Shown one piece after another: positions 1 through 64,000 of a DNA stretch of 64,000 bases. Numbering within the stretch: the stretch's first letter is position 1; every line of letters begins with the position of its first letter. The DNA is from an uncultured Alistipes sp. Its GTDB lineage: Bacteria > Bacteroidota > Bacteroidia > Bacteroidales > Rikenellaceae. The position numbers and the translations under genes were made by a program. The notes under the pieces are model-generated. The model searched no databases, had not been told where the DNA came from, and saw nothing but the letters and a program-made list of their open reading frames with translations. Location of the stretch: the NCBI GenBank assembly GCA_947364365.1, contig CANASP010000003.1, positions 81,258 to 145,257 on the forward strand, read 5' to 3'.

Positions 1-1000
1 CCGTATCGCGGCCGAGGGTCTGGGGGTCCCAGATCACCCGCTCGGCGGGGATGCTGTCGAAGACGATCTCCTCGACGCAGGGGCGGGAGGCGCCGAAGTA
101 GAGCATCGCCTTGTGTTGCAGGGGCCGTTCGCTCAGGGTGAGCAGCTGGCGGCGGAAGGCCCGGTCGGTGAACATGCGCAGGTACAACTGCGGCTCGGCC
201 GAGACATAGTGGCGGAGCGAGTCGTACCAGATGGCGAAATCGGGCATCCGGGCGGGGTTGTAGGCCCGGTCGAGAAAGCCGACCTGATCGACGCCGGGGT
301 CGTAGAGCTGGTTGTCGTTGCGGTCCTCGACGGCATAGACGAGGTAGTCGACGGGCTTGAGGTTCTGGGCGATGAAGATGCCGTTGGTCTCGGCCCGGGC
401 GATCACGGCGGGGCGGTGCTTGAAGACGGTCGAATCGTAATCGGGAGTGCGGGCCGTCGAGTCGGGCGGGAAGAACCAGATGAAGCTCTTGGGCACCGAG
501 TCGGACTTGTAGCTGTCGGCCGTGTAGCCCGAGAGGACCATCGAATCGATCGTGGGCCCGGTGGAGAAGACGTAGCGCATCGAATAGAGGGGGTTGCCCT
601 CGTTGTTGTCGCGGATCGAGCTGCCGAAGTTGAGCGCATAGGTGGTGTTCTCGTCGAGCGTGTCGCGCAGCTGGACGACGATGCCGCGGCCGCGCAGCGT
701 CACCAGCGGTTTCTTGCGCATGGCGGGCGAGGTGAAGAACTCCTTCTGCTGGTCCTTGAGCTGGATGAATTCGTCGAACTCGATGTAGATGCGCTCGTGG
801 CCCGAGGTGGGACGATCGGTCGAGAAGTTGTCGGGGGTGAGGGCGACGATCGCCGGGGGCAGCGTATCGCGCGGTCCCCCCGTGGGGGTCATCATGCTGG
901 CGCAGCGGCTCAGGAAAGCCGGCAGGAAGAGCAGCAGCACGGCCCAGCGCACGAGACGCGGGGCCTTCGGGCAGCGGAGATCGGTCGTTCGGCGGTTCAT
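1..1000 (-). CDS. Ig-like domain lipoprotein, partial (C-terminus beyond window)
   Basis: The first 333 residues of a gene that runs off the left edge are visible. A hydrophobic N-terminus ends in a lipobox-like FLSRC, followed by the MTPTGGP...PPAIVAL pattern, an IEFDEFIQL segment, NTTYALNFG and FSTG. These mark the Bacteroidota outer-membrane lipoprotein family with an N-terminal Big_5-type Ig-like domain (established family knowledge; role unknown). The ATG at 998-1000 overlaps the stop of the upstream gene by four bases (ATGA), so the two are probably translationally coupled. It is the last visible gene of the minus-strand operon that starts with the flippase at 5830. No frameshift is seen. 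Confidence 0.8.
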   Translation of the reverse strand, partial: MNRRTTDLRCPKAPRLVRWAVLLLFLPAFLSRCASMMTPTGGPRDTLPPAIVALTPDNFSTDRPTSGHERIYIEFDEFIQLKDQQKEFFTSPAMRKKPLVTLRGRGIVVQLRDTLDENTTYALNFGSSIRDNNEGNPLYSMRYVFSTGPTIDSMVLSGYTADSYKSDSVPKSFIWFFPPDSTARTPDYDSTVFKHRPAVIARAETNGIFIAQNLKPVDYLVYAVEDRNDNQLYDPGVDQVGFLDRAYNPARMPDFAIWYDSLRHYVSAEPQLYLRMFTDRAFRRQLLTLSERPLQHKAMLYFGASRPCVEEIVFDSIPAERVIWDPQTLGRDT

Positions 1001-1962
1001 CGCAGCGGGATTCGGGCCGCATCGGCGGCGGGTTCGAAACTTTCGTCGACCATGCGCCACCCCTCCTCGACATAGAGGTATTCGCGGCGCCACGGACGGA
1101 ACACCACGGAGAGGACGGGCGACTCGCCCTCCAGATCGACAGCGACCTGGCAGTAGGCGTAGCGCGACGACGTGCGGTCGACCACCACGACCATGAGCGA
1201 GCGATCGGAGACGGTCATGCGGAAGGCCCCGACCTCCTCGTCGGGGTAGGCCGTGAAATTGGGGGCATCGCGCCGCTGGCCGGGGTCGTTCTTCGAGGTG
1301 ATGACGCCGTTGAGCGCATCCTGGTAGGAGGCGACGCGCCAGAGGGTCGTATCGGCGACGTAGGCGTAGGCGCGCACGGCCGACGACGAGACGGGGAGAG
1401 GCTCCTCCGCACCCTCCTCCTCCGTCTGGACGAGCGGCCGCAGGAGGCAGTCGAGCTCGGCGAGGGGCTCGTAGAAGTCGTTACGGAAGATCCAGTCGCC
1501 CTCGCGGTACTCCCGGCCTTCGCGGTAGGGTTTGAACGGCAGCGTCACGTAGAGCGCGGGCAGGTTCTCGGGCATATTCACCTGGGTGAAGGCGTAGAGC
1601 CGATCGGCGGGATCGACCGCCACGACGAGCTGCGTGGGCAGCGCGAGGTGCATGGCGATCCGCCCGGCCAGCGCCTCGTCGGCGACGGGTTCGGCCACGG
1701 CGGAGGGGAGGGCGATCCGCTCGGAGGGGTTCGAGCGCGAGGTGATGACACCCTGGAGGGCGTCGTCGTACGACGCGACGGTCCACGCCGCCGTATCGGC
1801 GTCGAAGGCGTAGGCGCGGGCCCCCTCGACGTTGCGGAGCAGATCGCCCGACGAGAGCTGCACGAGGGGCTTGAGCACGTAGTCGGTCTCGCGGAGCACC
1901 GACTTGGAGCACCCGGCGACCAAAACGACGAGAGCGAAGAGGTATGAAAACTTAATTTTCAA
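997..1962 (-). CDS. Lipoprotein with two tandem copies of one domain (unknown function)
   Basis: A 321-residue protein with a short signal peptide ending in lipobox LVAGC. The mature part contains two related units, at about residues 47-165 and 196-305. Both carry an AYA[FY]...ADT..W.VASY.DAL.GVITS block and later a Y[AR]...[TC]QV... and W..... F[EY]EP-like ending, so the gene arose by internal duplication. I do not recognise the family. The start codon is TTG at 1960-1962: an in-frame TAA lies four codons upstream and no ATG or GTG precedes the signal peptide. The start sits inside an AT-rich repeat that also supplies the folK stop. It lies between folK and the Ig-like lipoprotein gene; an envelope role is inference. 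Confidence 0.75.
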   Translation of the reverse strand: MKIKFSYLFALVVLVAGCSKSVLRETDYVLKPLVQLSSGDLLRNVEGARAYAFDADTAAWTVASYDDALQGVITSRSNPSERIALPSAVAEPVADEALAGRIAMHLALPTQLVVAVDPADRLYAFTQVNMPENLPALYVTLPFKPYREGREYREGDWIFRNDFYEPLAELDCLLRPLVQTEEEGAEEPLPVSSSAVRAYAYVADTTLWRVASYQDALNGVITSKNDPGQRRDAPNFTAYPDEEVGAFRMTVSDRSLMVVVVDRTSSRYAYCQVAVDLEGESPVLSVVFRPWRREYLYVEEGWRMVDESFEPAADAARIPLR

Positions 1963-1990
1963 TTTTTAATTTCTCATTTTTAATTTTCAA
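1946..1990 (-). repeat. AT-rich junction repeat, copy 1
   Basis: A low-GC stretch built from TTGAAAATTAAAAATG-like units lies between folK and the following lipoprotein gene. It provides the TAA stop of folK (gene ends GTT GAA AAT TAA) and the TTG start of the next gene. Similar stretches occur at 15171-15195, 18964-18992 and 54424-54467. In a GC-rich genome they stand out as a dispersed junction element. Confidence 0.6.
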
Positions 1991-2477
1991 CTGCTTTCAG
2001 CTCCTCGAGCATCTCGCCCACGCTCCGTCCCGTCGCGGGGTGGCGCTTCGCGCGGGCGATCTCGGCGAGCGGCACGAGCGCGAAGGCCCGCTCGGCCAGG
2101 CGGGGATGGGGCACCGCGAGGCGCTCGGTCGAGATCACCTCGTCGTCGTAGAAGAGGATGTCGATGTCGATCGGCCGCGAGGCGTAGAGCGCCCCCGTCG
2201 CGGCCTTCTCGACCTGCTCGGCCGCGCGGTTGCGCCCCAGCTCCTGCTCGATGGCCTGGCAGGCGTCGAGCACCTCCTCGGGCGTAAGGTCGGTCGCAAC
2301 CTCCAGCGCCTGATTCCAGAAACGCGCTTCGGAGGAGAAACCCCACGCCTCGCTTTCGTAGCGGTGGGAGCAGCGCATGACGGCGCCCACGCGGGCGTTG
2401 ATGCGCTGCTGCGCGGTCTGAAGCGTCCGCTTCACGTCGCCGGTATTGCCTCCGGCCAGCAGAAAAACTCGTGCCAT
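1980..2477 (-). CDS. folK: 2-amino-4-hydroxy-6-hydroxymethyldihydropteridine diphosphokinase (HPPK)
   Basis: Cytoplasmic folate-pathway enzyme that transfers pyrophosphate from ATP to 6-hydroxymethyl-7,8-dihydropterin. At 165 residues it has the usual length for stand-alone FolK. Visible motifs are the N-terminal FLLAGGNTGD, ELGRNR (79-84), the metal and substrate signature RPIDIDILFYDD (101-112) and PHPRLAERAFAL (123-134). It follows holB by four bases on the same strand and ends in an AT-rich repeat before the next lipoprotein gene. The pairing with holB is probably simple operon neighbourhood. Start ATG at 2477. Confidence 0.95.
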   Translation of the reverse strand: MARVFLLAGGNTGDVKRTLQTAQQRINARVGAVMRCSHRYESEAWGFSSEARFWNQALEVATDLTPEEVLDACQAIEQELGRNRAAEQVEKAATGALYASRPIDIDILFYDDEVISTERLAVPHPRLAERAFALVPLAEIARAKRHPATGRSVGEMLEELKAVEN

Positions 2478-2481
2478 AGCC

Positions 2482-3627
2482 TTACAGGTGTTTGATCATC
2501 TTGCTCACCGAGAGAGCGAAATGGGTGAATACGATCGTCGGGTTGCCGTTTTGCGAGAGCTGCGCCATCGCCGTCTCGATCTCGGCGACGAGCGGTTCGA
2601 TGTTCTGCGAGCCGACGAAGGGGGCGAACTTCGAACAGAAGGCCAGCTCGTCGCCCCACAGGTAGCCGATGCGGCCCAGCCCGGCGTGGAGCATGAAGCT
2701 CTCGCGCAGCAGGCGCGCGGCATCGACGAGCAGCGCCCGCTGCTGCTCGCGCGAGAGTTGCGCGGCCTCCTCGGCCCAGCCGATCAGTTCGAGGTGCTTA
2801 TCGTTGTAACTCAACCGCATGAGCGAGCAGAAGAGCTCGAAGTTATCGCGCCGCGCGGCATCGTCGTCGCCCGTTGCCAGGCGCCGCAGCTCCAGCACAT
2901 CGCCGCCCGAGAGGCGGGCCAGCGCATGGGCCCGGGCCGCGTCGCCGACCCCCAGCCGCACGGCCTCGCCCTCGAGCACCTCGGGGGCGATGCGCGGCAC
3001 GGCGACCTCCTGCGTGCGCGAGAGGATCGTGGCCAGCAGCCGGTCGGGGCGCTCCGAAACGAGGATGAAGAGCGTGCGCTCCCAGGGCTCCTCAAGGATC
3101 TTGAGGATCTTGTTGGCCGCCTCCTCGTTCATCGTCTCGGGCAGCCAGACCAGCATGGTCTTGTAGTCGGCCTCGAAACTCTTGAACGAGAGTTTGCGGA
3201 TGATGCCGTCGGCCTCCTTGGCCGAGATCATCCCCTTGAGGGTCTTGCCCAGGTCGAGCCGGTCGAACCACTCGCGGGGCGAGAAGTAGCCGCCCCGCTC
3301 GGCGAACAGGGCGCGGAACTGCGGCAGGAAGCTATCGCTCAGGACCGCCTCGCCCGACTTCTTGCCCTGCCGGTTGACCGGGAAGACCAGATGCAGGTCG
3401 GGGTGGGCCAGGTCGGCGATCTGCCGGCAGTCGGGGCATTCGCCGCACGAGTCGCCGTCGCGGCGGTGGCGGCAGCACAGATACTGCACGTAGGCCACGG
3501 CCAACGCCAGCGCGCCCGAGCCCGCGGCTCCCGTGAAGAGCTGGGCGTGGCTCACCCGGCCCGAGTCGACCGCCTGCACCAGACGCCGCTTGAGCTCCTC
3601 CTGTCCTATGATATCGGCGAATCGCAT
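2482..3627 (-). CDS. holB: DNA polymerase III delta' subunit (clamp loader)
   Basis: A 381-residue AAA+ clamp-loader subunit of the DNA polymerase III complex. The N-terminus (ADIIGQEELKRRL...SHAQLFTG) is typical of delta'. The Walker A position reads GAAGSGA (33-39): the usual Lys is missing, as expected for a subunit that does not hydrolyse ATP. A zinc-binding cluster is visible (CC at 51-52, Cys 61, 64 and 67), followed by HPDLHLVFPV. NKILKILEEPWERTLFIL is the Walker B/sensor region. It lies between the cyclophilin gene and folK in a tightly packed minus-strand operon. Confidence 0.93.
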   Translation of the reverse strand: MRFADIIGQEELKRRLVQAVDSGRVSHAQLFTGAAGSGALALAVAYVQYLCCRHRRDGDSCGECPDCRQIADLAHPDLHLVFPVNRQGKKSGEAVLSDSFLPQFRALFAERGGYFSPREWFDRLDLGKTLKGMISAKEADGIIRKLSFKSFEADYKTMLVWLPETMNEEAANKILKILEEPWERTLFILVSERPDRLLATILSRTQEVAVPRIAPEVLEGEAVRLGVGDAARAHALARLSGGDVLELRRLATGDDDAARRDNFELFCSLMRLSYNDKHLELIGWAEEAAQLSREQQRALLVDAARLLRESFMLHAGLGRIGYLWGDELAFCSKFAPFVGSQNIEPLVAEIETAMAQLSQNGNPTIVFTHFALSVSKMIKHL

Positions 3628-3636
3628 GGTCGGCAG

Positions 3637-4356
3637 TTACTCTTCGAGGATTTCCACTCCGAGAATCCGCACGTCCTCCTTCGGACGGTCCAGCGCGTCG
3701 GTGGCGACCCGCTGGATCGCCTCCACCACGTCGAGCCCCTCGGTGACGCGGCCGAAGACGGTGTACTGCCCGTCGAGGTGGGGCGTGCCGCCCACCGTGC
3801 GGTAGAGCGCCCGCAGCGAGTCGGTGATGACCGCACGGCCGCCGGTGGCGGAGGCCACGCGCTCCTGCACGCGGTCGAGCTGCGCGTCGTCCATCGCGCC
3901 GCCCCAGACGATGTAGAACTGGCTCGACGACGAGCGGCGGAGGGGGTTGGTCGCGTCGCCCTCGCGGGCGGCGGCCAGCGCCCCGCGCGTGTGGGCCAGC
4001 GCCGGGTAGACGATCTCGGCGTCGAGCTCGTAGCCCGCGTCGCCCTCGCCGAGCGGCTGCCCGGCCGGAGCGCGGCGCGAGTCGGGATCGCCGCCCTGGA
4101 TCATGAAGCCCTCGATGACGCGGTGGAAGAGCAGCGAGTCGAAGAAGCCTTCGCGCGCCAGGCGCACGAAGTTATCGCGGTGGCGGGGCGTGCGCCCGTC
4201 GAGCACGAGGCGGATGTCGCCCGCCGTGGTGTGCATCACCGCCTCGACGTCGCGGCCGCCGGCATCGCCGGCCACGCGCGCGGCACGGCCGCCGCAGGCA
4301 GCCCCCGAGAGGGCGAGAATCAGCGCCGCAGCGCCGCCAAGAAGGGTTCGTTTCAT
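3637..4356 (-). CDS. Cyclophilin-type peptidyl-prolyl cis-trans isomerase, lipoprotein
   Basis: A 239-residue protein with a signal peptide and lipobox LSGAAC (Cys21), so it is probably periplasmic or membrane-anchored. The cyclophilin core is clear: FHRVIEGFMIQGGD (77-90, with the catalytic Arg), SSSSQFYIVW (Gln-Phe of the active site) and HLDGQYTVFGRV. An insertion between the last two (AMDDAQLDRVQERV...) is longer than in the minimal fold, as in other Bacteroidota periplasmic cyclophilins. It would catalyse prolyl isomerisation during folding of exported proteins. It is one base downstream of the flippase gene and nine bases upstream of holB. Confidence 0.92.
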   Translation of the reverse strand: MKRTLLGGAAALILALSGAACGGRAARVAGDAGGRDVEAVMHTTAGDIRLVLDGRTPRHRDNFVRLAREGFFDSLLFHRVIEGFMIQGGDPDSRRAPAGQPLGEGDAGYELDAEIVYPALAHTRGALAAAREGDATNPLRRSSSSQFYIVWGGAMDDAQLDRVQERVASATGGRAVITDSLRALYRTVGGTPHLDGQYTVFGRVTEGLDVVEAIQRVATDALDRPKEDVRILGVEILEE

Positions 4357-4357
4357 C

Positions 4358-5830
4358 TTATTTGCGTTTCAATACCGATCGGGCCAACGCCCCCACGTCG
4401 ATCCGCTCGCGGCGGACGACATAGGCCAGGTAGGCCGCGAACATCAGACAATCGAAGGCATAGCCCGCCGCAGGGCAGGCGACGGCGCGCATCGCCGCCT
4501 CGCACGCGAAGAAGACGGCGAGGGCCACGACGACATACTCGCCGATGCGCCGCCAGTCGTAGGGCGTGGGGAAGTAGCGGCGGTTGAGCCACCAGCTGAC
4601 GGCGACCATCGTCGCCTCGCTCGCCAGACGGGCCCAGGCAGCGCCGTAGTAGCCCCAGGCGCGGATCGCGGCGGAGCCGAAAAGGAGCATCGCCGCGAGG
4701 CCCGCCCCCGTGACGACGATCGCCAGCGAGGTGCGCTCCTCGCGCTTGTACCAGAACGAGAGGTTGAGCCACACGCCCGCCAGCACGTTGGCTCCCAGCA
4801 CCACCGGGAGGATGAAGATCCCCTCGCGGAAGTCGCGGCCGACGATCAGGGCGAACAGATCGCGGAAGAGGGCGATGCCGAGGAAGATCGCCATCGAGGC
4901 GATGACGTAGTACTTGAGCGCGGCGGCGTTCATCGCCACGAAATCCTCCTTGCGGAAGTTGGAGAGGAAGAAGGGCTCGGCCGCCAGGCGGTACATCTGG
5001 TAGAAGAGCATCATCACCACGGCGATCTTGGTGATGGCGCCGTAGATGCCCAGCTGGGCCATCGCCACCGTCTCGGGGACGAGGTACTTGATGAGCTGGC
5101 GATCGAGAAACTCGCCGGCCGTGCCGGCCAGCCCGCCCAGGAGCAGCGGCAGCGAGTAGGCGAAGACCGCGCGGAGCAGCGTGCCGTCGATGCGGGGAAG
5201 CGTGCGATCGACCGTCGCGAGGATCATGGCCCACGTCGCGACGCTCGCCGCGAGGTTGGCGACGAAGACCCACCCCACGCCGAAATCGGACGAGAAGAGC
5301 CCCGCGGCGCCGAAGGCCAGGGCCAGGGCGACGTTGAGCACGACGTTGAGCGCCTTGAGCCCCACGAACGTCAGCGAGCGCCCCTGCTCGCGCAGCCGCG
5401 AGAAGGGGATGCACGACCAGACGTCGAACAGCACGATCGCGGCGACCCACGCCACGTACCCGGGATGGGCGACATAGGCCTCGCCCATGACGCGGGCGAC
5501 GCCGCCGCGACAGGCGACGACAAGGACGAAGAAAACGAGCGCGGCGAGCGACGTAGCGCCCCACGTGGTGGCGAAGAGCCGCCGCTTGGCGGCACGCACG
5601 TCGCCCCCCGCGGCCTCGGCGCGGGCCGAGAAGCGGAAGTAGCTCGACTCCATGCCCATCGTAAGGAGCGTGAGCGCCAGCGGGATCAGGGCGTAGACGT
5701 CGGTGACGATGCCGTAGGTGCCGGGGCCGAACACACGCGTGTAGTAAGGCGTGAGCAGGTAGCTCAGGAACCTCACCACGATGGTGCTGATGCCGTAGAC
5801 GGCCGTCTGTTTCGCCAGTTTTTCGAGCAT
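4358..5830 (-). CDS. Polysaccharide flippase (Wzx/MurJ-like, MOP superfamily)
   Basis: A 490-residue multi-span membrane protein beginning MLEKLAKQTAVYGISTIVVRFLSYLLTPYYTR, the classical start of Bacteroidota oligosaccharide flippases (polysaccharide biosynthesis protein family). It has about twelve to fourteen hydrophobic segments and charged loops such as RLREQGRSLTFVGLKALN. The likely role is flipping lipid-linked glycan across the inner membrane. The frame is open further upstream, but that extension lacks membrane character and spans the promoter. The ATG at 5830 has a TATATTTG box seven bases upstream and is the chosen start. First gene of the operon that continues to the left edge; no glycosyltransferases lie nearby. 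Confidence 0.88.
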   Translation of the reverse strand: MLEKLAKQTAVYGISTIVVRFLSYLLTPYYTRVFGPGTYGIVTDVYALIPLALTLLTMGMESSYFRFSARAEAAGGDVRAAKRRLFATTWGATSLAALVFFVLVVACRGGVARVMGEAYVAHPGYVAWVAAIVLFDVWSCIPFSRLREQGRSLTFVGLKALNVVLNVALALAFGAAGLFSSDFGVGWVFVANLAASVATWAMILATVDRTLPRIDGTLLRAVFAYSLPLLLGGLAGTAGEFLDRQLIKYLVPETVAMAQLGIYGAITKIAVVMMLFYQMYRLAAEPFFLSNFRKEDFVAMNAAALKYYVIASMAIFLGIALFRDLFALIVGRDFREGIFILPVVLGANVLAGVWLNLSFWYKREERTSLAIVVTGAGLAAMLLFGSAAIRAWGYYGAAWARLASEATMVAVSWWLNRRYFPTPYDWRRIGEYVVVALAVFFACEAAMRAVACPAAGYAFDCLMFAAYLAYVVRRERIDVGALARSVLKRK

Positions 5831-5837
5831 AATCGTG

Positions 5838-5845
5838 CAAATATA
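5838..5845 (-). promoter_or_regulatory. -7 promoter box (TATATTTG) of the flippase operon
   Basis: On the minus strand TATATTTG fits the Bacteroidota TAnnTTTG consensus. It ends seven bases before the flippase ATG, so the transcript would have almost no 5' leader. Confidence 0.6.
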
Positions 5846-5878
5846 GCAAATTTCGTCCAATGGGCAGCCTCCGCAGCG

Positions 5879-5898
5879 CTTCTTTCTAAAGAAAGAAG
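5879..5898. promoter_or_regulatory. Inverted repeat between divergent promoters
   Basis: Perfect eight-base arms CTTCTTTC and GAAAGAAG are separated by TAAA, midway between the divergent -7 boxes of the flippase operon and the glutaminase gene. It could be an operator or a weak hairpin insulating the two units. Confidence 0.4.
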
Positions 5899-5932
5899 AA
5901 AAACGGGATAGGAAATTCGACCGGAAAAGCGC

Positions 5933-5940
5933 TATCTTTA
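5933..5940 (+). promoter_or_regulatory. -7 promoter box (TATCTTTA) of the glutaminase gene
   Basis: TATCTTTA lies 35 bases upstream of the ATG at 5976 and differs from the TAnnTTTG consensus in the last base only. No convincing -33 element was seen. Confidence 0.45.
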
Positions 5941-5975
5941 CACTCCCGCAAAACGCAAAAACCAATTCATCCAAT

Positions 5976-8459
5976 ATGAAACGACTCCTGACCCTCTGCC
6001 TGCTGGCGGCCGCTCTCTGCGGCTGCGGCACCGGGGCCGACCACCGGCCCAACCGACTGCGCCCCTCGGCCTACCCGCTCATCACGATCGACCCCTACAC
6101 CGCGGGATGGTCGTTCGCCGACAACCTCTACGACGACGTCGTGCGCCACTGGACGGGCGACGAGTTCCAGCTGCTCGGCGTGGCGAAGGTCGACGGACGT
6201 CCCTACCGGTTCATGGGCAAGGAGCGGCCGCAGTTCGACATCGTGGCGCCCGACGCCGCCGACACCCCCTGGCAGGGGCGCTACACCCGCACGGCACCGG
6301 CCGAGGGGTGGATGCAGCCCGACTTCGACGACCGCGCATGGCGCCGCGGCGAGGGGGCCTTCGGCTCGGAGCACGAGCGCACGGCCCGCACGCGCTGGTC
6401 GGGCGACACGATCTGGGTGCGCCGCGAGATCGACCTCACGGCCGAGGAGCTCGCCTGCACGCTGTGGCTCACCTACTCGAACGACGACGACGTGGAGATC
6501 TACGTCAACGGCCGCCTGGCGGTAGCCGAGCGGGACTGCCACCACGACGAGCGCCTGCCGCTCGCGGGCGAGCTGACCGCGGCGCTCCACCCCGGACGCA
6601 ACGTCATCGCCGCCCGCTGTATCGACCGCGGCGGCGCCGCTCTCGTCGACTTCGGCCTGCTGTCCCAGCGCCCCATCGACACCTTCTTCGCCGAGACGGC
6701 GATCCAGCGGCAGGTCGACGTGCAGGCCACGCAGACTCACTACCTCTTCACGTGCGGCCCCGTGGACCTGAAGGTCGACTTCATTGCCCCGCTGCTGCTC
6801 GACGACCTCGAACTGGTGTCGCGCCCGGTCAACTACATCGCCTACGAGGCCACATCGAACGACGGCAAGGCCCACGCCGTGGAGATCTACTTCGAGGCGT
6901 CGCCCGCCTGGGCCATCTACGGCGACATGGAGTCAGAGAGCGACGGATTCGACGCCTCGGGGCTCCGCCTGCTGCGCACCGGATCGGTCGACCAGCCCGT
7001 ACTCGGGCGCGAGGGCGACCACGTGACCATCGACTGGGGCCACTTCTTCCTCGCGGCTCCCGACGCCGAGGTCACCTGCCGCATCGGCGAGGAGGCGACG
7101 ATCCGCCGCGCCTTCCTCGACGGCGCCCCCGAGGAGTCGCTCGCACCGCGCCGCCACACCACGCAGCAGCTGGCCCTCGCGCACGACCTGGGGACAGCCA
7201 AGCGGAGCGACGGCCATGTTCTGGTCGGCTACGACGACGGCTACTCGATCCAGTACTTCGGCGAGAACATGCGGCCGTGGTGGAACCGCAAGGGCGACCG
7301 GTCGAGCGCTGACCTGTTCTCCGACGCCGAGCGCCAGTTCCCGGCCCTCCGCGCGCGCTGCGACGCCTTCGACCGGCAGCTCATGCGCGAGGCCGAGGCT
7401 GCGGGCGGCCGCGCCTACGCCGAGCTCTGCGCCACGGCCTACCGCCAGGCCGTGAGCGCCCACAAGCTCATCGAGGCCCCCGACGGGGAGATCCGCTTCC
7501 TCTCGAAGGAGAACTTCAGCAACGGATCGATCGGCACGGTCGACATCACCTACCCCTCGGCGCCGATGTTCCTCTGCTACAACCCCCGGCTGGTCGAGGG
7601 GATGATGAACGCCATCTTCGACTTCAGCGAGAGCGGCCGCTGGACCAAGCCCTTCCCCTCGCACGACGTGGGCACCTACCCGCTGGCCAACGGCCAGACC
7701 TACGGCGGCGACATGCCCGTCGAGGAGAGCGGCAACATGCTGATCCTCACGGCAGCCATCGCAGCCGTGGAGGGCAACGCCGACTACGCCTCGCGCCACT
7801 GGGAGACGCTCACCACCTGGACCGACTACCTGGTGGAGAAGGGCCTCGACCCCGAGAACCAGCTCTGCACCGACGACTTCGCGGGCCACTTCGCCCACAA
7901 CGCCAACCTCTCGATCAAGGCGATCCTGGGCATCGCCTCCTACGGCTATCTGGCCGCGCTGCGCGGCGAGACCGAGACGGCCGAGCGCTACACGTCGACG
8001 GCCCGCGAGCTGGCGGCCCGCTGGGTCGAGATGGCCGACGACGGCGACCACTACCGCCTGACGTTCGACCGTCCGGGCAGCTGGAGCCAGAAATACAACC
8101 TGGTGTGGGACAAGCTCTTCGGCTGGGGTATCTTCCCCGACGAGGTACGCGCCCGCGAGACGGCCTTCTACCCCACGGTGCAGAACCGCTACGGTCTGCC
8201 GCTCGACAACCGCCAGGCCTACACCAAGACCGACTGGGTGCTGTGGACAGCGACGCTGTGCGACGACCGCGCCGCCTTCGAGGCGATGGTGGCGCCCATC
8301 TGGGACTTCATGAACGAGACGACCGACCGCGTGCCGATGTCGGACTGGGTATGGACCGACCGCGCCGAGCAGCGCGGCTTCCAGGCCCGGTCGGTGGTGG
8401 GCGGCTACTGGATCAAGATGCTGGAAAAGAGGTTGCAGGACAAGCAGGCGCAGCGGTAA
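5976..8459 (+). CDS. Secreted glutaminase family lipoprotein (DUF4965/DUF5127/DUF1793 type)
   Basis: An 827-residue lipoprotein (lipobox ALCGC, Cys17). The N-terminal region (SAYPLITIDPYTAGWSFADNLYD) and central IAYEATSNDGKAHAVEIYFE are typical of the GtaA-like glutaminase family. The C-terminal two thirds (CTDDFAGHFAHNANLSIKAI, YNLVWDKLFGWGIFP, YTKTDWVLWTATL, NETTDRVPMSDW) is the six-hairpin-like DUF4965/DUF1793 part. An insertion around residues 90-230 looks like a galactose-binding-type beta-sandwich. The family is linked to extracellular hydrolysis of glutamine to glutamate; the exact substrate here is inferred. It stands alone, divergent from the flippase operon, and is followed by a strong bidirectional terminator. 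Confidence 0.85.
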   Translation: MKRLLTLCLLAAALCGCGTGADHRPNRLRPSAYPLITIDPYTAGWSFADNLYDDVVRHWTGDEFQLLGVAKVDGRPYRFMGKERPQFDIVAPDAADTPWQGRYTRTAPAEGWMQPDFDDRAWRRGEGAFGSEHERTARTRWSGDTIWVRREIDLTAEELACTLWLTYSNDDDVEIYVNGRLAVAERDCHHDERLPLAGELTAALHPGRNVIAARCIDRGGAALVDFGLLSQRPIDTFFAETAIQRQVDVQATQTHYLFTCGPVDLKVDFIAPLLLDDLELVSRPVNYIAYEATSNDGKAHAVEIYFEASPAWAIYGDMESESDGFDASGLRLLRTGSVDQPVLGREGDHVTIDWGHFFLAAPDAEVTCRIGEEATIRRAFLDGAPEESLAPRRHTTQQLALAHDLGTAKRSDGHVLVGYDDGYSIQYFGENMRPWWNRKGDRSSADLFSDAERQFPALRARCDAFDRQLMREAEAAGGRAYAELCATAYRQAVSAHKLIEAPDGEIRFLSKENFSNGSIGTVDITYPSAPMFLCYNPRLVEGMMNAIFDFSESGRWTKPFPSHDVGTYPLANGQTYGGDMPVEESGNMLILTAAIAAVEGNADYASRHWETLTTWTDYLVEKGLDPENQLCTDDFAGHFAHNANLSIKAILGIASYGYLAALRGETETAERYTSTARELAARWVEMADDGDHYRLTFDRPGSWSQKYNLVWDKLFGWGIFPDEVRARETAFYPTVQNRYGLPLDNRQAYTKTDWVLWTATLCDDRAAFEAMVAPIWDFMNETTDRVPMSDWVWTDRAEQRGFQARSVVGGYWIKMLEKRLQDKQAQR

Positions 8460-8508
8460 TCGCGCCTGCCGGCATCCAGCGAGCCCCGCCGCACGGGGCG
8501 TCCGAAGA

Positions 8509-8543
8509 AAAAATCCCGATCCTGCGCAAGGATCGGGATTTTT
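8509..8543. terminator. Bidirectional rho-independent terminator
   Basis: Arms ATCCCGATCCT and AGGATCGGGAT are extended by an A-run on the left and a T-run on the right, with a five-base loop. It lies between the convergent glutaminase and corA genes and can serve both strands. Confidence 0.9.
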
Positions 8544-8570
8544 CATACCTGCCCGCGGCCGGAGGGCCGG

Positions 8571-9554
8571 TCAGAGCCACTTGCGGTATTTGAAATACCA
8601 CATCGTGAGCCCCGAACAGAAGAGCATGAGCAGGATGGCGAAGATATATCCCACGGGGACGGTCCAGCCGTTGGGAAGGGTCCAGACCCACTCCAGCTCG
8701 GGCATCACGCGGAAGTTCATGCCGTAGATCGAGGCGATGAGCGTCGCCGGAAGGAAGATCACCGCCGCCACCGAGAAGATCTTGACGATCTCGTTCTGCT
8801 CGATGTTGATAAGACCCAGCGCGGCGTCCTGGATGTAGTCCAGACGCTGGAAGCTGAAGTCGGCGTGGTTGATGAGCGAGTTGACGTCCTTGATCATCAG
8901 TTGCAGGCGGGGGTAGATATCGTTGGGGAAGCGCTCCGAGCGGAGGATGCCCGACAACACGCGCTGGCGGTCGAAGATGTTCTCGCGCAGCAACATGGTG
9001 CTCTCCTGAAGGGCGCTGATGCGGTGGAGCACCTGCTTGTCGATCGCGTCCTCGGAGTTGATCGCCTTCGACAGCGAGGCGACCTGCTTGGCCACCAGCT
9101 CGACCATGTCGGCATCGTAGTCGATGCGCACCTCCAACAGCGAGATGAAGAGGTGGTAGCCCGTCGAATAGCTGCGGTAGTTCATCTGGAGCCGCTTTTC
9201 CGTCTCGCGGAAGGTGCGCGACTCGGCCGTGCGCACCGAGACGAGCACGCCCTCGTTGGAGATGATGAACGAGACGGGCTCGACGACGAACGACTCGCCC
9301 GTGGGCACGAAGAAGTTGGAGTTGGAGATGATGGCGTTCTCGTTCTCGGAGTATTTCGAGGTCGACTCGATCTCCTCGACCTGCTGCTGGGTCTGGAGGC
9401 CGATCTCCATGAAGTTCTCGACCGCCTTCTGCTCCTTGATCGTGGGCAGCATCATGTCGATCCACAGGATGTCGTCGTAACCCAGCTCGTCGAAGAGCCG
9501 CGTGTCGGCGTTGCGGATGATCTTGTTGTACTGCTTGAGATAGATGGTAATCAT
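8571..9554 (-). CDS. corA: CorA family magnesium/divalent cation transporter
   Basis: A 327-residue inner-membrane channel protein. A long helical cytoplasmic domain (QQQVEEIESTSKYSEN...RVLSGILRSERFP) leads into two C-terminal membrane segments. The signature YGMNF between them places the GMN selectivity motif at about 278-280. The tail ends with basic KYRKWL, as in CorA. It carries Mg2+ or related divalent ions into the cell. It shares strand with the MqnA-like gene upstream, 71 bases away, with a 17-base palindrome in the gap. It is terminated by the hairpin at 8509-8543. Confidence 0.93.
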   Translation of the reverse strand: MITIYLKQYNKIIRNADTRLFDELGYDDILWIDMMLPTIKEQKAVENFMEIGLQTQQQVEEIESTSKYSENENAIISNSNFFVPTGESFVVEPVSFIISNEGVLVSVRTAESRTFRETEKRLQMNYRSYSTGYHLFISLLEVRIDYDADMVELVAKQVASLSKAINSEDAIDKQVLHRISALQESTMLLRENIFDRQRVLSGILRSERFPNDIYPRLQLMIKDVNSLINHADFSFQRLDYIQDAALGLINIEQNEIVKIFSVAAVIFLPATLIASIYGMNFRVMPELEWVWTLPNGWTVPVGYIFAILLMLFCSGLTMWYFKYRKWL

Positions 9555-9600
9555 TTGGTGCGCTCTCTGTTAAGTTCTGGAATCCGTGTACCGAAGAGAG

Positions 9601-9617
9601 GCGGACCCGGGGTCCGC
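9601..9617. promoter_or_regulatory. Palindromic hairpin between MqnA-like gene and corA
   Basis: GCGGACCC and GGGTCCGC around a single G form a near-perfect palindrome just downstream of the MqnA-like stop codon. No T-run follows, so it is more likely an attenuator, RNA stabiliser or protein site than a full terminator. Confidence 0.35.
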
Positions 9618-9625
9618 TAACCCCT

Positions 9626-10216
9626 TCAGCCGGGATTGGCGCGCGGGGCGGTCTTCAGCCCCTCGTCCCAGAACTTTTCGAGCGCCCGCCGCCGCTCCAT
9701 GCCGAAGACATAGTCCAGACGGGTCAGGTAGCCGTAGGCGTCGTAGGACTTTCCGGCATAGCCGTACTCGACCACCGCCTCGTAGATGCGCTCCAGCCCC
9801 TCGGTCAGCGCGAGCCGGAAAGCCTCCTCGACCGACGGATCGACATCGGCGCGGGCGACCCACACGGCATAGGGGAAGGGCTCGGCGGCGGCGAGCAGCG
9901 GGGCGAGCGGGGCGTCGTCGCCGTAGAAATAGGCGAGGATGCCGGCCTCGGGCTCGCACTGGGCCAGGGCCGCGATCATCACGGGCGACGGCGCGGCGAT
10001 GCAGTAGTCGGTGGCCGGCCGCACCCCTTCGAGCGACGGGACGACGTGCGAGGGCACCAGCGCGAAGTCGGCTTCGCCCCGGCGGAAACGGTCGATGACG
10101 GCGGGAAAATCGGACAACAGCAGTTCGGCCCGCAGCTCAGCTGCGTGCGCGACCCCATAGAGGAAGGGTATCGTATCGAGATACGACACGGCGGCTATAC
10201 GGGTGACTGTGGCCAT
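9626..10216 (-). CDS. Shortened MqnA/MqnD-like protein
   Basis: A 196-residue protein. The start TRIAAVSYLDTIPFLYG resembles the N-terminus of chorismate dehydratase MqnA (consensus SYLNT.P). ADFALVPSHVV and DYCIAA follow the same fold. The C-terminus (YGYAGKSYDAYGYLTRLDYVFG...KFWDEGL) matches the family tail. MqnA proteins are usually about 250-280 residues; roughly 60 residues of the second lobe appear to be missing after CIAAPSPV. Dehydratase activity is therefore doubtful. It may be a decaying paralogue or a small binding protein. The promoter TACCTTTG lies 36 bases upstream, and an inverted repeat overlaps the -33 region. Confidence 0.6.
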   Translation of the reverse strand: MATVTRIAAVSYLDTIPFLYGVAHAAELRAELLLSDFPAVIDRFRRGEADFALVPSHVVPSLEGVRPATDYCIAAPSPVMIAALAQCEPEAGILAYFYGDDAPLAPLLAAAEPFPYAVWVARADVDPSVEEAFRLALTEGLERIYEAVVEYGYAGKSYDAYGYLTRLDYVFGMERRRALEKFWDEGLKTAPRANPG

Positions 10217-10251
10217 CGTCCATAGAGAGTTCGAAGATTGGTTCGATCGGA

Positions 10252-10259
10252 CAAAGGTA
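10252..10259 (-). promoter_or_regulatory. -7 promoter box (TACCTTTG) of the MqnA-like gene
   Basis: A TAnnTTTG match on the minus strand, 36 bases upstream of the ATG at 10216. Confidence 0.5.
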
Positions 10260-10275
10260 CGTCAAAATTCGCGAT

Positions 10276-10298
10276 TTTTTCCACAATTCATGGAAAAA
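10276..10298. promoter_or_regulatory. Inverted repeat TTTTTCCA-N7-TGGAAAAA (candidate operator)
   Basis: Eight-base perfect arms lie around CAATTCA. The site overlaps the expected -33 region of the leftward MqnA-like promoter and sits just upstream of the rightward promoter, a typical place for a repressor. The left arm also contains a TTTTCCACA DnaA-box-like word. Confidence 0.45.
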
Positions 10299-10311
10299 GT
10301 GCGCCGGGGTC

Positions 10312-10343
10312 TTGACAAGGGGGTATCGGCCGTCGTATATTTG
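10312..10343 (+). promoter_or_regulatory. Strong rightward promoter (TTG-N21-TATATTTG)
   Basis: TTGACA begins at 10312 and TATATTTG spans 10336-10343, a spacing close to that of Bacteroidota -33/-7 promoters. Transcription would start near 10350 and reach the phage-like cluster at 10637, leaving a leader of almost 290 bases. Confidence 0.6.
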
Positions 10344-10381
10344 TCCCATCGATGAACAGCATCCAGGCCTTCACGCGCCGG

Positions 10382-10467
10382 TTATCGACAATGATTGCAG
10401 ATTGGTTCTCAATCGTATAGCGACCCTTATCAACATCTTTCAACATTTCGTCAACACGTTATCGACA
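10382..10467 (+). repeat. Three TTATC[GA]ACA repeats (DnaA-box-like)
   Basis: TTATCGACA at 10382-10390, TTATCAACA at 10427-10435 and TTATCGACA at 10459-10467 share one orientation. Each differs from the TTATCCACA DnaA consensus only at position 6. Further CAACA words lie between the last two. Confidence 0.5.
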
Positions 10468-10636
10468 CCCCGGCCCCTTGCCGCCGGGTCCGTCCGCCGC
10501 CTCACGGTCCGCCCGGGTTTCCCCGCGTCGGGCAGAAGGCCGGCCCGGGGCGTCCCGCCTCCCGGGAGAGACCCCGTGCCGCTGCGGCGCCGCAGCGATC
10601 CGCCCGCATTTCCAACCTCAAACCACCCACTTCTCG

Positions 10637-11605
10637 ATGGCTCTCTTCACCCGAATTCCGCTCTCGGGAGCGCCGCTCGGCGGCCGGCTCCTCTACGGCG
10701 TCGCAGGCAGCGCGCCCCAGACCTTCGACCTGCGGCTCTACGACGCAGCGACCCGCGCGCCGCTCGGCGCCAGACGTTTCACCGGCGTCGCCTCCTTCGC
10801 CTCGGACGTCGCGCCCCTGCTACGCAGGGCCCTGCGCTTCGTCCCCTCCTCCGGTTCCACGGGCTTCTGCGAAGCGACCGACCGCACCCTTCGGGTCGTC
10901 GCCGAGGCGACAGGGACGCTCGACGGAACGGCGACCGCCGCATCCCGCACCTTCCTCCCCTGCGCGGGCGAGGCGGCGGCCCCGGCGCTGCTCACGTCGA
11001 TGCCGCGCGAACGGCTCCTCGCGCCGGGCGAGTGCGACGAGCTGACGCTGTTGCACGAAGGGGCGCTGACCGTCACCGTCACGGCTTCGGACCACCGCAC
11101 GACAGACGCACGCAGCTACCGCACGGCGACGGGAGGGCTCCTCCTCTTCCGCATCGCGGCCGACGACTTCGCCGGAGCCGAACGCCTCGAAGTCGACGCA
11201 GGACCCTGCGGCCGCATCGGCTACACGCTGCTCCCCGCGCCCGAGGGGGCGCAGCGACTGGCGTGGCGCACGGCCGAGGGGTCGATCGAGCACTACACCT
11301 TCCCCGTCGGAGTGCGGACGACGATCGCCGCCGCCAAGCGCCGGGCCTGCGGCTCGGAAGAGCACGTCGCCACGACGACGCAGCGGGAGCGGCGCGACCT
11401 CCTGCGCTCGGCCTGCGAAACGGGCGAGACGCTCGAAGCGCTGGCCGGCCTGCTCGCCGCACCGCAGGTGTGGGCCTGCACGGGCGGGGCGTACCGGCCC
11501 GTCGACGTGCTGACCACCGAGGCCGCGATCCGCCGCCACGGCGCACTCGGCACGTTCGACATCGAGATCCGTTCCACCGCCAGAGAAGCCCTGCCATGGA
11601 ACTGA
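10637..11605 (+). CDS. Phage-like tail-tip (Dit-like) protein, tentative
   Basis: A 322-residue, beta-rich protein without signal peptide or membrane segment; I cannot assign a named family. RLAWRTAEGSIEHYTFP resembles W.N..G..D..TF motifs of Bacteroidota phage structural proteins, and the ending GTFDIEIRSTAREAL suits a baseplate beta-domain. The frame is open upstream to 10478, but that part is low-complexity Pro/Arg and the natural start is MALFTRIPL at 10637. It overlaps the next gene by ten bases. Its place directly before an 800-residue Tal-like protein and capsid genes suggests a distal-tail or baseplate role (inference). Confidence 0.55.
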   Translation: MALFTRIPLSGAPLGGRLLYGVAGSAPQTFDLRLYDAATRAPLGARRFTGVASFASDVAPLLRRALRFVPSSGSTGFCEATDRTLRVVAEATGTLDGTATAASRTFLPCAGEAAAPALLTSMPRERLLAPGECDELTLLHEGALTVTVTASDHRTTDARSYRTATGGLLLFRIAADDFAGAERLEVDAGPCGRIGYTLLPAPEGAQRLAWRTAEGSIEHYTFPVGVRTTIAAAKRRACGSEEHVATTTQRERRDLLRSACETGETLEALAGLLAAPQVWACTGGAYRPVDVLTTEAAIRRHGALGTFDIEIRSTAREALPWN

Positions 11606-13998
11606 CGATCGACCAGATGCCCTGCGACCTGGGCGACGCCCCGATCCGCATTCCGGGATACGATGCCGACACGGCCGCCGACATCGACGCCTGCCGCACG
11701 GGGCGGTCGCTGACGATCGAGCTCCCGGCGACCCCGCGCAACGACCGAGCGACCCGCTTCGCCCGCGACCCCCACGGCGCCGAACGGTTCGACGCCACGC
11801 TCCACCGCGCCGAGCTGCGGGCCGAGGGGGCGCTGCTGTTCGAAGGCACGGTCCGGCTGCTGGCCCTCTCCGAAGCGGGCTACACGCTCCAGATCCGCGA
11901 GGGTGGGGCCGCATGGGCCCGGCAGGCGGCGCTGCGCACCCTCGACCAGCTGGGCTTCGATCTCCGCATGCGGCTCGACACGGCCACCGTATGCGCGGGC
12001 TGGACGGGCAGCGACCCCGTGAAGTTCTTCCCCGTGGCGCGCGACGCCTGGCCGCAGCGCAACGCCCCGCAGGACCTGCTGCCCGACGAACGGATGCTCT
12101 CGGTCGACGACTACCGCCCCTTCCTCCACATCCGTTCGCTCGCGGAGCGGATCTTCGCCGAGGCGGGCTACACGGTGCAGAGCCGCTTCTTCGCCTCGGA
12201 GTTCTTCCGCTCGCTCTACATGAGCGGCGCCTACGCCCGGCGCGACACGGCGGCGCTCGACGCGCGGATGGGCTTCGTCGCGGGGCGGCGGGACGAAGCG
12301 TCGGCGACGGGCGACGACGTAGGACGCGTCTACGCCGACCCCAAGGCCCTCGCCCACACCGTGGGCAACTTAGTCGACACGGCCGTGCCGCTGACGCCCG
12401 ACGCCAACGGCGAGCCCATGACCGGACTGCGCAACAACGGCGGGTGTTTCGACACCGTCGACGGCGCCGTCCGCTTCACCCCCACGGCCGAGGTCGACGC
12501 GGCGTTCGAATACACGCTGCGCTACACCACCGACCACCGCATCCTCGACCGCACGCGGCTGCGGGGCTACGATGTGATCTATCTGGGTCCGGGAGCAGAG
12601 GTGAGCTGCCCGCTGGCCAACCGTTATGCCGACCGGCGGGCGGCCATCGCACCCGGGCACAGCTACCTGGCGATCGTCTTCGACCACGCCGCGGAGGCAT
12701 GCTACCGCCTCGTCTACACCCGCAACGGGGTGGCAGGGGTGCAGTGGAGCGACTTCGAAGGGCGCTCGGCCCGGGTCGTCGTCCCGGCGTCGGGCACGGC
12801 GACCGACCCGCAGCTGCACGTGCGGGGGAGCGACGGCACGTGGGCCCCCTACGCGGGCGACTGGGCCCTCTACGACGGCCACATCGGCGAAACGGGGACG
12901 ACCACCGTGACGCTGAAGGTCCGCGACACCGCCCGGCGCTGCTCGCCGTCGTCGCCCGCGCGGTTCGATCTCATCTACTTCGGCGGCGCCGAACCGGGCA
13001 TGCGGCTCACGCTGCACCGGGAGTGCCGCGTGGCGAGCAGTTTCCAGGCCGCACCGGGCTACGGCACGCCGCTCGCCTTCGCCGACGTCGCCCGGGGAGG
13101 CATCCGGCAGGCCGGGCTGCTCGCGGCGCTCGCCCACCTGTTCAACCTCCGCTTCCACACCGACCGCCGCACCCGCACGGTCACGGTGGAGCCCGCCGAC
13201 GCCTTCTACGCCGGGCCCGAGACGGACTGGAGCGACCGCACCGACTTCGCGCATCCCGTCGAGCGGCGGATGCTCGCCCCCAGCCATGCCGAGAAGCGCA
13301 CTTGGCGTTACCGCACCGGCGAAGGGGCCGCCGCACGCCTCGAAACCGACGAAGGCGCCGCTCCGGGCAGCTGGAGCTACGAGGCACCGACCTTCGCCGC
13401 CGGGGAGGGCGAGCAGGTGGTGCCGAACCCGCTCTTCGCGGCCTCGGCGAGCGTCGCCGGGAGCTACCGCAACGCACCGTCAGCCCTGCTGCTCTCGGCG
13501 GGCGACCGCGACGACCCGTCCGACGACGGATCGTTCGTCACGCCGCGCATCGTAGGCTATGCGGGCCTCCACCCGCTGCCCGGGGGCGAACGCTGGGGCC
13601 ACCCCTGGGGTCAGGCCTCCTACCCGCTCGCGGCGTTCCACTTCGCGGGCGACGACCTGGCGGAGCCCTTCACACTCGGATTCGACGACCGCGACGGGGC
13701 CGAGGGGCTCCATCGCTTCTACGACCGGCAACTGGAGCAGGAGGCCACGGGCGAGGAGATCGCCCTTTGGCTGCGCATCGCGCCCCACGAGTTCGAGGCG
13801 CTCGGCAACCCCTCGCCGGAGGCGCCGTCGCTGCGCTCGGTCTTCCGCCTCGACACGGGCGACGGCTGCGTCCTGGCCTCGCTCCGCCGCATCGAAGCCT
13901 ACGATCCCGAAGCGGCCTCGGTGCGCTGTCTCTTCCGCCGGCTGCCCGAGGACCCCGAGGATCGGGGCGACGACGGCCCCAACGCCCTGCGCCGATGA
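11596..13998 (+). CDS. Large phage tail-associated (Tal/baseplate-like) protein, tentative
   Basis: An 800-residue protein starting MELTIDQMP at 11596. The segment SLTIELPATPRNDRATRFARDPHGAERFDATLHRAEL and the repeated beta-strand character resemble tail-tip proteins of Bacteroidota siphophages, where substrate-contact domains are grafted onto a gp27-like base. Later segments (GLLAALAHLFNLRFHTDRRTRTVTVEPADAFY) fit the same type of protein. There are no membrane segments and no signal peptide. It overlaps the preceding gene and shares an ATGA overlap with the small HTH gene after it, so all are translationally coupled. Assignment rests on general resemblance and neighbourhood. Confidence 0.55.
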   Translation: MELTIDQMPCDLGDAPIRIPGYDADTAADIDACRTGRSLTIELPATPRNDRATRFARDPHGAERFDATLHRAELRAEGALLFEGTVRLLALSEAGYTLQIREGGAAWARQAALRTLDQLGFDLRMRLDTATVCAGWTGSDPVKFFPVARDAWPQRNAPQDLLPDERMLSVDDYRPFLHIRSLAERIFAEAGYTVQSRFFASEFFRSLYMSGAYARRDTAALDARMGFVAGRRDEASATGDDVGRVYADPKALAHTVGNLVDTAVPLTPDANGEPMTGLRNNGGCFDTVDGAVRFTPTAEVDAAFEYTLRYTTDHRILDRTRLRGYDVIYLGPGAEVSCPLANRYADRRAAIAPGHSYLAIVFDHAAEACYRLVYTRNGVAGVQWSDFEGRSARVVVPASGTATDPQLHVRGSDGTWAPYAGDWALYDGHIGETGTTTVTLKVRDTARRCSPSSPARFDLIYFGGAEPGMRLTLHRECRVASSFQAAPGYGTPLAFADVARGGIRQAGLLAALAHLFNLRFHTDRRTRTVTVEPADAFYAGPETDWSDRTDFAHPVERRMLAPSHAEKRTWRYRTGEGAAARLETDEGAAPGSWSYEAPTFAAGEGEQVVPNPLFAASASVAGSYRNAPSALLLSAGDRDDPSDDGSFVTPRIVGYAGLHPLPGGERWGHPWGQASYPLAAFHFAGDDLAEPFTLGFDDRDGAEGLHRFYDRQLEQEATGEEIALWLRIAPHEFEALGNPSPEAPSLRSVFRLDTGDGCVLASLRRIEAYDPEAASVRCLFRRLPEDPEDRGDDGPNALRR

Positions 13999-14264
13999 AC
14001 CGCCGCCAACGCATCCTTGCGCCCCGGCTCGCCCGGCTCATCGGCGGGCAGCTGCCCGCCGGAGCCGTAGAGCTGCTGCTCGACCGGGGACTGCTCGACC
14101 TGAGGGCCTGCGAGCGTCACGTGGTGGCCGACGAGATCGGGCGGCTCGAAAGCCGGGGCGTGCCCCGTTGCGGCGCGATGTACCGTGTCGCCGAGGAGCT
14201 GGGGTGCTCCTACGCCAAAGTCAGAACACTCTATTACGAAACCTTCAAACAACCCAAACGATGA
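13995..14264 (+). CDS. Small helix-turn-helix protein of the phage-like cluster
   Basis: An 89-residue basic protein. The C-terminal half (GAMYRVAEELGCSYAKVRTLYYE) reads as a helix-turn-helix of the type used to bind DNA. It starts in a four-base overlap with the tail-like gene and ends in a four-base overlap with the protease gene. Its position just before protease and capsid genes is compatible with a small-terminase-like or regulatory role, but no large terminase follows. Function is not known. Confidence 0.6.
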   Translation: MNRRQRILAPRLARLIGGQLPAGAVELLLDRGLLDLRACERHVVADEIGRLESRGVPRCGAMYRVAEELGCSYAKVRTLYYETFKQPKR

Positions 14265-15166
14265 AACCATCCATCCGCATCACCGACCGGGCCGACACAT
14301 GCCTCATCGAGATCGAGGGGACGATCGGCGTCCCCGAAGCGTGGCAGTTCGACGAGCCCGAGGCCCGCGTGGCCACCTACGAGACCTTCCGCGAGACGGT
14401 GCGCCGCATCGCGGCGGTCGACGCCCGCGAAATCGTCGTCGAGATCCGCTCGACGGGCGGCGACGTCAACGACGCCCTGCTGATCCACGACGCCCTGCGC
14501 TCGCTGCCGGGGCGCATCACCACCCGCTGCCACGGCTACACCGCCTCGGCGGCGACGCTCATCGCCCAGGCCGCGTCGGAGGGGTGTCGCGAGATCGCCC
14601 CCAGCGCCCTCTACCTGATCCACCGCGCCGCCTGCTCGACCGAAGGCAACGCCGCGGAACTGACGGCGACCGTCGACCTGCTGCGCCGCACCGACGAACG
14701 CATCGCCGCGGTCTATGCCGCCCGCTCGGGACGCCCGGCCGAGGAGTTCGAGCGCCTCATGGACGAGAACAACGGCACGGGGCGCTGGCTCTCGCCCGCC
14801 GAGACCGTCGCCGCAGGGCTCGCCGACCGCATCGCGGGCGGAGAACAGCCCGTCGACGCAGCCCTGCCGCGCATCGCCGAGGGGGTGCGCACGGGGTGGC
14901 GGCGTCTCATGGAGCGGCTCGGGGCCGAGCCCGCGGCAGAGCCGCTGCCCGAGCCGGTCAACGTCCTCCACACCGACGATCCCGGGCGGCCGCTCCCCGC
15001 CGCGACCTCCGAAGCGCTGGCCGCCGCAGCCGCCGAACGGGCCCGCAACGCCGCGGCGCCGACCCGCACCCGCCCGCGCGAGGATCCGTCGCTGGGCGAT
15101 TCGATCCTCTCGGCCAACCAGCGCGCCTACGCCGACGACGCACGGCGGTTCCACAAGAGCTGCTGA
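14261..15166 (+). CDS. ClpP-like phage head maturation protease
   Basis: A 301-residue protein. Residues 1-200 have the ClpP fold: EIRSTGGDVNDALLIHDAL (oxyanion region), GYTASAATLIAQAA (nucleophile Ser) and APSALYLIHRA (catalytic His), with GRWLSPAETVAAGLAD as the typical end of the domain. The C-terminal third is an Ala/Pro/Arg-rich, probably disordered tail, as in capsid proteases with a scaffold-like extension. It would cleave capsid protein during head assembly. It lies directly before the capsid-like gene. Confidence 0.8.
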   Translation: MKPSIRITDRADTCLIEIEGTIGVPEAWQFDEPEARVATYETFRETVRRIAAVDAREIVVEIRSTGGDVNDALLIHDALRSLPGRITTRCHGYTASAATLIAQAASEGCREIAPSALYLIHRAACSTEGNAAELTATVDLLRRTDERIAAVYAARSGRPAEEFERLMDENNGTGRWLSPAETVAAGLADRIAGGEQPVDAALPRIAEGVRTGWRRLMERLGAEPAAEPLPEPVNVLHTDDPGRPLPAATSEALAAAAAERARNAAAPTRTRPREDPSLGDSILSANQRAYADDARRFHKSC

Positions 15167-15170
15167 GCGT

Positions 15171-15195
15171 TGAAAATTGAAAGTTGAAAATCGAA
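15171..15195 (+). repeat. AT-rich junction repeat, copy 2
   Basis: TTGAAAATTGAAAGTTG-like units directly follow the protease stop codon and precede the capsid-like gene. It is the same type as the stretch at 1946-1990. Confidence 0.5.
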
Positions 15196-15236
15196 AATGG
15201 GGAATCATCCCTCCGAACCTAAAAAAACCTACTACC

Positions 15237-16214
15237 ATGAGTTACCTCGAAAATGCGAAACAGTACACCGGCACCGAGCTGGAAACCGTCTTCTTCCGCC
15301 CCATGCTGACGGGCGCCTCGGCCCGGGATCTGGGCGTCAGAATCCTCTACAACCTCCCCGCGCCGACCACCGTCCAGCTGTGGGACGGCCAGCGCAACAT
15401 CCTCCAGAAGTACGACACGGCAGGCTGGACGGGCGGCGCCGCGGCCGCGAAGTACCAGAAGACCATCCATCTCAAGCGCGTCAAGGCCGAGCTGGGATTC
15501 TCGGCGGCCGACTACTTCTCGATGGTCTTCGAGCGCATCGCCGCCCGCGCCGACGTCAACATGGACGACCTCTCGGGCACCGAGCTCGAACAGGCCGAGA
15601 CGGCGCTCTTCCGTCAGGCCGTGGCCGAGAACATCCGCGCCACGATGTGGCTGGGCGACAGCGCCGCCGCGTCGGGTTACAACACCTTCGACGGCTTCCT
15701 GAAGGCCGTCGAGGAGTTCGCCGCCGACGAGCAGATCCACACCGCGACCTACACGGCCGCCTCGCTCGCCGAGCCCGGGCGCACCGTGGAGATCTTCGAC
15801 GACCTGTGGCAACATGCCGACGGACGGCTCCAGGACCTGCGCGCCGAGGGGCAGCTGGCGTTCTTCGTCACCTCCGACCTCTACTACCTCTACGAGAAGT
15901 ACCTCGACGCGAAGGGGGCCGACGCCGCCTACGTCGACACGATCAACGGCCGCAAGACGCTCGCCTACCACGGCATCCCGGTCGTCGACGTACGCCTGGG
16001 CAAATACCTCCCCGACACGACGTTCAACCAGTCGTTCTGCATGCTGACCGACCGCCGCAACCTCGTCCTGGCGGTCAACACGGCCGACTTCCCCGGCAAC
16101 GAGGTGCGCATGTGGTACAACCCCGACGAGATGGAGAACCGCCAGCGGGCGCTCTTCATGGCCGGCTGCGACGTATTGGACGAGGCGCTGGTCTGCTACG
16201 CCTACCGGCAGTAG
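15237..16214 (+). CDS. Major capsid-like protein
   Basis: A 325-residue protein starting MSYLENAKQYTGTELETVFFRPML. The order (long N-terminal helix, LKRVKAELGFSAADYFSMVFERIAARADVN, then YHGIPVVDVRLGKYLPDT and LTDRRNLVLAVN) follows HK97-like capsid proteins of Bacteroidota phages. The LAY-GIPVV-LTD pattern is typical of the P-domain and C-terminal strand. An in-frame ATG 60 bases upstream lies in AT-rich repeat sequence and is less likely. It follows the protease gene by 70 bases, the normal protease-capsid arrangement. No large N-terminal delta domain is visible. Confidence 0.7.
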   Translation: MSYLENAKQYTGTELETVFFRPMLTGASARDLGVRILYNLPAPTTVQLWDGQRNILQKYDTAGWTGGAAAAKYQKTIHLKRVKAELGFSAADYFSMVFERIAARADVNMDDLSGTELEQAETALFRQAVAENIRATMWLGDSAAASGYNTFDGFLKAVEEFAADEQIHTATYTAASLAEPGRTVEIFDDLWQHADGRLQDLRAEGQLAFFVTSDLYYLYEKYLDAKGADAAYVDTINGRKTLAYHGIPVVDVRLGKYLPDTTFNQSFCMLTDRRNLVLAVNTADFPGNEVRMWYNPDEMENRQRALFMAGCDVLDEALVCYAYRQ

Positions 16215-16471
16215 GATCGGTCGCCCGACGCCGGGCCCGGGTCCGCAGCCGGCGGAGGCGGCTCTGCGAGCGACAGCGAAAAGAGCGGCCCTCCGCCTCG
16301 GGCGGCTGCGGGCCGCCGCTTCGGACTTATCCGAAGCGGGCAAAAACGAGCCCGGCCTGCTGCGCCGGCTGCGGACCGAACAACCATCTTGAAAAACGCC
16401 GGACGACGCGGCCCGGGGCGCGGGGTGCACACCCGCTCCGGTCGCCCGGACGGCCCGAACCTTCCGAACCC
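16215..16471. other. Non-coding gap inside the phage-like cluster
   Basis: About 257 bases separate the capsid-like and portal genes while all other junctions upstream of it are coupled or short. The gap is filled by one copy of a GC-rich hairpin repeat (core 16290-16345) whose partner lies after the lysozyme-like gene. Confidence 0.6.
16290..16345 (+). repeat. REP-like GC-rich repeat, copy A
   Basis: A core containing GGCTGCGGGCCGCC followed by CGCTTCGG...CCGAAGCG (two short hairpins). It matches copy B at 19035-19093 over about 55 bases with few differences. Weaker similarity (GTGCAC..., CGGCCCGAAC) continues up to the portal start. Confidence 0.65.
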
Positions 16472-17704
16472 ATGAATCCACCCACCGAACGACACCGCAC
16501 GGCCGTAGCCGTGACCAACCGCACCGATCCCTACCTCACGCTGGGCGCCGGACGCATCGACGACGAGCGCATCTGGCGCTGGGGCGACGACAACCTCTTC
16601 CCCGCGGCGCTGACGCAGATGGCCCGCCGCTCGACCACCCACCGGCGCATCATCAACGACAAGGCCGACTACATCGCCGGCAAGGGCTTCGCCTGCGACG
16701 AGGGGCAGACGCGGCTCAGGGCCTTCATCGACCGGGCCAACGGCGACGGCGAGAGCCTGCGCCGCATCATCTCGCGCCTGGCCTTCGACAAGGCGCTCTT
16801 CGGCAACGCCTTCCTGGAGGTGGTGACCGACCCCGCCCACTCGTTTCTCTCGCTCTACCATCAGGACGCCTCGCGCTGCCGCGTGGCGCGCGACTCGCGA
16901 CACATCATCCTCCACCACGACTGGACGGCCTTCGACGCCTCGGAGGCGCAGACGCTGCCGCTCTACCCGCTCTTCGAACCGCAGACCGACGGCACGCTGC
17001 GCTCGATGGTCCACTACAAGGATTACGAACCCGCGTTCGAGCACTACGGCGTGCCGCCCTACATCGCCGGATTCGGCGTCTCGGCCATCGCCTACAAGAC
17101 CGACCGCTGGAACATCGCGCGGCTCGACAACTCGTTCCAGCTCTCGGGCGTCATGCTGCTCGACGCCGGAGTCGACAGCGACGAGGAGGCCGACCGCATC
17201 GTGCGGCTGGCCGAGAGCAAGTTCGCCGGCAACCCCGGGCAGGTGATGTTCATGCTGCGCGCGGGCGAGGGCGACGGGGCCGACAACTCGCGCTTCATCC
17301 CCATCGACTCGCGCCAGGAGGGCGACTGGAAGGCGCTCCACGAGCAGGCCGTGGCCGACATCGTGGTGGCCCACTCGTGGTTCCGCACGCTGAGCGGGCT
17401 CGACTACGCCGCCGGCTTCAGCGCCGAGCGCATCCTCCACGAGTACGAGGTGGCGCTCAACACGGTGATCCTGGCCGAGCAGGCCGAGCTGCTCGAACCC
17501 GTCCGCGCGCTGCTCGCGGCCATACTCGGCATCGACGCCTCGTCGCTGGCCGTAATCAACCGCCCGCCGACGCGTTCGAAACCCATCTACATGAAGGTGT
17601 GGGAGGCCCGCAAGGCCGACGGCCTCGACTACGACCCCGACGACGAGCGCCAGCAGCAGTTCCTTTCCGAAATCACCAAGTACAACATCCGAAGCATCGA
17701 ATGA
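16472..17704 (+). CDS. Phage portal protein
   Basis: A 410-residue protein. The start WRWGDDNLFPAALTQMARRSTTHRRIINDKADYIAGKGF is characteristic of Bacteroidota phage portals: a DNLFP motif, then the first helices. Later features are AFDKALFGNAFLEVV, DNSFQLSGVMLLD, and a helical C-terminus (AAGFSAERILHEYEVALNTVILAEQAELLEPVRALL). Portal dodecamers form the DNA gate of the head. It overlaps the connector gene (ATGA). Copy A of the GC-rich repeat lies directly upstream and separates it from the capsid-like gene, an unusual order because portal normally precedes protease and capsid. Confidence 0.82.
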   Translation: MNPPTERHRTAVAVTNRTDPYLTLGAGRIDDERIWRWGDDNLFPAALTQMARRSTTHRRIINDKADYIAGKGFACDEGQTRLRAFIDRANGDGESLRRIISRLAFDKALFGNAFLEVVTDPAHSFLSLYHQDASRCRVARDSRHIILHHDWTAFDASEAQTLPLYPLFEPQTDGTLRSMVHYKDYEPAFEHYGVPPYIAGFGVSAIAYKTDRWNIARLDNSFQLSGVMLLDAGVDSDEEADRIVRLAESKFAGNPGQVMFMLRAGEGDGADNSRFIPIDSRQEGDWKALHEQAVADIVVAHSWFRTLSGLDYAAGFSAERILHEYEVALNTVILAEQAELLEPVRALLAAILGIDASSLAVINRPPTRSKPIYMKVWEARKADGLDYDPDDERQQQFLSEITKYNIRSIE

Positions 17705-18174
17705 AAACCCTCATCTCACCCACACAGGTCCGCCGCCTCGCCTTCGGCGACGGCGAACAGCTCGCCCCCGACGCCATCACGCAGCCCGACATCGCGGCGG
17801 CCGAGGAGCGCCACCTGGTGCCCGTCGTCGGCCGCGCGCTCCACGAAAAACTGCTCGGCGGGAGCTACCCCGAGCTCGTCGACGACTACCTCGCCGCACC
17901 CGTAGCGCTCCTCGCACGCCTGGCGGCCCAGCCGCGCCTCGACCTGCGCACGGGACGCCGCGGCACCACCGTCGCCTACGACGACGCGGCACGGCCGGCC
18001 GACGAGGCGACGCGCCGAAGGCTGATGCAGGCGCTGCGCAGCGAGGCGCGGGCGCTGCTGCGCCGGGCCGCGCGCCATCTGGCCACAGAGAACCGCCGCT
18101 ATCCCGAATACGTCGACGCGTCGAACATCTTAAACCGCTGCACCACCGATGGAGGCCTCGTACAGATTCATTAG
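17701..18174 (+). CDS. Head-tail connector-like protein (DUF6712 type)
   Basis: A 157-residue soluble protein starting MKTLISPTQVRRLAF, with DIAAAEERHLVPVVGRALHEKLL and a C-terminal YPEYVDASN. This pattern resembles the small connector/adaptor proteins (DUF6712) found beside portals in Bacteroidota phages. It is coupled to the portal by an ATGA overlap and overlaps the holin gene by 26 bases. A head completion role is inferred from family and position. Confidence 0.65.
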   Translation: MKTLISPTQVRRLAFGDGEQLAPDAITQPDIAAAEERHLVPVVGRALHEKLLGGSYPELVDDYLAAPVALLARLAAQPRLDLRTGRRGTTVAYDDAARPADEATRRRLMQALRSEARALLRRAARHLATENRRYPEYVDASNILNRCTTDGGLVQIH

Positions 18175-18571
18175 CGGCACAGCGGCCTCGCTGGCCGCCC
18201 TCGCGGCACCCGCAGGGCCGCTCGTCGCATGCGCCGCGGGGTGCATCGCCGCCGACTTCGTAGCAGGCATCGCCGCCTCGCGCGCCGAGGCCCGCAAGAC
18301 CGGGCAGCGGTGGTATTTCGAGAGCTGCGAGGCGTGGCGCACCGTCCGCAAACTGGCGCTGGCATCGACGGCGATCGTCATGGCCGGCCTGTTGGACGGC
18401 TGTCTCGAAGGGGTCGTGCGGCTCGATCTGGCGCGCATCTTCGCGGGCTTCACCTGCGGCGTGGAGCTCTGGTCGTTTCTCGAAAACGCCGCGACGATCT
18501 CCGACGCCCCGCTCTTCCGCCTCATGCGCCGCTACGCCCGGCGCCGCATCGGAAAGGAGGCCGGGCGATGA
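18149..18571 (+). CDS. Phage holin family protein
   Basis: A 140-residue membrane protein with about three hydrophobic segments (SLAALAAPAGPLVACAAGCIAADFVAGIAA, LALASTAIVMAGLL, IFAGFTCGVELWSFLENA). ESCEAWRTVRKL between the segments and ENAATI at the end match the Bacteroidota phage holin / toxin-secretion holin family. It would form inner-membrane pores that release the lysozyme encoded next. It overlaps genes on both sides. The same segments could in principle be an unrelated small membrane protein, but the neighbours argue for holin. Confidence 0.75.
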   Translation: MEASYRFISGTAASLAALAAPAGPLVACAAGCIAADFVAGIAASRAEARKTGQRWYFESCEAWRTVRKLALASTAIVMAGLLDGCLEGVVRLDLARIFAGFTCGVELWSFLENAATISDAPLFRLMRRYARRRIGKEAGR

Positions 18572-18975
18572 GCCGGGGCCTGCGCAACCGCAACCCGGGC
18601 AACATCCGCCGCTCGGGGGTGCGCTACAAGGGCGAGGTGCGCCCCTCGACCGACCCGGCGTTCAAGCAGTTCGGGTCGATGGCGCTGGGCTACCGGGCCA
18701 TCTTCGTCCTCGTGGAGACCTACCGCATCCGCTACGGGATCGACACCGTGCGGGGGATCGTCTCGCGCTGGGCCCCGTCCTCGGAGAACGACACCGGGGC
18801 CTACATCCGCACGGTCTGCCGCCTGACGGGACTCGACGCCGACCGCAAGATCGACACGCGCGACCGGGCGACGATGACGGCGCTGGCGGCAGCCATCTCG
18901 CGCGTGGAGAACGGCACGGAGGCCGTCATGCGCGATGTCGAGGCGGGGTGGGAGCTGTTCTGCGATGAAAAATGA
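18568..18975 (+). CDS. Lysozyme-like protein (structural protein P5 / phage muramidase family)
   Basis: A 135-residue protein. RGLRNRNPGNIRRSGVRYKGEV at the N-terminus is the hallmark of the P5/virion lysozyme-like family of Bacteroidota prophages; MALGYRAIFVLVETY and GIVSRWAPSSENDTGAYIRTVC follow the known pattern. No signal peptide is present, so export would rely on the holin upstream. The last codons and the TGA stop fall in an AT-rich junction repeat. It is the last gene of the phage-like cluster. Confidence 0.8.
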   Translation: MSRGLRNRNPGNIRRSGVRYKGEVRPSTDPAFKQFGSMALGYRAIFVLVETYRIRYGIDTVRGIVSRWAPSSENDTGAYIRTVCRLTGLDADRKIDTRDRATMTALAAAISRVENGTEAVMRDVEAGWELFCDEK

Positions 18976-18992
18976 AAGATTAAGAATTAAAA
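18964..18992 (+). repeat. AT-rich junction repeat, copy 3
   Basis: GATGAAAAATGAAAGATTAAG-type sequence supplies the final codons and stop of the lysozyme-like gene. Confidence 0.5.
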
Positions 18993-19034
18993 ATAAGGCC
19001 ATCGGGTTCTGCATGCGGCGGTCGCCTTATCGGT

Positions 19035-19093
19035 CCTCCGCCGGGGGTGGCTGCGGGCCGCCACGCTTCGGGCTGATCCGAAGCGTGCCCGCC
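19035..19093 (+). repeat. REP-like GC-rich repeat, copy B
   Basis: The same core as copy A (GGCTGCGGGCCGCC, then CGCTTCGG and CCGAAGCG arms), in direct orientation, 2.7 kb downstream and just before comEC. Together the copies bracket the portal-to-lysozyme part of the phage-like cluster. Confidence 0.65.
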
Positions 19094-19185
19094 TTTCCCG
19101 ACAACCCGCGGCACGGCGGACGGCAATGCACCCCGATTTTCGGCCCCGACCGGCCCGAACAGCGCATATTCCCGCCCGAATTCAT

Positions 19186-19193
19186 TATCTTTG
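19186..19193 (+). promoter_or_regulatory. -7 promoter box (TATCTTTG) of comEC
   Basis: A perfect TAnnTTTG box ending four bases before the ATG at 19198; the expected start of transcription coincides with the start codon. Confidence 0.6.
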
Positions 19194-19197
19194 CCGC

Positions 19198-20673
19198 ATG
19201 ACCCTCCGCCCGCTCTACGACCGTCTGGAGCGCATGCCCTTCGTGCGCATCGCCGCCCCCTTCGCGGCGGGTATCGCGCTGGCCGACGCATGGAACTGGC
19301 CCCTGTGGTTCGTCGCAGGGGCCTTTCTCCTTTCGGGTGTGCTGGCGCTGCTCTTCCGCTCGCAGGCCGCCGCGGCGATGCTGCTCGCCGCAACGGGCGT
19401 GGGTGCCGTGCAGCTCCGCACGGCGCCGCCTGCCGTGCCACGCGGCATCGATACCCTCTTCGAGCTGGAGGTCGACGAATTTCCCGCCGACCGGGGCCGT
19501 TACACCGTCGCCGGGGCCACCGTCGCCGCCTGGCTCGACCCCGAGACGGAGCGCTGGCACCCCGCCGCGGACCGCATCCGGCTCTACGGCGACAGCCTCG
19601 TCTCTCTCGCGGGCGGCGAACGGATCCGTGCGCTGGGACGCATCCGCCCCTTCGGCGGCGGGGCGCACTACCGCACGCAGATGACCCGCCGGGGCGCGGT
19701 CGGCACCCTATGGCTCACCCCGCACGGGCTGCTCGACCGCCGGCCGGCCGCCACGCGGTCGCTCCATCGCGCGGCCGTCGAGCGCATCGGCCGGCTGGGC
19801 GTCGGGGGCGACGCGGGGGCCGTAGTCCGCGCCATGACCACGGGCGAGCGGAGCGGGATCACCCCCGAGCTGCGTGCCGCCTATTCGCGCAGCGGCCTGA
19901 GCCACCTGCTGGCACTCTCGGGGCTCCACACGGGGATTCTCTTCGCCGTGGTCAACGCCGCGCTGTGGTGGCTGCCGCTGCTCCGCCACGGCCACCGGCT
20001 GCGCAACGCGGCGGCGATCGCGGCCGTGTGGACGTTCGTCGCCGCGGCGGGATTCCCGGCCAGCGCCGTGCGGGCCGCCGCGATGTGCACGCTACTCCAG
20101 GCGTCGCTCGCCTCCTCGTCGCACTACGACGGGATGAACGCCCTGGGGGCCGCCGCGTTCGGCATGCTGCTCTGGAACCCCGCATGGCTCTACGACACGG
20201 GCTTCAGGCTCTCCGTCGCGGCCGTGGCGGGGATTCTCGCCTGGGGCGTGCCGCTGGCCCGCAGGGTGCGCACCGGCCGACGGTGGGTCGACCTGGCGAC
20301 GGGGGCGCTCCTCGTGAGCTTCGCTGCGACGGCGGCCACGGCGCCGCTCGTGGCCGGCACCTTCGGCGCGATTCCGCTCGCGGGCATCGTCCTCACCCCC
20401 GCAGCGATCCTGCTGTCGGGCATCGTCGTGGGTTGCGGCGCGCTGTGGCTGCTGCTCCCCCTCGCACCGCTCGCGCCGCCCCTGCGTCTGGCGGCGGGCC
20501 TCGCCGCCGAGGGGATCGACCGCCTCGCCGAAGCCGCGGCCGGGCTGCCCGCCGCACGCATCGAGATCGGTCTTACGGGGGCGCAAACGGCGGCATGCTA
20601 CCTCGCGTTCGCCGTCGCGACGGCGGCGGCATGGTGCGTCGAACAGAAAAAAGTCGTACATTTGCCCTCGTGA
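19198..20673 (+). CDS. comEC: ComEC/Rec2-type DNA uptake membrane protein lacking the hydrolase domain
   Basis: A 491-residue polytopic membrane protein. The N-terminus (RIAAPFAAGIALADAW) and a soluble OB-like segment (RYTVAGATVAAWLDPETERW...LGRIRPF) are typical. The competence core follows: AYSRSGLSHLLALSGLHTGILFAVV (S..HLLA.SG.H). Full ComEC proteins end with a metallo-beta-lactamase domain and reach about 650-750 residues; here the protein stops after the last membrane helices. Shorter ComEC proteins of this kind are known in Bacteroidota. A second in-frame ATG (19234) could be used if transcription starts at 19198. The stop overlaps the GTG start of the next gene. Confidence 0.85.
   Translation: MTLRPLYDRLERMPFVRIAAPFAAGIALADAWNWPLWFVAGAFLLSGVLALLFRSQAAAAMLLAATGVGAVQLRTAPPAVPRGIDTLFELEVDEFPADRGRYTVAGATVAAWLDPETERWHPAADRIRLYGDSLVSLAGGERIRALGRIRPFGGGAHYRTQMTRRGAVGTLWLTPHGLLDRRPAATRSLHRAAVERIGRLGVGGDAGAVVRAMTTGERSGITPELRAAYSRSGLSHLLALSGLHTGILFAVVNAALWWLPLLRHGHRLRNAAAIAAVWTFVAAAGFPASAVRAAAMCTLLQASLASSSHYDGMNALGAAAFGMLLWNPAWLYDTGFRLSVAAVAGILAWGVPLARRVRTGRRWVDLATGALLVSFAATAATAPLVAGTFGAIPLAGIVLTPAAILLSGIVVGCGALWLLLPLAPLAPPLRLAAGLAAEGIDRLAEAAAGLPAARIEIGLTGAQTAACYLAFAVATAAAWCVEQKKVVHLPS
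20657..20664 (+). promoter_or_regulatory. -7 promoter box (TACATTTG) inside the end of comEC
   Basis: A perfect TAnnTTTG match ending five bases before the GTG start at 20670; it would make the methyltransferase mRNA nearly leaderless. Confidence 0.5.
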
Positions 20674-21824
20674 CCACACCCGAAGAATACGCCCTGCTGC
20701 TCACCGACGACCTCCGCCGCGCCGTGGAGCAAAACCGCGGCCGCGACCCGCTGGAGGTCGCCCTCGACCGCCGCGTGCCCCATGCCGCCGCCGTCGCGAC
20801 GCAGCTCAAGTACCTCGCCCGCGCCGCGCGCAAGCTCCCGACCTTCGCCGCGGCGGGGTGCATCCTCCCGCCGCGGGCCTTCGAGCAGGCGTCGAGCGAG
20901 CGCTGCGCCCTGCACAAGCCGCTGGAAGGGGATACGGCACTCGACCTCACGTGCGGGCTGGGCGTCGACAGCTGGGCCCTCGCCCGGCGCTTCGGCCGCG
21001 TGGTGGCGCTCGAACGCGACGCCGCGCTGGCCGCCGTCGTCCGCGAGAACCTGCGACGGCTCGGCGTGGGCAACGTCGAGGTCGTCGCCGCCCCGGCCGA
21101 GGAGTATCTCGCCCGGTGCGACGAGCGGTTCGACTGGGTCTATGCCGACCCCGACCGCCGCTCGGCCGAGGGGCGCAAGCTCGTAAGGCTGGAGGATTGC
21201 TCGCCCGACATTCGGGCGCTGCTGCCCCGCATCCGCGCCGTGGCGCCGCGCTTCTGTCTGAAGAACTCGCCGCTGTTCGACGTCGACGAGGCGCTGCGGC
21301 TCTTTCCCCGCAGCCGCGTGGAGGCGGTCTCGCTCGACGGCGAGTGCAAGGAGGTGCTCGTCTGCGACGACGGCACGGGGCCCCTGCTCACGGCGACGGC
21401 CCTCGGCCGGGGATCGTTCTCGGCACCGCCCGCAACGCCCGCGCCGCAGCCCGAGGGGCCGTTCGACCCCGCGCGCTGCCGCTACCTGGTCATCCCCGAC
21501 GTCGCGTTGCAGAAGGCGCGCCTCACGGCGCACCACCTCGTCCCGCTGGGCGTCGACATCCGCAGCGACAACGGCTTCGGTTTCGCTGCCGAGGAACCCC
21601 GCGGCATCCTGGGCCGCACGCTGCGGATCGAGCGCATCGAACCCTACGACCCCAAGCGGCTCAAACGCGCGCTCAGGGGCCGCGGCGCCGAGATCCTCAA
21701 GCGCGACTTTCCGTTAGCTCCCGCCGAGATCGCCGCCCGCCTGGGGCTGCACGCCGGCGACGAGCTCCGCCTCGCCTTCACGCGCATCGACGGCCGCTTC
21801 TGGACAGTCTTCCTCGAAAAATAG
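20670..21824 (+). CDS. Class I SAM-dependent methyltransferase with C-terminal THUMP-like domain
   Basis: A 384-residue cytoplasmic protein. Residues 90-215 hold a Rossmann methyltransferase core: DLTCGLGVDSWALARRF (SAM-binding motif I), VVALERDA (motif II) and YADPDRRSAEGRK (motif IV, the DPxRR form of this family). LKNSPLFD follows. The C-terminus (YLVIPDVALQKARL...) matches the THUMP-like domain attached to this Bacteroidota family. The target, probably RNA, is unknown. A GTG start at 20670 is preferred because family members begin with a TPEEYALLL-like segment and a promoter box ends five bases before it; an in-frame ATG lies at 20631 within comEC. Confidence 0.8.
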   Translation: MTTPEEYALLLTDDLRRAVEQNRGRDPLEVALDRRVPHAAAVATQLKYLARAARKLPTFAAAGCILPPRAFEQASSERCALHKPLEGDTALDLTCGLGVDSWALARRFGRVVALERDAALAAVVRENLRRLGVGNVEVVAAPAEEYLARCDERFDWVYADPDRRSAEGRKLVRLEDCSPDIRALLPRIRAVAPRFCLKNSPLFDVDEALRLFPRSRVEAVSLDGECKEVLVCDDGTGPLLTATALGRGSFSAPPATPAPQPEGPFDPARCRYLVIPDVALQKARLTAHHLVPLGVDIRSDNGFGFAAEEPRGILGRTLRIERIEPYDPKRLKRALRGRGAEILKRDFPLAPAEIAARLGLHAGDELRLAFTRIDGRFWTVFLEK

Positions 21825-21871
21825 GCGCCGGGGCCCCGACTTCCGGCCCGCAGCCGCAACCGACGAAAAAA

Positions 21872-21897
21872 AGGGCCCGGGATATTTCCCGGGCCCT
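21872..21897 (-). terminator. Rho-independent terminator of the susC-susD operon
   Basis: Arms AGGGCCCGGGA and TCCCGGGCCCT surround a four-base loop, followed on the minus strand by a T7 run. It lies between convergent methyltransferase and susD genes; the plus side has only a weak T-run. Confidence 0.88.
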
Positions 21898-21940
21898 CCG
21901 TTTTCCAGGCTCCGCTCGCGCGGGGCACCGTTCAGCGAAT

Positions 21941-23608
21941 CTACTTTCCGCTCATGGGGTTCTGCTCCGACTGGTCGATCCGGTCGTTGTGCGAGAACTC
22001 GTCGGCGGGGATCTGGAGGAAGTAGCTGTAGTCGTTGGCGGCGAGCGTCGCGCGGTCGTTGCCCTCGGGCGTGCCCCAGTAGCCGATACCCACCGTGAAG
22101 TGACCGGCGAAGTCGTTGGCGGCGCTGCTCACCTCGCGCGTCACGTTCTTCTGCAGGCGGCAGTTGTCGTACATGCCCGTCACACCCTCGCCCAGCAGCT
22201 CCTTGCGGCGCTCGACGTAGATCGCCTCGAGCAGCGCCTGCTTGTCGGTCGTCGTGGTCAGGACAGCGACGTTGCGGGCGCGTTGCAGGGTCTGGAGCAG
22301 CTCCAGCGCCTTGGCGGGCTGGTCGAGCTGCGCCTGCGCCTCGGCCATGATGAGCAGCATCTCGGCGCTGCGGATCAGGCAGATGTCGGGACGCGTGTTG
22401 CCGTTGACGCCGTAGTGCTTGAACTTGTTGTAGGCCCACTTGTGCGAGACCTCGTTGTCGGCGTTGGTGCAGCGGTGCCACAGCATCACAGCCTGCACCT
22501 CTTCGTCGGTCACCTGCTTCGAGGGATCGGCGGCGACCTCCTCGGGCGTCGTGGAGAGACGCTTGGCGCGGAAATCCTGGTCGTCGAACAGATCCACCCA
22601 CTGCTGCGTCACGAAGTAGGTCTTGTAGGTGTAGATGTGGTTGGTGCTGTTGTTCTCGCCGTCCGACGGATCGGCGTTGAACCACATGTTGTGGGGCGTG
22701 CTGTTGCCGGCGTTCGAATCGTCGGTGTTCTGGTAACCCCACACCAGCTCGTCGTAGCCGCCCGAGACGAAGTCGTCGAAACCGCCGCACCACTGCTCCT
22801 CGGTGAGCAGCGTCTTGTGGTTGTTGTAGACCGCCTCGGCGTTGGCCAGCGTCGCGGCCCAGTCGTCGCCCTTGACCTGGCAGACGCGCGCCAGCCAGGC
22901 GCTGGCCACCTCCGCGGTGATGCGCCACTCGTTGCCCGGTGCGTAGCTCTTCAGGTCGCTCTTGGCGTCCTCCAGGTCGCGTACGATCTGGGCGTAGACG
23001 TCGGCCACGGTCGAGAAGGGCATCTGGTCGGGATCGTCGGCATGAAGGCGCAGCAGCACGCCGCGCTTCTGCTTGGCCACGGCATAGGTCTGCTGGTAGT
23101 TGAGGATCAGCTGGAAGTAGGCGATGGCGCGGATGGCCTTGGCCTGACCGCGGATGACGGTCTTGTCGGCCTCCGTGCCGCTGGCCGCGTCGAGCGCGTC
23201 GAGCACGATGTTGCACCGGTTGACATGGTCGTAGTACTGCGTCCAGATCACCTTGGTGTAGAGGCCCGAGGCCTGCGTGCGCGAGTCGGCGAAGGTGTAG
23301 GAGACGTGCTCGCTGGTGCCCATGCCGCCGAGCGACGTCATGTCGACGCCCGCCAGGTCGTAGTAGGACATCATGCCCGTGAGGCCCGCCAGACCGCGGT
23401 CGGCCGAGGAGACGTTGCCGCCCATGAAGAGCCCCTTGTAGGTACCCAGCAGGATCTTGTCGAGGTTGTTGGTGTTCGACAGGGCGACCGTATCGTCCAG
23501 GTCGGTCGAAGAGTTGGTCTCCAGGAAATCGCTGCAACCCGAGGCGCAGAGCGCGGCGGCGGCGACGAAGGCGACGGAGAGTTTCTTCAGTATCTTTTTC
23601 ATAGCCAT
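21941..23608 (-). CDS. SusD/RagB family glycan-binding lipoprotein
   Basis: A 555-residue outer-membrane lipoprotein (lipobox CASGC, followed by SDFLET). The N-terminal SusD domain with TPR-like helices is visible (LLGTYKGLFMGGN..., IRGQAKAIRAIAYFQLI, TVADVYAQIVRDLEDAKSDL). The C-terminal part has RPDICLIRSAEMLLIMAEAQAQL and ERRKELLGEG, the standard RagB/SusD ending. It forms a lid on the SusC transporter and captures oligosaccharides. It starts 14 bases after susC and ends before a strong terminator. The ligand cannot be read from sequence; the linked enzymes suggest host glycans. Confidence 0.95.
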   Translation of the reverse strand: MAMKKILKKLSVAFVAAAALCASGCSDFLETNSSTDLDDTVALSNTNNLDKILLGTYKGLFMGGNVSSADRGLAGLTGMMSYYDLAGVDMTSLGGMGTSEHVSYTFADSRTQASGLYTKVIWTQYYDHVNRCNIVLDALDAASGTEADKTVIRGQAKAIRAIAYFQLILNYQQTYAVAKQKRGVLLRLHADDPDQMPFSTVADVYAQIVRDLEDAKSDLKSYAPGNEWRITAEVASAWLARVCQVKGDDWAATLANAEAVYNNHKTLLTEEQWCGGFDDFVSGGYDELVWGYQNTDDSNAGNSTPHNMWFNADPSDGENNSTNHIYTYKTYFVTQQWVDLFDDQDFRAKRLSTTPEEVAADPSKQVTDEEVQAVMLWHRCTNADNEVSHKWAYNKFKHYGVNGNTRPDICLIRSAEMLLIMAEAQAQLDQPAKALELLQTLQRARNVAVLTTTTDKQALLEAIYVERRKELLGEGVTGMYDNCRLQKNVTREVSSAANDFAGHFTVGIGYWGTPEGNDRATLAANDYSYFLQIPADEFSHNDRIDQSEQNPMSGK

Positions 23609-23622
23609 ATTCTGTTTTTGGA

Positions 23623-26600
23623 TTAGAACGTGAGGTTGACGCCGAACGTGTAGATACGGCGGCCGCCGGCATAACCCTCGCTGTCGGAGTTACCGTTGTA
23701 GGTGTTGCCCGAAATACCGGTCTCGGGGTCGGTGTAGTACTTCTTGGCCTCGCCGAAGGTCAGCAGGTTGTCGCCCGAGAAGTAGAGCCGCACGCGGTCG
23801 ATGCCCGCCTTCGAGAGCCACTTGCGGGGCAGCGTGTAACCCACCGTGAGGTTGCGCAGACGCAGGTAGTCGTTGTCGATGACGTAGTAGTCGCTGTAGC
23901 CGATCGAGGCCGTCGAGCGGTAGTCGCAGTAGTTGATCGGGGTCTTGGCCGACGTGTCGCCCGGACCCGTCCAGCGGTCGGTCGTCAGATCCCACACGGG
24001 GCTCACGGCCGCACGGCCGTAACCGCCCAGCTCCGACTTGTTGTAGCAATACATCTTGCCGCCGAGCGAGTAGTACCACATGAACGAGACGTCGACACCG
24101 TAGAAGTCGAACGAGTTGGTGATCGAGCCGTAGACCTTGGGCAGCGCCGAACCGATCTTCACGTAGTCCTCCTCCTTGACCAGCTTGCTCGAATGGTCGA
24201 CAACGGTGCCGTCGGCCTTGTAGTAGGTGGCCACGCCCGTCTGGGGATCGATGCCGGCGAAGCGCGGCGCCCACAGGTCGTAGAGTGATCCGCCCTCCTC
24301 GAGCTTGTAGTTGGCCACGACGTTGGACCAGAAGCCCACCTCGTTGGGCAGGTAGGTCACCTTGTTGGTCAGCGTCGAGAGGTTGGCGTCGATACGCCAG
24401 CGGAAGTTGCGGCGGTTGAAGGCCTGGAAGCCCAGCGTGAGCTCGAAGCCGCTGTTGCGGATGTTGCCCAGGTTGACGTTCTTGCCCATGACCGAACCCA
24501 CCTGCGCCGACAGGGGCAGCTCGTAGTAGTAGAGCAGGCCGTCCGAATCGCGCGTGTAGTACTCCAGCGTACCGTTCAACCAGCCGAACAGGGCGAAGTC
24601 GGCAGCCACGTTCCACTGGCGGTTCTCCTCCCAGTGCAGATCGGGCGTGGCCATCGTCGAGGGCTTCAGACCGGCCTGGGCCCAAAGGTCGTCGCTCTCG
24701 TAGGTGCCCTGGTAGGCGTAGAGGTACTCCGAACCGGCCTTGCCGTTCGAGTTGCGGGCGATCAGGCGGTCGTTACCCGACGTACCGTAAGAGGCGCGCA
24801 GCACCAGGTTCTCCAGCCAGTCCGAGGCCGAAGCGGCGAAACGCTCCTTGGAGATGCGCCACGAAGCGCCCACTGACCAGAAGTTGCCCCAGCGGTTCTC
24901 CTTCGAGAAGCGCGACGAGCCGTCGCGGCGGTACGATGCCGACAGATAGTAGCGGTTGTCGTAGTTGTAGTCGGCCTTGGCGATCCACGAAAGCAGGGCG
25001 TACTTGTCGCTGCTCGACGAGGAGCTGAAGTAGTCCGAGGCCGAGGCGATCTGGTACTGGCCCAGCTGGTAGATGCCGCGTCCGTAGGAGTAGGCGTACT
25101 CGGTGCGGTAGTAGTAGGACTCCTGGCCCACCAGTGCGTTGATGTTGTGCTTGCCGAAGGCGTGGTCCCACGTCAGCACATTGGTGTTGGTCACCGACAT
25201 CACCTGGTAGTTCGAGCGCGAGGCGTCGCCGCCGCCGTTGCGGATCGTGATGCCGTAGGGTGCCTGCTGGTTGCCGCCCCACACCGCCGAGCCGTAGCCG
25301 TACGAGCGCGACTGGTTGTCGTCGAGGTTGATCGTCGACTTGAAGCGGATGTTCCACGGCAGGGTCACCTGCGCATAGTAGCGGGCGTTGATATTGCTAC
25401 CGTCGGAGTTCGAGAACGACTCGTCGTTGTCGTTGTCCCAGTAGTCGCCCAGCTGGCCGAAGGGCGAGGCTCCGAAGAAGCCCTGCGTGTAGGCGCCGTA
25501 CTGGTAGACGCGCTGGCCGGTCTTCTCCGAACGCTCCCAGTCGGTGTTGTCGGCGTTGCGCAGCCAGGGCGACGAGAAGGTGTTGGTGTAGTTGAGCGCG
25601 CGGGTCTGGCCGCCCGAGTTCTGACGGCTGTAGGAGTAGCGCACCGAACCGCCCATCGTCAGCCACTTGTTGATCTCGGTGTTGACGTTGGCGTTGAACG
25701 AGAAGCGCTTGTAGTAGTCGTTACCGCCGTAGCCCCGGTCGTTGAGGTAGCCGGCCGAGGTGAAGTAGTTGGTCTTGCCGTTCTGCGAGGCGCCCGAGAT
25801 GTCGAAGCTGTAGTTCTGGCGCAGCTTGTGCTGGTAGTAGGCGCCGAACCAGTCCCAGTCCGAAGGGCTCCAGGCATACTCCAGATCGGGGTTGATCGTG
25901 GGGTTGCCGTTGCCGTCGTGCAGCACCCAGTCGGCGTCGATGTGCTTGAAGGGCGAGATGTAGCCCGCCTGACCCTGCGAGTTGGTCACCTTGCGCGAGA
26001 AGATCTTGCCCAGCAGGTTCTGCGAAGCGTAGTCGCCCGCCTCGGCCGGCGAGGCGCCGTCGTGGTAGTGCTTGTCGTTGTAGAGCGCCTCCCAGAGCAG
26101 CAGCAACGACTGCTTGGGATCGGCCTTCTCGCCGTAGCCCACGGCGTTGTCCGACGTACCCCAGCTGGCGTTGACGTTGACCTTGAGCGAGCCGGTCTTA
26201 CCGGTCTTGGTGGTGATGATGACCACACCGTTGGCCGCACGCGAACCGTAGAGCGATGCCGCCGCGGCGTCCTTGAGCACCGTCAGCGACTCGATGTCGT
26301 TGGGGTTGATCGAGTTGAGCGAGCCGTCGTAGGGAATGCCGTCGACCACGTAGAGCGGCGTGGTCGTACCCGACATGTTGGCCACGCCGCGGATGGCGAT
26401 ACGCGCCTCGGCGCCGGGGTTGCTGGCGTCGTTGGTCACGTTCACGCCGGCCGACATACCCTGCAAGGCGTCGGTGAAGCCCGTGCCCGAGAATTTCGAC
26501 AGCTCGGAGGCCTTGACCACCGAGGCCGAACCGGTGAACGACGACTTTTTGGTCGTACCGTAGGCCACGACGATCACCTCGTCGATGTCGCTCGCCGCGG

Positions 26601-26889
26601 CTTTCAATACGATGCGCATCTGGCCGGAGATGGGAACCCGCTGCGTCTCGAAACCGAGGAACGACACCTCGATCGTCTTGTCGCCGGCCTTGGCGTTGAG
26701 CTCGAAGCGGCCGTCCGCCGTGGTGGCCACACCGACGTTCGATCCGACGACGACGACCGATGCACCGACCACGGGCATGTTCTCCTCGTCGACGACGATG
26801 CCGCGCACCTTCGTCTGTGCGAACAGCGATCCGCACATCAGCACGCAAAGAGCCGTCAAAAGCCATGTTCTGAAGTCTGCTTTTTTCAT
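23623..26889 (-). CDS. SusC/RagA family TonB-dependent transporter
   Basis: A 1088-residue outer-membrane beta-barrel. Order of parts: signal peptide (1-24), carboxypeptidase-regulatory-like beta-sandwich (TKVRGIVVDEENMPVVGASV, about 27-105), TonB box region (DEVIVVAYGTTKK), plug domain (ALQGMSAGVNV...VVDGIPYDGSLNSINPNDIESLTVLKDAAAASLYGSRAANGVVIITTKTG) and a C-terminal 22-strand barrel ending in TFGVNLTF. It imports oligosaccharides with SusD. It is the first gene of its operon, with a long, AT-rich upstream region containing regularly spaced TTAGAC words. Confidence 0.97.
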   Translation of the reverse strand: MKKADFRTWLLTALCVLMCGSLFAQTKVRGIVVDEENMPVVGASVVVVGSNVGVATTADGRFELNAKAGDKTIEVSFLGFETQRVPISGQMRIVLKAAASDIDEVIVVAYGTTKKSSFTGSASVVKASELSKFSGTGFTDALQGMSAGVNVTNDASNPGAEARIAIRGVANMSGTTTPLYVVDGIPYDGSLNSINPNDIESLTVLKDAAAASLYGSRAANGVVIITTKTGKTGSLKVNVNASWGTSDNAVGYGEKADPKQSLLLLWEALYNDKHYHDGASPAEAGDYASQNLLGKIFSRKVTNSQGQAGYISPFKHIDADWVLHDGNGNPTINPDLEYAWSPSDWDWFGAYYQHKLRQNYSFDISGASQNGKTNYFTSAGYLNDRGYGGNDYYKRFSFNANVNTEINKWLTMGGSVRYSYSRQNSGGQTRALNYTNTFSSPWLRNADNTDWERSEKTGQRVYQYGAYTQGFFGASPFGQLGDYWDNDNDESFSNSDGSNINARYYAQVTLPWNIRFKSTINLDDNQSRSYGYGSAVWGGNQQAPYGITIRNGGGDASRSNYQVMSVTNTNVLTWDHAFGKHNINALVGQESYYYRTEYAYSYGRGIYQLGQYQIASASDYFSSSSSSDKYALLSWIAKADYNYDNRYYLSASYRRDGSSRFSKENRWGNFWSVGASWRISKERFAASASDWLENLVLRASYGTSGNDRLIARNSNGKAGSEYLYAYQGTYESDDLWAQAGLKPSTMATPDLHWEENRQWNVAADFALFGWLNGTLEYYTRDSDGLLYYYELPLSAQVGSVMGKNVNLGNIRNSGFELTLGFQAFNRRNFRWRIDANLSTLTNKVTYLPNEVGFWSNVVANYKLEEGGSLYDLWAPRFAGIDPQTGVATYYKADGTVVDHSSKLVKEEDYVKIGSALPKVYGSITNSFDFYGVDVSFMWYYSLGGKMYCYNKSELGGYGRAAVSPVWDLTTDRWTGPGDTSAKTPINYCDYRSTASIGYSDYYVIDNDYLRLRNLTVGYTLPRKWLSKAGIDRVRLYFSGDNLLTFGEAKKYYTDPETGISGNTYNGNSDSEGYAGGRRIYTFGVNLTF

Positions 26890-27086
26890 GTTGAATAGTT
26901 TGGGTTAGTTGGTTTTTGTCGGGGCAAGACGGAAAGCCGTTCTTCGGGCGGGGCGCATTCCTATTATATAAGGCCTGCCGACCGCCCCGGAACGGCGCTT
27001 TTCCGCCGCTTTCCGATAATAAAAGTAGGGATTTGCCCCGGGAGCAAGGGACACGACCGATTCAAAATGCGATTCTATAATCTATG

Positions 27087-27132
27087 TTAGACTTTTATTC
27101 TAAAATTTAGACGCTCGTTTTGTTTATTAGAC
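27087..27132. promoter_or_regulatory. Three TTAGAC words at 20-base spacing
   Basis: TTAGAC begins at 27087, 27107 and 27127, exactly 20 bases apart (two helical turns), in an AT-rich block about 200 bases upstream of susC. The first also forms an inverted repeat TTAGA-N7-TCTAA. It fits a regulator array on one DNA face. Confidence 0.45.
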
Positions 27133-27475
27133 GAACCGGCGGAAATCGTTAATTATCTTAATAAATCGATCCGCCGAAACCGGGCGGGCAGGCGCCCCTG
27201 CATACGGGAAAAACCGTCGGGGACACCCCGCTTTCGGGCGGTAAAGCGGGCGGCGATCCGGATGGCGACGCGGGCGGCGGGATGGGTTGCGGGGTGGGCG
27301 ACGCGCGGGCGGAGACATCGGCTGCGGGAGGGGCGGAGACGCGGGGTGCAGGACAGGTTAGACGACGCGGACAGGAATGCGGACAGGAATGCAGCTGGCG
27401 GTCCCGGTCCGGCCGCGGGGTAAAATGCCGGACGAAAAGAGAAAGGGAGCGAGGAGAAAGGAGTAAAGACAAGAA

Positions 27476-27639
27476 CCGCCCCGAGGGATGCGGAGGAACG
27501 GGAGAGAGGAAAGGCACCCCGAATGGATACGGCGACGGAACGGGCCATGAACCGGGACACGAACCGGGACACGAACCGGGACACGAACCGGGACACGAAC
27601 CGGGACACGAAAAGCCGCCCCGAGGGATGCGGAGGAACG
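27476..27639 (+). repeat. 25-base direct repeats enclosing a 12-base tandem repeat
   Basis: The same 25 bases occur at 27476-27500 and 27615-27639. Between them lie five exact copies of GAACCGGGACAC (27549-27608). All reading frames through the array would give monotonous repeats such as RDTN or GHEP, with no start or family support, so it is taken as non-coding. Confidence 0.75.
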
Positions 27640-27647
27640 AAGACAAG

Positions 27648-27675
27648 AAAGGGCCGCCCGGAAGGACGGCCCTTT
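27648..27675 (-). terminator. Terminator of the glycosidase operon
   Basis: Arms AAAGGGCCG and CGGCCCTTT surround a ten-base loop, 36 bases after the acetylesterase stop on the minus strand. Confidence 0.65.
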
Positions 27676-27711
27676 TCCATGCACCCGGCAAACCGGAGCG
27701 TCCCGGCCCGG

Positions 27712-29190
27712 TCACTCCGCGAAGAGCTCCTCCGAGGGGATCTCCCAGCGGTCGGTGCGGAAGGGCACCAGCGGCTGGCCGAGCGTGGTCTTGACGTTGC
27801 ACCGGACATAGTTGCGGAACCCGTAGCGCACGGCGACGGGCTCGGCCACCTCGTCGGCCCACACCTCGATCCTATTCTCGTTCCACTGCAAGCGCGCTTT
27901 GGCCGGATGGAAGACCCGGTCGGCACCGGCGATCTCGAATCCCACGGGGGTGATGACCTTGCCCTCGTCGTCGAGCCACGAGAAGCTGCGCGGGTCGGCC
28001 TGGTCGCCCGGAGCGGCCAGGTTGTCGAACGACAGGATCGCCCGGCCCTCCTCGGTCACCTCCATCGACCGGTAGGTCGGCGAATCGGACGGCACGCCCT
28101 CCACGCCGTAGTCGCGGCGCAGGGCCATATAGGCCAGCCGCTCGCCCACGGGGCGCTTGTCGGGCTCGTGGATCAGCGAGAACATCCCCAGATCCACCGT
28201 CGACGCGATCCCCGCGTGCGGGATCGCGGCCAACGCGTCATACTGCTGCTCGACCAGCGCGGCGCGGGCCCTGAAGTCGGGTCCGTCGTAGCGGTAGGGC
28301 GCGATCTCGACATAGTAGAAGGGCATCCGGTCGTCGCCCCACGCCGCACGCCACGACCGGACCAGCTCGGCCATCATCGTCTTGTAGTCGTAGTAGTTGC
28401 CGATGTTCGACTCGCCCTGGTACCAGATGAACCCTCGGGCCGTCATGCGCGTCGCGGGGGCCACCATGCCGTTGTAGAGCACCGAGGGCGCGGAGTGGGT
28501 CTCGGTCCAGTTGCGGGCGATGAAGTCGCGGTCGACGTCGAGCCCGGCCAGCGCCGCGGCGTCCATCCACGCCTCGATGTTGGTTCCGCCCCAATGCACG
28601 GCCACCAGCCCCACGGGCACGTCGAGGTAGCGGTGCAGGCAGCGGCCGAAGAAATAGCCCACGGCGCTGAACGCCCCCACGTTCGCGGGCGTGGGGTGCA
28701 GCCACGCGCCCCGGCAGTCGCGCTGCGGCACGGCCTGCGAGCTGCGCTCGACCGTGAAGAGCCGGATGTCGGGCCACAGCGCGGCGTCGCGCATCGTCTC
28801 CGCGGCGTGGTAGCAGGGCTGGCCGAAGAAGCCCTGCACGGGCATCTCCATGTTGGACTGCCCGGCGCAGATCCACACCTCGCCCAGCAGGATGTCGTCG
28901 AGCGTCAGGGGCTCGCCGTCGCTCAACGTGATCGAGTGGGGGCCTCCGGCCGCGCCCGTGCGCACCTTCGCCTCCCAATGGCCCGCGCGGTCGGCCCGCA
29001 CCGCATAGCGGGCGCCGTCCCACGAGGTGAGGATCTCCACCTCGGCGCCGGCGGCCGCGTCGCCCCACAGCCTAACCTCGGCGTCGCGCTGCAACACCAT
29101 GCCGCTGCCCAGCAGGGCCGGCAGCTCGATCTTCGCCCGGGCGGAAGCGACCGCGCACAGGGCGCACAACAAACACAGAATCCGTTTCAT
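27712..29190 (-). CDS. Sialate O-acetylesterase (SASA/GDSL family)
   Basis: A 492-residue secreted enzyme with a signal peptide (about 1-19). The N-terminal beta-domain (LPALLGSGMVLQRDAEVRLWG) and the SGNH catalytic block WICAGQSNMEMPVQGF (Ser112) are typical of bacterial 9-O-acetyl sialic acid esterases. RGFIWYQGESNIGN carries the conserved Gly/Asn block and PVGLVAVHWGGTNIEAWM is diagnostic. It would remove O-acetyl groups from sialic acids or other sugars so that glycosidases can act. It is the last gene of the enzyme operon, 13 bases after a GH97 gene, and is followed by a terminator. Confidence 0.88.
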   Translation of the reverse strand: MKRILCLLCALCAVASARAKIELPALLGSGMVLQRDAEVRLWGDAAAGAEVEILTSWDGARYAVRADRAGHWEAKVRTGAAGGPHSITLSDGEPLTLDDILLGEVWICAGQSNMEMPVQGFFGQPCYHAAETMRDAALWPDIRLFTVERSSQAVPQRDCRGAWLHPTPANVGAFSAVGYFFGRCLHRYLDVPVGLVAVHWGGTNIEAWMDAAALAGLDVDRDFIARNWTETHSAPSVLYNGMVAPATRMTARGFIWYQGESNIGNYYDYKTMMAELVRSWRAAWGDDRMPFYYVEIAPYRYDGPDFRARAALVEQQYDALAAIPHAGIASTVDLGMFSLIHEPDKRPVGERLAYMALRRDYGVEGVPSDSPTYRSMEVTEEGRAILSFDNLAAPGDQADPRSFSWLDDEGKVITPVGFEIAGADRVFHPAKARLQWNENRIEVWADEVAEPVAVRYGFRNYVRCNVKTTLGQPLVPFRTDRWEIPSEELFAE

Positions 29191-29202
29191 ATCGCGTAGG
29201 GT

Positions 29203-31185
29203 TTACATTTTTTCAAGTCGCACGACGAAGCCGCCGCCCGGGGCGCAATGCACCTTGAGCGGTTCGGAACAGTCGGTCGCAAAGGTCTCTATCGCATAGT
29301 CCTCGGCCACACGGTCGGCGTTCACGCCGTCGCGGAACAGCGTCGCGCGCCACCGGCCCCCGCCCAGCAGCGGGGCGAGATCGACCTCCACGTCGCGCGG
29401 CGTCCACGACGTGATGCCGCCGATCCACCACGTATCGCCCTTGCGGCGGGCCGTGACGACCCACTCGCCGCGCTCGCCCTGCAACACGCGCGTGCGGTCC
29501 ACCACCGTCGGGATCGAGGCGATGAACCGCGTGGTCTCCGCCTCGCGCTCGTAGTGGGTGGGGGTGTCGCAGAGGATGACCAGCGGCGAGTCGAAGATCA
29601 CGTAGAGCGCCACCTGATGTGCGCGCGTCCCCTGGCTCATGGGGCACTGGTCCACGGCGCGGAAGTTGGCCCGCGTGGCGTTGAGCATCGCCCCGGGGGT
29701 GTAATCGAGCGGCCCCACGGCACCGCGCGTGAAGGGCAGCAGCGCGTCGTTGCGCGGCATGTCGGCCTCGGTGCGGTCGGTCCACTTGAGCTGTTCGAGG
29801 CCGAAGACGCCCTCGTAGTTGACCACGTTGGGATAGGTGCGGCTGAGCCCCGTGGGTTTGTAGATCCCGTGGAAGTCGATCGTCAGGCCGTAGCGCGCCG
29901 TCGTCTCGGCCATGCGGTAGAGCGACTCGACAAGCGGCTGGTCCTGGCGGTCGAAGAAGTCGACCTTGAACCCCTTGACGCCCATCGCGGCATAGTGGGC
30001 GCAGACGGCCTCCAGCTGCTCGCAGAAGGTGTTGCCCACGGCCCACAGCAGGATGTCGACCCCGCGGCTCCGGCCGTAGGCGACGATCTTCGCCAGGTCC
30101 ACCTCGTCGCGCGGACGCAGCAGATCGTGGTGTTCGTAGCTGTACCAGCCGTCGTCGATGAGCACGTATTCGAGCCCGTAGCGGGCCGCGAAATCGACAT
30201 AATGTAGGTAGGTCTCGGTGTTGACGCCCGAGCGGAAATCGACGCCGGCCACCGTGATGCCGTTCCACCAGTCCCAGGCGGCATGGCCGCCGCGGATCCA
30301 CGACGTGTCGGCCACGCGCGACGGCGAGGCCGTCTGGTAGACCATGTTGTTGTCGGCCAGTTCGGCATCGGTGCGGCCGTAGACGAGCAGACGCCACGGG
30401 AAGGTCCGCGTCCCCTCGACACGGGCGATATGGCCGGCATAGGCCGACGGGTAGCGGGCGTTGCTGCCGTCCGTGACATAGTCGGTCGGATAGCCCGGGT
30501 GCTCGGCCTCGACCGAGTGGGGCTGCCCGCCCGCGCGGAGGAACATGCCCGGATAGCTCTCGACGTCGGATTCGGTGACGAGCACCCGTCCCGCCGCGCC
30601 GCAGTCGACGTAGAGGGGCGCGAAGATCAGCGTCTCGCGGCCACGGCACGCCGAGAGGGGCTCCGACAGGTACTGGTTCTCGAACGACGAGCGGTAGGGG
30701 TCGCTGCCGCCCGGACGCACGTAGGTCACCTCGGCGGCGAAATCGGCGGCGAAGCACCACTCGGCCGTCTCGCGCTCGACGCGAAAGGGCTCCTTCGACG
30801 CCGTGCGGAAGCGGTAGGCCACGCCGTCGGGATAGAGGCGGAACTCCACGGCGTAGTCGCCCGCGAACTCCAGTTCCAGCAGTTCGTAGTGCGTCTCGAA
30901 GAGGCGCTGACGGTAGAGCGGGGCCTCGATGGTCTCCCCGACCGTGCGGCGCACCGAGCGGCGCACGCGCGGCGCCTCGCCCAGCGTGCGCCCGTCGCCC
31001 AACGTCATCGCCAGGCGGCTCGGCAGCAGGATCGGCCCGGCCGGGGCGTCGACCGCATAGCGGATCGCATCGTCGACCTCGACGCGCAGCGTCAGGCGGT
31101 CGTTGGCAAGGGTATAGACGCGCGGTGCCGAGACCGCGACGGCGGCGGCGAACAGGGCCGCCGACAGCAACAGGAAACGTTTCAT
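29203..31185 (-). CDS. GH97 family alpha-glycosidase (retaining type predicted)
   Basis: A 660-residue periplasmic enzyme with a signal peptide. N-terminal GH97 beta-supersandwich (RLTLRVEVDDAIRYAVDAP...), then a TIM-barrel with NTETYLHYVDFAARYGLEYVLIDDGWY and GVKGFKVDFFDRQDQP. Asp409 of KVDFF aligns by position with the nucleophile Asp of retaining GH97 alpha-galactosidases; the inverting SusB type uses Glu residues instead. TPGAMLNATRANF and MSQGTRAHQVALYVIFDSPL are also family blocks. Alpha-galactosidase specificity is an inference. It is near-paralogous to the GH97 at 32935-34905, with a GH110 gene between them. Confidence 0.9.
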   Translation of the reverse strand: MKRFLLLSAALFAAAVAVSAPRVYTLANDRLTLRVEVDDAIRYAVDAPAGPILLPSRLAMTLGDGRTLGEAPRVRRSVRRTVGETIEAPLYRQRLFETHYELLELEFAGDYAVEFRLYPDGVAYRFRTASKEPFRVERETAEWCFAADFAAEVTYVRPGGSDPYRSSFENQYLSEPLSACRGRETLIFAPLYVDCGAAGRVLVTESDVESYPGMFLRAGGQPHSVEAEHPGYPTDYVTDGSNARYPSAYAGHIARVEGTRTFPWRLLVYGRTDAELADNNMVYQTASPSRVADTSWIRGGHAAWDWWNGITVAGVDFRSGVNTETYLHYVDFAARYGLEYVLIDDGWYSYEHHDLLRPRDEVDLAKIVAYGRSRGVDILLWAVGNTFCEQLEAVCAHYAAMGVKGFKVDFFDRQDQPLVESLYRMAETTARYGLTIDFHGIYKPTGLSRTYPNVVNYEGVFGLEQLKWTDRTEADMPRNDALLPFTRGAVGPLDYTPGAMLNATRANFRAVDQCPMSQGTRAHQVALYVIFDSPLVILCDTPTHYEREAETTRFIASIPTVVDRTRVLQGERGEWVVTARRKGDTWWIGGITSWTPRDVEVDLAPLLGGGRWRATLFRDGVNADRVAEDYAIETFATDCSEPLKVHCAPGGGFVVRLEKM

Positions 31186-31198
31186 ACTGCGATCCGTT

Positions 31199-32920
31199 CT
31201 ATCGTTCGATCACCACGTTGTCGCAATGCTCCACCACGAAGCGCCTGTCGGGATCGCCATAGGCGGGGTAGTCGGAGGTCGTCTCGATGCGGTTGCCGCG
31301 GAAGGTGAAGCCGTCGACGCAGTAGAGGTAGAGAATGCGTTCGTCGAAGCCGCGGAAGGTGTTGCCCTCGACGCGGATGTTGCGGTGGTAGCGGGCCCCC
31401 TCGCGCTCGGGGATGCCGCTGCCCACGGCGATCACGCCGCCGCCCCAGTTGAGCGAGCCGTACATGCAGTTGTCGAACACATTGTCGCGGATCACGACGT
31501 CGCGCACGCCCGACTGCTCGTACCAGTAGTTGCCGTCGCCCTCGAAAAGGATCGCGGCGCCGGGCGTGTGGAACGTGCACCCCTCGACCACGATGCGGCC
31601 GCGCGAACCGAGCAGCAGGCCGCGGGCGCGGTTGTTGCCGATGTAGCAGCCGCGGATCTCCACGTCGGGATACTCCCCGTCCTCGGCCACCACGTGGCCC
31701 GGCTGCACGCGCTCGGGCAGCCGTCCGGCCAGCCGCACCTCGGCGTACTCGGCGTTGAGGTAGCGCACCTGGGCGATCTTCACGCGGGCGTAGCTCTCCA
31801 TCGTGCGGTTGTCGACCACCTCGATCTGCATGCCCGGGCGGAGGAACCGCACGCCATACTGGCCGCTGTTGCGCCAGCGCAGCAGCACCCGATCGTCGGC
31901 CAGCCGCCGCTCGATCGACATGTACCAGCCGTGGATGTTCGTCGCGTCGTCCTTCTGGTTGCGGAACACGCAGTCGATCATGCGGATCGCCCCCTTGCAG
32001 TTGACGAAGTGGGTGGCGTCGGCCGAGATGCTGACGATGCGGCCGGAACCTTCGGCCGGCTCCACGCGCACGCGCTCCAGCGTGATGTCGCGGCTGCTCT
32101 GGGCGATCACGCCCATGCCGCCGCAGTGGTTGATCGCCACGTCGGCGAGCGTGAAGCCCGCGCAGTCGAGCAGCGTGAAGGCGGGGTTCCAGCGCGCCGT
32201 GGCGCCGAAGAGCATGGTGTTGCCGATCTGCGCCGTGCCGAAGTCCTTGCGGTAGAGGCGCCAGTTGCCCTCGGCGGTCTTCACCGCGGGGTAGCTCTGG
32301 CCCCAGATCCAGTAGTCGTTGGCGTGGTAGGCCACCTCCTTCCGTTCGGTGTCGAACTCCAGCAGGCTCGAATAGGGATAGGTCTTGCCCGCCGCATCGC
32401 GGAAGCGCAGCGACCCGTCGTGCAGGTCGACGCGGTAGTCGTCGGGAAAGCGGAACTCGAACCACCCGTCGCCCGCCGCCACGATGCGCCCCTCCGAGAC
32501 GAACGGACGCTCGTAGTCGATCGAGAGGTTCTCCACGCGGATGCGCTCGCACCCTTCGAGGCTGAAGGCCGACATGAAGCCCGAGAAGAGCAGCCGCGTG
32601 CCGTTGCCGCGCACGGTGAAGTCCTTCATGCCCTCCAGCAGGAAGGCGATGCGCTTCATCGAGGGGTCGTTGTTGCTGATGTATTCGTAGCGTTCGAAGG
32701 CCCCGTCGGGCTTGAGCGGCAGCGTGCCGCCCGGCAGGATGAGCTCCGAGGCGCGCAGGCGGGCGCAATCCTCCAGCGCGGCCCGCAGCGCGGGCATCGC
32801 ATCGACGGTCGACGTGGAGTCGGCCTGCAGATAGTCCTGGAGCCGGACGGTGCCTTTGGCAGCGGCTCCGAGCGTCGTCGCCAGCGCGACCGCAAGCGAG
32901 ATAAGACGAGTGAGTTTCAA
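31199..32920 (-). CDS. GH110-like alpha-1,3-galactosidase (right-handed beta-helix)
   Basis: A 573-residue secreted protein with a signal peptide. The sequence matches the Bacteroides GH110 enzymes: ALEDCARLRASELILPGGTLPLKPDGAFERYEYISNNDPSMKRIAF, then DYRVDLHDGSLRFRDAAGKTYPYSSLLEFDTERKEVAYHANDYW, and a long beta-helix (FVNCKGAIRMIDCVFRNQKDDATNIHGWY...). GH110 removes terminal alpha-1,3-linked galactose such as in the blood-group B antigen or linear alpha-Gal. It lies in the middle of the enzyme operon between two GH97 genes. Which GH110 subtype (branched-only or linear-active) cannot be read here. Confidence 0.82.
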   Translation of the reverse strand: MKLTRLISLAVALATTLGAAAKGTVRLQDYLQADSTSTVDAMPALRAALEDCARLRASELILPGGTLPLKPDGAFERYEYISNNDPSMKRIAFLLEGMKDFTVRGNGTRLLFSGFMSAFSLEGCERIRVENLSIDYERPFVSEGRIVAAGDGWFEFRFPDDYRVDLHDGSLRFRDAAGKTYPYSSLLEFDTERKEVAYHANDYWIWGQSYPAVKTAEGNWRLYRKDFGTAQIGNTMLFGATARWNPAFTLLDCAGFTLADVAINHCGGMGVIAQSSRDITLERVRVEPAEGSGRIVSISADATHFVNCKGAIRMIDCVFRNQKDDATNIHGWYMSIERRLADDRVLLRWRNSGQYGVRFLRPGMQIEVVDNRTMESYARVKIAQVRYLNAEYAEVRLAGRLPERVQPGHVVAEDGEYPDVEIRGCYIGNNRARGLLLGSRGRIVVEGCTFHTPGAAILFEGDGNYWYEQSGVRDVVIRDNVFDNCMYGSLNWGGGVIAVGSGIPEREGARYHRNIRVEGNTFRGFDERILYLYCVDGFTFRGNRIETTSDYPAYGDPDRRFVVEHCDNVVIER

Positions 32921-32934
32921 GGTCGGTAAGATTT

Positions 32935-34905
32935 TTAGAGTTTACGGATAATCAGGGCGAAACCGCCGCCCGAGGCGAGGTCGAAGCGGAGCGTCGAACC
33001 GCTGTCGATGCGTTGGGTCGAGAGGCTGTATTGCGTCGGGAGGTCGTCCGCCACGTCGCGCATCACGCGCGCCTCGTAGTGCGCCCCCTCATCGAGGAAC
33101 GAGCAGTCGAGTTCGAGGCTGCGGGGCGTCCAGTCGGTCAGGCCGCCCACGTACCACACCCCGTCGCGCTCGCGCGCCGTGACGATATACTCGCCCAGAC
33201 GGCCGGCGAGCACCCGCGTGCGGTCCCACCGCGTGGGGATCGCGGCGATGAACTCGGTGCACGGCGCATCGGCGCGGTAGAGCGACGGCGACTCGCACAG
33301 CATGGCCAGCGGCTGGTCGAAGACCACGAACGTCGCCGCCTGGTGCGTGCGCGTGCCCTGCGTCATCGGACGCCGGTAGTCGATGCGGAACCCCTCGCGC
33401 GTGGCGTTGCGGTAGCCGCCCGAAGTGTAGTCGACGGCCCCCTGCGCCATGCGGATGTAGGGGAAGGTCACGTCGTAGGCCATCATGTCGGGGTTGGCCC
33501 ACTTGAACTCCTCCATGCCGAACACCCCCTCGAAGTTGACGATGTTGGGGAAGGTGCGTTCGAGCCCCGTGGGCTTGTACATGCCGTGCAGGTCGACCAT
33601 CAAGCGGTGGCGGGCCGCCGCCTCGGCGATGCGGTAGACCATCTCCACGGCCAGCTGGTCGTCGCGGTCGAAGAAGTCGACCTTGAACCCCTTGACGCCA
33701 CGGGCCGCATAGTGGGCCATCGCCTCTTCGAGCTTGTCGTCGAGCACGTTGGCCACCGCCCAGAGGAAAACGCCCACGCCGCGCTCGCGGCCGTAGGCGA
33801 TGATGCGGTCGAGATCCACGTCGTCGATCGCCCGCATCACGTCGCCGCCGCGCGGGTCCGACCACCCTTCGTCCAGGATGACGTACTCCAGCCCGTAGTC
33901 GGCGGCGAAGTCGATATAGGCCTCGTAGGTGGCCGTGTTGACGCCCGGCGTGAAATCGACATCGGCGAGACAATAGTCGTTCCACCACTCCCAGGCCGCC
34001 TTGCCGCCGGCGATCCAGTCGGTCGACTCCACGCGGCTCGGCTCGCCGAGGGCGTAGACCAGGTTGCACACCGGCAGCTCGGTATCGGCACCGATGGCCA
34101 GCAGGCGCCACGGGAAGGTCCGCGACCCCTCGGTCCGGGCGATGCAGTCGTGGCGCGAGACGACGCGCAGCTGGCACCGCCGCGGCGTCGTGACGAGGCT
34201 GTCGGGCAGGCGGGCGAACGTGCCGCGCAGCACGCCTCCGTCGCCCGTGAGCATCATGCCGGGATAGGAGCGCAGGTCCGACTCGCTCACCAGCACCTTC
34301 ACGCCCGACGCGAGCCCGACGGCCAGCGGCGTGAGCGCCAGCCCGTCGGGGCGGAACTCCGCCACCGTGGTCACGTCGTAGGGGAACTGGAAGGCGTTGT
34401 CGACTCCGTCGGAATAGGCGGCCCAGCAGCGGTCGGCCCCGTCGAAACGGAACTCGGCCACCTCGTCCTCGACGACGATCGGTTCGCGCCGCGAGGTGAC
34501 GAAGCGGTAGGCGCACCCCTCGTCGTAGGCACGGAACTCCACGGCATAGTCGCCGTCGAAGCGCACCAGCAGCTTGTTGTAGCGCACCTCGACCGAAGGC
34601 TGGCGGTAGAGCGGCGCGTCGATCCGTTCGTCGACCCGCTCGCGCGCGGTCGACCGCACGACCGGCGCCGCGCCCAGCGTGTCGCCGCCCTCCAGGCAGA
34701 GCGCGATGGCCGAACGGTCCACCACCCGCTCGCCGCGGTAGGCGACCGAATAGGTCAGCCGCTCGCCGGTTTCGACAATGACCACCACGTCGCCGTCGGG
34801 CGACACGAGGCGGAAGGGAGCCTGCTCGCGGCATCCCGTCAGCGCCGCGAGGGCGAAGGCGAGGAGCGGCAGGAGATGGGCAAAACGCAAATCAGCGATC
34901 TTCAT
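32935..34905 (-). CDS. GH97 family alpha-glycosidase lipoprotein (retaining type predicted)
   Basis: A 656-residue lipoprotein (lipobox ALTGC). The GH97 layout is the same as its neighbour: beta-supersandwich, then TATYEAYIDFAADYGLEYVILDEGWSDPRG and GVKGFKVDFFDRDDQL with Asp410 at the retaining nucleophile position, and TSGGYRNATREGF, MTQGTRTHQAATFVVFDQPL. Two GH97 genes in one operon suggest different linkages or surface versus periplasmic placement: this one is lipidated, the other has a plain signal peptide. It follows the six-hairpin protein gene by 22 bases. Confidence 0.9.
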   Translation of the reverse strand: MKIADLRFAHLLPLLAFALAALTGCREQAPFRLVSPDGDVVVIVETGERLTYSVAYRGERVVDRSAIALCLEGGDTLGAAPVVRSTARERVDERIDAPLYRQPSVEVRYNKLLVRFDGDYAVEFRAYDEGCAYRFVTSRREPIVVEDEVAEFRFDGADRCWAAYSDGVDNAFQFPYDVTTVAEFRPDGLALTPLAVGLASGVKVLVSESDLRSYPGMMLTGDGGVLRGTFARLPDSLVTTPRRCQLRVVSRHDCIARTEGSRTFPWRLLAIGADTELPVCNLVYALGEPSRVESTDWIAGGKAAWEWWNDYCLADVDFTPGVNTATYEAYIDFAADYGLEYVILDEGWSDPRGGDVMRAIDDVDLDRIIAYGRERGVGVFLWAVANVLDDKLEEAMAHYAARGVKGFKVDFFDRDDQLAVEMVYRIAEAAARHRLMVDLHGMYKPTGLERTFPNIVNFEGVFGMEEFKWANPDMMAYDVTFPYIRMAQGAVDYTSGGYRNATREGFRIDYRRPMTQGTRTHQAATFVVFDQPLAMLCESPSLYRADAPCTEFIAAIPTRWDRTRVLAGRLGEYIVTARERDGVWYVGGLTDWTPRSLELDCSFLDEGAHYEARVMRDVADDLPTQYSLSTQRIDSGSTLRFDLASGGGFALIIRKL

Positions 34906-34927
34906 TCAAAGGAATTTTTAGCGGTTT

Positions 34928-36964
34928 TCACTGGATACGGAGGGTCGTCTCGCCCCCCTCGGCGATGCGCACCGTGCGCACGCGGCCTGTCGTGCGGTCG
35001 GTCATCGCGATTTCGAGCCGTCGGTCCCCGATGCGGCGCACCTCGAGGTCGAAGTCGCCCCCGAAGGCGCGGATCCGGCGCAGCGCCATGCGGTCCCATC
35101 CTTCGGCCAGGCGCGGCGCGAGGGTGAACGAGCGGAAGCCCGTGGGCCGGATGCCGAACATCCCTTCGGTCACCACGCGGCAGTAGAGGCCGCTCTCGGC
35201 GGCCAGGTGGCGCTGCGACCCCTCGGGCCACGCCTCGATGGGATAGGGCACGTGGTCGCCCAGCAGGCGGCGCGCCGAATAGTCGTGGAGGAAGCGTCCA
35301 GCCGTCGCGGTGGCTCCGGCGACATACATGCCCCGCAGCGCATAGAGGGTCGAGCGGTCCCAGAAGGTGTCGCTCCCCTGCTGCGTCAGCACGCCGTCGG
35401 CCGTGAAGAGCGCGGGCGACGTGAGCGCCGCCACGGTCCCCTCGGCCCGGTCGACGAGGCCCGCGATGAGCGGCATGCAGATCCACGAGCGCAGCAGCTC
35501 GCAGCCCGCATAGTAGCGGTAGGTGGCGAAGCCCCCCACCTCGGCGCCGAAGTGGCGCTCGATGGCGGCGGCGAGCCGCACGGCCTCGCGGCGGTAGTCG
35601 GCCAGCCGGCGGGCGTCGACCCCCAGCTCGCGTCCCAGCGCGGCGGCCGAGAGCAGGGCGTCGTAGCAGAGCGTCGAGGTGCAGAGGTTGGCGTCGCCCG
35701 ACGGGAAACGCCCCTCCAGCTCGTCGCTGTCCGAGGCCACCACCCCGTCGGCGTCGACCTGCCGGCGGCAATACTCCAGACACCATTCGATGAGCGGCCA
35801 CAGCTCGCGCGCCTCGGCACGGTCGGCCCGCGCCAGCGCATAGCGTGCGGCGCCGTAGGCGATCATCGCCGCGTCGCCGCGGTCGCCCGCGCCGGCCCAG
35901 ATGTCGCGCCCCTCGGCGATGATCGAGCTGGGAAGCGGACGGTAGTCGTCGTTCATGAAGCGGGCGAAGTGGCGGAACGCGTTGAGCGCCGAGGCGTTGC
36001 CCGTCGCATAGCCCAGGAACGGGAAGAAGGGATTGGCGTATTCGGCCTGGTCGTTGGCCCAGATCGCGGCGTAGTACGACTCGCCGCCCGGGGCGTGCAT
36101 CGGCCCGCCCGCCGTGCGCACGATGCTCTCCGAGACGCGGATCTTGGCGAAGCGGAAGGCGCGGTCGATCACCTCGTCGGGGGTCTCCAGCACCAGGTTG
36201 TCGTCGAGCTGCGCGACCAGCGCCAGGCGGGCCGCCAGCTCGGCGTCGAGATCGGGCCGCAGCGGCTCCTCCGCGGCCCGGTGGGCCTGGTAGGTCACGC
36301 CGAAGCGCAACTTCGCGCCCGGCTCCAGACGGAACGTGCCCGCCCCCTGCAGGTCGGCCCGCACCGTATAGGCGCCGTAGAGCCCCTTGTCGGCCTCGGT
36401 CGCGTAACGCACGGCGTAGTCGGGGACGTGGAGCACGATCGCCCGGTCGGCGATGTTGCGCAACGTGTAGATCTCGCCCATCAGCGGCTTGTCGGTCGAG
36501 GGGAAGATCACCCGCTCGGCCTCGACCACGGGCCGGGTCGCCGTGCCGCCGCCCGTGCCCACGTTGGCCTTGCCCACGGCCAGGCGGCTCCGCACGCGCA
36601 CGCAGCCGTCGATCTCGACGCACTCCACCCGCTCGTCGCGCAGCGGCAGGCCCCCCACCGTCACCAGCGACGGAATGTCGCCCGCCATGCGGTGCATCAG
36701 GCTGGCGTGGGTGTTGTCGGGCAGCGTGCGCAGCAGCGGGAAGACCAGCGAACGCTCCGCGAGGAAACGCCCCTCAGCGTCGACGCCCCAGCGCAGCACC
36801 ACGGCCATCCGCTCGCCGCTCATCTCGATGTGGTCGGCGTGCGGCAGCGAGGCCGCGTCGACCCGCCACACGATGCCGTTCCCTTCGGCAGGCGACCAGC
36901 GGGTCTGCGCCCCGGCGCCGGCGGCCCCCAGCAGCGCGAGGGCCAAAACAACTCGTTTCATCAT
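34928..36964 (-). CDS. Six-hairpin glycosidase-like protein of unassigned family
   Basis: A 678-residue secreted protein with a signal peptide (MMKRVVLALALLGAAGAGAQ). An N-terminal beta-sandwich (about 25-270) is followed by an (alpha/alpha)6-like domain: ESYYAAIWANDQAEYANPFFPFLGYATGN, IWAGAGDRGDAAMIAYGAARYALARAD, WPLIEWCLEYCRRQVDADGVVASDSDELEGRFPSGDANLCTSTLCYDALLSAA and GMFGIRPTGFRSFTLAPRLAEGW. This resembles clan GH-L/GH-M proteins and GH95/GH78-like enzymes, but I cannot name a GH family. Acidic residues in ANDQAE and SDSDELEG are candidates for catalysis. It is the second gene of the enzyme operon, after the M60 peptidase. Confidence 0.65.
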   Translation of the reverse strand: MMKRVVLALALLGAAGAGAQTRWSPAEGNGIVWRVDAASLPHADHIEMSGERMAVVLRWGVDAEGRFLAERSLVFPLLRTLPDNTHASLMHRMAGDIPSLVTVGGLPLRDERVECVEIDGCVRVRSRLAVGKANVGTGGGTATRPVVEAERVIFPSTDKPLMGEIYTLRNIADRAIVLHVPDYAVRYATEADKGLYGAYTVRADLQGAGTFRLEPGAKLRFGVTYQAHRAAEEPLRPDLDAELAARLALVAQLDDNLVLETPDEVIDRAFRFAKIRVSESIVRTAGGPMHAPGGESYYAAIWANDQAEYANPFFPFLGYATGNASALNAFRHFARFMNDDYRPLPSSIIAEGRDIWAGAGDRGDAAMIAYGAARYALARADRAEARELWPLIEWCLEYCRRQVDADGVVASDSDELEGRFPSGDANLCTSTLCYDALLSAAALGRELGVDARRLADYRREAVRLAAAIERHFGAEVGGFATYRYYAGCELLRSWICMPLIAGLVDRAEGTVAALTSPALFTADGVLTQQGSDTFWDRSTLYALRGMYVAGATATAGRFLHDYSARRLLGDHVPYPIEAWPEGSQRHLAAESGLYCRVVTEGMFGIRPTGFRSFTLAPRLAEGWDRMALRRIRAFGGDFDLEVRRIGDRRLEIAMTDRTTGRVRTVRIAEGGETTLRIQ

Positions 36965-36995
36965 CGGTCGGTTTTATTCGGTTCGTCGACGGCGG

Positions 36996-38291
36996 TTATT
37001 GCCAGCACGCCTCCAGCATGCGCATTTCGTCGGGGGTGTAGCAGGTCGCCGCGACATCCTCGCCCGCGTGCTTCGAGACCACGCGCCAGAAGTTGCACAC
37101 CTTCTCCCAGCGGCTCATCCCCTCGAACGAGGCGTCGTCGGCCGCGCGCAGCTCGCGGAAGGCCGCCTTGAAGGGCTCCCAGCCGTAGCGGTTCTTGATG
37201 CGCATATAGGTATAGTGGAGCGCGTCGCCGTTGTTCTCGGCCAGGCCGCGGCCCAGCGTCGCGTCGTAGGCGAGCTTGTAGTAGTCGGTATTATCGCCCG
37301 TGTAGAGCACGTCGCGCTGCGACATGGTGCCCCCGAGCGCCTCCAGCGCATAGGACATGCGGAAGTTGGCGAAGATCTCGTCGTTCCAGTTCCACGCCGT
37401 GCAGCCCGTCTGGTTGAAGTCGTGGCCGATCTCGTGCATCAGGCCGAAGCCCCAGTCGCCCTGCGCGGCGAAGCGCTCGAATAACTGCGCGTTCTTCACC
37501 CCGGCGTTCCACAGGATGGGGTTGCCGGCCAGCGCCCAGTAGCCGCGCTCCATGCCCGGCGTAGAGAGGATCAGGATCTTCTCGCCGTCGTAGGGGAAGC
37601 CGCCCACCAGATCGCCGTAGGCCTCGTAGACGCGGTCCCAGCAGGCCACCAGACGCTCCATCGCCTCGTCGTCGACGGTCACCATCGCAGGCTCCAGCGC
37701 GATGCGGATGTGCTCGCCCTCGTAGAGACGGAGGCTGTCGGTCACCTCCTCGATCCACACGCGGTCGTAATAGACGCGGCCCGAGGCCACGCCGCCGTTG
37801 TAGGTCCCTTCGGGGAATCCCAGGCCGCAGCACACCGTCGCCGAGCCGTCGCGCGCGGGGGTGAAGTCGACATGGACCTCGCGCCAGTCGTTGTCGCCGT
37901 AGAGGAACTCCGAGGCGTTCCACGGCTGGTCAGCATGCGCCTCCATGTCGAGAAAGAGCACGGCGCCGCGCCCCTCGGCCACCTCCTCGGTGCGGACCGT
38001 CGCTCCGAAGCGATAGATCGCACCCGGACGCAGCCCCTCGATGCGGCGGCGCACGGCCACGCACGCACGCTCGCGGCTCTCGACCGCCAGGCAACCGCCG
38101 CCGTCCGGGCCGGCAGCGGGATCGATGCGCACCGACGCGCCGTCGGGCAGCGAATCGACCGTCCAGCGACCGAGTACGGTTTCGGAGTCAAAACGCTCCG
38201 AGAGGATCGGGCCGGAATCCCCGGCGCACGACGTCGCCGCACCGCACACTCCGAGCAGCAGCGCGAAAACCAAAGAAGAGAGACGATACAT
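36996..38291 (-). CDS. M60-like (enhancin/mucinase) zinc metallopeptidase lipoprotein
   Basis: A 431-residue protein with a signal peptide and lipobox-like AATSC. A galactose-binding-like beta-sandwich (about 30-175) precedes the peptidase. The zinc site is HEIGH (286-290) with a downstream Glu in WNWNDEIFANF (about 305), the HExxH...E gluzincin pattern of Peptidase_M60. Family members cleave mucin-type O-glycoproteins, so it would expose glycans or cut glycopeptides at the cell surface. It is the first gene of the enzyme operon, 77 bases after a predicted transcription start and divergent from the regulator. Confidence 0.85.
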   Translation of the reverse strand: MYRLSSLVFALLLGVCGAATSCAGDSGPILSERFDSETVLGRWTVDSLPDGASVRIDPAAGPDGGGCLAVESRERACVAVRRRIEGLRPGAIYRFGATVRTEEVAEGRGAVLFLDMEAHADQPWNASEFLYGDNDWREVHVDFTPARDGSATVCCGLGFPEGTYNGGVASGRVYYDRVWIEEVTDSLRLYEGEHIRIALEPAMVTVDDEAMERLVACWDRVYEAYGDLVGGFPYDGEKILILSTPGMERGYWALAGNPILWNAGVKNAQLFERFAAQGDWGFGLMHEIGHDFNQTGCTAWNWNDEIFANFRMSYALEALGGTMSQRDVLYTGDNTDYYKLAYDATLGRGLAENNGDALHYTYMRIKNRYGWEPFKAAFRELRAADDASFEGMSRWEKVCNFWRVVSKHAGEDVAATCYTPDEMRMLEACWQ

Positions 38292-38373
38292 ATCTTAAAG
38301 CGATTTTAGGATTTCCGGTCCGAACGGCCGCGGCGGCCCGCGGCGAAACGGGAGCCGCGCGGCGACGGCAGCG

Positions 38374-38381
38374 TAAAGGTA
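38374..38381 (-). promoter_or_regulatory. -7 promoter box (TACCTTTA) of the enzyme operon
   Basis: A near-consensus TAnnTTTG on the minus strand, about 83 bases upstream of the M60 peptidase start. Confidence 0.45.
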
Positions 38382-38443
38382 CGGGAAAATGCACGGGGCG
38401 AGGAACGGTTCCGATGAAAAATAAACACGCGGGTACAAACCGT

Positions 38444-38471
38444 ACGATCGTGCTATAAATTACACGATCGT
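38444..38471. promoter_or_regulatory. Inverted repeat ACGATCGTG-N10-CACGATCGT
   Basis: Perfect nine-base arms with a ten-base AT-rich centre (CTATAAATTA). Each arm holds its own CGATCG palindrome. The site is about 63 bases upstream of the enzyme-operon -7 box and 70 bases upstream of the regulator promoter. It is a good candidate for binding of the AraC-type output domain of the adjacent regulator. Confidence 0.6.
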
Positions 38472-38540
38472 TGCATTGTTCAGCCTAATCTGTCGAAAAA
38501 TAAAAAATCGGGATAGTGGATGGGCCGGCGGTTTTTTTCG

Positions 38541-38548
38541 TACATTTG
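38541..38548 (+). promoter_or_regulatory. -7 promoter box (TACATTTG) of the hybrid regulator
   Basis: A perfect TAnnTTTG match. It shows that the true start is the ATG at 38604, since the in-frame ATG at 38520 lies upstream of this box. Confidence 0.6.
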
Positions 38549-38603
38549 TATCGAATCGCCGCATCCGCCACCCGGCCCCGACCCTGCGGCACACCGCATC
38601 GCC

Positions 38604-41600
38604 ATGAAAAAAACGCAAACCCGCAAGGGGGGGGGTGAGCTGCGACGGAGCGTGCACGCGCTGTGCGCCGTCGTGGCGCTGATCCTCGGACCGACGGACC
38701 GGCTCTCGGCCCAGTTCCGCTACTACACCACCGAGACGGGGCTCCCGTCCAACACCGTCAACACGATCTACCAGGACCGCCAGGGATTCGTCTGGGCCGG
38801 CACCATCTCGGGTCTCTCGCGCTACAACAGCCTCGATTTCCAGGATTTCGACGGGCAGGACAACCTGCTGACCGGGAAAAACGTCTACGCCCTCTGCGAG
38901 CCCGCCGACTCGACGCTCTGGATCGGGTCGAGCGAGGGGCTCTTCGCACTCAACCGCCAGCACTCCACCCTGCGCCGCATCCCCATCCGCGTCGGCGACC
39001 GCATCCACGAGACGATGATCTACCGCATGAAGGCCGACGAGCGGGGCAACGTCTGGGTCGGGGGCTACGGACAGGGACTCTTCCGCTACGATGCGGCCGC
39101 GGACCAGTGGAAAGGCTACGACCTCAAATCGGAAAAGGCCGTCGTCTCCGACATCCTCATCGGCAGCGACCGCGCGGTGTGGGTTCTCTGCATGGACCGC
39201 AACATCTACCGCTACAACGCCGGCCGCGACGAGTTCACCGCCATCCCCCTCGTCGACCGGTTCACCAAACGGGCCATCGGCGAGGCGCGCTGCTGCTGCC
39301 AGGACTCCTTCGGCGACATCTGGATCTGCGACGCCAACGCCGACCTCTTCCGCCTCGACCTGACCACCATGACGGCCGTCTCGGCGACCGTGCGCGCCCC
39401 CGGTTCGCAGATCACCAGCCGCACGCTCATCGAGCAGACCCCCGGGCAGCTGCTCGTGGGAACCAACCTCGGACTGCTCGCCTTCGACACGGCGCACCGC
39501 CGCTACGAGTGGATCGACCGCGGCGACCGGCGCCAGGCGGGCACGCTCAACGACCGCTTCGTCCACGCCCTGATGAAGGACCGCGACGGCGGACTGTGGG
39601 TCGGCACCTACTTCGGCGGCATCGACTACCGCCCCTACGACACCGAGGTCGTGCGGGCGATCTACCCCTCGGACGGGTGCGGCAACATCATTTCGAGCCT
39701 CAGCGAGATGAGCGACGGACGCATCCTGGTGGGCAGCGACGACGGCGGTCTGAGCCTCTACGATCCCCCGACGGGGAGCTACGAGCGGCTGACGATCGAT
39801 CCCGACAACCGCAACCTGAACATCCACTCGATCTTCGTCGACTACCGCGACATCTGGGTGGGGACCTACGGCAACGGGCTCTACCGCCTCGACACCGCCC
39901 TCGGGGTCGTGCGCCACTACGGCGACGACGACGTCTCGACGGGCGACATGAACGTCTACTCGATCTTCCGCGACCCCTCGGAACAGCTGTGGATCGGAAC
40001 CAAGCGGGGAATCTGCCGCTACGACGCGGCCGGCGACCGGTTCGAGCGCACGGTGACCGTCAACGACAACTGCGACATCCTCGACATCTGCCGCACGGGC
40101 GACACGCTCTGGTTCGCCTCGCAGGGCGGCGGCGTGATCCGCTACGACATCGCCACGGGCCGCTACGCCTCGCTGCTCGACGAACAGCCCGACTCGCCGA
40201 GCCACGCCACCTGCCTGGCCCAGCACGACGGCCGGCTCTACATCGGCACCATGAAGGGGCTCTACCGCCTCGAAGGCTCCTCGGCGGAACCCTGCCCGTC
40301 GCTCCCGCGCGACTGCGTCATCAAGAGCCTCGTGGCCGACAACAGCGGGCTGTGGATCACCACCGACCAGGGGCTCTTCTGCTACGATTCCGAGGAGCGT
40401 CTGCGCCGCTTCACGGCCGAGGACGGCTTCATGAGCCAGTCGTTCAGCTTCAATTCGGCCATCCGGCTCTCCACGGGCGAGATCCTCGCGGGCACCGACC
40501 GGGGCATCAACGCCTTCCACCCCAAGATGCTCCGCGAGACCCCGCTGCCCCGCGACCTGCGGGTGGTCATCACCGACTTCGACGCGATCGACGAAAAGGG
40601 GCGCCGGAGCCTCTCCACCGACACCGGCGCCATCCGCATCGAGAGCGACAACGCCTCGTTCTCCATCGACTTCGTCGCGCTCAACTACCGCTCGCCGAGC
40701 AAGAGCCGTTACCGCTACCGCCTCGCGGGCCACGACGACGCGTGGAGGACCTTCACGCGCGACCGCAACTTCCGCGACGTGGTCTACACCGACGTCGAGC
40801 CCGGCAACTACCGCTTCGAGGTCGCAGCCGCCGCAGCCTTCGACGAGCCCTTCGGTCCCGTCACGCCGCTCGACATCGTCGTCAAACGCCCCCTGAGCCA
40901 CATCCTGCGCAGCGGCCTGCTCCTCGCCGCAGCCGCAGCGCTGCTCGCGGGAACCCTTCTGGTCTTCATCCGCAACGGCCGGCTGCGCTACGCCCTGAAG
41001 GCCCGCCGCCGCGAGAGCGTGCGGCACCGCCTCTACCAGAATATCCTCGAGGAGATCATCCGCGAGGTGAACAACACGCTGGAGATGCAGACGCTGGCCG
41101 CACGGCTCGACGAGGGCGGGCAGGAGCTCCCGGCCTCGCTCAAGTCCGACTTCGCGATCCTCAAGAACAACATCCTGCGGCTGCACCGCTTCATCGACGA
41201 GCGGTCGGCCGCCTACCGCCGCCTCGCCTCCGACCAGCGGTCGGCCGTGGCGGAACTGCGCAGCGACCTGGCCCCCGTCGTCGAGGCGATCTGCACGGCC
41301 TACCGCGGCCTGGCGGCCGACTGCTACGGCGTGGAGATCGACGTGAGGGTCTCGGACCGGGCCCGCACGACCCGCGCGGCCATCGACCCCACGGCGATGA
41401 TCCACGCCCTGACGGGGCTCGTCGACCGGATGATCGACCACGCCGACCGGCGGATCCTCCTCAGCCTCGACGCCACCCCCGAGGCATTCGTCGTGCGCAT
41501 CGCCCGCGACGGCGACGTCCGGGCCGGGCTGCCGCCGGTCGACGAGTGGCTGACCCGCCGGGGCGTCGCCGTCGTCCCGGTCGAGCCGCGCGAGGGGGAG

Positions 41601-42479
41601 CGGGTCGCCGCCGAGCTGCGCTTCGCCCTCCCGGCCCCGGAGACGACGCTCCCCGAGACGGCGGCCGACCCGGCCGAGGCGGGCTTCGACGCGGCCTGCT
41701 ACAACATCGCCGTGGTCGATCCCTCGCTCCACTTCCGCCCCTTCACCGCCGCGGGCGACGGCTGTGATTTCCGCCTGGTGCCCTGCGCCGATCCCCGCAC
41801 GGTGCTCCGGGCCCTCGACGACTACCCCGTCGCAGCGGTGGTCTACGACGCCGAGGCCCCCGCGGGGCGCGACGAGGCCTTCCGCGAGGCGCTCCACAAC
41901 GACCGGCGCCACGTTCTCGCCGTCGCCGTGTGCAACGCCCTCACCGACGCCGACAAACGCGTATGCCTCCGCCAGGGGGCCGACATCTGCCTGGCCAAGC
42001 CCCTCTCCCCCGAGTTGCTCGCGGCCCAGATCGAGGCGCTGCTGCGCCTGCGGCGCCACACCGACGACATGCCGGCGCCCGCCGCCGCACCCGCCGTCTC
42101 GCTCATCGACGAGGCGCTGCGCCGGGACAAATTCTCGGCCCGCGTATGCGATTTCATCGACAGCCGGCTCGAAGACCCCGAGCTCTCGGTCGACGACATC
42201 GCCCAGGCGATGAACGTCAGCCGCGCGACGCTCTTCAACCGGCTGAAGACCACCATGAACACCACGCCCAACATCCTCATCCGCATGCTCCGGCTCGAAC
42301 GCGCCGCCCGCATGCTCCGCCAGCCGGGCGTGCGCATTTCGGAGGTCTATTACACCGTGGGCTTCATCTCGGGATCCTACTTCGCCAAGCTCTTCCGACA
42401 GGAGTTCGGCGTCACCCCCAAGGAGTATTCCAACCGCTACGGCGGCGAGGAGACCGGCGAGACACCCTCCGACGAATGA
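38604..42479 (+). CDS. Hybrid two-component regulator with degenerate kinase (HTCS-like)
   Basis: A 1291-residue protein. Order: signal peptide (1-35); 14-blade-type two-component propeller repeats (about 38-690); Y_Y_Y domain; membrane helix (about 770-792); DHp-like helices; an ATPase-like region (about 890-1020); receiver (about 1030-1155); AraC-type HTH (about 1182-1279, LSVDDIAQAMNVSRATLFNRL...GFISGSYFAKLFRQEFG). The usual ISHE.RTPL phospho-box reads ILEEIIREV: the His is Glu816. No N box or DxGxG box is recognisable. The receiver keeps Asp1082 (VVYDAEAP) and the Lys of LAKPL. The likely role is sensing glycan fragments in the periplasm and controlling the adjacent locus. A G9 tract lies in codons 9-11. 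Confidence 0.85.
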   Translation: MKKTQTRKGGGELRRSVHALCAVVALILGPTDRLSAQFRYYTTETGLPSNTVNTIYQDRQGFVWAGTISGLSRYNSLDFQDFDGQDNLLTGKNVYALCEPADSTLWIGSSEGLFALNRQHSTLRRIPIRVGDRIHETMIYRMKADERGNVWVGGYGQGLFRYDAAADQWKGYDLKSEKAVVSDILIGSDRAVWVLCMDRNIYRYNAGRDEFTAIPLVDRFTKRAIGEARCCCQDSFGDIWICDANADLFRLDLTTMTAVSATVRAPGSQITSRTLIEQTPGQLLVGTNLGLLAFDTAHRRYEWIDRGDRRQAGTLNDRFVHALMKDRDGGLWVGTYFGGIDYRPYDTEVVRAIYPSDGCGNIISSLSEMSDGRILVGSDDGGLSLYDPPTGSYERLTIDPDNRNLNIHSIFVDYRDIWVGTYGNGLYRLDTALGVVRHYGDDDVSTGDMNVYSIFRDPSEQLWIGTKRGICRYDAAGDRFERTVTVNDNCDILDICRTGDTLWFASQGGGVIRYDIATGRYASLLDEQPDSPSHATCLAQHDGRLYIGTMKGLYRLEGSSAEPCPSLPRDCVIKSLVADNSGLWITTDQGLFCYDSEERLRRFTAEDGFMSQSFSFNSAIRLSTGEILAGTDRGINAFHPKMLRETPLPRDLRVVITDFDAIDEKGRRSLSTDTGAIRIESDNASFSIDFVALNYRSPSKSRYRYRLAGHDDAWRTFTRDRNFRDVVYTDVEPGNYRFEVAAAAAFDEPFGPVTPLDIVVKRPLSHILRSGLLLAAAAALLAGTLLVFIRNGRLRYALKARRRESVRHRLYQNILEEIIREVNNTLEMQTLAARLDEGGQELPASLKSDFAILKNNILRLHRFIDERSAAYRRLASDQRSAVAELRSDLAPVVEAICTAYRGLAADCYGVEIDVRVSDRARTTRAAIDPTAMIHALTGLVDRMIDHADRRILLSLDATPEAFVVRIARDGDVRAGLPPVDEWLTRRGVAVVPVEPREGERVAAELRFALPAPETTLPETAADPAEAGFDAACYNIAVVDPSLHFRPFTAAGDGCDFRLVPCADPRTVLRALDDYPVAAVVYDAEAPAGRDEAFREALHNDRRHVLAVAVCNALTDADKRVCLRQGADICLAKPLSPELLAAQIEALLRLRRHTDDMPAPAAAPAVSLIDEALRRDKFSARVCDFIDSRLEDPELSVDDIAQAMNVSRATLFNRLKTTMNTTPNILIRMLRLERAARMLRQPGVRISEVYYTVGFISGSYFAKLFRQEFGVTPKEYSNRYGGEETGETPSDE
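38627..38635 (+). repeat. Nine-G homopolymer in the start of the regulator gene
   Basis: GGGGGGGGG falls in codons 9-11 of the regulator (Lys-Gly-Gly-Gly-Glu). Loss or gain of one G would shift the frame before the signal peptide core. It is a candidate slipped-strand phase-variation tract. Confidence 0.7.
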
Positions 42480-42482
42480 AAA

Positions 42483-42520
42483 CACCGACGCCCGGACCTT
42501 TTTCGGTCCGGGCGTCGGTG
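42483..42520 (-). terminator. Strong terminator hairpin at the end of the pilus-side operon
   Basis: Perfect 16-base arms (CACCGACGCCCGGACC and its complement) with a six-base loop. On the minus strand a T4 run follows, so it mainly ends the long leftward operon; it may also stop transcription of the regulator gene, whose stop codon is four bases away. Confidence 0.85.
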
Positions 42521-42537
42521 CGAAATCTCCGCCGGCA

Positions 42538-43218
42538 TCACGCCGCGGCGAAGTCCCTCCAGAGGTTGTAGACGAGCAATGCGCCCCAGAGGAGCATGCC
42601 GGCCGCAGCGGCAAGCAGCGTGCCCAGCCGCCGCAGGCGCGTCTCCACGACCGGAGACGCCGCATCCGCGCCCTGACACGGCACGCCGTCGTAGCCCGCG
42701 ACGGCCGCGCAACCCTCCCAGCGCGGACAGACCTCCGAGCAGGCGAAAGGCCACGGGATCGCCCCGCCCGAGCGGTCGCGGAGCTGCACCCCCACCGAAC
42801 AGAAGTCGTAGCGGCCGAAGGACTTTCCGCGTGCGATGTCCCGCGAAACCAGCCCCACCCACTCCTGCAGGGCGGCATCCACCGGGAAGGTCATGAACGC
42901 CCGGTCGAAGAGAGCGTCCTCGTAGAGGTGGTAATGCCCGTCGCGGGGGCGGTACTCCAGCACCTCGGAGCCGGGCGCGACGACGCAGCGGCGCAGCCGG
43001 CGGCCGTCGATCGCCACGGCGCTCCCCTGCGTCAGCTCGTAGGAGAAGCTGCCGAAAGCCAGCCGCACACGGCCCGCGCAGCAGAACAGCGCCACATGGC
43101 GGCGCCGCGCGACCGCCAGCGAAGCCTCGCGGTCGGCACGCCACAGCGTGAAGGGGCCCGAGGCACGGCCCCGGACCCATACGCGCCCTTCGGCGCCGCT
43201 ATCCTTCGTCCGCGCCAT
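42538..43218 (-). CDS. Membrane protein with AraC-sensor-like N-terminal domain (unknown function)
   Basis: A 226-residue protein. Residues about 15-120 (HVALFCCAGRVRLAFGSFSYELTQGSAVAIDGRRL...SEVLEYRP) resemble the cupin-like sensor part of Bacteroidota AraC regulators, but the DNA-binding HTH is absent. A Cys-rich segment (CSEVCPRWEGC, about 165) follows, then one C-terminal membrane helix (LGTLLAAAAGMLLWGALLVY). It overlaps no gene and is nine bases after the bactofilin gene, probably the last gene of the large minus-strand operon. It could sense or anchor; no function can be claimed. Confidence 0.55.
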   Translation of the reverse strand: MARTKDSGAEGRVWVRGRASGPFTLWRADREASLAVARRRHVALFCCAGRVRLAFGSFSYELTQGSAVAIDGRRLRRCVVAPGSEVLEYRPRDGHYHLYEDALFDRAFMTFPVDAALQEWVGLVSRDIARGKSFGRYDFCSVGVQLRDRSGGAIPWPFACSEVCPRWEGCAAVAGYDGVPCQGADAASPVVETRLRRLGTLLAAAAGMLLWGALLVYNLWRDFAAA

Positions 43219-43227
43219 CCCGCGTCG

Positions 43228-43944
43228 TCACTCCTCCGCTCCGGAAGTCTCGTCCGACGCCGCGACGTCGACCTCCTCGAACGAAATCTCCGTCTCGACC
43301 GTCGGCGTCGGCACGGCGACGACCGCCGGACGGACCGGAGGCGTTGCGGGACGCTCGCGGGAGATGGTGATCTGACCGTTCATCGACGCACCCTCCTCGA
43401 CGCTCAGTCCCGCGGCCATGATGTTGCCCTGGATGTTGGCCTCGCGCTGGAGCGTGAGCGTGCCGCGGACCGTGATGTCGCCCTCGATGGGGTTGTTGAT
43501 CCGGGCATGGGTGGCCGACAGGGCGCCCTTGATCTGGCTGTGGTCGATATGGAGCATCTCCGAGGCCGTCACATCGCCCTGGACCCCGCCGCCGCTGATC
43601 CGCACGTTCTTGCCCTTGACATCCCCCACGATCTCGCCGCTGATCTCCACGTCGCCGCGGCACGTGACGTCGCCGCGGACCGTGCCCCGGATCACGATGG
43701 CCGTCTCCGAGAAGACGTTGCCCTCGATGACCAGCCCTTCGGTCAGGATGTTCATGTCGCGGCCGACGGGTGCCGACGGCTCGCGGACGGCAGCGGCGGG
43801 ACGCACAGGAAGCTCCGCGGGCTCTGCGGCCGCGCGCTCGCCGATCGTCGCGTCGGCGGCCTCGCGTTCGCCGCGCCGGCCGAACCGGCTCATGAAACCG
43901 CCCTTCTGATCCTGGGCAGCCGTCTCTTTCTTCGTTTCGTTCAT
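43228..43944 (-). CDS. Bactofilin (polymer-forming cytoskeletal protein)
   Basis: A 238-residue cytoplasmic protein. The central region (about 65-190) is a right-handed beta-helix of short repeats: GLVIEGNVFSETAIVIRGTVRGDVTCRGDVEISGEIVGDVKGKNVRISGGGVQGDVTAS, typical of bactofilins. N- and C-terminal tails are long, charged and probably disordered. Bactofilins polymerise without nucleotide and organise envelope machinery. Its place in an operon with pilus and envelope genes could mean a scaffold for surface assembly, but it could also be a neutral neighbour. Confidence 0.9.
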   Translation of the reverse strand: MNETKKETAAQDQKGGFMSRFGRRGEREAADATIGERAAAEPAELPVRPAAAVREPSAPVGRDMNILTEGLVIEGNVFSETAIVIRGTVRGDVTCRGDVEISGEIVGDVKGKNVRISGGGVQGDVTASEMLHIDHSQIKGALSATHARINNPIEGDITVRGTLTLQREANIQGNIMAAGLSVEEGASMNGQITISRERPATPPVRPAVVAVPTPTVETEISFEEVDVAASDETSGAEE

Positions 43945-43974
43945 TGTTCTATCGGTTTTTTGGTGAATAACTTG

Positions 43975-44166
43975 TCAGCGGTGGGTCATCCACCACAACG
44001 CCGCGACACCCGCGAGCCACACCGCGAGCCGCAGCCGGCGCACCCAGCGCGCGCGACGGAGACGCCGCCGCTCCGCGCGGCCGACGGCCCACGACAGGCT
44101 CACGATGTCGGCATCGCGGCGGTAGTCGCGGTAAGCCGCGGAGGGCGGAGGGATACGGCGGTTCAT
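43975..44166 (-). CDS. Small single-span membrane protein
   Basis: A 63-residue protein starting MNRRIPPPSAAYRDYRRDADIVSLSW. A strongly basic middle (RAERRRLRRARWVRRLR) is followed by one hydrophobic segment (LAVWLAGVAALWWMTHR). It lies eight bases after the DUF5106-containing lipoprotein gene and 30 bases before the bactofilin gene, in the same direction. The topology would be N-terminus in the cytoplasm. Function unknown. Confidence 0.6.
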   Translation of the reverse strand: MNRRIPPPSAAYRDYRRDADIVSLSWAVGRAERRRLRRARWVRRLRLAVWLAGVAALWWMTHR

Positions 44167-44174
44167 GACGGCGG

Positions 44175-45641
44175 TCACTCCACGTTGCCCCGCACCACCA
44201 GCGTCGACGTGCGTTCGGTGCCCCCGACGTGGAGACGCACGCGGAGCGTCTTGCGGAAATAGCCCCGCTCCTTGGCCGTGAAACGGACCGTCACGGCATC
44301 CTCCGCACCCGCCGCGAGCGGCCGGCGCGGAACGTCGGCCTGCGTGCAGTCGCAGTTCGTCACGGCGGAGAGCACCACCACGGGGTCGGACCCGGCACGC
44401 AGGCCGAAGGTCGTCGTGCGCGTCTCGCCCAGCGGGATCGTCCCGAAATCGTGCTCCGTGCACAGCCACGCCGGCTCGGCGGACGGGGCGGCGGACGGGG
44501 CCTGCGCGGCCGAAACAGCGGCCGAGGCCGAGGCCGAGGCGGAGGCCGGAGCAGCAAAAGCAGCAGATGCAGCCGGAGCGGCCGCAGCGGCGCCGTAGAG
44601 CGACGCGGCCGTCAGCGGCCCGACGCGCCCGGCGAGATCCTGCGCGCGGACCCATGCCTCCAGCTGGTCGTAGCGCACGTCCTTCAGCAGCACGTGCTTC
44701 GTGCGGTCGAGCAGGTAGAGCGACGGCAACGACGGGAGGTCGTAGGGCGATGCGGCCCGGTCGCGGGGCAGCAGGACATGTCCCACCGTCCAGCCCCGGG
44801 GCATCCGGTCGAGCTGTGCGCGCCATGCGGCGAGATCCTCGTCGGGATAGAGCGCCACGACCCGCAGACGGCCCGAGGCGAGCAGCGGGGCGAAGACCTC
44901 CGACGCGGGGAGGTGCGACTCGACGTAGCCGCAGGCCGGGCAGCCCGGCTCGTAGAACATCACCAGCGTATAGTCGGCCCGCGTGGCGTAGAGCCGCTGC
45001 TGCGCCCCCGACCCCGTCGTATAGACCAGGTCGGCGGCCGCCATCCCCGGGCGGTTCTTGCGGATGCGCGAGAGCAGCTCCTGCGGGCGGAGCTTGTCGA
45101 GCGGATCCATCGCCGGCGAGGCGACCACGGCCTCCAGCACCGGCAACAGCAGCTCCTCGTTGCGGAAGGGCGAGTTGGGATGGCGCCAGAAGTACTCCGC
45201 GGCCTGCAACAGCCGCAGCTGCATCGCGGGGACGCTGTCGCCGCGCACGATGAGCGCGCGGGCCAGCGAGGAGCCCGTCGACGGCGGGAGCTGCGTCAGC
45301 GCCTGGGCCCAGGGGGTGAAGTAGGCTTCGAGCGCCACCGTATCGGCGAGCCACGCCGCATCGTCGTAGTCGAGCTTGTCCCACCAGTGGGTGGCCAGAT
45401 AGAGCATCTGGAGGCTGTCGGCGAGCATCGACGGCACGCGCGGAATCTCCAGGCGGGGAGCGCCGCCAGCCACCGAAGCCGAAGCCGAAGCCGGCGCCGA
45501 CGCCTCGGACGCATCCGACACGGCTGCATCCGACAAGGCCGGGCGGCCCGGGCCGCCGCAGGCGAAAGCCGCCAGGAGGACGAGAAGCACCGCGAACCCT
45601 CTCGGCAGCGCATTGTCCGAACGAAGAGACGACCGATTCAT
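44175..45641 (-). CDS. Lipoprotein with DUF5106, thioredoxin-like and DUF1573 domains
   Basis: A 488-residue protein with a signal peptide and lipobox AAFAC. A helical DUF5106-like domain (MLADSLQMLYLATHWWDKLDYDDAAWLADT, about 65-220) precedes a thioredoxin-fold domain with CPAC in FYEPGCPACGYVE (about 255). An Ala/Ser-rich linker leads to a C-terminal DUF1573/Ig-like domain (HDFGTIPLGETRTTTFGL...NCDCTQADVP). DUF5106 proteins are Bacteroidota periplasmic thiol proteins; the DUF1573 fusion is less usual. It may provide redox or folding support for the many Cys-containing surface proteins encoded next to it (inference). Confidence 0.75.
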   Translation of the reverse strand: MNRSSLRSDNALPRGFAVLLVLLAAFACGGPGRPALSDAAVSDASEASAPASASASVAGGAPRLEIPRVPSMLADSLQMLYLATHWWDKLDYDDAAWLADTVALEAYFTPWAQALTQLPPSTGSSLARALIVRGDSVPAMQLRLLQAAEYFWRHPNSPFRNEELLLPVLEAVVASPAMDPLDKLRPQELLSRIRKNRPGMAAADLVYTTGSGAQQRLYATRADYTLVMFYEPGCPACGYVESHLPASEVFAPLLASGRLRVVALYPDEDLAAWRAQLDRMPRGWTVGHVLLPRDRAASPYDLPSLPSLYLLDRTKHVLLKDVRYDQLEAWVRAQDLAGRVGPLTAASLYGAAAAAPAASAAFAAPASASASASAAVSAAQAPSAAPSAEPAWLCTEHDFGTIPLGETRTTTFGLRAGSDPVVVLSAVTNCDCTQADVPRRPLAAGAEDAVTVRFTAKERGYFRKTLRVRLHVGGTERTSTLVVRGNVE

Positions 45642-45645
45642 ACCG

Positions 45646-47106
45646 CTACAGGCCTCGCATACATAAATAGGGACCTACGCCGCCCGTAGACTCGAGTACC
45701 CACGAGAAGGTAACCGAATTACCGCTCGAAAAATCGCAGACGATATGATTCTCCTGCATGTTAGTACCTCCATGATCCCAATCGTACAGCCAGAATTTAT
45801 CGGAGGAACGGGGGAGCTTCAGCAACGCCTGCAAATTGGCAGAGACCCAGCTTCTCCAGACATCACCACCAGCAGAGCTACCACCGCCCGAGGCGTAATT
45901 AACACTGCCTCCGGCATTCTTGCAGGCTTGTTCGGCCTCATAAAGAGTTCCTCCGGTGAGGGTCAGATTCACCAATCGGTCGCCCACGAGCGTCCAGCCG
46001 TTGCCGGCCGACAGTTCCGACACCCGCCCGTCGCCGGACAGCGCGGTTATGGCAGGGATCGTGATCGTGCAGGTATAGGAGCGGTTGGGCAGCAGGTTGT
46101 AATCGGAGGTGTTGTTCGCGCCCGGGTAGATGATGAGGGTGGCCGAGAGGCCCGAGGCGTCGTCGCCGACCATCACCTCGAGGTAGGTGGCGTAGTTGCC
46201 CTGCCCCGAGGCGCCGCCCAAGGCCGTCGCGGCCGTCTTGGTTTTCTGGTCCGTCGAGGTGCCCTTGCCCCGCGCGTTGGCCGGGAGGTAACACCAGCCG
46301 GTGGCGCCCAGGCTGGCATACTCGTCGAAGAACTGGCCCGACGTGGCGGGATAGCAGTTGGCGGCCGTCGTGCCCGGGTCGAGCGCCGACGGGTTGCGGA
46401 AGCGGTAGAGCGTCTTGGGGACCTTGCGCACATTGACCGATTTGATGGTATTGGCGGCCGTAACATTGACGGTCAGCTTCGCCACGGCGCGCGTCATGGC
46501 AACCGTAGCCGCCCCGCGCACCGTCCCGGAGAAGTAGCCGAACATGGGGAGCGTGTTGCCCGCCGCGAGCGACGATTCGGCGGTCAGCGTCAAGGCGGAG
46601 CTCTCGATCTGCGAGGCCGTGGTCACGCTGGAGAAGAGCGTCGAATTGTGGGTGTTGGCGATGACGTAGAGCCGACACGGGTCGGGGTCCAGCCGGGCCG
46701 TGGCCGTGTTGTTCGTGACCGTGGAGATATATTGCGGCGCGGTCAGCCGGGCCGTTCCGGCGCTGTTGAGCTGGATCACCCACACGTCGGAGATCTTGCT
46801 CTCGTCGACGTCCGAGACCGAGCGCGTAGCCTCCCCGGCCGTATCCGACGGCACCAGCCGCACGTCGAGCCCTTCGAGGCTCCCGAGGCCCTCGGCCTCG
46901 ACCCTGCACGGCAGTTCGCCGCCGCGCGTGGCCTCCGCGGCGTCGTCCATCGGGGCCGTCCCGAAGGTCAGAAGGACCGGTTCGAGGCGGCTTTCGGAGG
47001 GGAGATCCCCGTCGAAATCCTTCGAGCAGCCCGTCGAGAGCGACGCTGCGGCGAGCAGCGCCGTCGCCGCATACGACAATTTGCGATAATAGAATCGGGT
47101 ATTCAT
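45646..47106 (-). CDS. DUF4906-type fimbrial lipoprotein, paralogue 1
   Basis: A 486-residue lipoprotein (lipobox LSTGC, then SKDFD). IDVWV-type block DESKISDVWVIQLNSAG and RLYVIANTHNSTLF are typical of Mfa-like/DUF4906 proteins of fimbrial loci. A central CYPATSGQFFDEYASLGATGWCYLPANARGKG and TALGGASGQGNYATYLEV block is shared with the two paralogues upstream in the operon. The C-terminal 90 residues (LPRSSDKFWLYDWDHGGTN...) are unlike the others and may be a tip or ligand domain. It is the last of three tandem DUF4906 genes. Confidence 0.75.
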   Translation of the reverse strand: MNTRFYYRKLSYAATALLAAASLSTGCSKDFDGDLPSESRLEPVLLTFGTAPMDDAAEATRGGELPCRVEAEGLGSLEGLDVRLVPSDTAGEATRSVSDVDESKISDVWVIQLNSAGTARLTAPQYISTVTNNTATARLDPDPCRLYVIANTHNSTLFSSVTTASQIESSALTLTAESSLAAGNTLPMFGYFSGTVRGAATVAMTRAVAKLTVNVTAANTIKSVNVRKVPKTLYRFRNPSALDPGTTAANCYPATSGQFFDEYASLGATGWCYLPANARGKGTSTDQKTKTAATALGGASGQGNYATYLEVMVGDDASGLSATLIIYPGANNTSDYNLLPNRSYTCTITIPAITALSGDGRVSELSAGNGWTLVGDRLVNLTLTGGTLYEAEQACKNAGGSVNYASGGGSSAGGDVWRSWVSANLQALLKLPRSSDKFWLYDWDHGGTNMQENHIVCDFSSGNSVTFSWVLESTGGVGPYLCMRGL

Positions 47107-47133
47107 AGCATTTTCATTGTTTTCCGGACAACA

Positions 47134-48543
47134 TCAATAACGCACGCAGACGATCGTCACCGTACCGCTCGGGTTCGCATAGTAGCTCGACGTGCCGTTC
47201 TGGCCGTAGAAGTAGGTGTCGGACTCGCAAAGGACGACATTGTTGGTCCACGATACGGTAGAGAGCCAGTTCTTCCAGTCGGTTCGGGTGGGGAGCACCC
47301 CCTCGAAGGTATTCTCGCAGGTCGACTTGTGGGTCGAGACGAGCGAGGCGGACCAGGAAAAGCTGGTCTTTATCACCTTGTAGGCCCCCTGGAAGATCCC
47401 GCTGGACGAATACACGCCCGTCCATCCGTCGACGACCCGGTCTTCGGTCGTCACGCGGCCGTCGGAGGCCGACGGAGCGGTCGGCACGTCGACCAGAAGG
47501 GTGTAATAGCGGTTGGGCAGCAGCGAATAGCCGTTGGTATTGTTGGCCCCGGGATAGATCTTGAGCGTGAAATACCGGTTGAGCGCGGCCGCAGTCGCAG
47601 TGGAAGCCTGGAACGGGGTGTAACCCGTGAGCTCCACGTAGGTGGCGTAGTTGCCCTGCCCCGAGGCACCGCCCAGGGCCGTCGCGGCCGTCTTGGTCTG
47701 CTGGGTCGTCGCCGTACCCGTGCCGCGCGCGTTGGCCGGGACGTACCACCAGCCGCTGTAACCCGTCGTGCTGGCGTATTCGTCGAAGAACTGGCTCGAC
47801 GTGGCTGGATAGCAGTTGGCGGCCGTCGTGCCCGGGTCGAGCGACGACGGGTTGCGGAACCAGTGCAGGACCTTGGGGACCTTGCGCACCTTCATCGACT
47901 GGAGCGTGATCTTCGGCGCCGACACCTGCACCATCAGCTTGGCGACCATGCGCGTCAGCGCGACCCCCAGCTCCTCGCCGACCGTGCCGGTCGCATAGCC
48001 GCACATCGGGAGCGTGCCGCCCGACGCGAGCGACGACTCGGCGGTCAGCGACAGCGTCGCGCTCTCGACCTGCGAGGCCGTGGTCACGCCGGAGAAGAGC
48101 GTCGCGTTGTGGGTGTTGGCGATGACGTAGAGCCGGCAGGAGGTGTCGGTGTCGAGCTGGAGCTTGACCGCGTTGTCCGTGACCGCGGAGATATATTGCG
48201 GCGCGGTCAGCTTGGCCGTTCCGGCGCTGTTGAGCTGGATCACCCACACGTCGGAGATCTTGTACTCGTCGACATTGGAGACCGAACGCGTAGCCTCCGT
48301 GTCGGAGGGCACCAGGCGCACGTCGACCCCCTCGATGCCCTCGGCCTCGACCCTGAGCGGCATCTCGCCGCCGCGCGTGGCCTCCTCAGCGGCATCCTCG
48401 AGGGGCGCCGTCGAGAGGCAGAGCGTCACCGTGCGGAGCGCCTCGCCGGGTTCGTCGGCCGGGGAGAACTCCTTGCCGCATCCCGACATCGCCGCGACGG
48501 CGACGACGAGGGCCGCAGCCCGGAGGTAGAAAATCGTTCTCAT
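47134..48543 (-). CDS. DUF4906-type fimbrial lipoprotein, paralogue 2
   Basis: A 469-residue lipoprotein starting MRTIFYLRAAALVVAVAAMSGC (48543); a 19-residue longer form would overlap the preceding gene and lacks support. VDEYKISDVWVIQLNSAG, CYPATSSQFFDEYASTTGYSGWWYVPANARG and TALGGASGQGNYATYVEL mark the family. At nucleotide level two stretches are almost identical to paralogue 1, while the C-terminus (DGWTGVYSSSGIFQGAYKVIKTSF...) is distinct. It probably belongs to the surface fibre or its tip. Confidence 0.75.
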   Translation of the reverse strand: MRTIFYLRAAALVVAVAAMSGCGKEFSPADEPGEALRTVTLCLSTAPLEDAAEEATRGGEMPLRVEAEGIEGVDVRLVPSDTEATRSVSNVDEYKISDVWVIQLNSAGTAKLTAPQYISAVTDNAVKLQLDTDTSCRLYVIANTHNATLFSGVTTASQVESATLSLTAESSLASGGTLPMCGYATGTVGEELGVALTRMVAKLMVQVSAPKITLQSMKVRKVPKVLHWFRNPSSLDPGTTAANCYPATSSQFFDEYASTTGYSGWWYVPANARGTGTATTQQTKTAATALGGASGQGNYATYVELTGYTPFQASTATAAALNRYFTLKIYPGANNTNGYSLLPNRYYTLLVDVPTAPSASDGRVTTEDRVVDGWTGVYSSSGIFQGAYKVIKTSFSWSASLVSTHKSTCENTFEGVLPTRTDWKNWLSTVSWTNNVVLCESDTYFYGQNGTSSYYANPSGTVTIVCVRY

Positions 48544-48566
48544 ACGAATCGGCATCTCGAAATCGG

Positions 48567-49736
48567 TTAGAAGGTGTAGGTTACGTTTTGAGCGACCCAT
48601 CCGTTGACGGTCAGCGACAGCGCGCTTTCGACCATGTCGCGGCTCACGAAACGCGCATCGTCGCCCGCCACGTTCGACACCGCGATTTTGTAGGTGTAGG
48701 CATGCGCCGGGCTCACGTTGTAGCTTGTGATATTGTTAGTACCCAGATAGATGCGCGCCGTAGCCCCCTTGCCCGTATCGACTCCGTTGTTCATATAGGC
48801 GATCTTCACCTCGAGATAGGTGGCGTAGTTGCCCTGTCCCGAGGCGCCGCCCAAGGCCGTGGCGGCCGTCTTGTTTTTCTCGGTCGTGGCGGTGCCGTTG
48901 CCCCGCATGTTGGGCGGCAGGTAGCACCAGCCTCCGGTGCCCAGATCGACGTATTGGTCGAAAAAGGCGCTCGACGTGGCGGGATGACATGTGGCGGCCG
49001 TGGAGGGAGAGACCTGCTTATGCGCATAAGCGAGGACCTTGGGGACCTTGCACACCTTGACCGAGGTCACCTTGAAAGTCGCCGACGACGTCGTGGTGAC
49101 GGTCAGCTTCGCCACGCTGGGGCAGAGGTCTACGCGGCAGGATGAGGGAGATGTGGCCAAATCGCTGGGGTAGAAAGGCATATTCCCCACCATCGGCAAT
49201 ACGTTTTTCGATGTGGGCAGCGACGATTCGGCGGTCAGCGTACGTTGCTTGGCAAAAAGTTCGTCAAGCGAGGTGACATCGGAGAAGAGGCTGGCGTCGT
49301 GCGTATTGGCAATGACCCAGACGTCGCACATGACGACATCGCCACCCGTCACCAGACGGCAGGGGACCGCACCGGTGGAGGTGATGTTCAACGACTGGAT
49401 ATACTGCGGGGCGGAGAGCAACGCGCCGCCGTCGGAGTCGAATTGCAGCACCCACACATCGTAGATCTTCGACTCGTCGATGCCGGAGACCGCACGCGTC
49501 GCGGCGGCCGGATCGCCGGCCTCGCAGGCGGCCTGCGCGGCGTCGCCGAACGGCACCTTATCGGGACCTTCGAGCGGCAGAGCCTTGAGCGACAGCTCGA
49601 CCTCCTGGAGCTGCACGGGAGCCGGGACCGGAGCGTCGGGCTCCTTGCCGCACCCCGCAGCGAGCAGCCCCAGGCCGCAGAGCGCGGCGGCGCACAGACG
49701 GGCTGCGATTCTGCCATGATAAAAGAGACTATTCAT
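48567..49736 (-). CDS. DUF4906-type fimbrial lipoprotein, paralogue 3
   Basis: A 389-residue lipoprotein (lipobox LAAGC, GKEPDAP). IDESKIYDVWVLQFDSDG, VWVIANTHDASLFSDV, CHPATSSAFFDQYVDLGTGGWCYLPPNMRG and TALGGASGQGNYATYLEV place it beside the two other DUF4906 genes. It is shorter, ending soon after the common core (SLTVNGWVAQNVTYTF), so it may represent the basal form from which the longer two were extended. Confidence 0.72.
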   Translation of the reverse strand: MNSLFYHGRIAARLCAAALCGLGLLAAGCGKEPDAPVPAPVQLQEVELSLKALPLEGPDKVPFGDAAQAACEAGDPAAATRAVSGIDESKIYDVWVLQFDSDGGALLSAPQYIQSLNITSTGAVPCRLVTGGDVVMCDVWVIANTHDASLFSDVTSLDELFAKQRTLTAESSLPTSKNVLPMVGNMPFYPSDLATSPSSCRVDLCPSVAKLTVTTTSSATFKVTSVKVCKVPKVLAYAHKQVSPSTAATCHPATSSAFFDQYVDLGTGGWCYLPPNMRGNGTATTEKNKTAATALGGASGQGNYATYLEVKIAYMNNGVDTGKGATARIYLGTNNITSYNVSPAHAYTYKIAVSNVAGDDARFVSRDMVESALSLTVNGWVAQNVTYTF

Positions 49737-49758
49737 AATCGTTCGTTTTATTTCTGCT

Positions 49759-50784
49759 TCACAACGTAGGGTTCACGGTTACGCCCGTCCAGGTGAATCT
49801 TTGCAAATTCAGATCCACGTAGCTCTCGCCGGAATCCATCTTCCGGAGTGCGAACCCGATCGAGTAGACCTTGCCTCCATCCAGGTTGGCAGGAGGCACG
49901 AAACGCGAGACGAAGGTGTAATCGTGCCCGTTGGCGGTTATGTCGAAGGTAAAGGTCAGCAGCCGGGGTGCCAACATCGCGATGTATCGGTCTGATACGG
50001 AGACGCCGGAGCCGTTGACGGTGAAGGCGGTGATGGTCTTGCTCGCGGTCGCCGAGCCGTAGAGGCCGGAGAACGAAGTGGCCGTGAAGGGCACGTCGGC
50101 GCACCCGGTGCAGAACCCTTCGATGGTCAGGCTGTTGACCTTGTACGAGGAGATCCCGCTTTCGGGGGTGACGGTGACCTTGAAACTATGGTTGAGGCGT
50201 TTCAGATCCGTCAGCGAGATCGACTGACGGCCGGGAATGTCACGCACCGTAACGGAGGTTTTCGACACCGCATAGTCCGTGTCCGCCGCGATGGTCGCCA
50301 GCTTGGTTTTCGAAGCATCCAGCGGATAGGCGGGCGACAGGGCGTAGATGTCGTAGTAGTCGCCGGGAGTCAGGGTGAGGGAGGGATCCGCCGCAGCCTG
50401 AAAGGCGCCCGATGCGTCGACCGTGCAGGAGGACCACAGCCCGGTCTGGCTGTTGAACGCCATCGTCACCTCCTGCTCCACCGAGGTCGAGTTCTGGGGA
50501 CAGACGAGGAGCCGGACGGTGGTGAGGTTTTCCGGAGCGACGCCAGCACGCGTCGCGGCGGCACCGTCCCACGCCTCCTCGACGAACGGCTCGATGCCGT
50601 CGATCGTGAAATCCACGGCGACGGGAGCCGGCGCGAGAGGCTCCTCGACGTGTTCGGCGCATCCTGCGGCCAGCACGGCCGCAGCCAGCAGCGACGCCAG
50701 CGCCGCACGGCTGCGGCAGACGCACCGCCGGGCCGGCGAATGATCGGTCATTCTTTTCATCTTCATATTGTTTTTCCTGTTCAT
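49759..50784 (-). CDS. Fimbrillin family (Mfa-like) lipoprotein
   Basis: A 341-residue lipoprotein starting MNRKNNMKMKRM (50784) with lipobox LAAGC. APENLTTVRLLVCPQNS, LTPGDYYDIYALSPAYPLD, LTDLKRLNHSFKVTV and YIAMLAPRLLTFTFDITANGHDYTF match Mfa_like_1 two-domain pilins. The longer open frame upstream runs back into the preceding gene and has no family support. It lies between the modular tip-like proteins and the DUF4906 genes, six bases after the former. Confidence 0.7.
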   Translation of the reverse strand: MNRKNNMKMKRMTDHSPARRCVCRSRAALASLLAAAVLAAGCAEHVEEPLAPAPVAVDFTIDGIEPFVEEAWDGAAATRAGVAPENLTTVRLLVCPQNSTSVEQEVTMAFNSQTGLWSSCTVDASGAFQAAADPSLTLTPGDYYDIYALSPAYPLDASKTKLATIAADTDYAVSKTSVTVRDIPGRQSISLTDLKRLNHSFKVTVTPESGISSYKVNSLTIEGFCTGCADVPFTATSFSGLYGSATASKTITAFTVNGSGVSVSDRYIAMLAPRLLTFTFDITANGHDYTFVSRFVPPANLDGGKVYSIGFALRKMDSGESYVDLNLQRFTWTGVTVNPTL

Positions 50785-50789
50785 CGTCG

Positions 50790-52121
50790 TTAGAGCACAC
50801 CGTAGTCCAGATCCTTCACGCACACGTAACATTCCGCCTGCCAGCCCTCGCCTTTCCCTAACGTGTTCGTAGCCGTATCGTAGGAATAATACGGCCACGA
50901 AGTCGATAACTGCGTAGCGCCTCCGAGCTTCTTGTTGGCCGGCAGCGTCACGTTCGGATAGGCATTCTTGATTACATCCAGCTCCTTTGCGGTCGGGATG
51001 CGCCACGGAGCCTTGCACGACTGGGTCGCCTCGGTCGCCACCTGGAAGCGGAAGGCTATCGTATTGAACCCCGAATTGTTATACTCCAATGCGCGTTCCG
51101 AATGTTCGGGCGTCGAGGTCCAGAGGGTGTGAAAATCCCCGCTTACTCCGCCCATCCCGTCGTTGGCGACGATGATGTTGCCCGGCAGGACATAGGGATA
51201 GCCGTTGCTGTTGGAGATACTGCTGTCGGCCCAATCGTCGATCCACAAAATCGGCTGGAGCACCATGGCAGTACCCTCGGAGAAGATCAGCGTGCAGCTC
51301 ATCGACTTGCCCGCCTCGAACAGGGTGCTGGGGAAAGCCACGTCGATCGATCCGCCCTTCGTCGTCGAGACGGTGCACGACAGCACATGGGAATCGCTCC
51401 AGGGCGCGAACATGACCGGGTCGCCGAACAGCAGCGACTGTCCGCCGGCCAGCTGCGTGGCACCCTGCCGGGGAACCGACAGGGTCTTCTCGCTGCCGGA
51501 GAGGGTGGAGAACTCGCCGGTCAGGCAGTTGCACTCGCATCCGGCCGGCACCGACTTCAGCCGGATGTCGGTCACGGCGCCCCAATTCTCGGCGACGGCG
51601 GAGCTTTCGGCCTGACAGTAGAACCTGAGCTGCGTCAGGATGTGTTTGAACTCCATATTTTCGATGGGGTTCGCACCCGAACCGGTCTGCATCGCCGACA
51701 CGATGACGTCCTGCGAGCCGTCGACGTTCCAGGTCAGGAGGTTTTCGGTTCTCGATGCGGGCGAGGGATGGCATCCCGCCAGTCCGAGCACGGACCCTCC
51801 GGCGGGGTAATACAGCGCGGAGGCGATGGTCACGGGCTGGCTCCCCGCGCCGGCGGCACGCGTAGCCTCGAGGCTTTCGTACTGGAGCACGCCCTGGTCA
51901 TCGGGTGCGACCTTAATCAGGGTGAGGTCCAGCGCCGCCGATCCGTCGGCGACGGCCCGCGTGGCGGAGCCGCCGGCGGGCAGCGTGGCGGTGAGCTCGA
52001 CAGGCACGCGCCCGGTCTCGGGGTCGGGCGTCGGCTCGACCGAGCACCCCCCGAGCAGCAGCGCCAACCCCAGGGCCGTCGGGCTGAGCCGGCGGCGATA
52101 TCGGATAATTGTCGTTGTCAT
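50790..52121 (-). CDS. Fimbrillin family lipoprotein with one C-terminal tip module
   Basis: A 443-residue lipoprotein (lipobox LLGGC). Residues about 25-300 look like a fimbrillin: TRAVADG, MEFKHILTQLRFYC and TLIFSEGTAM...PILWIDDWADSS. A C-terminal module follows: HTLWTSTPEHSERALEYNNSGFNTIAFRF...WRIPTAKELDVIK...ECYVCVKDL. The same W.TPEH...SG.N...F...W+.PT..E....C.+D module occurs once here, twice in the next gene upstream and twice or more in the one before that. The WR.PT core is reminiscent of FISUMP/DUF1566 domains. It is probably a minor or tip pilin. Confidence 0.7.
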   Translation of the reverse strand: MTTTIIRYRRRLSPTALGLALLLGGCSVEPTPDPETGRVPVELTATLPAGGSATRAVADGSAALDLTLIKVAPDDQGVLQYESLEATRAAGAGSQPVTIASALYYPAGGSVLGLAGCHPSPASRTENLLTWNVDGSQDVIVSAMQTGSGANPIENMEFKHILTQLRFYCQAESSAVAENWGAVTDIRLKSVPAGCECNCLTGEFSTLSGSEKTLSVPRQGATQLAGGQSLLFGDPVMFAPWSDSHVLSCTVSTTKGGSIDVAFPSTLFEAGKSMSCTLIFSEGTAMVLQPILWIDDWADSSISNSNGYPYVLPGNIIVANDGMGGVSGDFHTLWTSTPEHSERALEYNNSGFNTIAFRFQVATEATQSCKAPWRIPTAKELDVIKNAYPNVTLPANKKLGGATQLSTSWPYYSYDTATNTLGKGEGWQAECYVCVKDLDYGVL

Positions 52122-52154
52122 TGTCGTGAAATTTTAAGCAAAAACGAAAACAGA

Positions 52155-54239
52155 TCAGAGGTCGCGGACGCAGAGAACACAGTAATGAAACGTCGACGAA
52201 GCCATTCCCGTAAACTCAACGTACGTTGCGTCTTTGGGGAAAGTGTTGCGGGTCGAAACTAGGGTCCCTGCACGAAATGCGCACACCCAGTTCGAATCAT
52301 TGGCTTGCGTCGCTGTCAGGATCACATTGCCGCTCACAGAGCCGAACATAGCCAACGGAGCACCCATATCGAGAGGAATCACGCAATCGGGGTATCTTGC
52401 ATGATACTTACTGCCGCTGACGGAGGCCGACGCATTGACGATCGCATTGGCTTCCATCGCGGTGGGAAGGCGCCAGGTGCCGACATCCACGCCGGCGGGG
52501 TCCTCGCTGTAGGTGCTGCACGGGCCGTCGGCGGCCGTGGCCTCCGCCCAGGTATAGTTGGCACCCTCGCCGCAGAAGGCCTTCGCGGCCTGGAACCGCG
52601 CGCCTACGCTGAGCATCGGATCATCCCCGGTTCCGCCGTCATAGGGGAAAGCGCCCGTGGTGTTGGTCGAGACCGGGGTGACAGTCCAGTAATCGTGAAT
52701 CGGGCAATCGGCCTCGATGTCCCCATCCCGGAAATTGAAGATCACGTTTCCCTCGTCGCTCTTCTCCAACATGGGGAAGATGAAATTGTCGCCCGTAGAG
52801 GCCGGGTACTGCATCCGGGTTTCGGCATCCCTCACGCAGAAAAACAGCGTGAACGAAGATTTGTCGGTGTACTGGCCGTTTATATTGATAGTCCAATAGC
52901 CCCCCGACGGGTATTTGGTAGCCGTCGCAGGCGTCGGCCAAAGGGGAGAGTTCAGCTCGAGACAGTTGAAGTTCTCGTAGATCGCCTTCAGCTCGAGGAG
53001 CGTCGGCAGGCGCCAGCTGCCCTTATCGCGTTCATCTTCCCGGAAGCTCTTGGTCGAGCAGATATCCGCCATGGACAGATTATTGGGGTTGTTGAAGACA
53101 TTGCTCACCTGGAACTTGCGGCCCACGGTATTAAAGCCGTCGGCGGGGTCTTCGACCGCTCCGGCCGTATGGGTGGGCGTCACCGTCCAATCATCGTGGG
53201 TCGGCCACTGGTCGGGGTCGGCCATTCCAAGCTTGTCGACGAAGACCAGGTAGTTGCCGTCGCGATAGGGATAGGCGCCGGTTTTCGGCCCGGTGACGGT
53301 CTCCCACGGCACGATCGTTGCGGTGAGCTCCTCGTCGACGCGCACCTTCCGCTCGCCGAAGACGATCACCATCCGGCGGGCCTGCCCGGCGGGATAGGGG
53401 CGCGCCGCCACCACGAGCCGCTGCTTGTCGCCCTTCGTGGGCGTCACCTCGATCTCCAGCTCGTAGTCGTCGTCGTGGGGCTCGATCATCATCGGATCGC
53501 CGACCGCGGCGGGCAGCGAGCTCAGCCTGTCGACGAGGTTGGTCACGGCGAAGGTCTGGCTCGCCGCATCGGTGAAGACCAGCGCGGGGAGGGCATCCGC
53601 GGCGGTGGAGGGCGTGTAGGTCGCTATGCGGCGCTGGTGCCGCACCTCGACCTTGGCGATGCCGCCCCACATCGAGGCGGCCTTCTCCGACTCGGCGCAG
53701 GCGTAGATCTGCACCTGGGCGAGCGCGTGGCGGAAGTCGAGATTCAACGGCGTGGTGCTGGTCTTCGTACCCTCGACGGGGTCGGCGAGCAGGATGTCCG
53801 TCGAGCCGTCGATCGCCCAGGACGCCGTCTGGGTGACGGTGGTCCACGTACCCGATTCGGGATAGTAGCCCGTCAGGCGGCTCCGGAGCCCGTTGGTCTG
53901 GTAATACTGCGTGGCGGAGAAGGCGAGTTCGCCGTACTTGAAGCCCAGCAGCGACGGACGCGAGGCCGAGAAGGCGGTGTAGCTGCCGGCCCACGTTTTC
54001 GAGGCGGTCTCGTCGATCCGCAGGATCTTGAAGGTGAGCGGCTCCAAGCCGTCGACCGTCGCACGCGTGGCGGCGGAGGCGTCTCCCGCGACGATCGACG
54101 CCGAGGGGGCGCCCACCGCCGCGCCGAGGCGGATCTCGACCAGGTCGCCGTCGGCGGCGGCGGCGGGATCCTTCTGGCAGGCGGGCAGCAGCGCGGCGCC
54201 CAGCAGCAGCGCCGCGGTCCACGCCGCAGCGCGCCGCAT
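52155..54239 (-). CDS. Fimbrillin family lipoprotein with two C-terminal tip modules
   Basis: A 694-residue lipoprotein from MRRAAAWTAALLLGAALLPAC (54239). The frame is open another 60 codons to an ATG at 54419, but that part is Ala/Arg-rich and encodes a tandem repeat, so the signal peptide start is preferred. Fimbrillin-like N-terminus (ATRATVDGLEPLTFKILRID, LDFRHALAQVQIYACAES). Two C-terminal modules: HDDWTVTPTHTAGAVEDPADGFNTVGRKF...WRLPTLLELKAIYENF, and HDYWTVTPVSTNTTG...VGARF...WRLPTAMEANAIV...CVLCVRDL. It is likely a surface or tip adhesin. Confidence 0.7.
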   Translation of the reverse strand: MRRAAAWTAALLLGAALLPACQKDPAAAADGDLVEIRLGAAVGAPSASIVAGDASAATRATVDGLEPLTFKILRIDETASKTWAGSYTAFSASRPSLLGFKYGELAFSATQYYQTNGLRSRLTGYYPESGTWTTVTQTASWAIDGSTDILLADPVEGTKTSTTPLNLDFRHALAQVQIYACAESEKAASMWGGIAKVEVRHQRRIATYTPSTAADALPALVFTDAASQTFAVTNLVDRLSSLPAAVGDPMMIEPHDDDYELEIEVTPTKGDKQRLVVAARPYPAGQARRMVIVFGERKVRVDEELTATIVPWETVTGPKTGAYPYRDGNYLVFVDKLGMADPDQWPTHDDWTVTPTHTAGAVEDPADGFNTVGRKFQVSNVFNNPNNLSMADICSTKSFREDERDKGSWRLPTLLELKAIYENFNCLELNSPLWPTPATATKYPSGGYWTININGQYTDKSSFTLFFCVRDAETRMQYPASTGDNFIFPMLEKSDEGNVIFNFRDGDIEADCPIHDYWTVTPVSTNTTGAFPYDGGTGDDPMLSVGARFQAAKAFCGEGANYTWAEATAADGPCSTYSEDPAGVDVGTWRLPTAMEANAIVNASASVSGSKYHARYPDCVIPLDMGAPLAMFGSVSGNVILTATQANDSNWVCAFRAGTLVSTRNTFPKDATYVEFTGMASSTFHYCVLCVRDL

Positions 54240-54477
54240 CGTCCGGCGGACAGGCAGCGCTCCGGCCGCAGCGGCGGCACGGTCGGCTCCGGCACGGTCG
54301 GCTCCGGCCGCAGCGGCGGCATCGCACGCCCCGGCAGCACGCCGCGCGGCGGCTCCGCCCGGCGCCGCAACACCCCGCAGCGCCGGCCGAGTCGTCCGAT
54401 TACAATAGTTCGTTTGCATATTTTCGATTATTTGTTTTTTATTTTCAATTTTTCATTTCCGCGTTTCGCCGTCCGCA
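54240..54477. other. Leader/intergenic stretch between two tip genes
   Basis: 238 bases hold the repeat at 54259-54321 and, at 54424-54467, a fourth AT-rich junction repeat (minus-strand TGAAAAATTGAAAATAAAAA-like). Either a non-coding leader or an N-terminal extension of the two-module protein. Confidence 0.5.
54259..54321 (-). repeat. Short tandem/direct repeat in the leader of the two-module gene
   Basis: A 21-base sequence occurs at 54259-54279 and 54301-54321, and a 15-base unit (GGCACGGTCGGCTCC) is repeated in tandem at 54276-54305. All spacings are multiples of three, so the open frame through it is kept. Confidence 0.6.
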
Positions 54478-56982
54478 TCAATCAATGCCGACCGACGGGG
54501 CGCTCTGACGGATGCAGTACTTATTGACGCTGTATGTAGTACTCGTATAGATATCGACATAGAGTCCACCCGGATACAAGAAGTCATGTATGGAGTCAAA
54601 TCGGGCCGTTGCCATTCTGACACGCGCGAAGGAAAACTCGGGGAGCACCCCGACATTATAGAGTTTCTCCGCCTGTTTGAAACCGGGGATGAACCAAATA
54701 CCCTCCGCATTGCCGTCGGCGGTATCGGGATAGCAGTAGTTCCAGAAGGGATAATCGTGCGAGAAGGTGCCGTTCATCCACGAGTCGGCCTGCGCCTCGG
54801 AGTGGGCCTTGAGCTGCTGGGCGGCAGCCCATCCATCGTTATAGTTATAACCCGAAGGAATAGAAGGGCTAGCCCCCCCCGTTCCGCTATTATATCGCCC
54901 AACCTTCTTGGAATGCACCGCCAGGAAGCGCGTATCGTCGGCGGGGTCGATCCAGAAGACGATGCCCGAGCCCCACTTCATGCCGATCTCGGCCCGGTCG
55001 CGGACGCAGAACGTCTTGCCAGAGCTGAGACCGTAATCCCCGGTGATGTTACCCCAGTCGAGACTCCAATATTTGCCCGCGTCGGAGGCATTCGCCGTCG
55101 ACGAGACGAGGGTGAAGCTCCCGTTAAAATTGCCCTTGTTGAAACCGGTGCCCTCGTACAGCTGCGTGCGCAACTGGTAGATGACATCCAGCTCGCGGAT
55201 CGTGGGCACGCGCCACAATCCCTGGTCGAAGCCGTCGGGATCCTCCGTATAGCCGGCGCACATCGCAGCAACCTCGGCGTAGGTGAGCTCGTCTTCGCCG
55301 AGATCGAACTGCTTCTTGCCGAGGGTGAACTCGCTGCTCACGCCGTTCATGCCCGACGAGTTGTTGGTGGCGCTCGTCTCCGCGTGCTCGGGCGTCATGG
55401 TCCACGCGGGATGGACCGCATAGTCGGAGGCCAACGACGACAGGCCGATGAACCGGATCGTGCGCCCGTCGGCGCCGACGGAGAAGGGCACCGTGCGGTC
55501 CTGAAGGATGTCGTTGGTCACGTCGCGGACGCAGAGGACGGTGAAGGCGACCCCGTCGAGCGACGACGCCGTCTCGGCGACGGCAGCGCTCTCACCCTTG
55601 CTGAAGACGAAATACTGGGAGGAGGCCCCGGAGTATCCCGTGGCGGTCCAGAAGACGCCGGAGGTCAGCCGGTTCTTGAGCTTTTCGGGCAGCTGATCGA
55701 CCAGACCGTTCTCCTGGAGGAAGCGGATCTCCTGGGCGGTCGGCAGACGACCGACCGTGCCGTCGTCCTGCCGCGCGTTGCATGCGGATTCGGCGATCGA
55801 CAAGGTGACACCGGCAGACGCAAGGCCTTCGTATATGTAGAAAGAGGTGCTCACGGTGTTGTAGCCCGAATCGTTCTCCTCCGGCGCGGACTCGCTATGT
55901 TCGGGGGTCGCCGACCGCCAGATGGAGTGCATCGGCCACTGTTCGAAGAGCGCGGGGTCCATGGCGCCGTTCTCGTCGTAGCTGACGACGTAGGCACCTT
56001 CGGACTGGGCGCGCACGCAGGGGTAGTCGTCGGGCTCCTCCCAGGGGGCGATGCGGGCCGAGGCCGTGATCTCCCGGAGTTTGAAGGTGAGCGTGACGAC
56101 ATGGTTCACACCCGCCTTGTAGGCCTCGGAGCTATTGTCGATCGTAAGGGGCACGTCGGAGTAGGTGACCCCGTCGGCCACGATCTCGCACGAAAGCGGG
56201 GTCATATACTGGTCCGGGGAGAGCATCACCGAGCAGAGGTCGGTCGCGGTCGCGGTGATCTCCTTGCCCGTGGCGTCGGAGTAGGGGGTGACCGTATCGC
56301 GGAACACATCCATGGGCGACTGGACAGAGAGGGCACCCGTCAGGAGGTTCAACGTGAACTTCGTCGTCTGGCCACCGATCTTCAGCGAGGTGATCCGCTT
56401 GCCGGCGGGGAAGCTCGCGTCGCGCACGACGCGGATGGTGTGCTTCATCAGCAGGTGCCGGAACTGCAACGGCACGTCGTCGGTCGTGGGATAGGAGAAG
56501 GCGGAGGCCCAGACCACGTCCTGCGAGCCGTCGATGGTGACCCCCACCGCGGTGTCCTCCGGCGCCCCCTGCGTGAGCGAAGCGGGGCCCCAGGCGTAGA
56601 ATTTCAGACCGAGCGCGGAGCCCGCGGGGAAGTATTTCTGCCCGTCGGCCCAGCTCAACTCGCCGTCGGCCGCCGAGTTGACGGCCTCCGAGAAGTAGTG
56701 GGTCGTGGTCGTAGCGTCCTCGGACTCGGCCGAGAGGGCCAGCACCCGGAACGCCGGAGAGAGGGCCGGGAACTTGTCGCCGTCGATCGACGCACGGGTC
56801 GCGGCAGAGGCGGCCGAGCCCTCGGCGGACCCGGCATCGGCCGACACCGCACCCGACACGACGCTGCCGCTCAAGGCGATGGGCGACGACAGATCGACGG
56901 GCGCGCCGACCGGGTCTTTCGAGCAGGAGGCCAGCGCCAGCGTCGCCGCCAGCCATCCCGCAACAATCCATTTGTTTTTCAT
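54478..56982 (-). CDS. Large modular fimbrillin-family tip-like lipoprotein
   Basis: An 834-residue lipoprotein (lipobox LASC). Fimbrillin-like region to about 350 (TRASIDGDKFPALSPAFRVLAL, FRHLLMKHTIRVVRD). Module A (HSIWRSATPEHSESAPEENDSGYNTVSTSF ... GRLPTAQEIRFL ... TVLCVRDV) and module B (HPAWTMTPEHAETSATNNSSGMNGVSSEF ... WRVPTIRELDVIYQL ... KTFCVRD) follow. A last segment (about 690-834, WFIPGFKQAEKLY ... NKYCIRQ) looks like a divergent DUF1566 domain. A G8 tract (54873-54880) at about codon 702 precedes this last segment, so slippage would remove it. It is probably exposed at the pilus tip. Confidence 0.72.
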   Translation of the reverse strand: MKNKWIVAGWLAATLALASCSKDPVGAPVDLSSPIALSGSVVSGAVSADAGSAEGSAASAATRASIDGDKFPALSPAFRVLALSAESEDATTTTHYFSEAVNSAADGELSWADGQKYFPAGSALGLKFYAWGPASLTQGAPEDTAVGVTIDGSQDVVWASAFSYPTTDDVPLQFRHLLMKHTIRVVRDASFPAGKRITSLKIGGQTTKFTLNLLTGALSVQSPMDVFRDTVTPYSDATGKEITATATDLCSVMLSPDQYMTPLSCEIVADGVTYSDVPLTIDNSSEAYKAGVNHVVTLTFKLREITASARIAPWEEPDDYPCVRAQSEGAYVVSYDENGAMDPALFEQWPMHSIWRSATPEHSESAPEENDSGYNTVSTSFYIYEGLASAGVTLSIAESACNARQDDGTVGRLPTAQEIRFLQENGLVDQLPEKLKNRLTSGVFWTATGYSGASSQYFVFSKGESAAVAETASSLDGVAFTVLCVRDVTNDILQDRTVPFSVGADGRTIRFIGLSSLASDYAVHPAWTMTPEHAETSATNNSSGMNGVSSEFTLGKKQFDLGEDELTYAEVAAMCAGYTEDPDGFDQGLWRVPTIRELDVIYQLRTQLYEGTGFNKGNFNGSFTLVSSTANASDAGKYWSLDWGNITGDYGLSSGKTFCVRDRAEIGMKWGSGIVFWIDPADDTRFLAVHSKKVGRYNSGTGGASPSIPSGYNYNDGWAAAQQLKAHSEAQADSWMNGTFSHDYPFWNYCYPDTADGNAEGIWFIPGFKQAEKLYNVGVLPEFSFARVRMATARFDSIHDFLYPGGLYVDIYTSTTYSVNKYCIRQSAPSVGID
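54873..54880 (-). repeat. Eight-G homopolymer (coding strand) in the large tip gene
   Basis: Eight C on the plus strand, G8 on the coding strand, at about codon 702 of 834. A single-base change would replace or truncate the final domain of the protein. Confidence 0.6.
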
Positions 56983-57025
56983 CTCGTCGTTTATTTTATC
57001 GTTTATCGTTGTCTTCGGTCTTTTC

Positions 57026-57061
57026 GGGGTCCCCTCGGGGCCTTTCGGGGCCTTTCCGGGG
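57026..57061 (+). promoter_or_regulatory. Potential G-quadruplex (G4-N7-G4-N6-G4-N7-G4)
   Basis: Four GGGG runs (57026, 57037, 57047, 57058) with loops of seven, six and seven bases on the plus strand, the template strand of the leftward operon, 44 bases upstream of the large tip gene. Confidence 0.45.
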
Positions 57062-57187
57062 CTCCGGGCGGGGCTGCTCCCGAGCCGGGGTTTCCCGGCG
57101 TCTCCGGGGCCTTTCCCGGGGCAGGGTCGCTCCCTTCATCCGGGGCTGCCCCCGGCGCCCGGGGCCGACAGGGCCCGGGGCTCTTGC

Positions 57188-57217
57188 GGCCGGAAGGGCG
57201 GTCAAACCCTTCCGGCC
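57188..57217 (-). terminator. Hairpin after fimbrillin 4 (attenuator or terminator)
   Basis: Eleven-base perfect arms GGCCGGAAGGG and CCCTTCCGGCC around an eight-base loop, 63 bases after the fimbrillin 4 stop. No T-run, so partial termination or RNA stabilisation is more likely. Confidence 0.5.
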
Positions 57218-57279
57218 CTGAATCGTCGCGGGGCGGGGCGGAAAATCGCCGCCGGCCCCCGCGCGGTGCGGTCGGGACG

Positions 57280-58230
57280 TTACTCGACCTTGCCGCTGCC
57301 CGTGCCCGGCTGCCACTCGGCGACCGAGGTCGACAGCTCGATCTTCTGCTGCACGAAGGTCAGCGTGATGACATAGGCCTTGCCCGGCACGAAGCGCGTG
57401 TCTTCGTCGATCGTGAACGGCGTGGCCTCGTAGACCGCATGGTTGGTCTCGATGTCGAGCGAGAGCGTCTGGCCCTCGACCGGCAGGATCATCACCGGCA
57501 CGCCCACCGTGGCGGGATCGGCCTGGCTGTTCTCGTCGGCGGCGATGGGGATGGTCACCGGCACCTCGACGCCCGGTACCGGCAGCTGGCCGGCCTCGCT
57601 GCCCAGCAGCTCGTCGGTCACCAGCGAGATACCCACGGGCACCTGCACGTCGTTGATCTTGATCGAGCGCACCTCGGTGCCGGGCTCCAGCGAGATCTCG
57701 CCCCGCACCTGGAAGCGCAGCTGCACGGTCTCGTGGGCGAAGTAGAGCGCCTTGTCGAAGCGGTCGTTCTTGCGGCCCACCAGCTCGCGGGCCAGCAGCA
57801 CGTCGTCGGTGCCGTCGCCGACATAGTCGGCGTCATCGGCTGCGAAGCGGACCTCGCCCGAGGCGAGCGTACCCTGGGGGTACCACGACTTCATGTAGGT
57901 CCTCACCGCCGCGTTGGCGTGGTAGACCTGCGTCTGGTCGAGCGTCACGGCCTCGAGCGCCGGCTGGGCCTTGACCGTCGTCGCGGTCTCCCAGCGGGGC
58001 TCCAGCGAGTAGTCGACCTCGGCCTCGGCGTCGGGACCTACCTCCCAGCCCGCGATGGCGGCCCGGAACGAGTCGCCGGTCTCGATCGGCGCACGGACCT
58101 CGACGGTCGTCGGGACACCCGCGCTGAGCAGGATGGTCGCATCCTCCGCCGAGCGCTGCGGCTCCTTGTCGCAGGCGGTCAGCGCCGCAGCGGCCAGCAG
58201 CAGGCAAAGCGATTGGTTGATAGTTTTCAT
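57280..58230 (-). CDS. Fimbrillin family lipoprotein 4 (pilin-like)
   Basis: A 316-residue lipoprotein (lipobox LTAC, DKEPQ). TYMKSWYPQGTLASGEVRFAADDADYVGDGTDDVLLARELVG, ALYFAHETVQLRFQVRG, EVRSIKINDVQVPVG and FVPGKAYVITLTFVQQKIELSTSVAEWQPGTGSGKVE follow the type V pilin pattern. The C-terminal strand (AEW..GTGSG) could be the donor strand used in polymerisation, as known for FimA/Mfa1-type pilins. It is the fourth in a row and is followed by a strong hairpin and GC-rich spacer. Confidence 0.8.
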   Translation of the reverse strand: MKTINQSLCLLLAAAALTACDKEPQRSAEDATILLSAGVPTTVEVRAPIETGDSFRAAIAGWEVGPDAEAEVDYSLEPRWETATTVKAQPALEAVTLDQTQVYHANAAVRTYMKSWYPQGTLASGEVRFAADDADYVGDGTDDVLLARELVGRKNDRFDKALYFAHETVQLRFQVRGEISLEPGTEVRSIKINDVQVPVGISLVTDELLGSEAGQLPVPGVEVPVTIPIAADENSQADPATVGVPVMILPVEGQTLSLDIETNHAVYEATPFTIDEDTRFVPGKAYVITLTFVQQKIELSTSVAEWQPGTGSGKVE

Positions 58231-58263
58231 AATCGGATCGATTGTTTACGTTTCATCATGTTT

Positions 58264-58282
58264 CCGCGGCCGCGGGCCGCGG
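58264..58282 (-). promoter_or_regulatory. GC hairpin between fimbrillins 3 and 4
   Basis: Arms CCGCGGC and GCCGCGG around five bases, inside the 109-base spacer. It may set the ratio of the two pilin mRNAs. Confidence 0.35.
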
Positions 58283-58339
58283 AGAGGCGGGCGGCGCACC
58301 CGGCTCGCGGAAGCGCCGGCCGCCCGGAACCCGCAGTCG

Positions 58340-59299
58340 TCAGATGACGGTGGCCGCACCGGTGGTGGCAGTCCACGGCGTGATATTGGCCTTCAGCTCA
58401 ATACCCTTCTGCTGGACGGTGATCGTGATGGCGTAGGCCTTGCCGGCCTCGAACTTCGTGCCGTCGGTGGTCACCGCCACGTTGCTGTAGGTCACCGAGC
58501 GGTTTTCGCTCAGGGTCGTGACGTTGAGCTTGATCGTCGTATTGTTGGCGACGGGCATGATCATCATCTTCGAAGCTCCGGTCACCTCGGCGGCCGTCGC
58601 AGGAACGGAGAAGGCGCTGGCCGTGGCCGAGGTCTTGTCGTAAGCGACGAGCGTCTTCGAAGCCGATGCGGTAGCGGCACCCGTCGACAGGTTGAGCGTC
58701 GCGGGGACGGTACCGCCCACGATCTCGATCTTCGTGATCTTCGTGCCGTCGACCATACCGGTGCCCTTCACGGCCTTGAAGCTCAGCTGCGAGGTCAGGT
58801 GGTTCAGGGTCAGGTTGCCGGAGATCACCGTCGTCTTGTTTCCGTTGAGAACGTTGCTGACGCATACGTCGTTCAGACCGTCCGTATCGGCGAAGGTCAC
58901 GATACCCGTCGCAGCGGGATTGTTGTTCGCCGAACCGGCGGGATACCAGGCACGTACGTAGGTGTTGATCGATCCGTCGGCGCTGTAATAACGCAGCGGA
59001 TTGAGCGTGATGGCGGAAGCCGCGGCGTTAAGCACCACGCTCTGGTTGGTGTTCGTCCACTTGGGGGCGGCAGCCAGGCTCTGCGTCGTACCCTCCCAGC
59101 CGGCGATGTTCACGCCGACGGCAGCGGTGATGGGGCCGGCACCGGCCTTGGTCTCGATCTCGGCGGGCGTATCCACGTTGGCCATCAGCTCGATGGGCAC
59201 GAGCTCCTCGGCGGGGGTGGGATCGACGGCAGGCTCGTTCTGCGAACAGCCGGCCAGCAGCAGCGCTGCAGCAGCGGAAGTGAAAAGAAGATTTTTCAT
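58340..59299 (-). CDS. Fimbrillin family lipoprotein 3 (pilin-like)
   Basis: A 319-residue lipoprotein (lipobox LLAGC, SQNEPAV). ETKAGAGPITAAVGVNIAGWEGT, INTYVRAWYPAGSANNNPAATGIVTFADTDGLNDVCVSNVLNGNK, LTLNHLTSQLSFKAVKG and FEAGKAYAITITVQQKGIELKANITPWTATTGAATVI match the fimbrillin family. Codons here are less extreme and the product is Thr/Ala-rich, as for a highly expressed pilin. The spacer upstream carries a nine-C tract (coding strand). Confidence 0.82.
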   Translation of the reverse strand: MKNLLFTSAAAALLLAGCSQNEPAVDPTPAEELVPIELMANVDTPAEIETKAGAGPITAAVGVNIAGWEGTTQSLAAAPKWTNTNQSVVLNAAASAITLNPLRYYSADGSINTYVRAWYPAGSANNNPAATGIVTFADTDGLNDVCVSNVLNGNKTTVISGNLTLNHLTSQLSFKAVKGTGMVDGTKITKIEIVGGTVPATLNLSTGAATASASKTLVAYDKTSATASAFSVPATAAEVTGASKMMIMPVANNTTIKLNVTTLSENRSVTYSNVAVTTDGTKFEAGKAYAITITVQQKGIELKANITPWTATTGAATVI

Positions 59300-59425
59300 T
59301 TGTTTGGAGTTTGAATTGTGTTTTTAAAATGCCATTTTTAACGGTTTCCTATTGCGTGAGGACCGGTCGGACGGCACTCACACACAAGGGAAAGAGGGGG
59401 GGGGTAATTGCGGATCATGCGGCGG
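59300..59425. other. Spacer upstream of fimbrillin 3 with homopolymer tract
   Basis: 126 bases between fimbrillins 2 and 3. It is longer than the other early junctions and contains the G9 run (59396-59404) and an AT-rich stretch just before the gene, so it may hold a separate promoter, though no clear TAnnTTTG box was seen. Confidence 0.45.
59396..59404 (+). repeat. Nine-G homopolymer in the spacer upstream of fimbrillin 3
   Basis: Nine G on the plus strand (C9 in the transcript), 97 bases upstream of the fimbrillin 3 ATG. Changes in length could alter promoter or leader structure. Confidence 0.65.
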
Positions 59426-60337
59426 TTATTCGATGATGGCCCAGCCCTCCTTCTCGACCCAGGGGGTGATGGAGGCCGTAAGGCCGATGCCGACCTGCGT
59501 GAACTCCAGCTCGATGGTGAACGAGCTGCCGGCCTCGACGTTGGAGGCGTTCTTGACGGTGACCACCTGGTCGATGTAGGTCGCCTTGTTCGTCACCACG
59601 TCGACCTTGAAGGTCGTGCCCGCGATGGGACGGATCATCACCGGCTCGCCCACCTCCTGGGCCGTCGTGCCGATCGTCACCGCATCGGAAGTGATGCCCG
59701 AGACCGCCAGGTCGGCAGCCGCAGCGTAGGTCACGGCGCCATCGGCGTCGATCGCCTTGGTCAGGTCGAAGCCCGTGGGGAGCTGCACGCTCTTGAGCGT
59801 GATCGAACGCAGCTTGGTGCCGGCCTCCAGCCCCTCGCCCGACTTCACCTTGAAGTTGAGCTGGGTGGTCATGTGGCGGAAGGCGACCGTCTTGCCGTCC
59901 TTGTCCCACTTGTTGCCCGAGACCACGGGGGCCAGCAGCGCGTCCTGGTCGCCCTTGGTATTGGCGAAGGTCACGGCCGTCCCGGAGAGCGAACCCTGCG
60001 GGTACCACGCCTTCATGTAGGTCGTCACGTTCTGGTCGGCGTGCCAGTACTTCTGGTTGACCCACGTCACGCTCTGCGCCGTGGCGGAAGCGGTGGTCGA
60101 GAGCAGCGTGTTCCACAGCGGGGCATCGACATAGGTTTCACTCTGCGAGTTCTCCCAACCTGCGATACCGAAGGTCACCTGATCGTCGTTGACGACCGGC
60201 GCTTTGGTCGACGACATCGACCGCAGACCGACGCCCAGGCGGATCGGCGTGCGATCGGCCGAGGAGCCGTTCTCCTCCTTCGAGCAGCCGACCGACAGGA
60301 CCCCTGCGGCCAGCAGCGAAATGATGATTTTCTTCAT
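59426..60337 (-). CDS. Fimbrillin family lipoprotein 2 (pilin-like)
   Basis: A 303-residue lipoprotein (lipobox LSVGC, SKEENG). VTFGIAGWENSQSETYVDAPLW, TTYMKAWYPQGSLSGTAVTFANTKGDQDALLAPVVSGNKWD, TVAFRHMTTQLNFKV and VEAGSSFTIELEFTQVGIGLTASITPWVEKEGWAIIE are classic fimbrillin segments. It follows fimbrillin 1 by 33 bases. Members of the row are similar in length but clearly diverged, so the cluster is old rather than a recent amplification. Confidence 0.82.
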   Translation of the reverse strand: MKKIIISLLAAGVLSVGCSKEENGSSADRTPIRLGVGLRSMSSTKAPVVNDDQVTFGIAGWENSQSETYVDAPLWNTLLSTTASATAQSVTWVNQKYWHADQNVTTYMKAWYPQGSLSGTAVTFANTKGDQDALLAPVVSGNKWDKDGKTVAFRHMTTQLNFKVKSGEGLEAGTKLRSITLKSVQLPTGFDLTKAIDADGAVTYAAAADLAVSGITSDAVTIGTTAQEVGEPVMIRPIAGTTFKVDVVTNKATYIDQVVTVKNASNVEAGSSFTIELEFTQVGIGLTASITPWVEKEGWAIIE

Positions 60338-60370
60338 GTTGTTTTATTAAGGTTTGTTGTTCGATTCGGA

Positions 60371-61333
60371 TCAATAGTCGGCCGTCACGTCGCCCGAGCC
60401 CGTGCCGGTGTAGTCCCACTCGGCGACCGACGCCTGCGCCGACACGGCATAGCCGGCGAAGGTCAGCGCGATGGTGTAGGCCTTGCCCGGAACCATCCGC
60501 GTATCGCCGCGCAGCGTGACGGGGATGTCGCGGTAGACCACGTCGATCGACGTAGCCTCGTCGAACGTGTGGACGTCGACCGAGAAGCGGTTCTGCGCGA
60601 ACGAGGGGATCATGACCGGGACGCCCGAGAAGGCGACCGTGGGGCTGATGATCTGCGTGCCGTCGATGCCCGGGACGGTCAGCGTGGCCGTGGGGTCGTA
60701 GACGAGCGAGCCGTCGGTCACGTCGAAGCCCGTGGGGGCGCTCGTGTTGCGGATGACGATTCCCCGGAGCGTGGTGTGCTCGCCGAAGAGCTCGTCGCCC
60801 TCGACGGTGAACTTCACCTGCGAGGTGAGGTGGACGAAGGTGAGCGTGCGCGTGGCGAAGTCGAGCGCCGAGCCCGAGACCTCGCTGGCGAAGAGGATGT
60901 CGTCGGTGCCGTCGCCCTTGTAGTCGGCATCGCCCGCGAAGGCGACCTTGCCCTCGGAGAGCGTACCGCCGGGGTACCACGCCTGGATGTAGGTCTTCAC
61001 GCCGCCGTCCTGGCTATAGAACCGTTCGGGGGTGAGGGCGATGTCCGCGGCGTCGGCCGAGGCCGTCAGCGTCGTCGTCGACAGCCAGCTGGCGGGTTGC
61101 GTGTAATCGACGGTCGCATCGCTCTCCCAGCCGCCGACGGCGGCCGTGAAGGTCGAGCCCGTACCCACGACAGACCGGGTGACGGCCTGCAATCCCGCGC
61201 TCAACCGGATCGGGCGCTCCGGGGCGTCGGGACGAACGTCGTCCCCGCCGCCGGTCGAACACCCCGACGAGAGGACCGCTAACGAGAGCAGAAAACCCGC
61301 GAGGTGCAGAGTCTGATTTTTACGTGTTCTCAT
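60371..61333 (-). CDS. Fimbrillin family lipoprotein 1 (pilin-like)
   Basis: A 320-residue lipoprotein (lipobox LSSGC, STGGGDD). FTAAVGGWESDATVDYTQPASW, VKTYIQAWYPGGTLSEGKVAFAGDADYKGDGTDDILFASEVSG, LTFVHLTSQVKFTVEG and MVPGKAYTIALTFAGYAVSAQASVAEWDYTGTGSGDVTADY match the fimbrillin family. Its KGDGTDDILFA block is closest to fimbrillin 4 (VGDGTDDVLLA). First pilin after the anchor gene. Confidence 0.82.
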   Translation of the reverse strand: MRTRKNQTLHLAGFLLSLAVLSSGCSTGGGDDVRPDAPERPIRLSAGLQAVTRSVVGTGSTFTAAVGGWESDATVDYTQPASWLSTTTLTASADAADIALTPERFYSQDGGVKTYIQAWYPGGTLSEGKVAFAGDADYKGDGTDDILFASEVSGSALDFATRTLTFVHLTSQVKFTVEGDELFGEHTTLRGIVIRNTSAPTGFDVTDGSLVYDPTATLTVPGIDGTQIISPTVAFSGVPVMIPSFAQNRFSVDVHTFDEATSIDVVYRDIPVTLRGDTRMVPGKAYTIALTFAGYAVSAQASVAEWDYTGTGSGDVTADY

Positions 61334-61352
61334 GATTTGTGTTTATTGTGTT

Positions 61353-62342
61353 TTACTCTTTGGATCCGTTGCGGGGCTGCGGCCGGGGATCTCCCCCGCC
61401 CTCGCCGCTCTCGTCCCACGGCACGACGGCGGCGCCCAGCCACGTGGCATGACGGCGCACGACGATCGACAGGGGGATCTCCGCGGGGAGCGTCCCGCCG
61501 TTGGTCTCCATCAGCTGCCGGATGGTCGGGGTGATGTCCACCGTATCGGCGAAGGCCGTGCCGTCGGTGAAGGTCAGGCCGAGGTGGACCGTGTTGGTCG
61601 CTTCGGGGCTGTCGGCCTGGGTGAGCAGACCGAAGACATTGACGCCGGCGGCATAGTTGGCCACGGCGGCGCGGGTCTCGGGCTGCGCCTCGAACTCGAC
61701 GGCGCACGACGAGGCCGCGTTGTGGCACCCCTGGCCCGGGAAATAGCCGTGGGCGACGCCGCCGAGAACGCCCTTGACGCCCTCGACCGGTACGTCGGTG
61801 TCGAGCAGGAAGCGGACGGAGACGCGGCGGGTGAGCGCCGTGGGCGTCACCGTGAGATAGGTCGTGTCGAGCTGCTCGACGACGATGCGGTCGGTCTCGT
61901 TGCAGCCGCCGGCACCGAAGATCTCCTGCGGTTCGCGGATGCAGGCGACCCCTTCGCCGGGATGGTGGTCGGTGGTGTAGTCGGTGGGCAGGGCGTAGAC
62001 CTCGGCGCTCTCGTAGCGCTCGCAGCCGCGCCAGTCGACCGCTCCGGCGTCCATGTTATGGACGACCATGCGGTAGGTGCCCAGCGGGAAGGTGCCGACG
62101 TAGACGTCCGAGATGTTCTCGACCTCGCGGACCAGCGCGCCCGCCTCGTCGTAGAACAGGAAGCGCGCATCGCGCGCGGCGGCGCCCGCGGCCGACCAGT
62201 TCAGCGTAATCTTCACGTAACCCTCGTCGGGGCGGATCTCAAGGTCGCGCTGCACGCAACCGGAGCCCAGCAGCAGCACGGCGCCGAGCAGCGCCCCCGC
62301 AACGGAGTGAGGATAGTTTCGTAACACTCGATTGTTTTTCAT
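61353..62342 (-). CDS. DUF5119-type lipoprotein (pilus anchor/assembly candidate)
   Basis: A 329-residue lipoprotein (lipobox LGSGC, VQRDLEIRPDEG). VKITLNWSAAGAAARDARFLFYDEAGALVREVENISDVYVGTFPLGTYRMVVHN and YALPTDYTT match DUF5119 proteins, which accompany fimbrillins in Bacteroidota and probably anchor or regulate fibre length like FimB/Mfa2 (inference). It is followed by four pilin genes and preceded by the DUF3575 gene, the usual order in such operons. Confidence 0.78.
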   Translation of the reverse strand: MKNNRVLRNYPHSVAGALLGAVLLLGSGCVQRDLEIRPDEGYVKITLNWSAAGAAARDARFLFYDEAGALVREVENISDVYVGTFPLGTYRMVVHNMDAGAVDWRGCERYESAEVYALPTDYTTDHHPGEGVACIREPQEIFGAGGCNETDRIVVEQLDTTYLTVTPTALTRRVSVRFLLDTDVPVEGVKGVLGGVAHGYFPGQGCHNAASSCAVEFEAQPETRAAVANYAAGVNVFGLLTQADSPEATNTVHLGLTFTDGTAFADTVDITPTIRQLMETNGGTLPAEIPLSIVVRRHATWLGAAVVPWDESGEGGGDPRPQPRNGSKE

Positions 62343-62356
62343 ATCGTGTCGTTCTG

Positions 62357-64000
62357 TTATTTAGCCGATTTACCGAAACGATAGCCGATCTGCAGACGCA
62401 CCTGGGGCACGAACTTGCCCCGGCTTTCGCTGCGATCCCAGTAGGAGTGGCCCCAGATGACCGTGTAGTCGTCGACGCTGGCCATGCGGTAGCCGAGACG
62501 GACGCCGGCATCCAGGAACCAGTGGCTGCCGAAGGGCTGCAACCATCCGCAGGAGAGACCCGCGATGAAGAAGGTGCCCGTCGTACCCGTAGCATCCTTG
62601 TTCTCCCGGTCGAAATCGCCGAAGGTTCCGTAGAGACCTCCGTAAAGGCCCCGGAAGGCCCCGTCGCGCTTCATCCAGAAGCGGGGTTCGACATCCACGG
62701 CCGTCAGGGCGTAGAGACCGTAATCGCCGCCCAGGGCGTTCCAGTTGCTGTAGGCGCCGCCGACCTGAACGGACCAGCGGTCGGCGAAGCCGAATTCCAC
62801 GGAGAGGTTCGGAGTCCAGCCGCCCATCTCGAAGCCCGGCATCAGACTGCCCCAAAGCACCAGGTCGGTCTTCAGCGAGACTTTCAGGCCGCTGCGCGGG
62901 GTCGCCGACGAAAGGGTCTCGCGCAAGGTCGGCACCGATGCGGTCCGGCGCGCTTCCTCACGACGGGCCCACTCCTCCTCGCGGGCGCGGAGCTGCTGCT
63001 GACGCTGCTCCTCCTCGCGGGCCTTCGCCGCCGGGCTCGCCTCGTAGGTGAAGCTCATGCCCGTACCCGAGACCTCAATATCCTCGGTGTTCTGCAACAA
63101 CTCGGGAAGCATCTGCCGGCTGATCTCCTCCCACGTCCGGCCGTCGTCGAGCGAGCGGATGGCCTCCTCGCGGGCCACGCCCGGAGGGGTGTCGCGCAGG
63201 ATCTCCAGCACAGCCTCCCGGTTTTCGATATCCGAACCGTCGACCGTGCGCTCCAGGAGGTTCCAGTTCTCCTTGGCGGCCGGGGAGAGGCCGTAAAGCA
63301 GTTCGGGGAAGAAGACCTCCTTGATATAGCGGTCGCTGGAACCGTCGTTCAGCTCGCGCAACCGCCGCTCACGGACGACGGCATCGGGTTCGTCGTCGAT
63401 GATCGACAGCACGGTCTCCCGGTCGGGCATATCCGAAGCCGCGACCATCTCGCGGAGAAGCTGCCAGTTGGCGGCGCTGACCGTCGTGGTCGACGCCTCG
63501 GAAACGGGATCGGCCGGGCGGAGCAGCGAGGGAACGATCTCGGCGACGATCCGGCGGTAGGTGTCGCCGTCGTCGAGCGCGCGGAGCTCCTCCACGCAGG
63601 TTGCCGCATCGCTCTGCTCCGAGAGGATCGACAGCACGGCGTCCTTATTGGCGATGTCGGAGTCGGAGATACGGTCCAGGATATAGGCGCGGTTGGCTTC
63701 CTGACGCACCGCGGCGTCGCCGCCCGTCAGGAGCTCCGAGAACGCGAGGTCCAGCACCCGGTCGTAGACCGCACCGTCCGCCAGCGCGCGGAGCTGAAGG
63801 TTGCGCGCTTCGAGGTCGGGCTCGCCGTCGATCACCGCCAACACCTCCTCCTTGTCGGGCAGGTCCGATGCGGCGATCTTCGCGCGCAGCGTCTGCCAGT
63901 TCTTCGGACCGACAGCGGCCGAAGGGAGCTCGACGGGGGCGTTTGCGACCGGAGCGGCGGCATTCGAGAGAAGCGCGGGAGCGGCCAGGGCGACCACACG
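62357..64000 (-). CDS. DUF3575 outer-membrane protein with four helical repeats, partial (start beyond window)
   Basis: At least 547 residues; the N-terminus lies past the right edge, since no start with a signal peptide is visible. The visible part begins with four units of about 65-75 residues sharing NW..LR..[IV]..SD[LIM].[DN][RK]..VL.I[IL]..[ED]PD....... LR.L.DG..Y..I.....ELL, at about 30-310 of the visible part. A coiled, Arg/Glu/Gln-rich linker follows. The C-terminal 170 residues are a beta-barrel-like DUF3575 domain (VSLKTDLVLWGSLMPGFEMGGWTPNLSVEFGFADRWSVQVGG ... VRLQIGYRFGKSAK). DUF3575 proteins commonly open fimbrial operons. Confidence 0.75.
   Translation of the reverse strand, partial: RVVALAAPALLSNAAAPVANAPVELPSAAVGPKNWQTLRAKIAASDLPDKEEVLAVIDGEPDLEARNLQLRALADGAVYDRVLDLAFSELLTGGDAAVRQEANRAYILDRISDSDIANKDAVLSILSEQSDAATCVEELRALDDGDTYRRIVAEIVPSLLRPADPVSEASTTTVSAANWQLLREMVAASDMPDRETVLSIIDDEPDAVVRERRLRELNDGSSDRYIKEVFFPELLYGLSPAAKENWNLLERTVDGSDIENREAVLEILRDTPPGVAREEAIRSLDDGRTWEEISRQMLPELLQNTEDIEVSGTGMSFTYEASPAAKAREEEQRQQQLRAREEEWARREEARRTASVPTLRETLSSATPRSGLKVSLKTDLVLWGSLMPGFEMGGWTPNLSVEFGFADRWSVQVGGAYSNWNALGGDYGLYALTAVDVEPRFWMKRDGAFRGLYGGLYGTFGDFDRENKDATGTTGTFFIAGLSCGWLQPFGSHWFLDAGVRLGYRMASVDDYTVIWGHSYWDRSESRGKFVPQVRLQIGYRFGKSAK

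Follow-up and report, generated by a model that had tools for sequence, protein, structure and literature searches.

HTCS regulators of Bacteroides polysaccharide utilization loci (PULs) carry a propeller, a Y_Y_Y domain and an AraC-type HTH, and their genes lie beside SusCD and enzymes. The nearest described cases of switching at homopolymers come from other groups of bacteria. In bvgS of Bordetella pertussis, a one-base change in a C6/C7 tract truncates the hybrid sensor-regulator and switches its regulon (PMC1891110), and in Campylobacter jejuni many in-frame polyG and polyC tracts per genome turn genes on and off by slippage (PMC4965091, PMC4235727). A change from 8C to 7C is described in mga of group A streptococci, a case whose status as phase variation is doubted in a review (PMC11868660). 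In Bacteroides fragilis, the SusC/SusD and capsule genes undergo phase variation by DNA inversion (PMC12632263). Among the matches listed by a search of the open-access literature, none described phase variation at homopolymers of HTCS genes, which is weak evidence.

The window analysed here (a whole stretch of 64,000 nucleotides from an uncultured Alistipes sp.) contains a tract of nine Gs within the reading frame of an HTCS-like regulator gene that diverges from a glycan locus (Table 1). We consider it probable that this G9 tract is a slipped-strand switch, because the regulators of related species often bear such runs and some of them are off by a one-base change. The proposed switch shares with bvgS a one-base homopolymer change inside a sensor-regulator gene; bvgS is the virulence regulator of a pathogen, with a short C6 at a single locus, whereas here many HTCS genes, a length of nine and glycan uptake are involved. 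As in C. jejuni, many in-frame G/C tracts of similar length are found in one genome, but the C. jejuni papers deal chiefly with genes for surface modification, in a species that lacks mismatch repair, in contrast to the mutS1 gene, the HTCS regulators and the clustering at exactly nine observed here. The change in mga also concerns a homopolymer in a regulator gene, although Mga is no sensor-regulator of glycan uptake. Within Bacteroidales, a parallel is offered by B. fragilis, whose surface and uptake genes switch stochastically, the mechanism there being a DNA inversion, not slippage, located outside the reading frame of the regulator.

Table 1. Coordinates of the regulator gene, its elements and the divergent glycan locus in the window.
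Feature	Position	Strand	Basis or remark
SusD-like gene	21941-23608	-	Pfam
SusC-like TonB-dependent transporter gene	23623-26889	-	Pfam
SASA (sialic-acid-type) acetylesterase gene	27712-29190	-	Pfam
Second GH97 glycoside hydrolase gene	29203-31185	-	Pfam
GLAA-B beta-barrel / beta-helix protein gene	31199-32920	-	Pfam
GH97 glycoside hydrolase gene	32935-34905	-	Pfam
678-aa protein	34928-36964	-	No match in Pfam scan
M60-like peptidase gene, divergent neighbour of regulator	36996-38291	-	Weak Pfam match, E 7.8e-6
-7-like box TACATTTG	38541-38548	+	Fits TAnnTTTG; candidate promoter element, from sequence only; ends 55 bases before ATG
HTCS-like regulator gene, 1291 aa	38604-42479	+	Signal peptide, propeller repeats, Y_Y_Y, AraC-type HTH
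G9 tract GGGGGGGGG	38627-38635	+	Codons 8-11 of regulator gene; flanks A and T
In-frame internal GTG, codon 17	38652-38654	+	Possible alternative start; sequence
Likely signal peptide, hydrophobic core ~residues 18-29	38655-38690	+	Hydropathy; downstream of G9 tract
Y_Y_Y domain, residues 694-743	40683-40832	+	Pfam
HTH_18 DNA-binding domain, residues 1199-1277	42198-42434	+	Pfam

The regulator possesses the propeller and Y_Y_Y sensor as well as the AraC-type DNA-binding domain of the HTCS family. Unlike the HTCS proteins of Bacteroides PULs, it has no recognisable histidine kinase domains (HisKA, HATPase_c) or receiver domain, no match to any of them being obtained at E values up to 0.1, where a diverged domain is possible, and it is therefore termed HTCS-like and not a proven HTCS. 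When five other HTCS proteins were submitted to the same domain scan, all three domains were clear in four of them and the fifth, L141, showed a receiver and a weak HisKA match with no HATPase_c. Three propeller/Y_Y_Y/AraC regulators (P0001, L137 and L154, L137 being scanned in two pieces) came out of Pfam without histidine kinase domains. No ortholog of the regulator was found in 180 genomes of the genus, where the best match reached 34% identity, nor in a scan of genome contigs, a set that may lack the records of this genome or of its closest neighbours; the one relative that it yielded was 29% identical in the best-matching segment. Phage records were also considered as a comparison set, and the 13 records, each less than 60% identical, were set aside.

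On the other side of the divergent region, a SusC/SusD pair and glycan enzymes lie beside the regulator, as in a polysaccharide utilization locus. The enzyme set, which includes a GLAA-B protein that we take to be GH110-like, suggests a substrate of the host-mucin type, and from the adjacency of the genes the regulator may be presumed to control SusCD and six further genes.

The preliminary description had reported nine Gs at the position given in Table 1, which the window sequence bears out. Its assignment of the tract to codons 9-11 was nearly right, the run starting on the last base of codon 8 (AAG), filling codons 9 and 10 (GGG GGG) and reaching two bases into codon 11 (GGT). The present length is indeed the in-frame form, as had been proposed, the frame being open for 1291 aa from the ATG at 38604. 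In the readings of the other frames downstream, the gain of one base brings a TGA as codon 12 and the loss of one base a TGA after 25 codons, and the hydrophobic core of the signal peptide is out of frame after either change. The claim that a one-base slip breaks the gene before the signal-peptide core can be read thus holds in both directions. A long homopolymer in the reading frame and the truncation of the product by a one-base change are two marks of a slipped-strand phase-variable gene; a third, a tract class above chance, was found at the level of the genome and of the genus.

The first null considered for the tract, that such a run arises by chance where GC content is high, fits the number of G8 matches in the window (5 seen against 5.43 expected, thus no excess) and is contradicted by the run-length spectrum, since, at lengths of 6, 7, 8 and 9, G/C runs were seen 7, 0, 1 and 2 times against 36.6, 10.1, 2.8 and 0.8 expected. 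Codon shuffling of the regulator gene gave a run of at least nine in 27 of 300 shuffles. Exact runs of G8, G9 and G10 number 8, 40 and 3 in the genome from which the window is taken, and 1729, 4732 and 352 in the 180 genus genomes, exact G9 being more frequent than exact G8 in 148 of these genomes, less frequent in 23 and as frequent in 9. Genomes of the genus have a median of 16 G9 runs, versus 2 in 148 genomes of the same order outside it, and at least 10 G9 runs occur in 129/180 genus genomes versus 6/148 of the others, in a comparison that covers G9 but not G8 and is uncorrected for GC content. In the intergenic sequence of a 400-kb sample of genome G153, G/C runs of 6, 7, 8 and 9 bases occurred 3, 3, 7 and 12 times (expected 19.3, 4.7, 1.1 and 0.3), and in that of the G013 sample 6, 1, 0 and 2 times (expected 10.5, 2.4, 0.5 and 0.1), no run of at least 10 being present in either sample. 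A/T runs, on the other hand, decay smoothly with length in the same sequences (window, G153 and G013 samples). These counts and spectra place the G9 tract of the window in a non-random, genus-wide class, and it looks as if G/C runs lengthen past six to eight and then stay at nine. Absence of mismatch repair as a cause is ruled out by a mutS1 match above the cut-off in all six genomes searched, and slippage may therefore be slower than in Campylobacter.

Among the own-genome tracts of at least eight bases, 37 of the 49 distinct tracts classified, a subset of the tracts of the genome, were called intergenic by a rough gene caller, a simple codon-bias script that also served to call the genes of the window and of the G153 and G013 samples. 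Three G9 tracts of this genome (L069, L078 and L088) share a common flank, CCCTCCGCC-G9-C, and perhaps belong to a small repeated GC-rich intergenic element. The window has a further G9 at 59396-59404, upstream of the minus-strand fimbrillin-like gene 58340-59299, and another fimbrillin-like gene (54478-56982) contains a minus-strand G8 at 54873-54880.

In six genomes, 43 Y_Y_Y places were considered, of which 40 were fetched and, with the gene of the window, gave a set of 41 HTCS genes; two places left out were both below the family cut-off. The recurrence of tracts in the same kind of regulator is borne out by this set, a G/C run of at least eight being found inside 19 of the 41 genes (own genome 3/4, G013 9/17, G011 4/6, G153 1/8, G171 1/1 and G172 1/5). 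Compared with codon shuffling, a null that retains the GGG and CCC codons contributed by the tracts themselves, runs of exactly nine were in excess (16 vs 2.7), whereas those of six (7 vs 59) and seven (0 vs 15) were scarce. In G013, 10 tracts fall in 67 kb of HTCS genes, whereas the rest of the coding sequence sampled, about 340 kb, has 4, so that the density in HTCS genes is about 13 times higher (binomial p 8e-6, on the assumption that tracts are independent); no clear HTCS enrichment was seen in G153. The nine closest homologs of the window protein (L005-L013) all have a tract in the gene, at two propeller sites and in the region before the receiver, and another HTCS gene of the own genome, L138, has an in-frame G12. 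L150 and L164 have their tract at the 3' end, and slippage there would matter little. Outside this set, a Peripla_BP_3/AraC-type regulator of the own genome (L083, contig C7) contains an in-frame G9 whose immediate flanks (AAG-G..-TGAG) are identical to those of the tract in the window.

The preliminary description had suggested on/off switching of the regulator, and the broken state that this implies was found in four other HTCS genes. The alignment of L012 (G171) with L013 (G172) covers 4627 bases at 99.6% identity and contains 16 mismatches and two gaps; L012 has G9 and an intact frame, L013 has G8 and a stop soon after. In L137, from the own genome, a C10 leaves the propeller and Y_Y_Y in one frame and the HTH in another. 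L171, from G013, has a C10 directly after the signal peptide, which is out of frame with the rest, and is the closest parallel to the G9 tract of the window. Finally, L187, from G149, has a C8 with the kinase part in another frame. At the L187 site, 25 orthologs comprise 15 with exactly C9, one with C8 (the broken form) and 9 with interrupted codons, so that the question whether synonymous codons replace the tract has a mixed answer there; the orthologs with exactly C9 use two codon registers. Intact relatives were found for both HTCS sites compared.

Several other explanations of these data have to be weighed. The tract might be the by-product of a mutational attractor, in which the G/C runs of the genus, once at about six, extend to nine and go no further, the broken form being a rare defect with no selected switch; the run of the window would then do no harm, given its place in the n-region of the signal peptide and a length that preserves the frame. 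That intergenic sequence, with no frame at stake, likewise peaks at nine (nine 12, eight 7 and ten 0 in the G153 sample), that most of the own-genome tracts examined are intergenic, and that a SusC-like gene of G153 appears split across a G9 are all in agreement with such an origin, whereas the concentration of the coding tracts in HTCS genes, their presence in SusC-like genes as well and the retention of nine through synonymous change at one site argue against it, and we regard it as unlikely. The intergenic majority, the tracts at the 3' end in L150 and L164 and the interrupted orthologs speak against a pure switch, while the HTCS concentration and the C9 kept in two registers speak against a purely neutral reading.

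The position of the start codon has also to be considered, since with a downstream start, for example at the in-frame internal GTG (38652), which is codon 17 and not codon 16 as previously given, the tract would be in an untranslated leader and have no frame effect, or an effect on translation only. This start would keep the hydrophobic core intact but would leave the signal peptide to begin without basic residues, whereas the ATG at 38604 gives a Lys/Arg-rich beginning at 55 bases from the -7-like box; as the frame break of the parallel gene L171 also falls just after the signal peptide, we judge a downstream start to be quite improbable. Still less credit can be given to assembly or sequencing error as the source of the observed lengths. 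Homopolymers are error-prone, the genome of the window is a draft of 38 contigs with 87% completeness, and contig ends at polyG and polyC tracts are reported for Illumina assemblies of meningococci (PMC4235727), but error would be at odds with the smooth decay of A/T runs in the same sequences, with the rarity of G9 in the genomes outside the genus and with a site that is exactly nine in 15 of 25 genomes by way of different codons.

A slippage switch in the regulator gene is thus the reading that we favor, and it could operate as follows. With nine Gs the whole regulator would be made; after the gain or loss of one G, translation would end without an in-frame signal-peptide core, leaving a cell without regulator, in which the divergent enzyme and SusCD genes presumably could not be induced. 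On this reading, tract length would differ between cells of the population, the switch would be thrown often and in both directions, and the operon would fall silent once the regulator is lost. The tract is one of a genus-wide class of G/C runs that appear to settle at nine and that recur at different positions in regulators of the same kind, and the simplest joint model would be that of a mutational attractor at nine combined with selection holding nine as the ON length in regulators where an occasional loss pays.

Tracts were also noticed in transporter genes and near putative promoters. Nine-base tracts of C or G occur in the SusC-like genes L090 and L098 of the own genome and L221 of G013, either within or directly behind the signal peptide or close to the N-terminus. 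In G153, the SusC-like L224 (214-3569) is apparently split around a G9, with plug and barrel in two overlapping frames, which is why we abandoned the idea that the ON length is nine in every case. TAnnTTTG is the -7 motif of Bacteroidota, and three G9 tracts of the own genome (L065, L070 and L086, on contigs C1, C2 and C8) lie 0, 8 and 7 bases upstream of such boxes, therefore inside the apparent -33/-7 spacer. Slippage there could change promoter spacing, as it does at porA of Neisseria. A wider proposal, which we put forward tentatively and with less than even confidence, is that of a genome-wide phase-variation network, in which mutation and selection would hold G/C tracts at exactly nine, glycan regulators and SusC-like transporters would be switched singly by slippage, and each cell would draw its own set of active glycan loci, the regulator being the switch point and the promoter-spacer tracts a further layer.

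In the literature found, the phase variation of gut Bacteroidales takes the form of DNA inversion, from which slippage in regulators would differ. The preference for exactly nine, together with the scarcity of sixes, is a testable puzzle on replication slippage in mutS-bearing bacteria. If the switch proposed here is true, the glycans usable by a cell would be partly set by chance and inherited, and its state would be readable from the tract lengths in existing metagenome reads.
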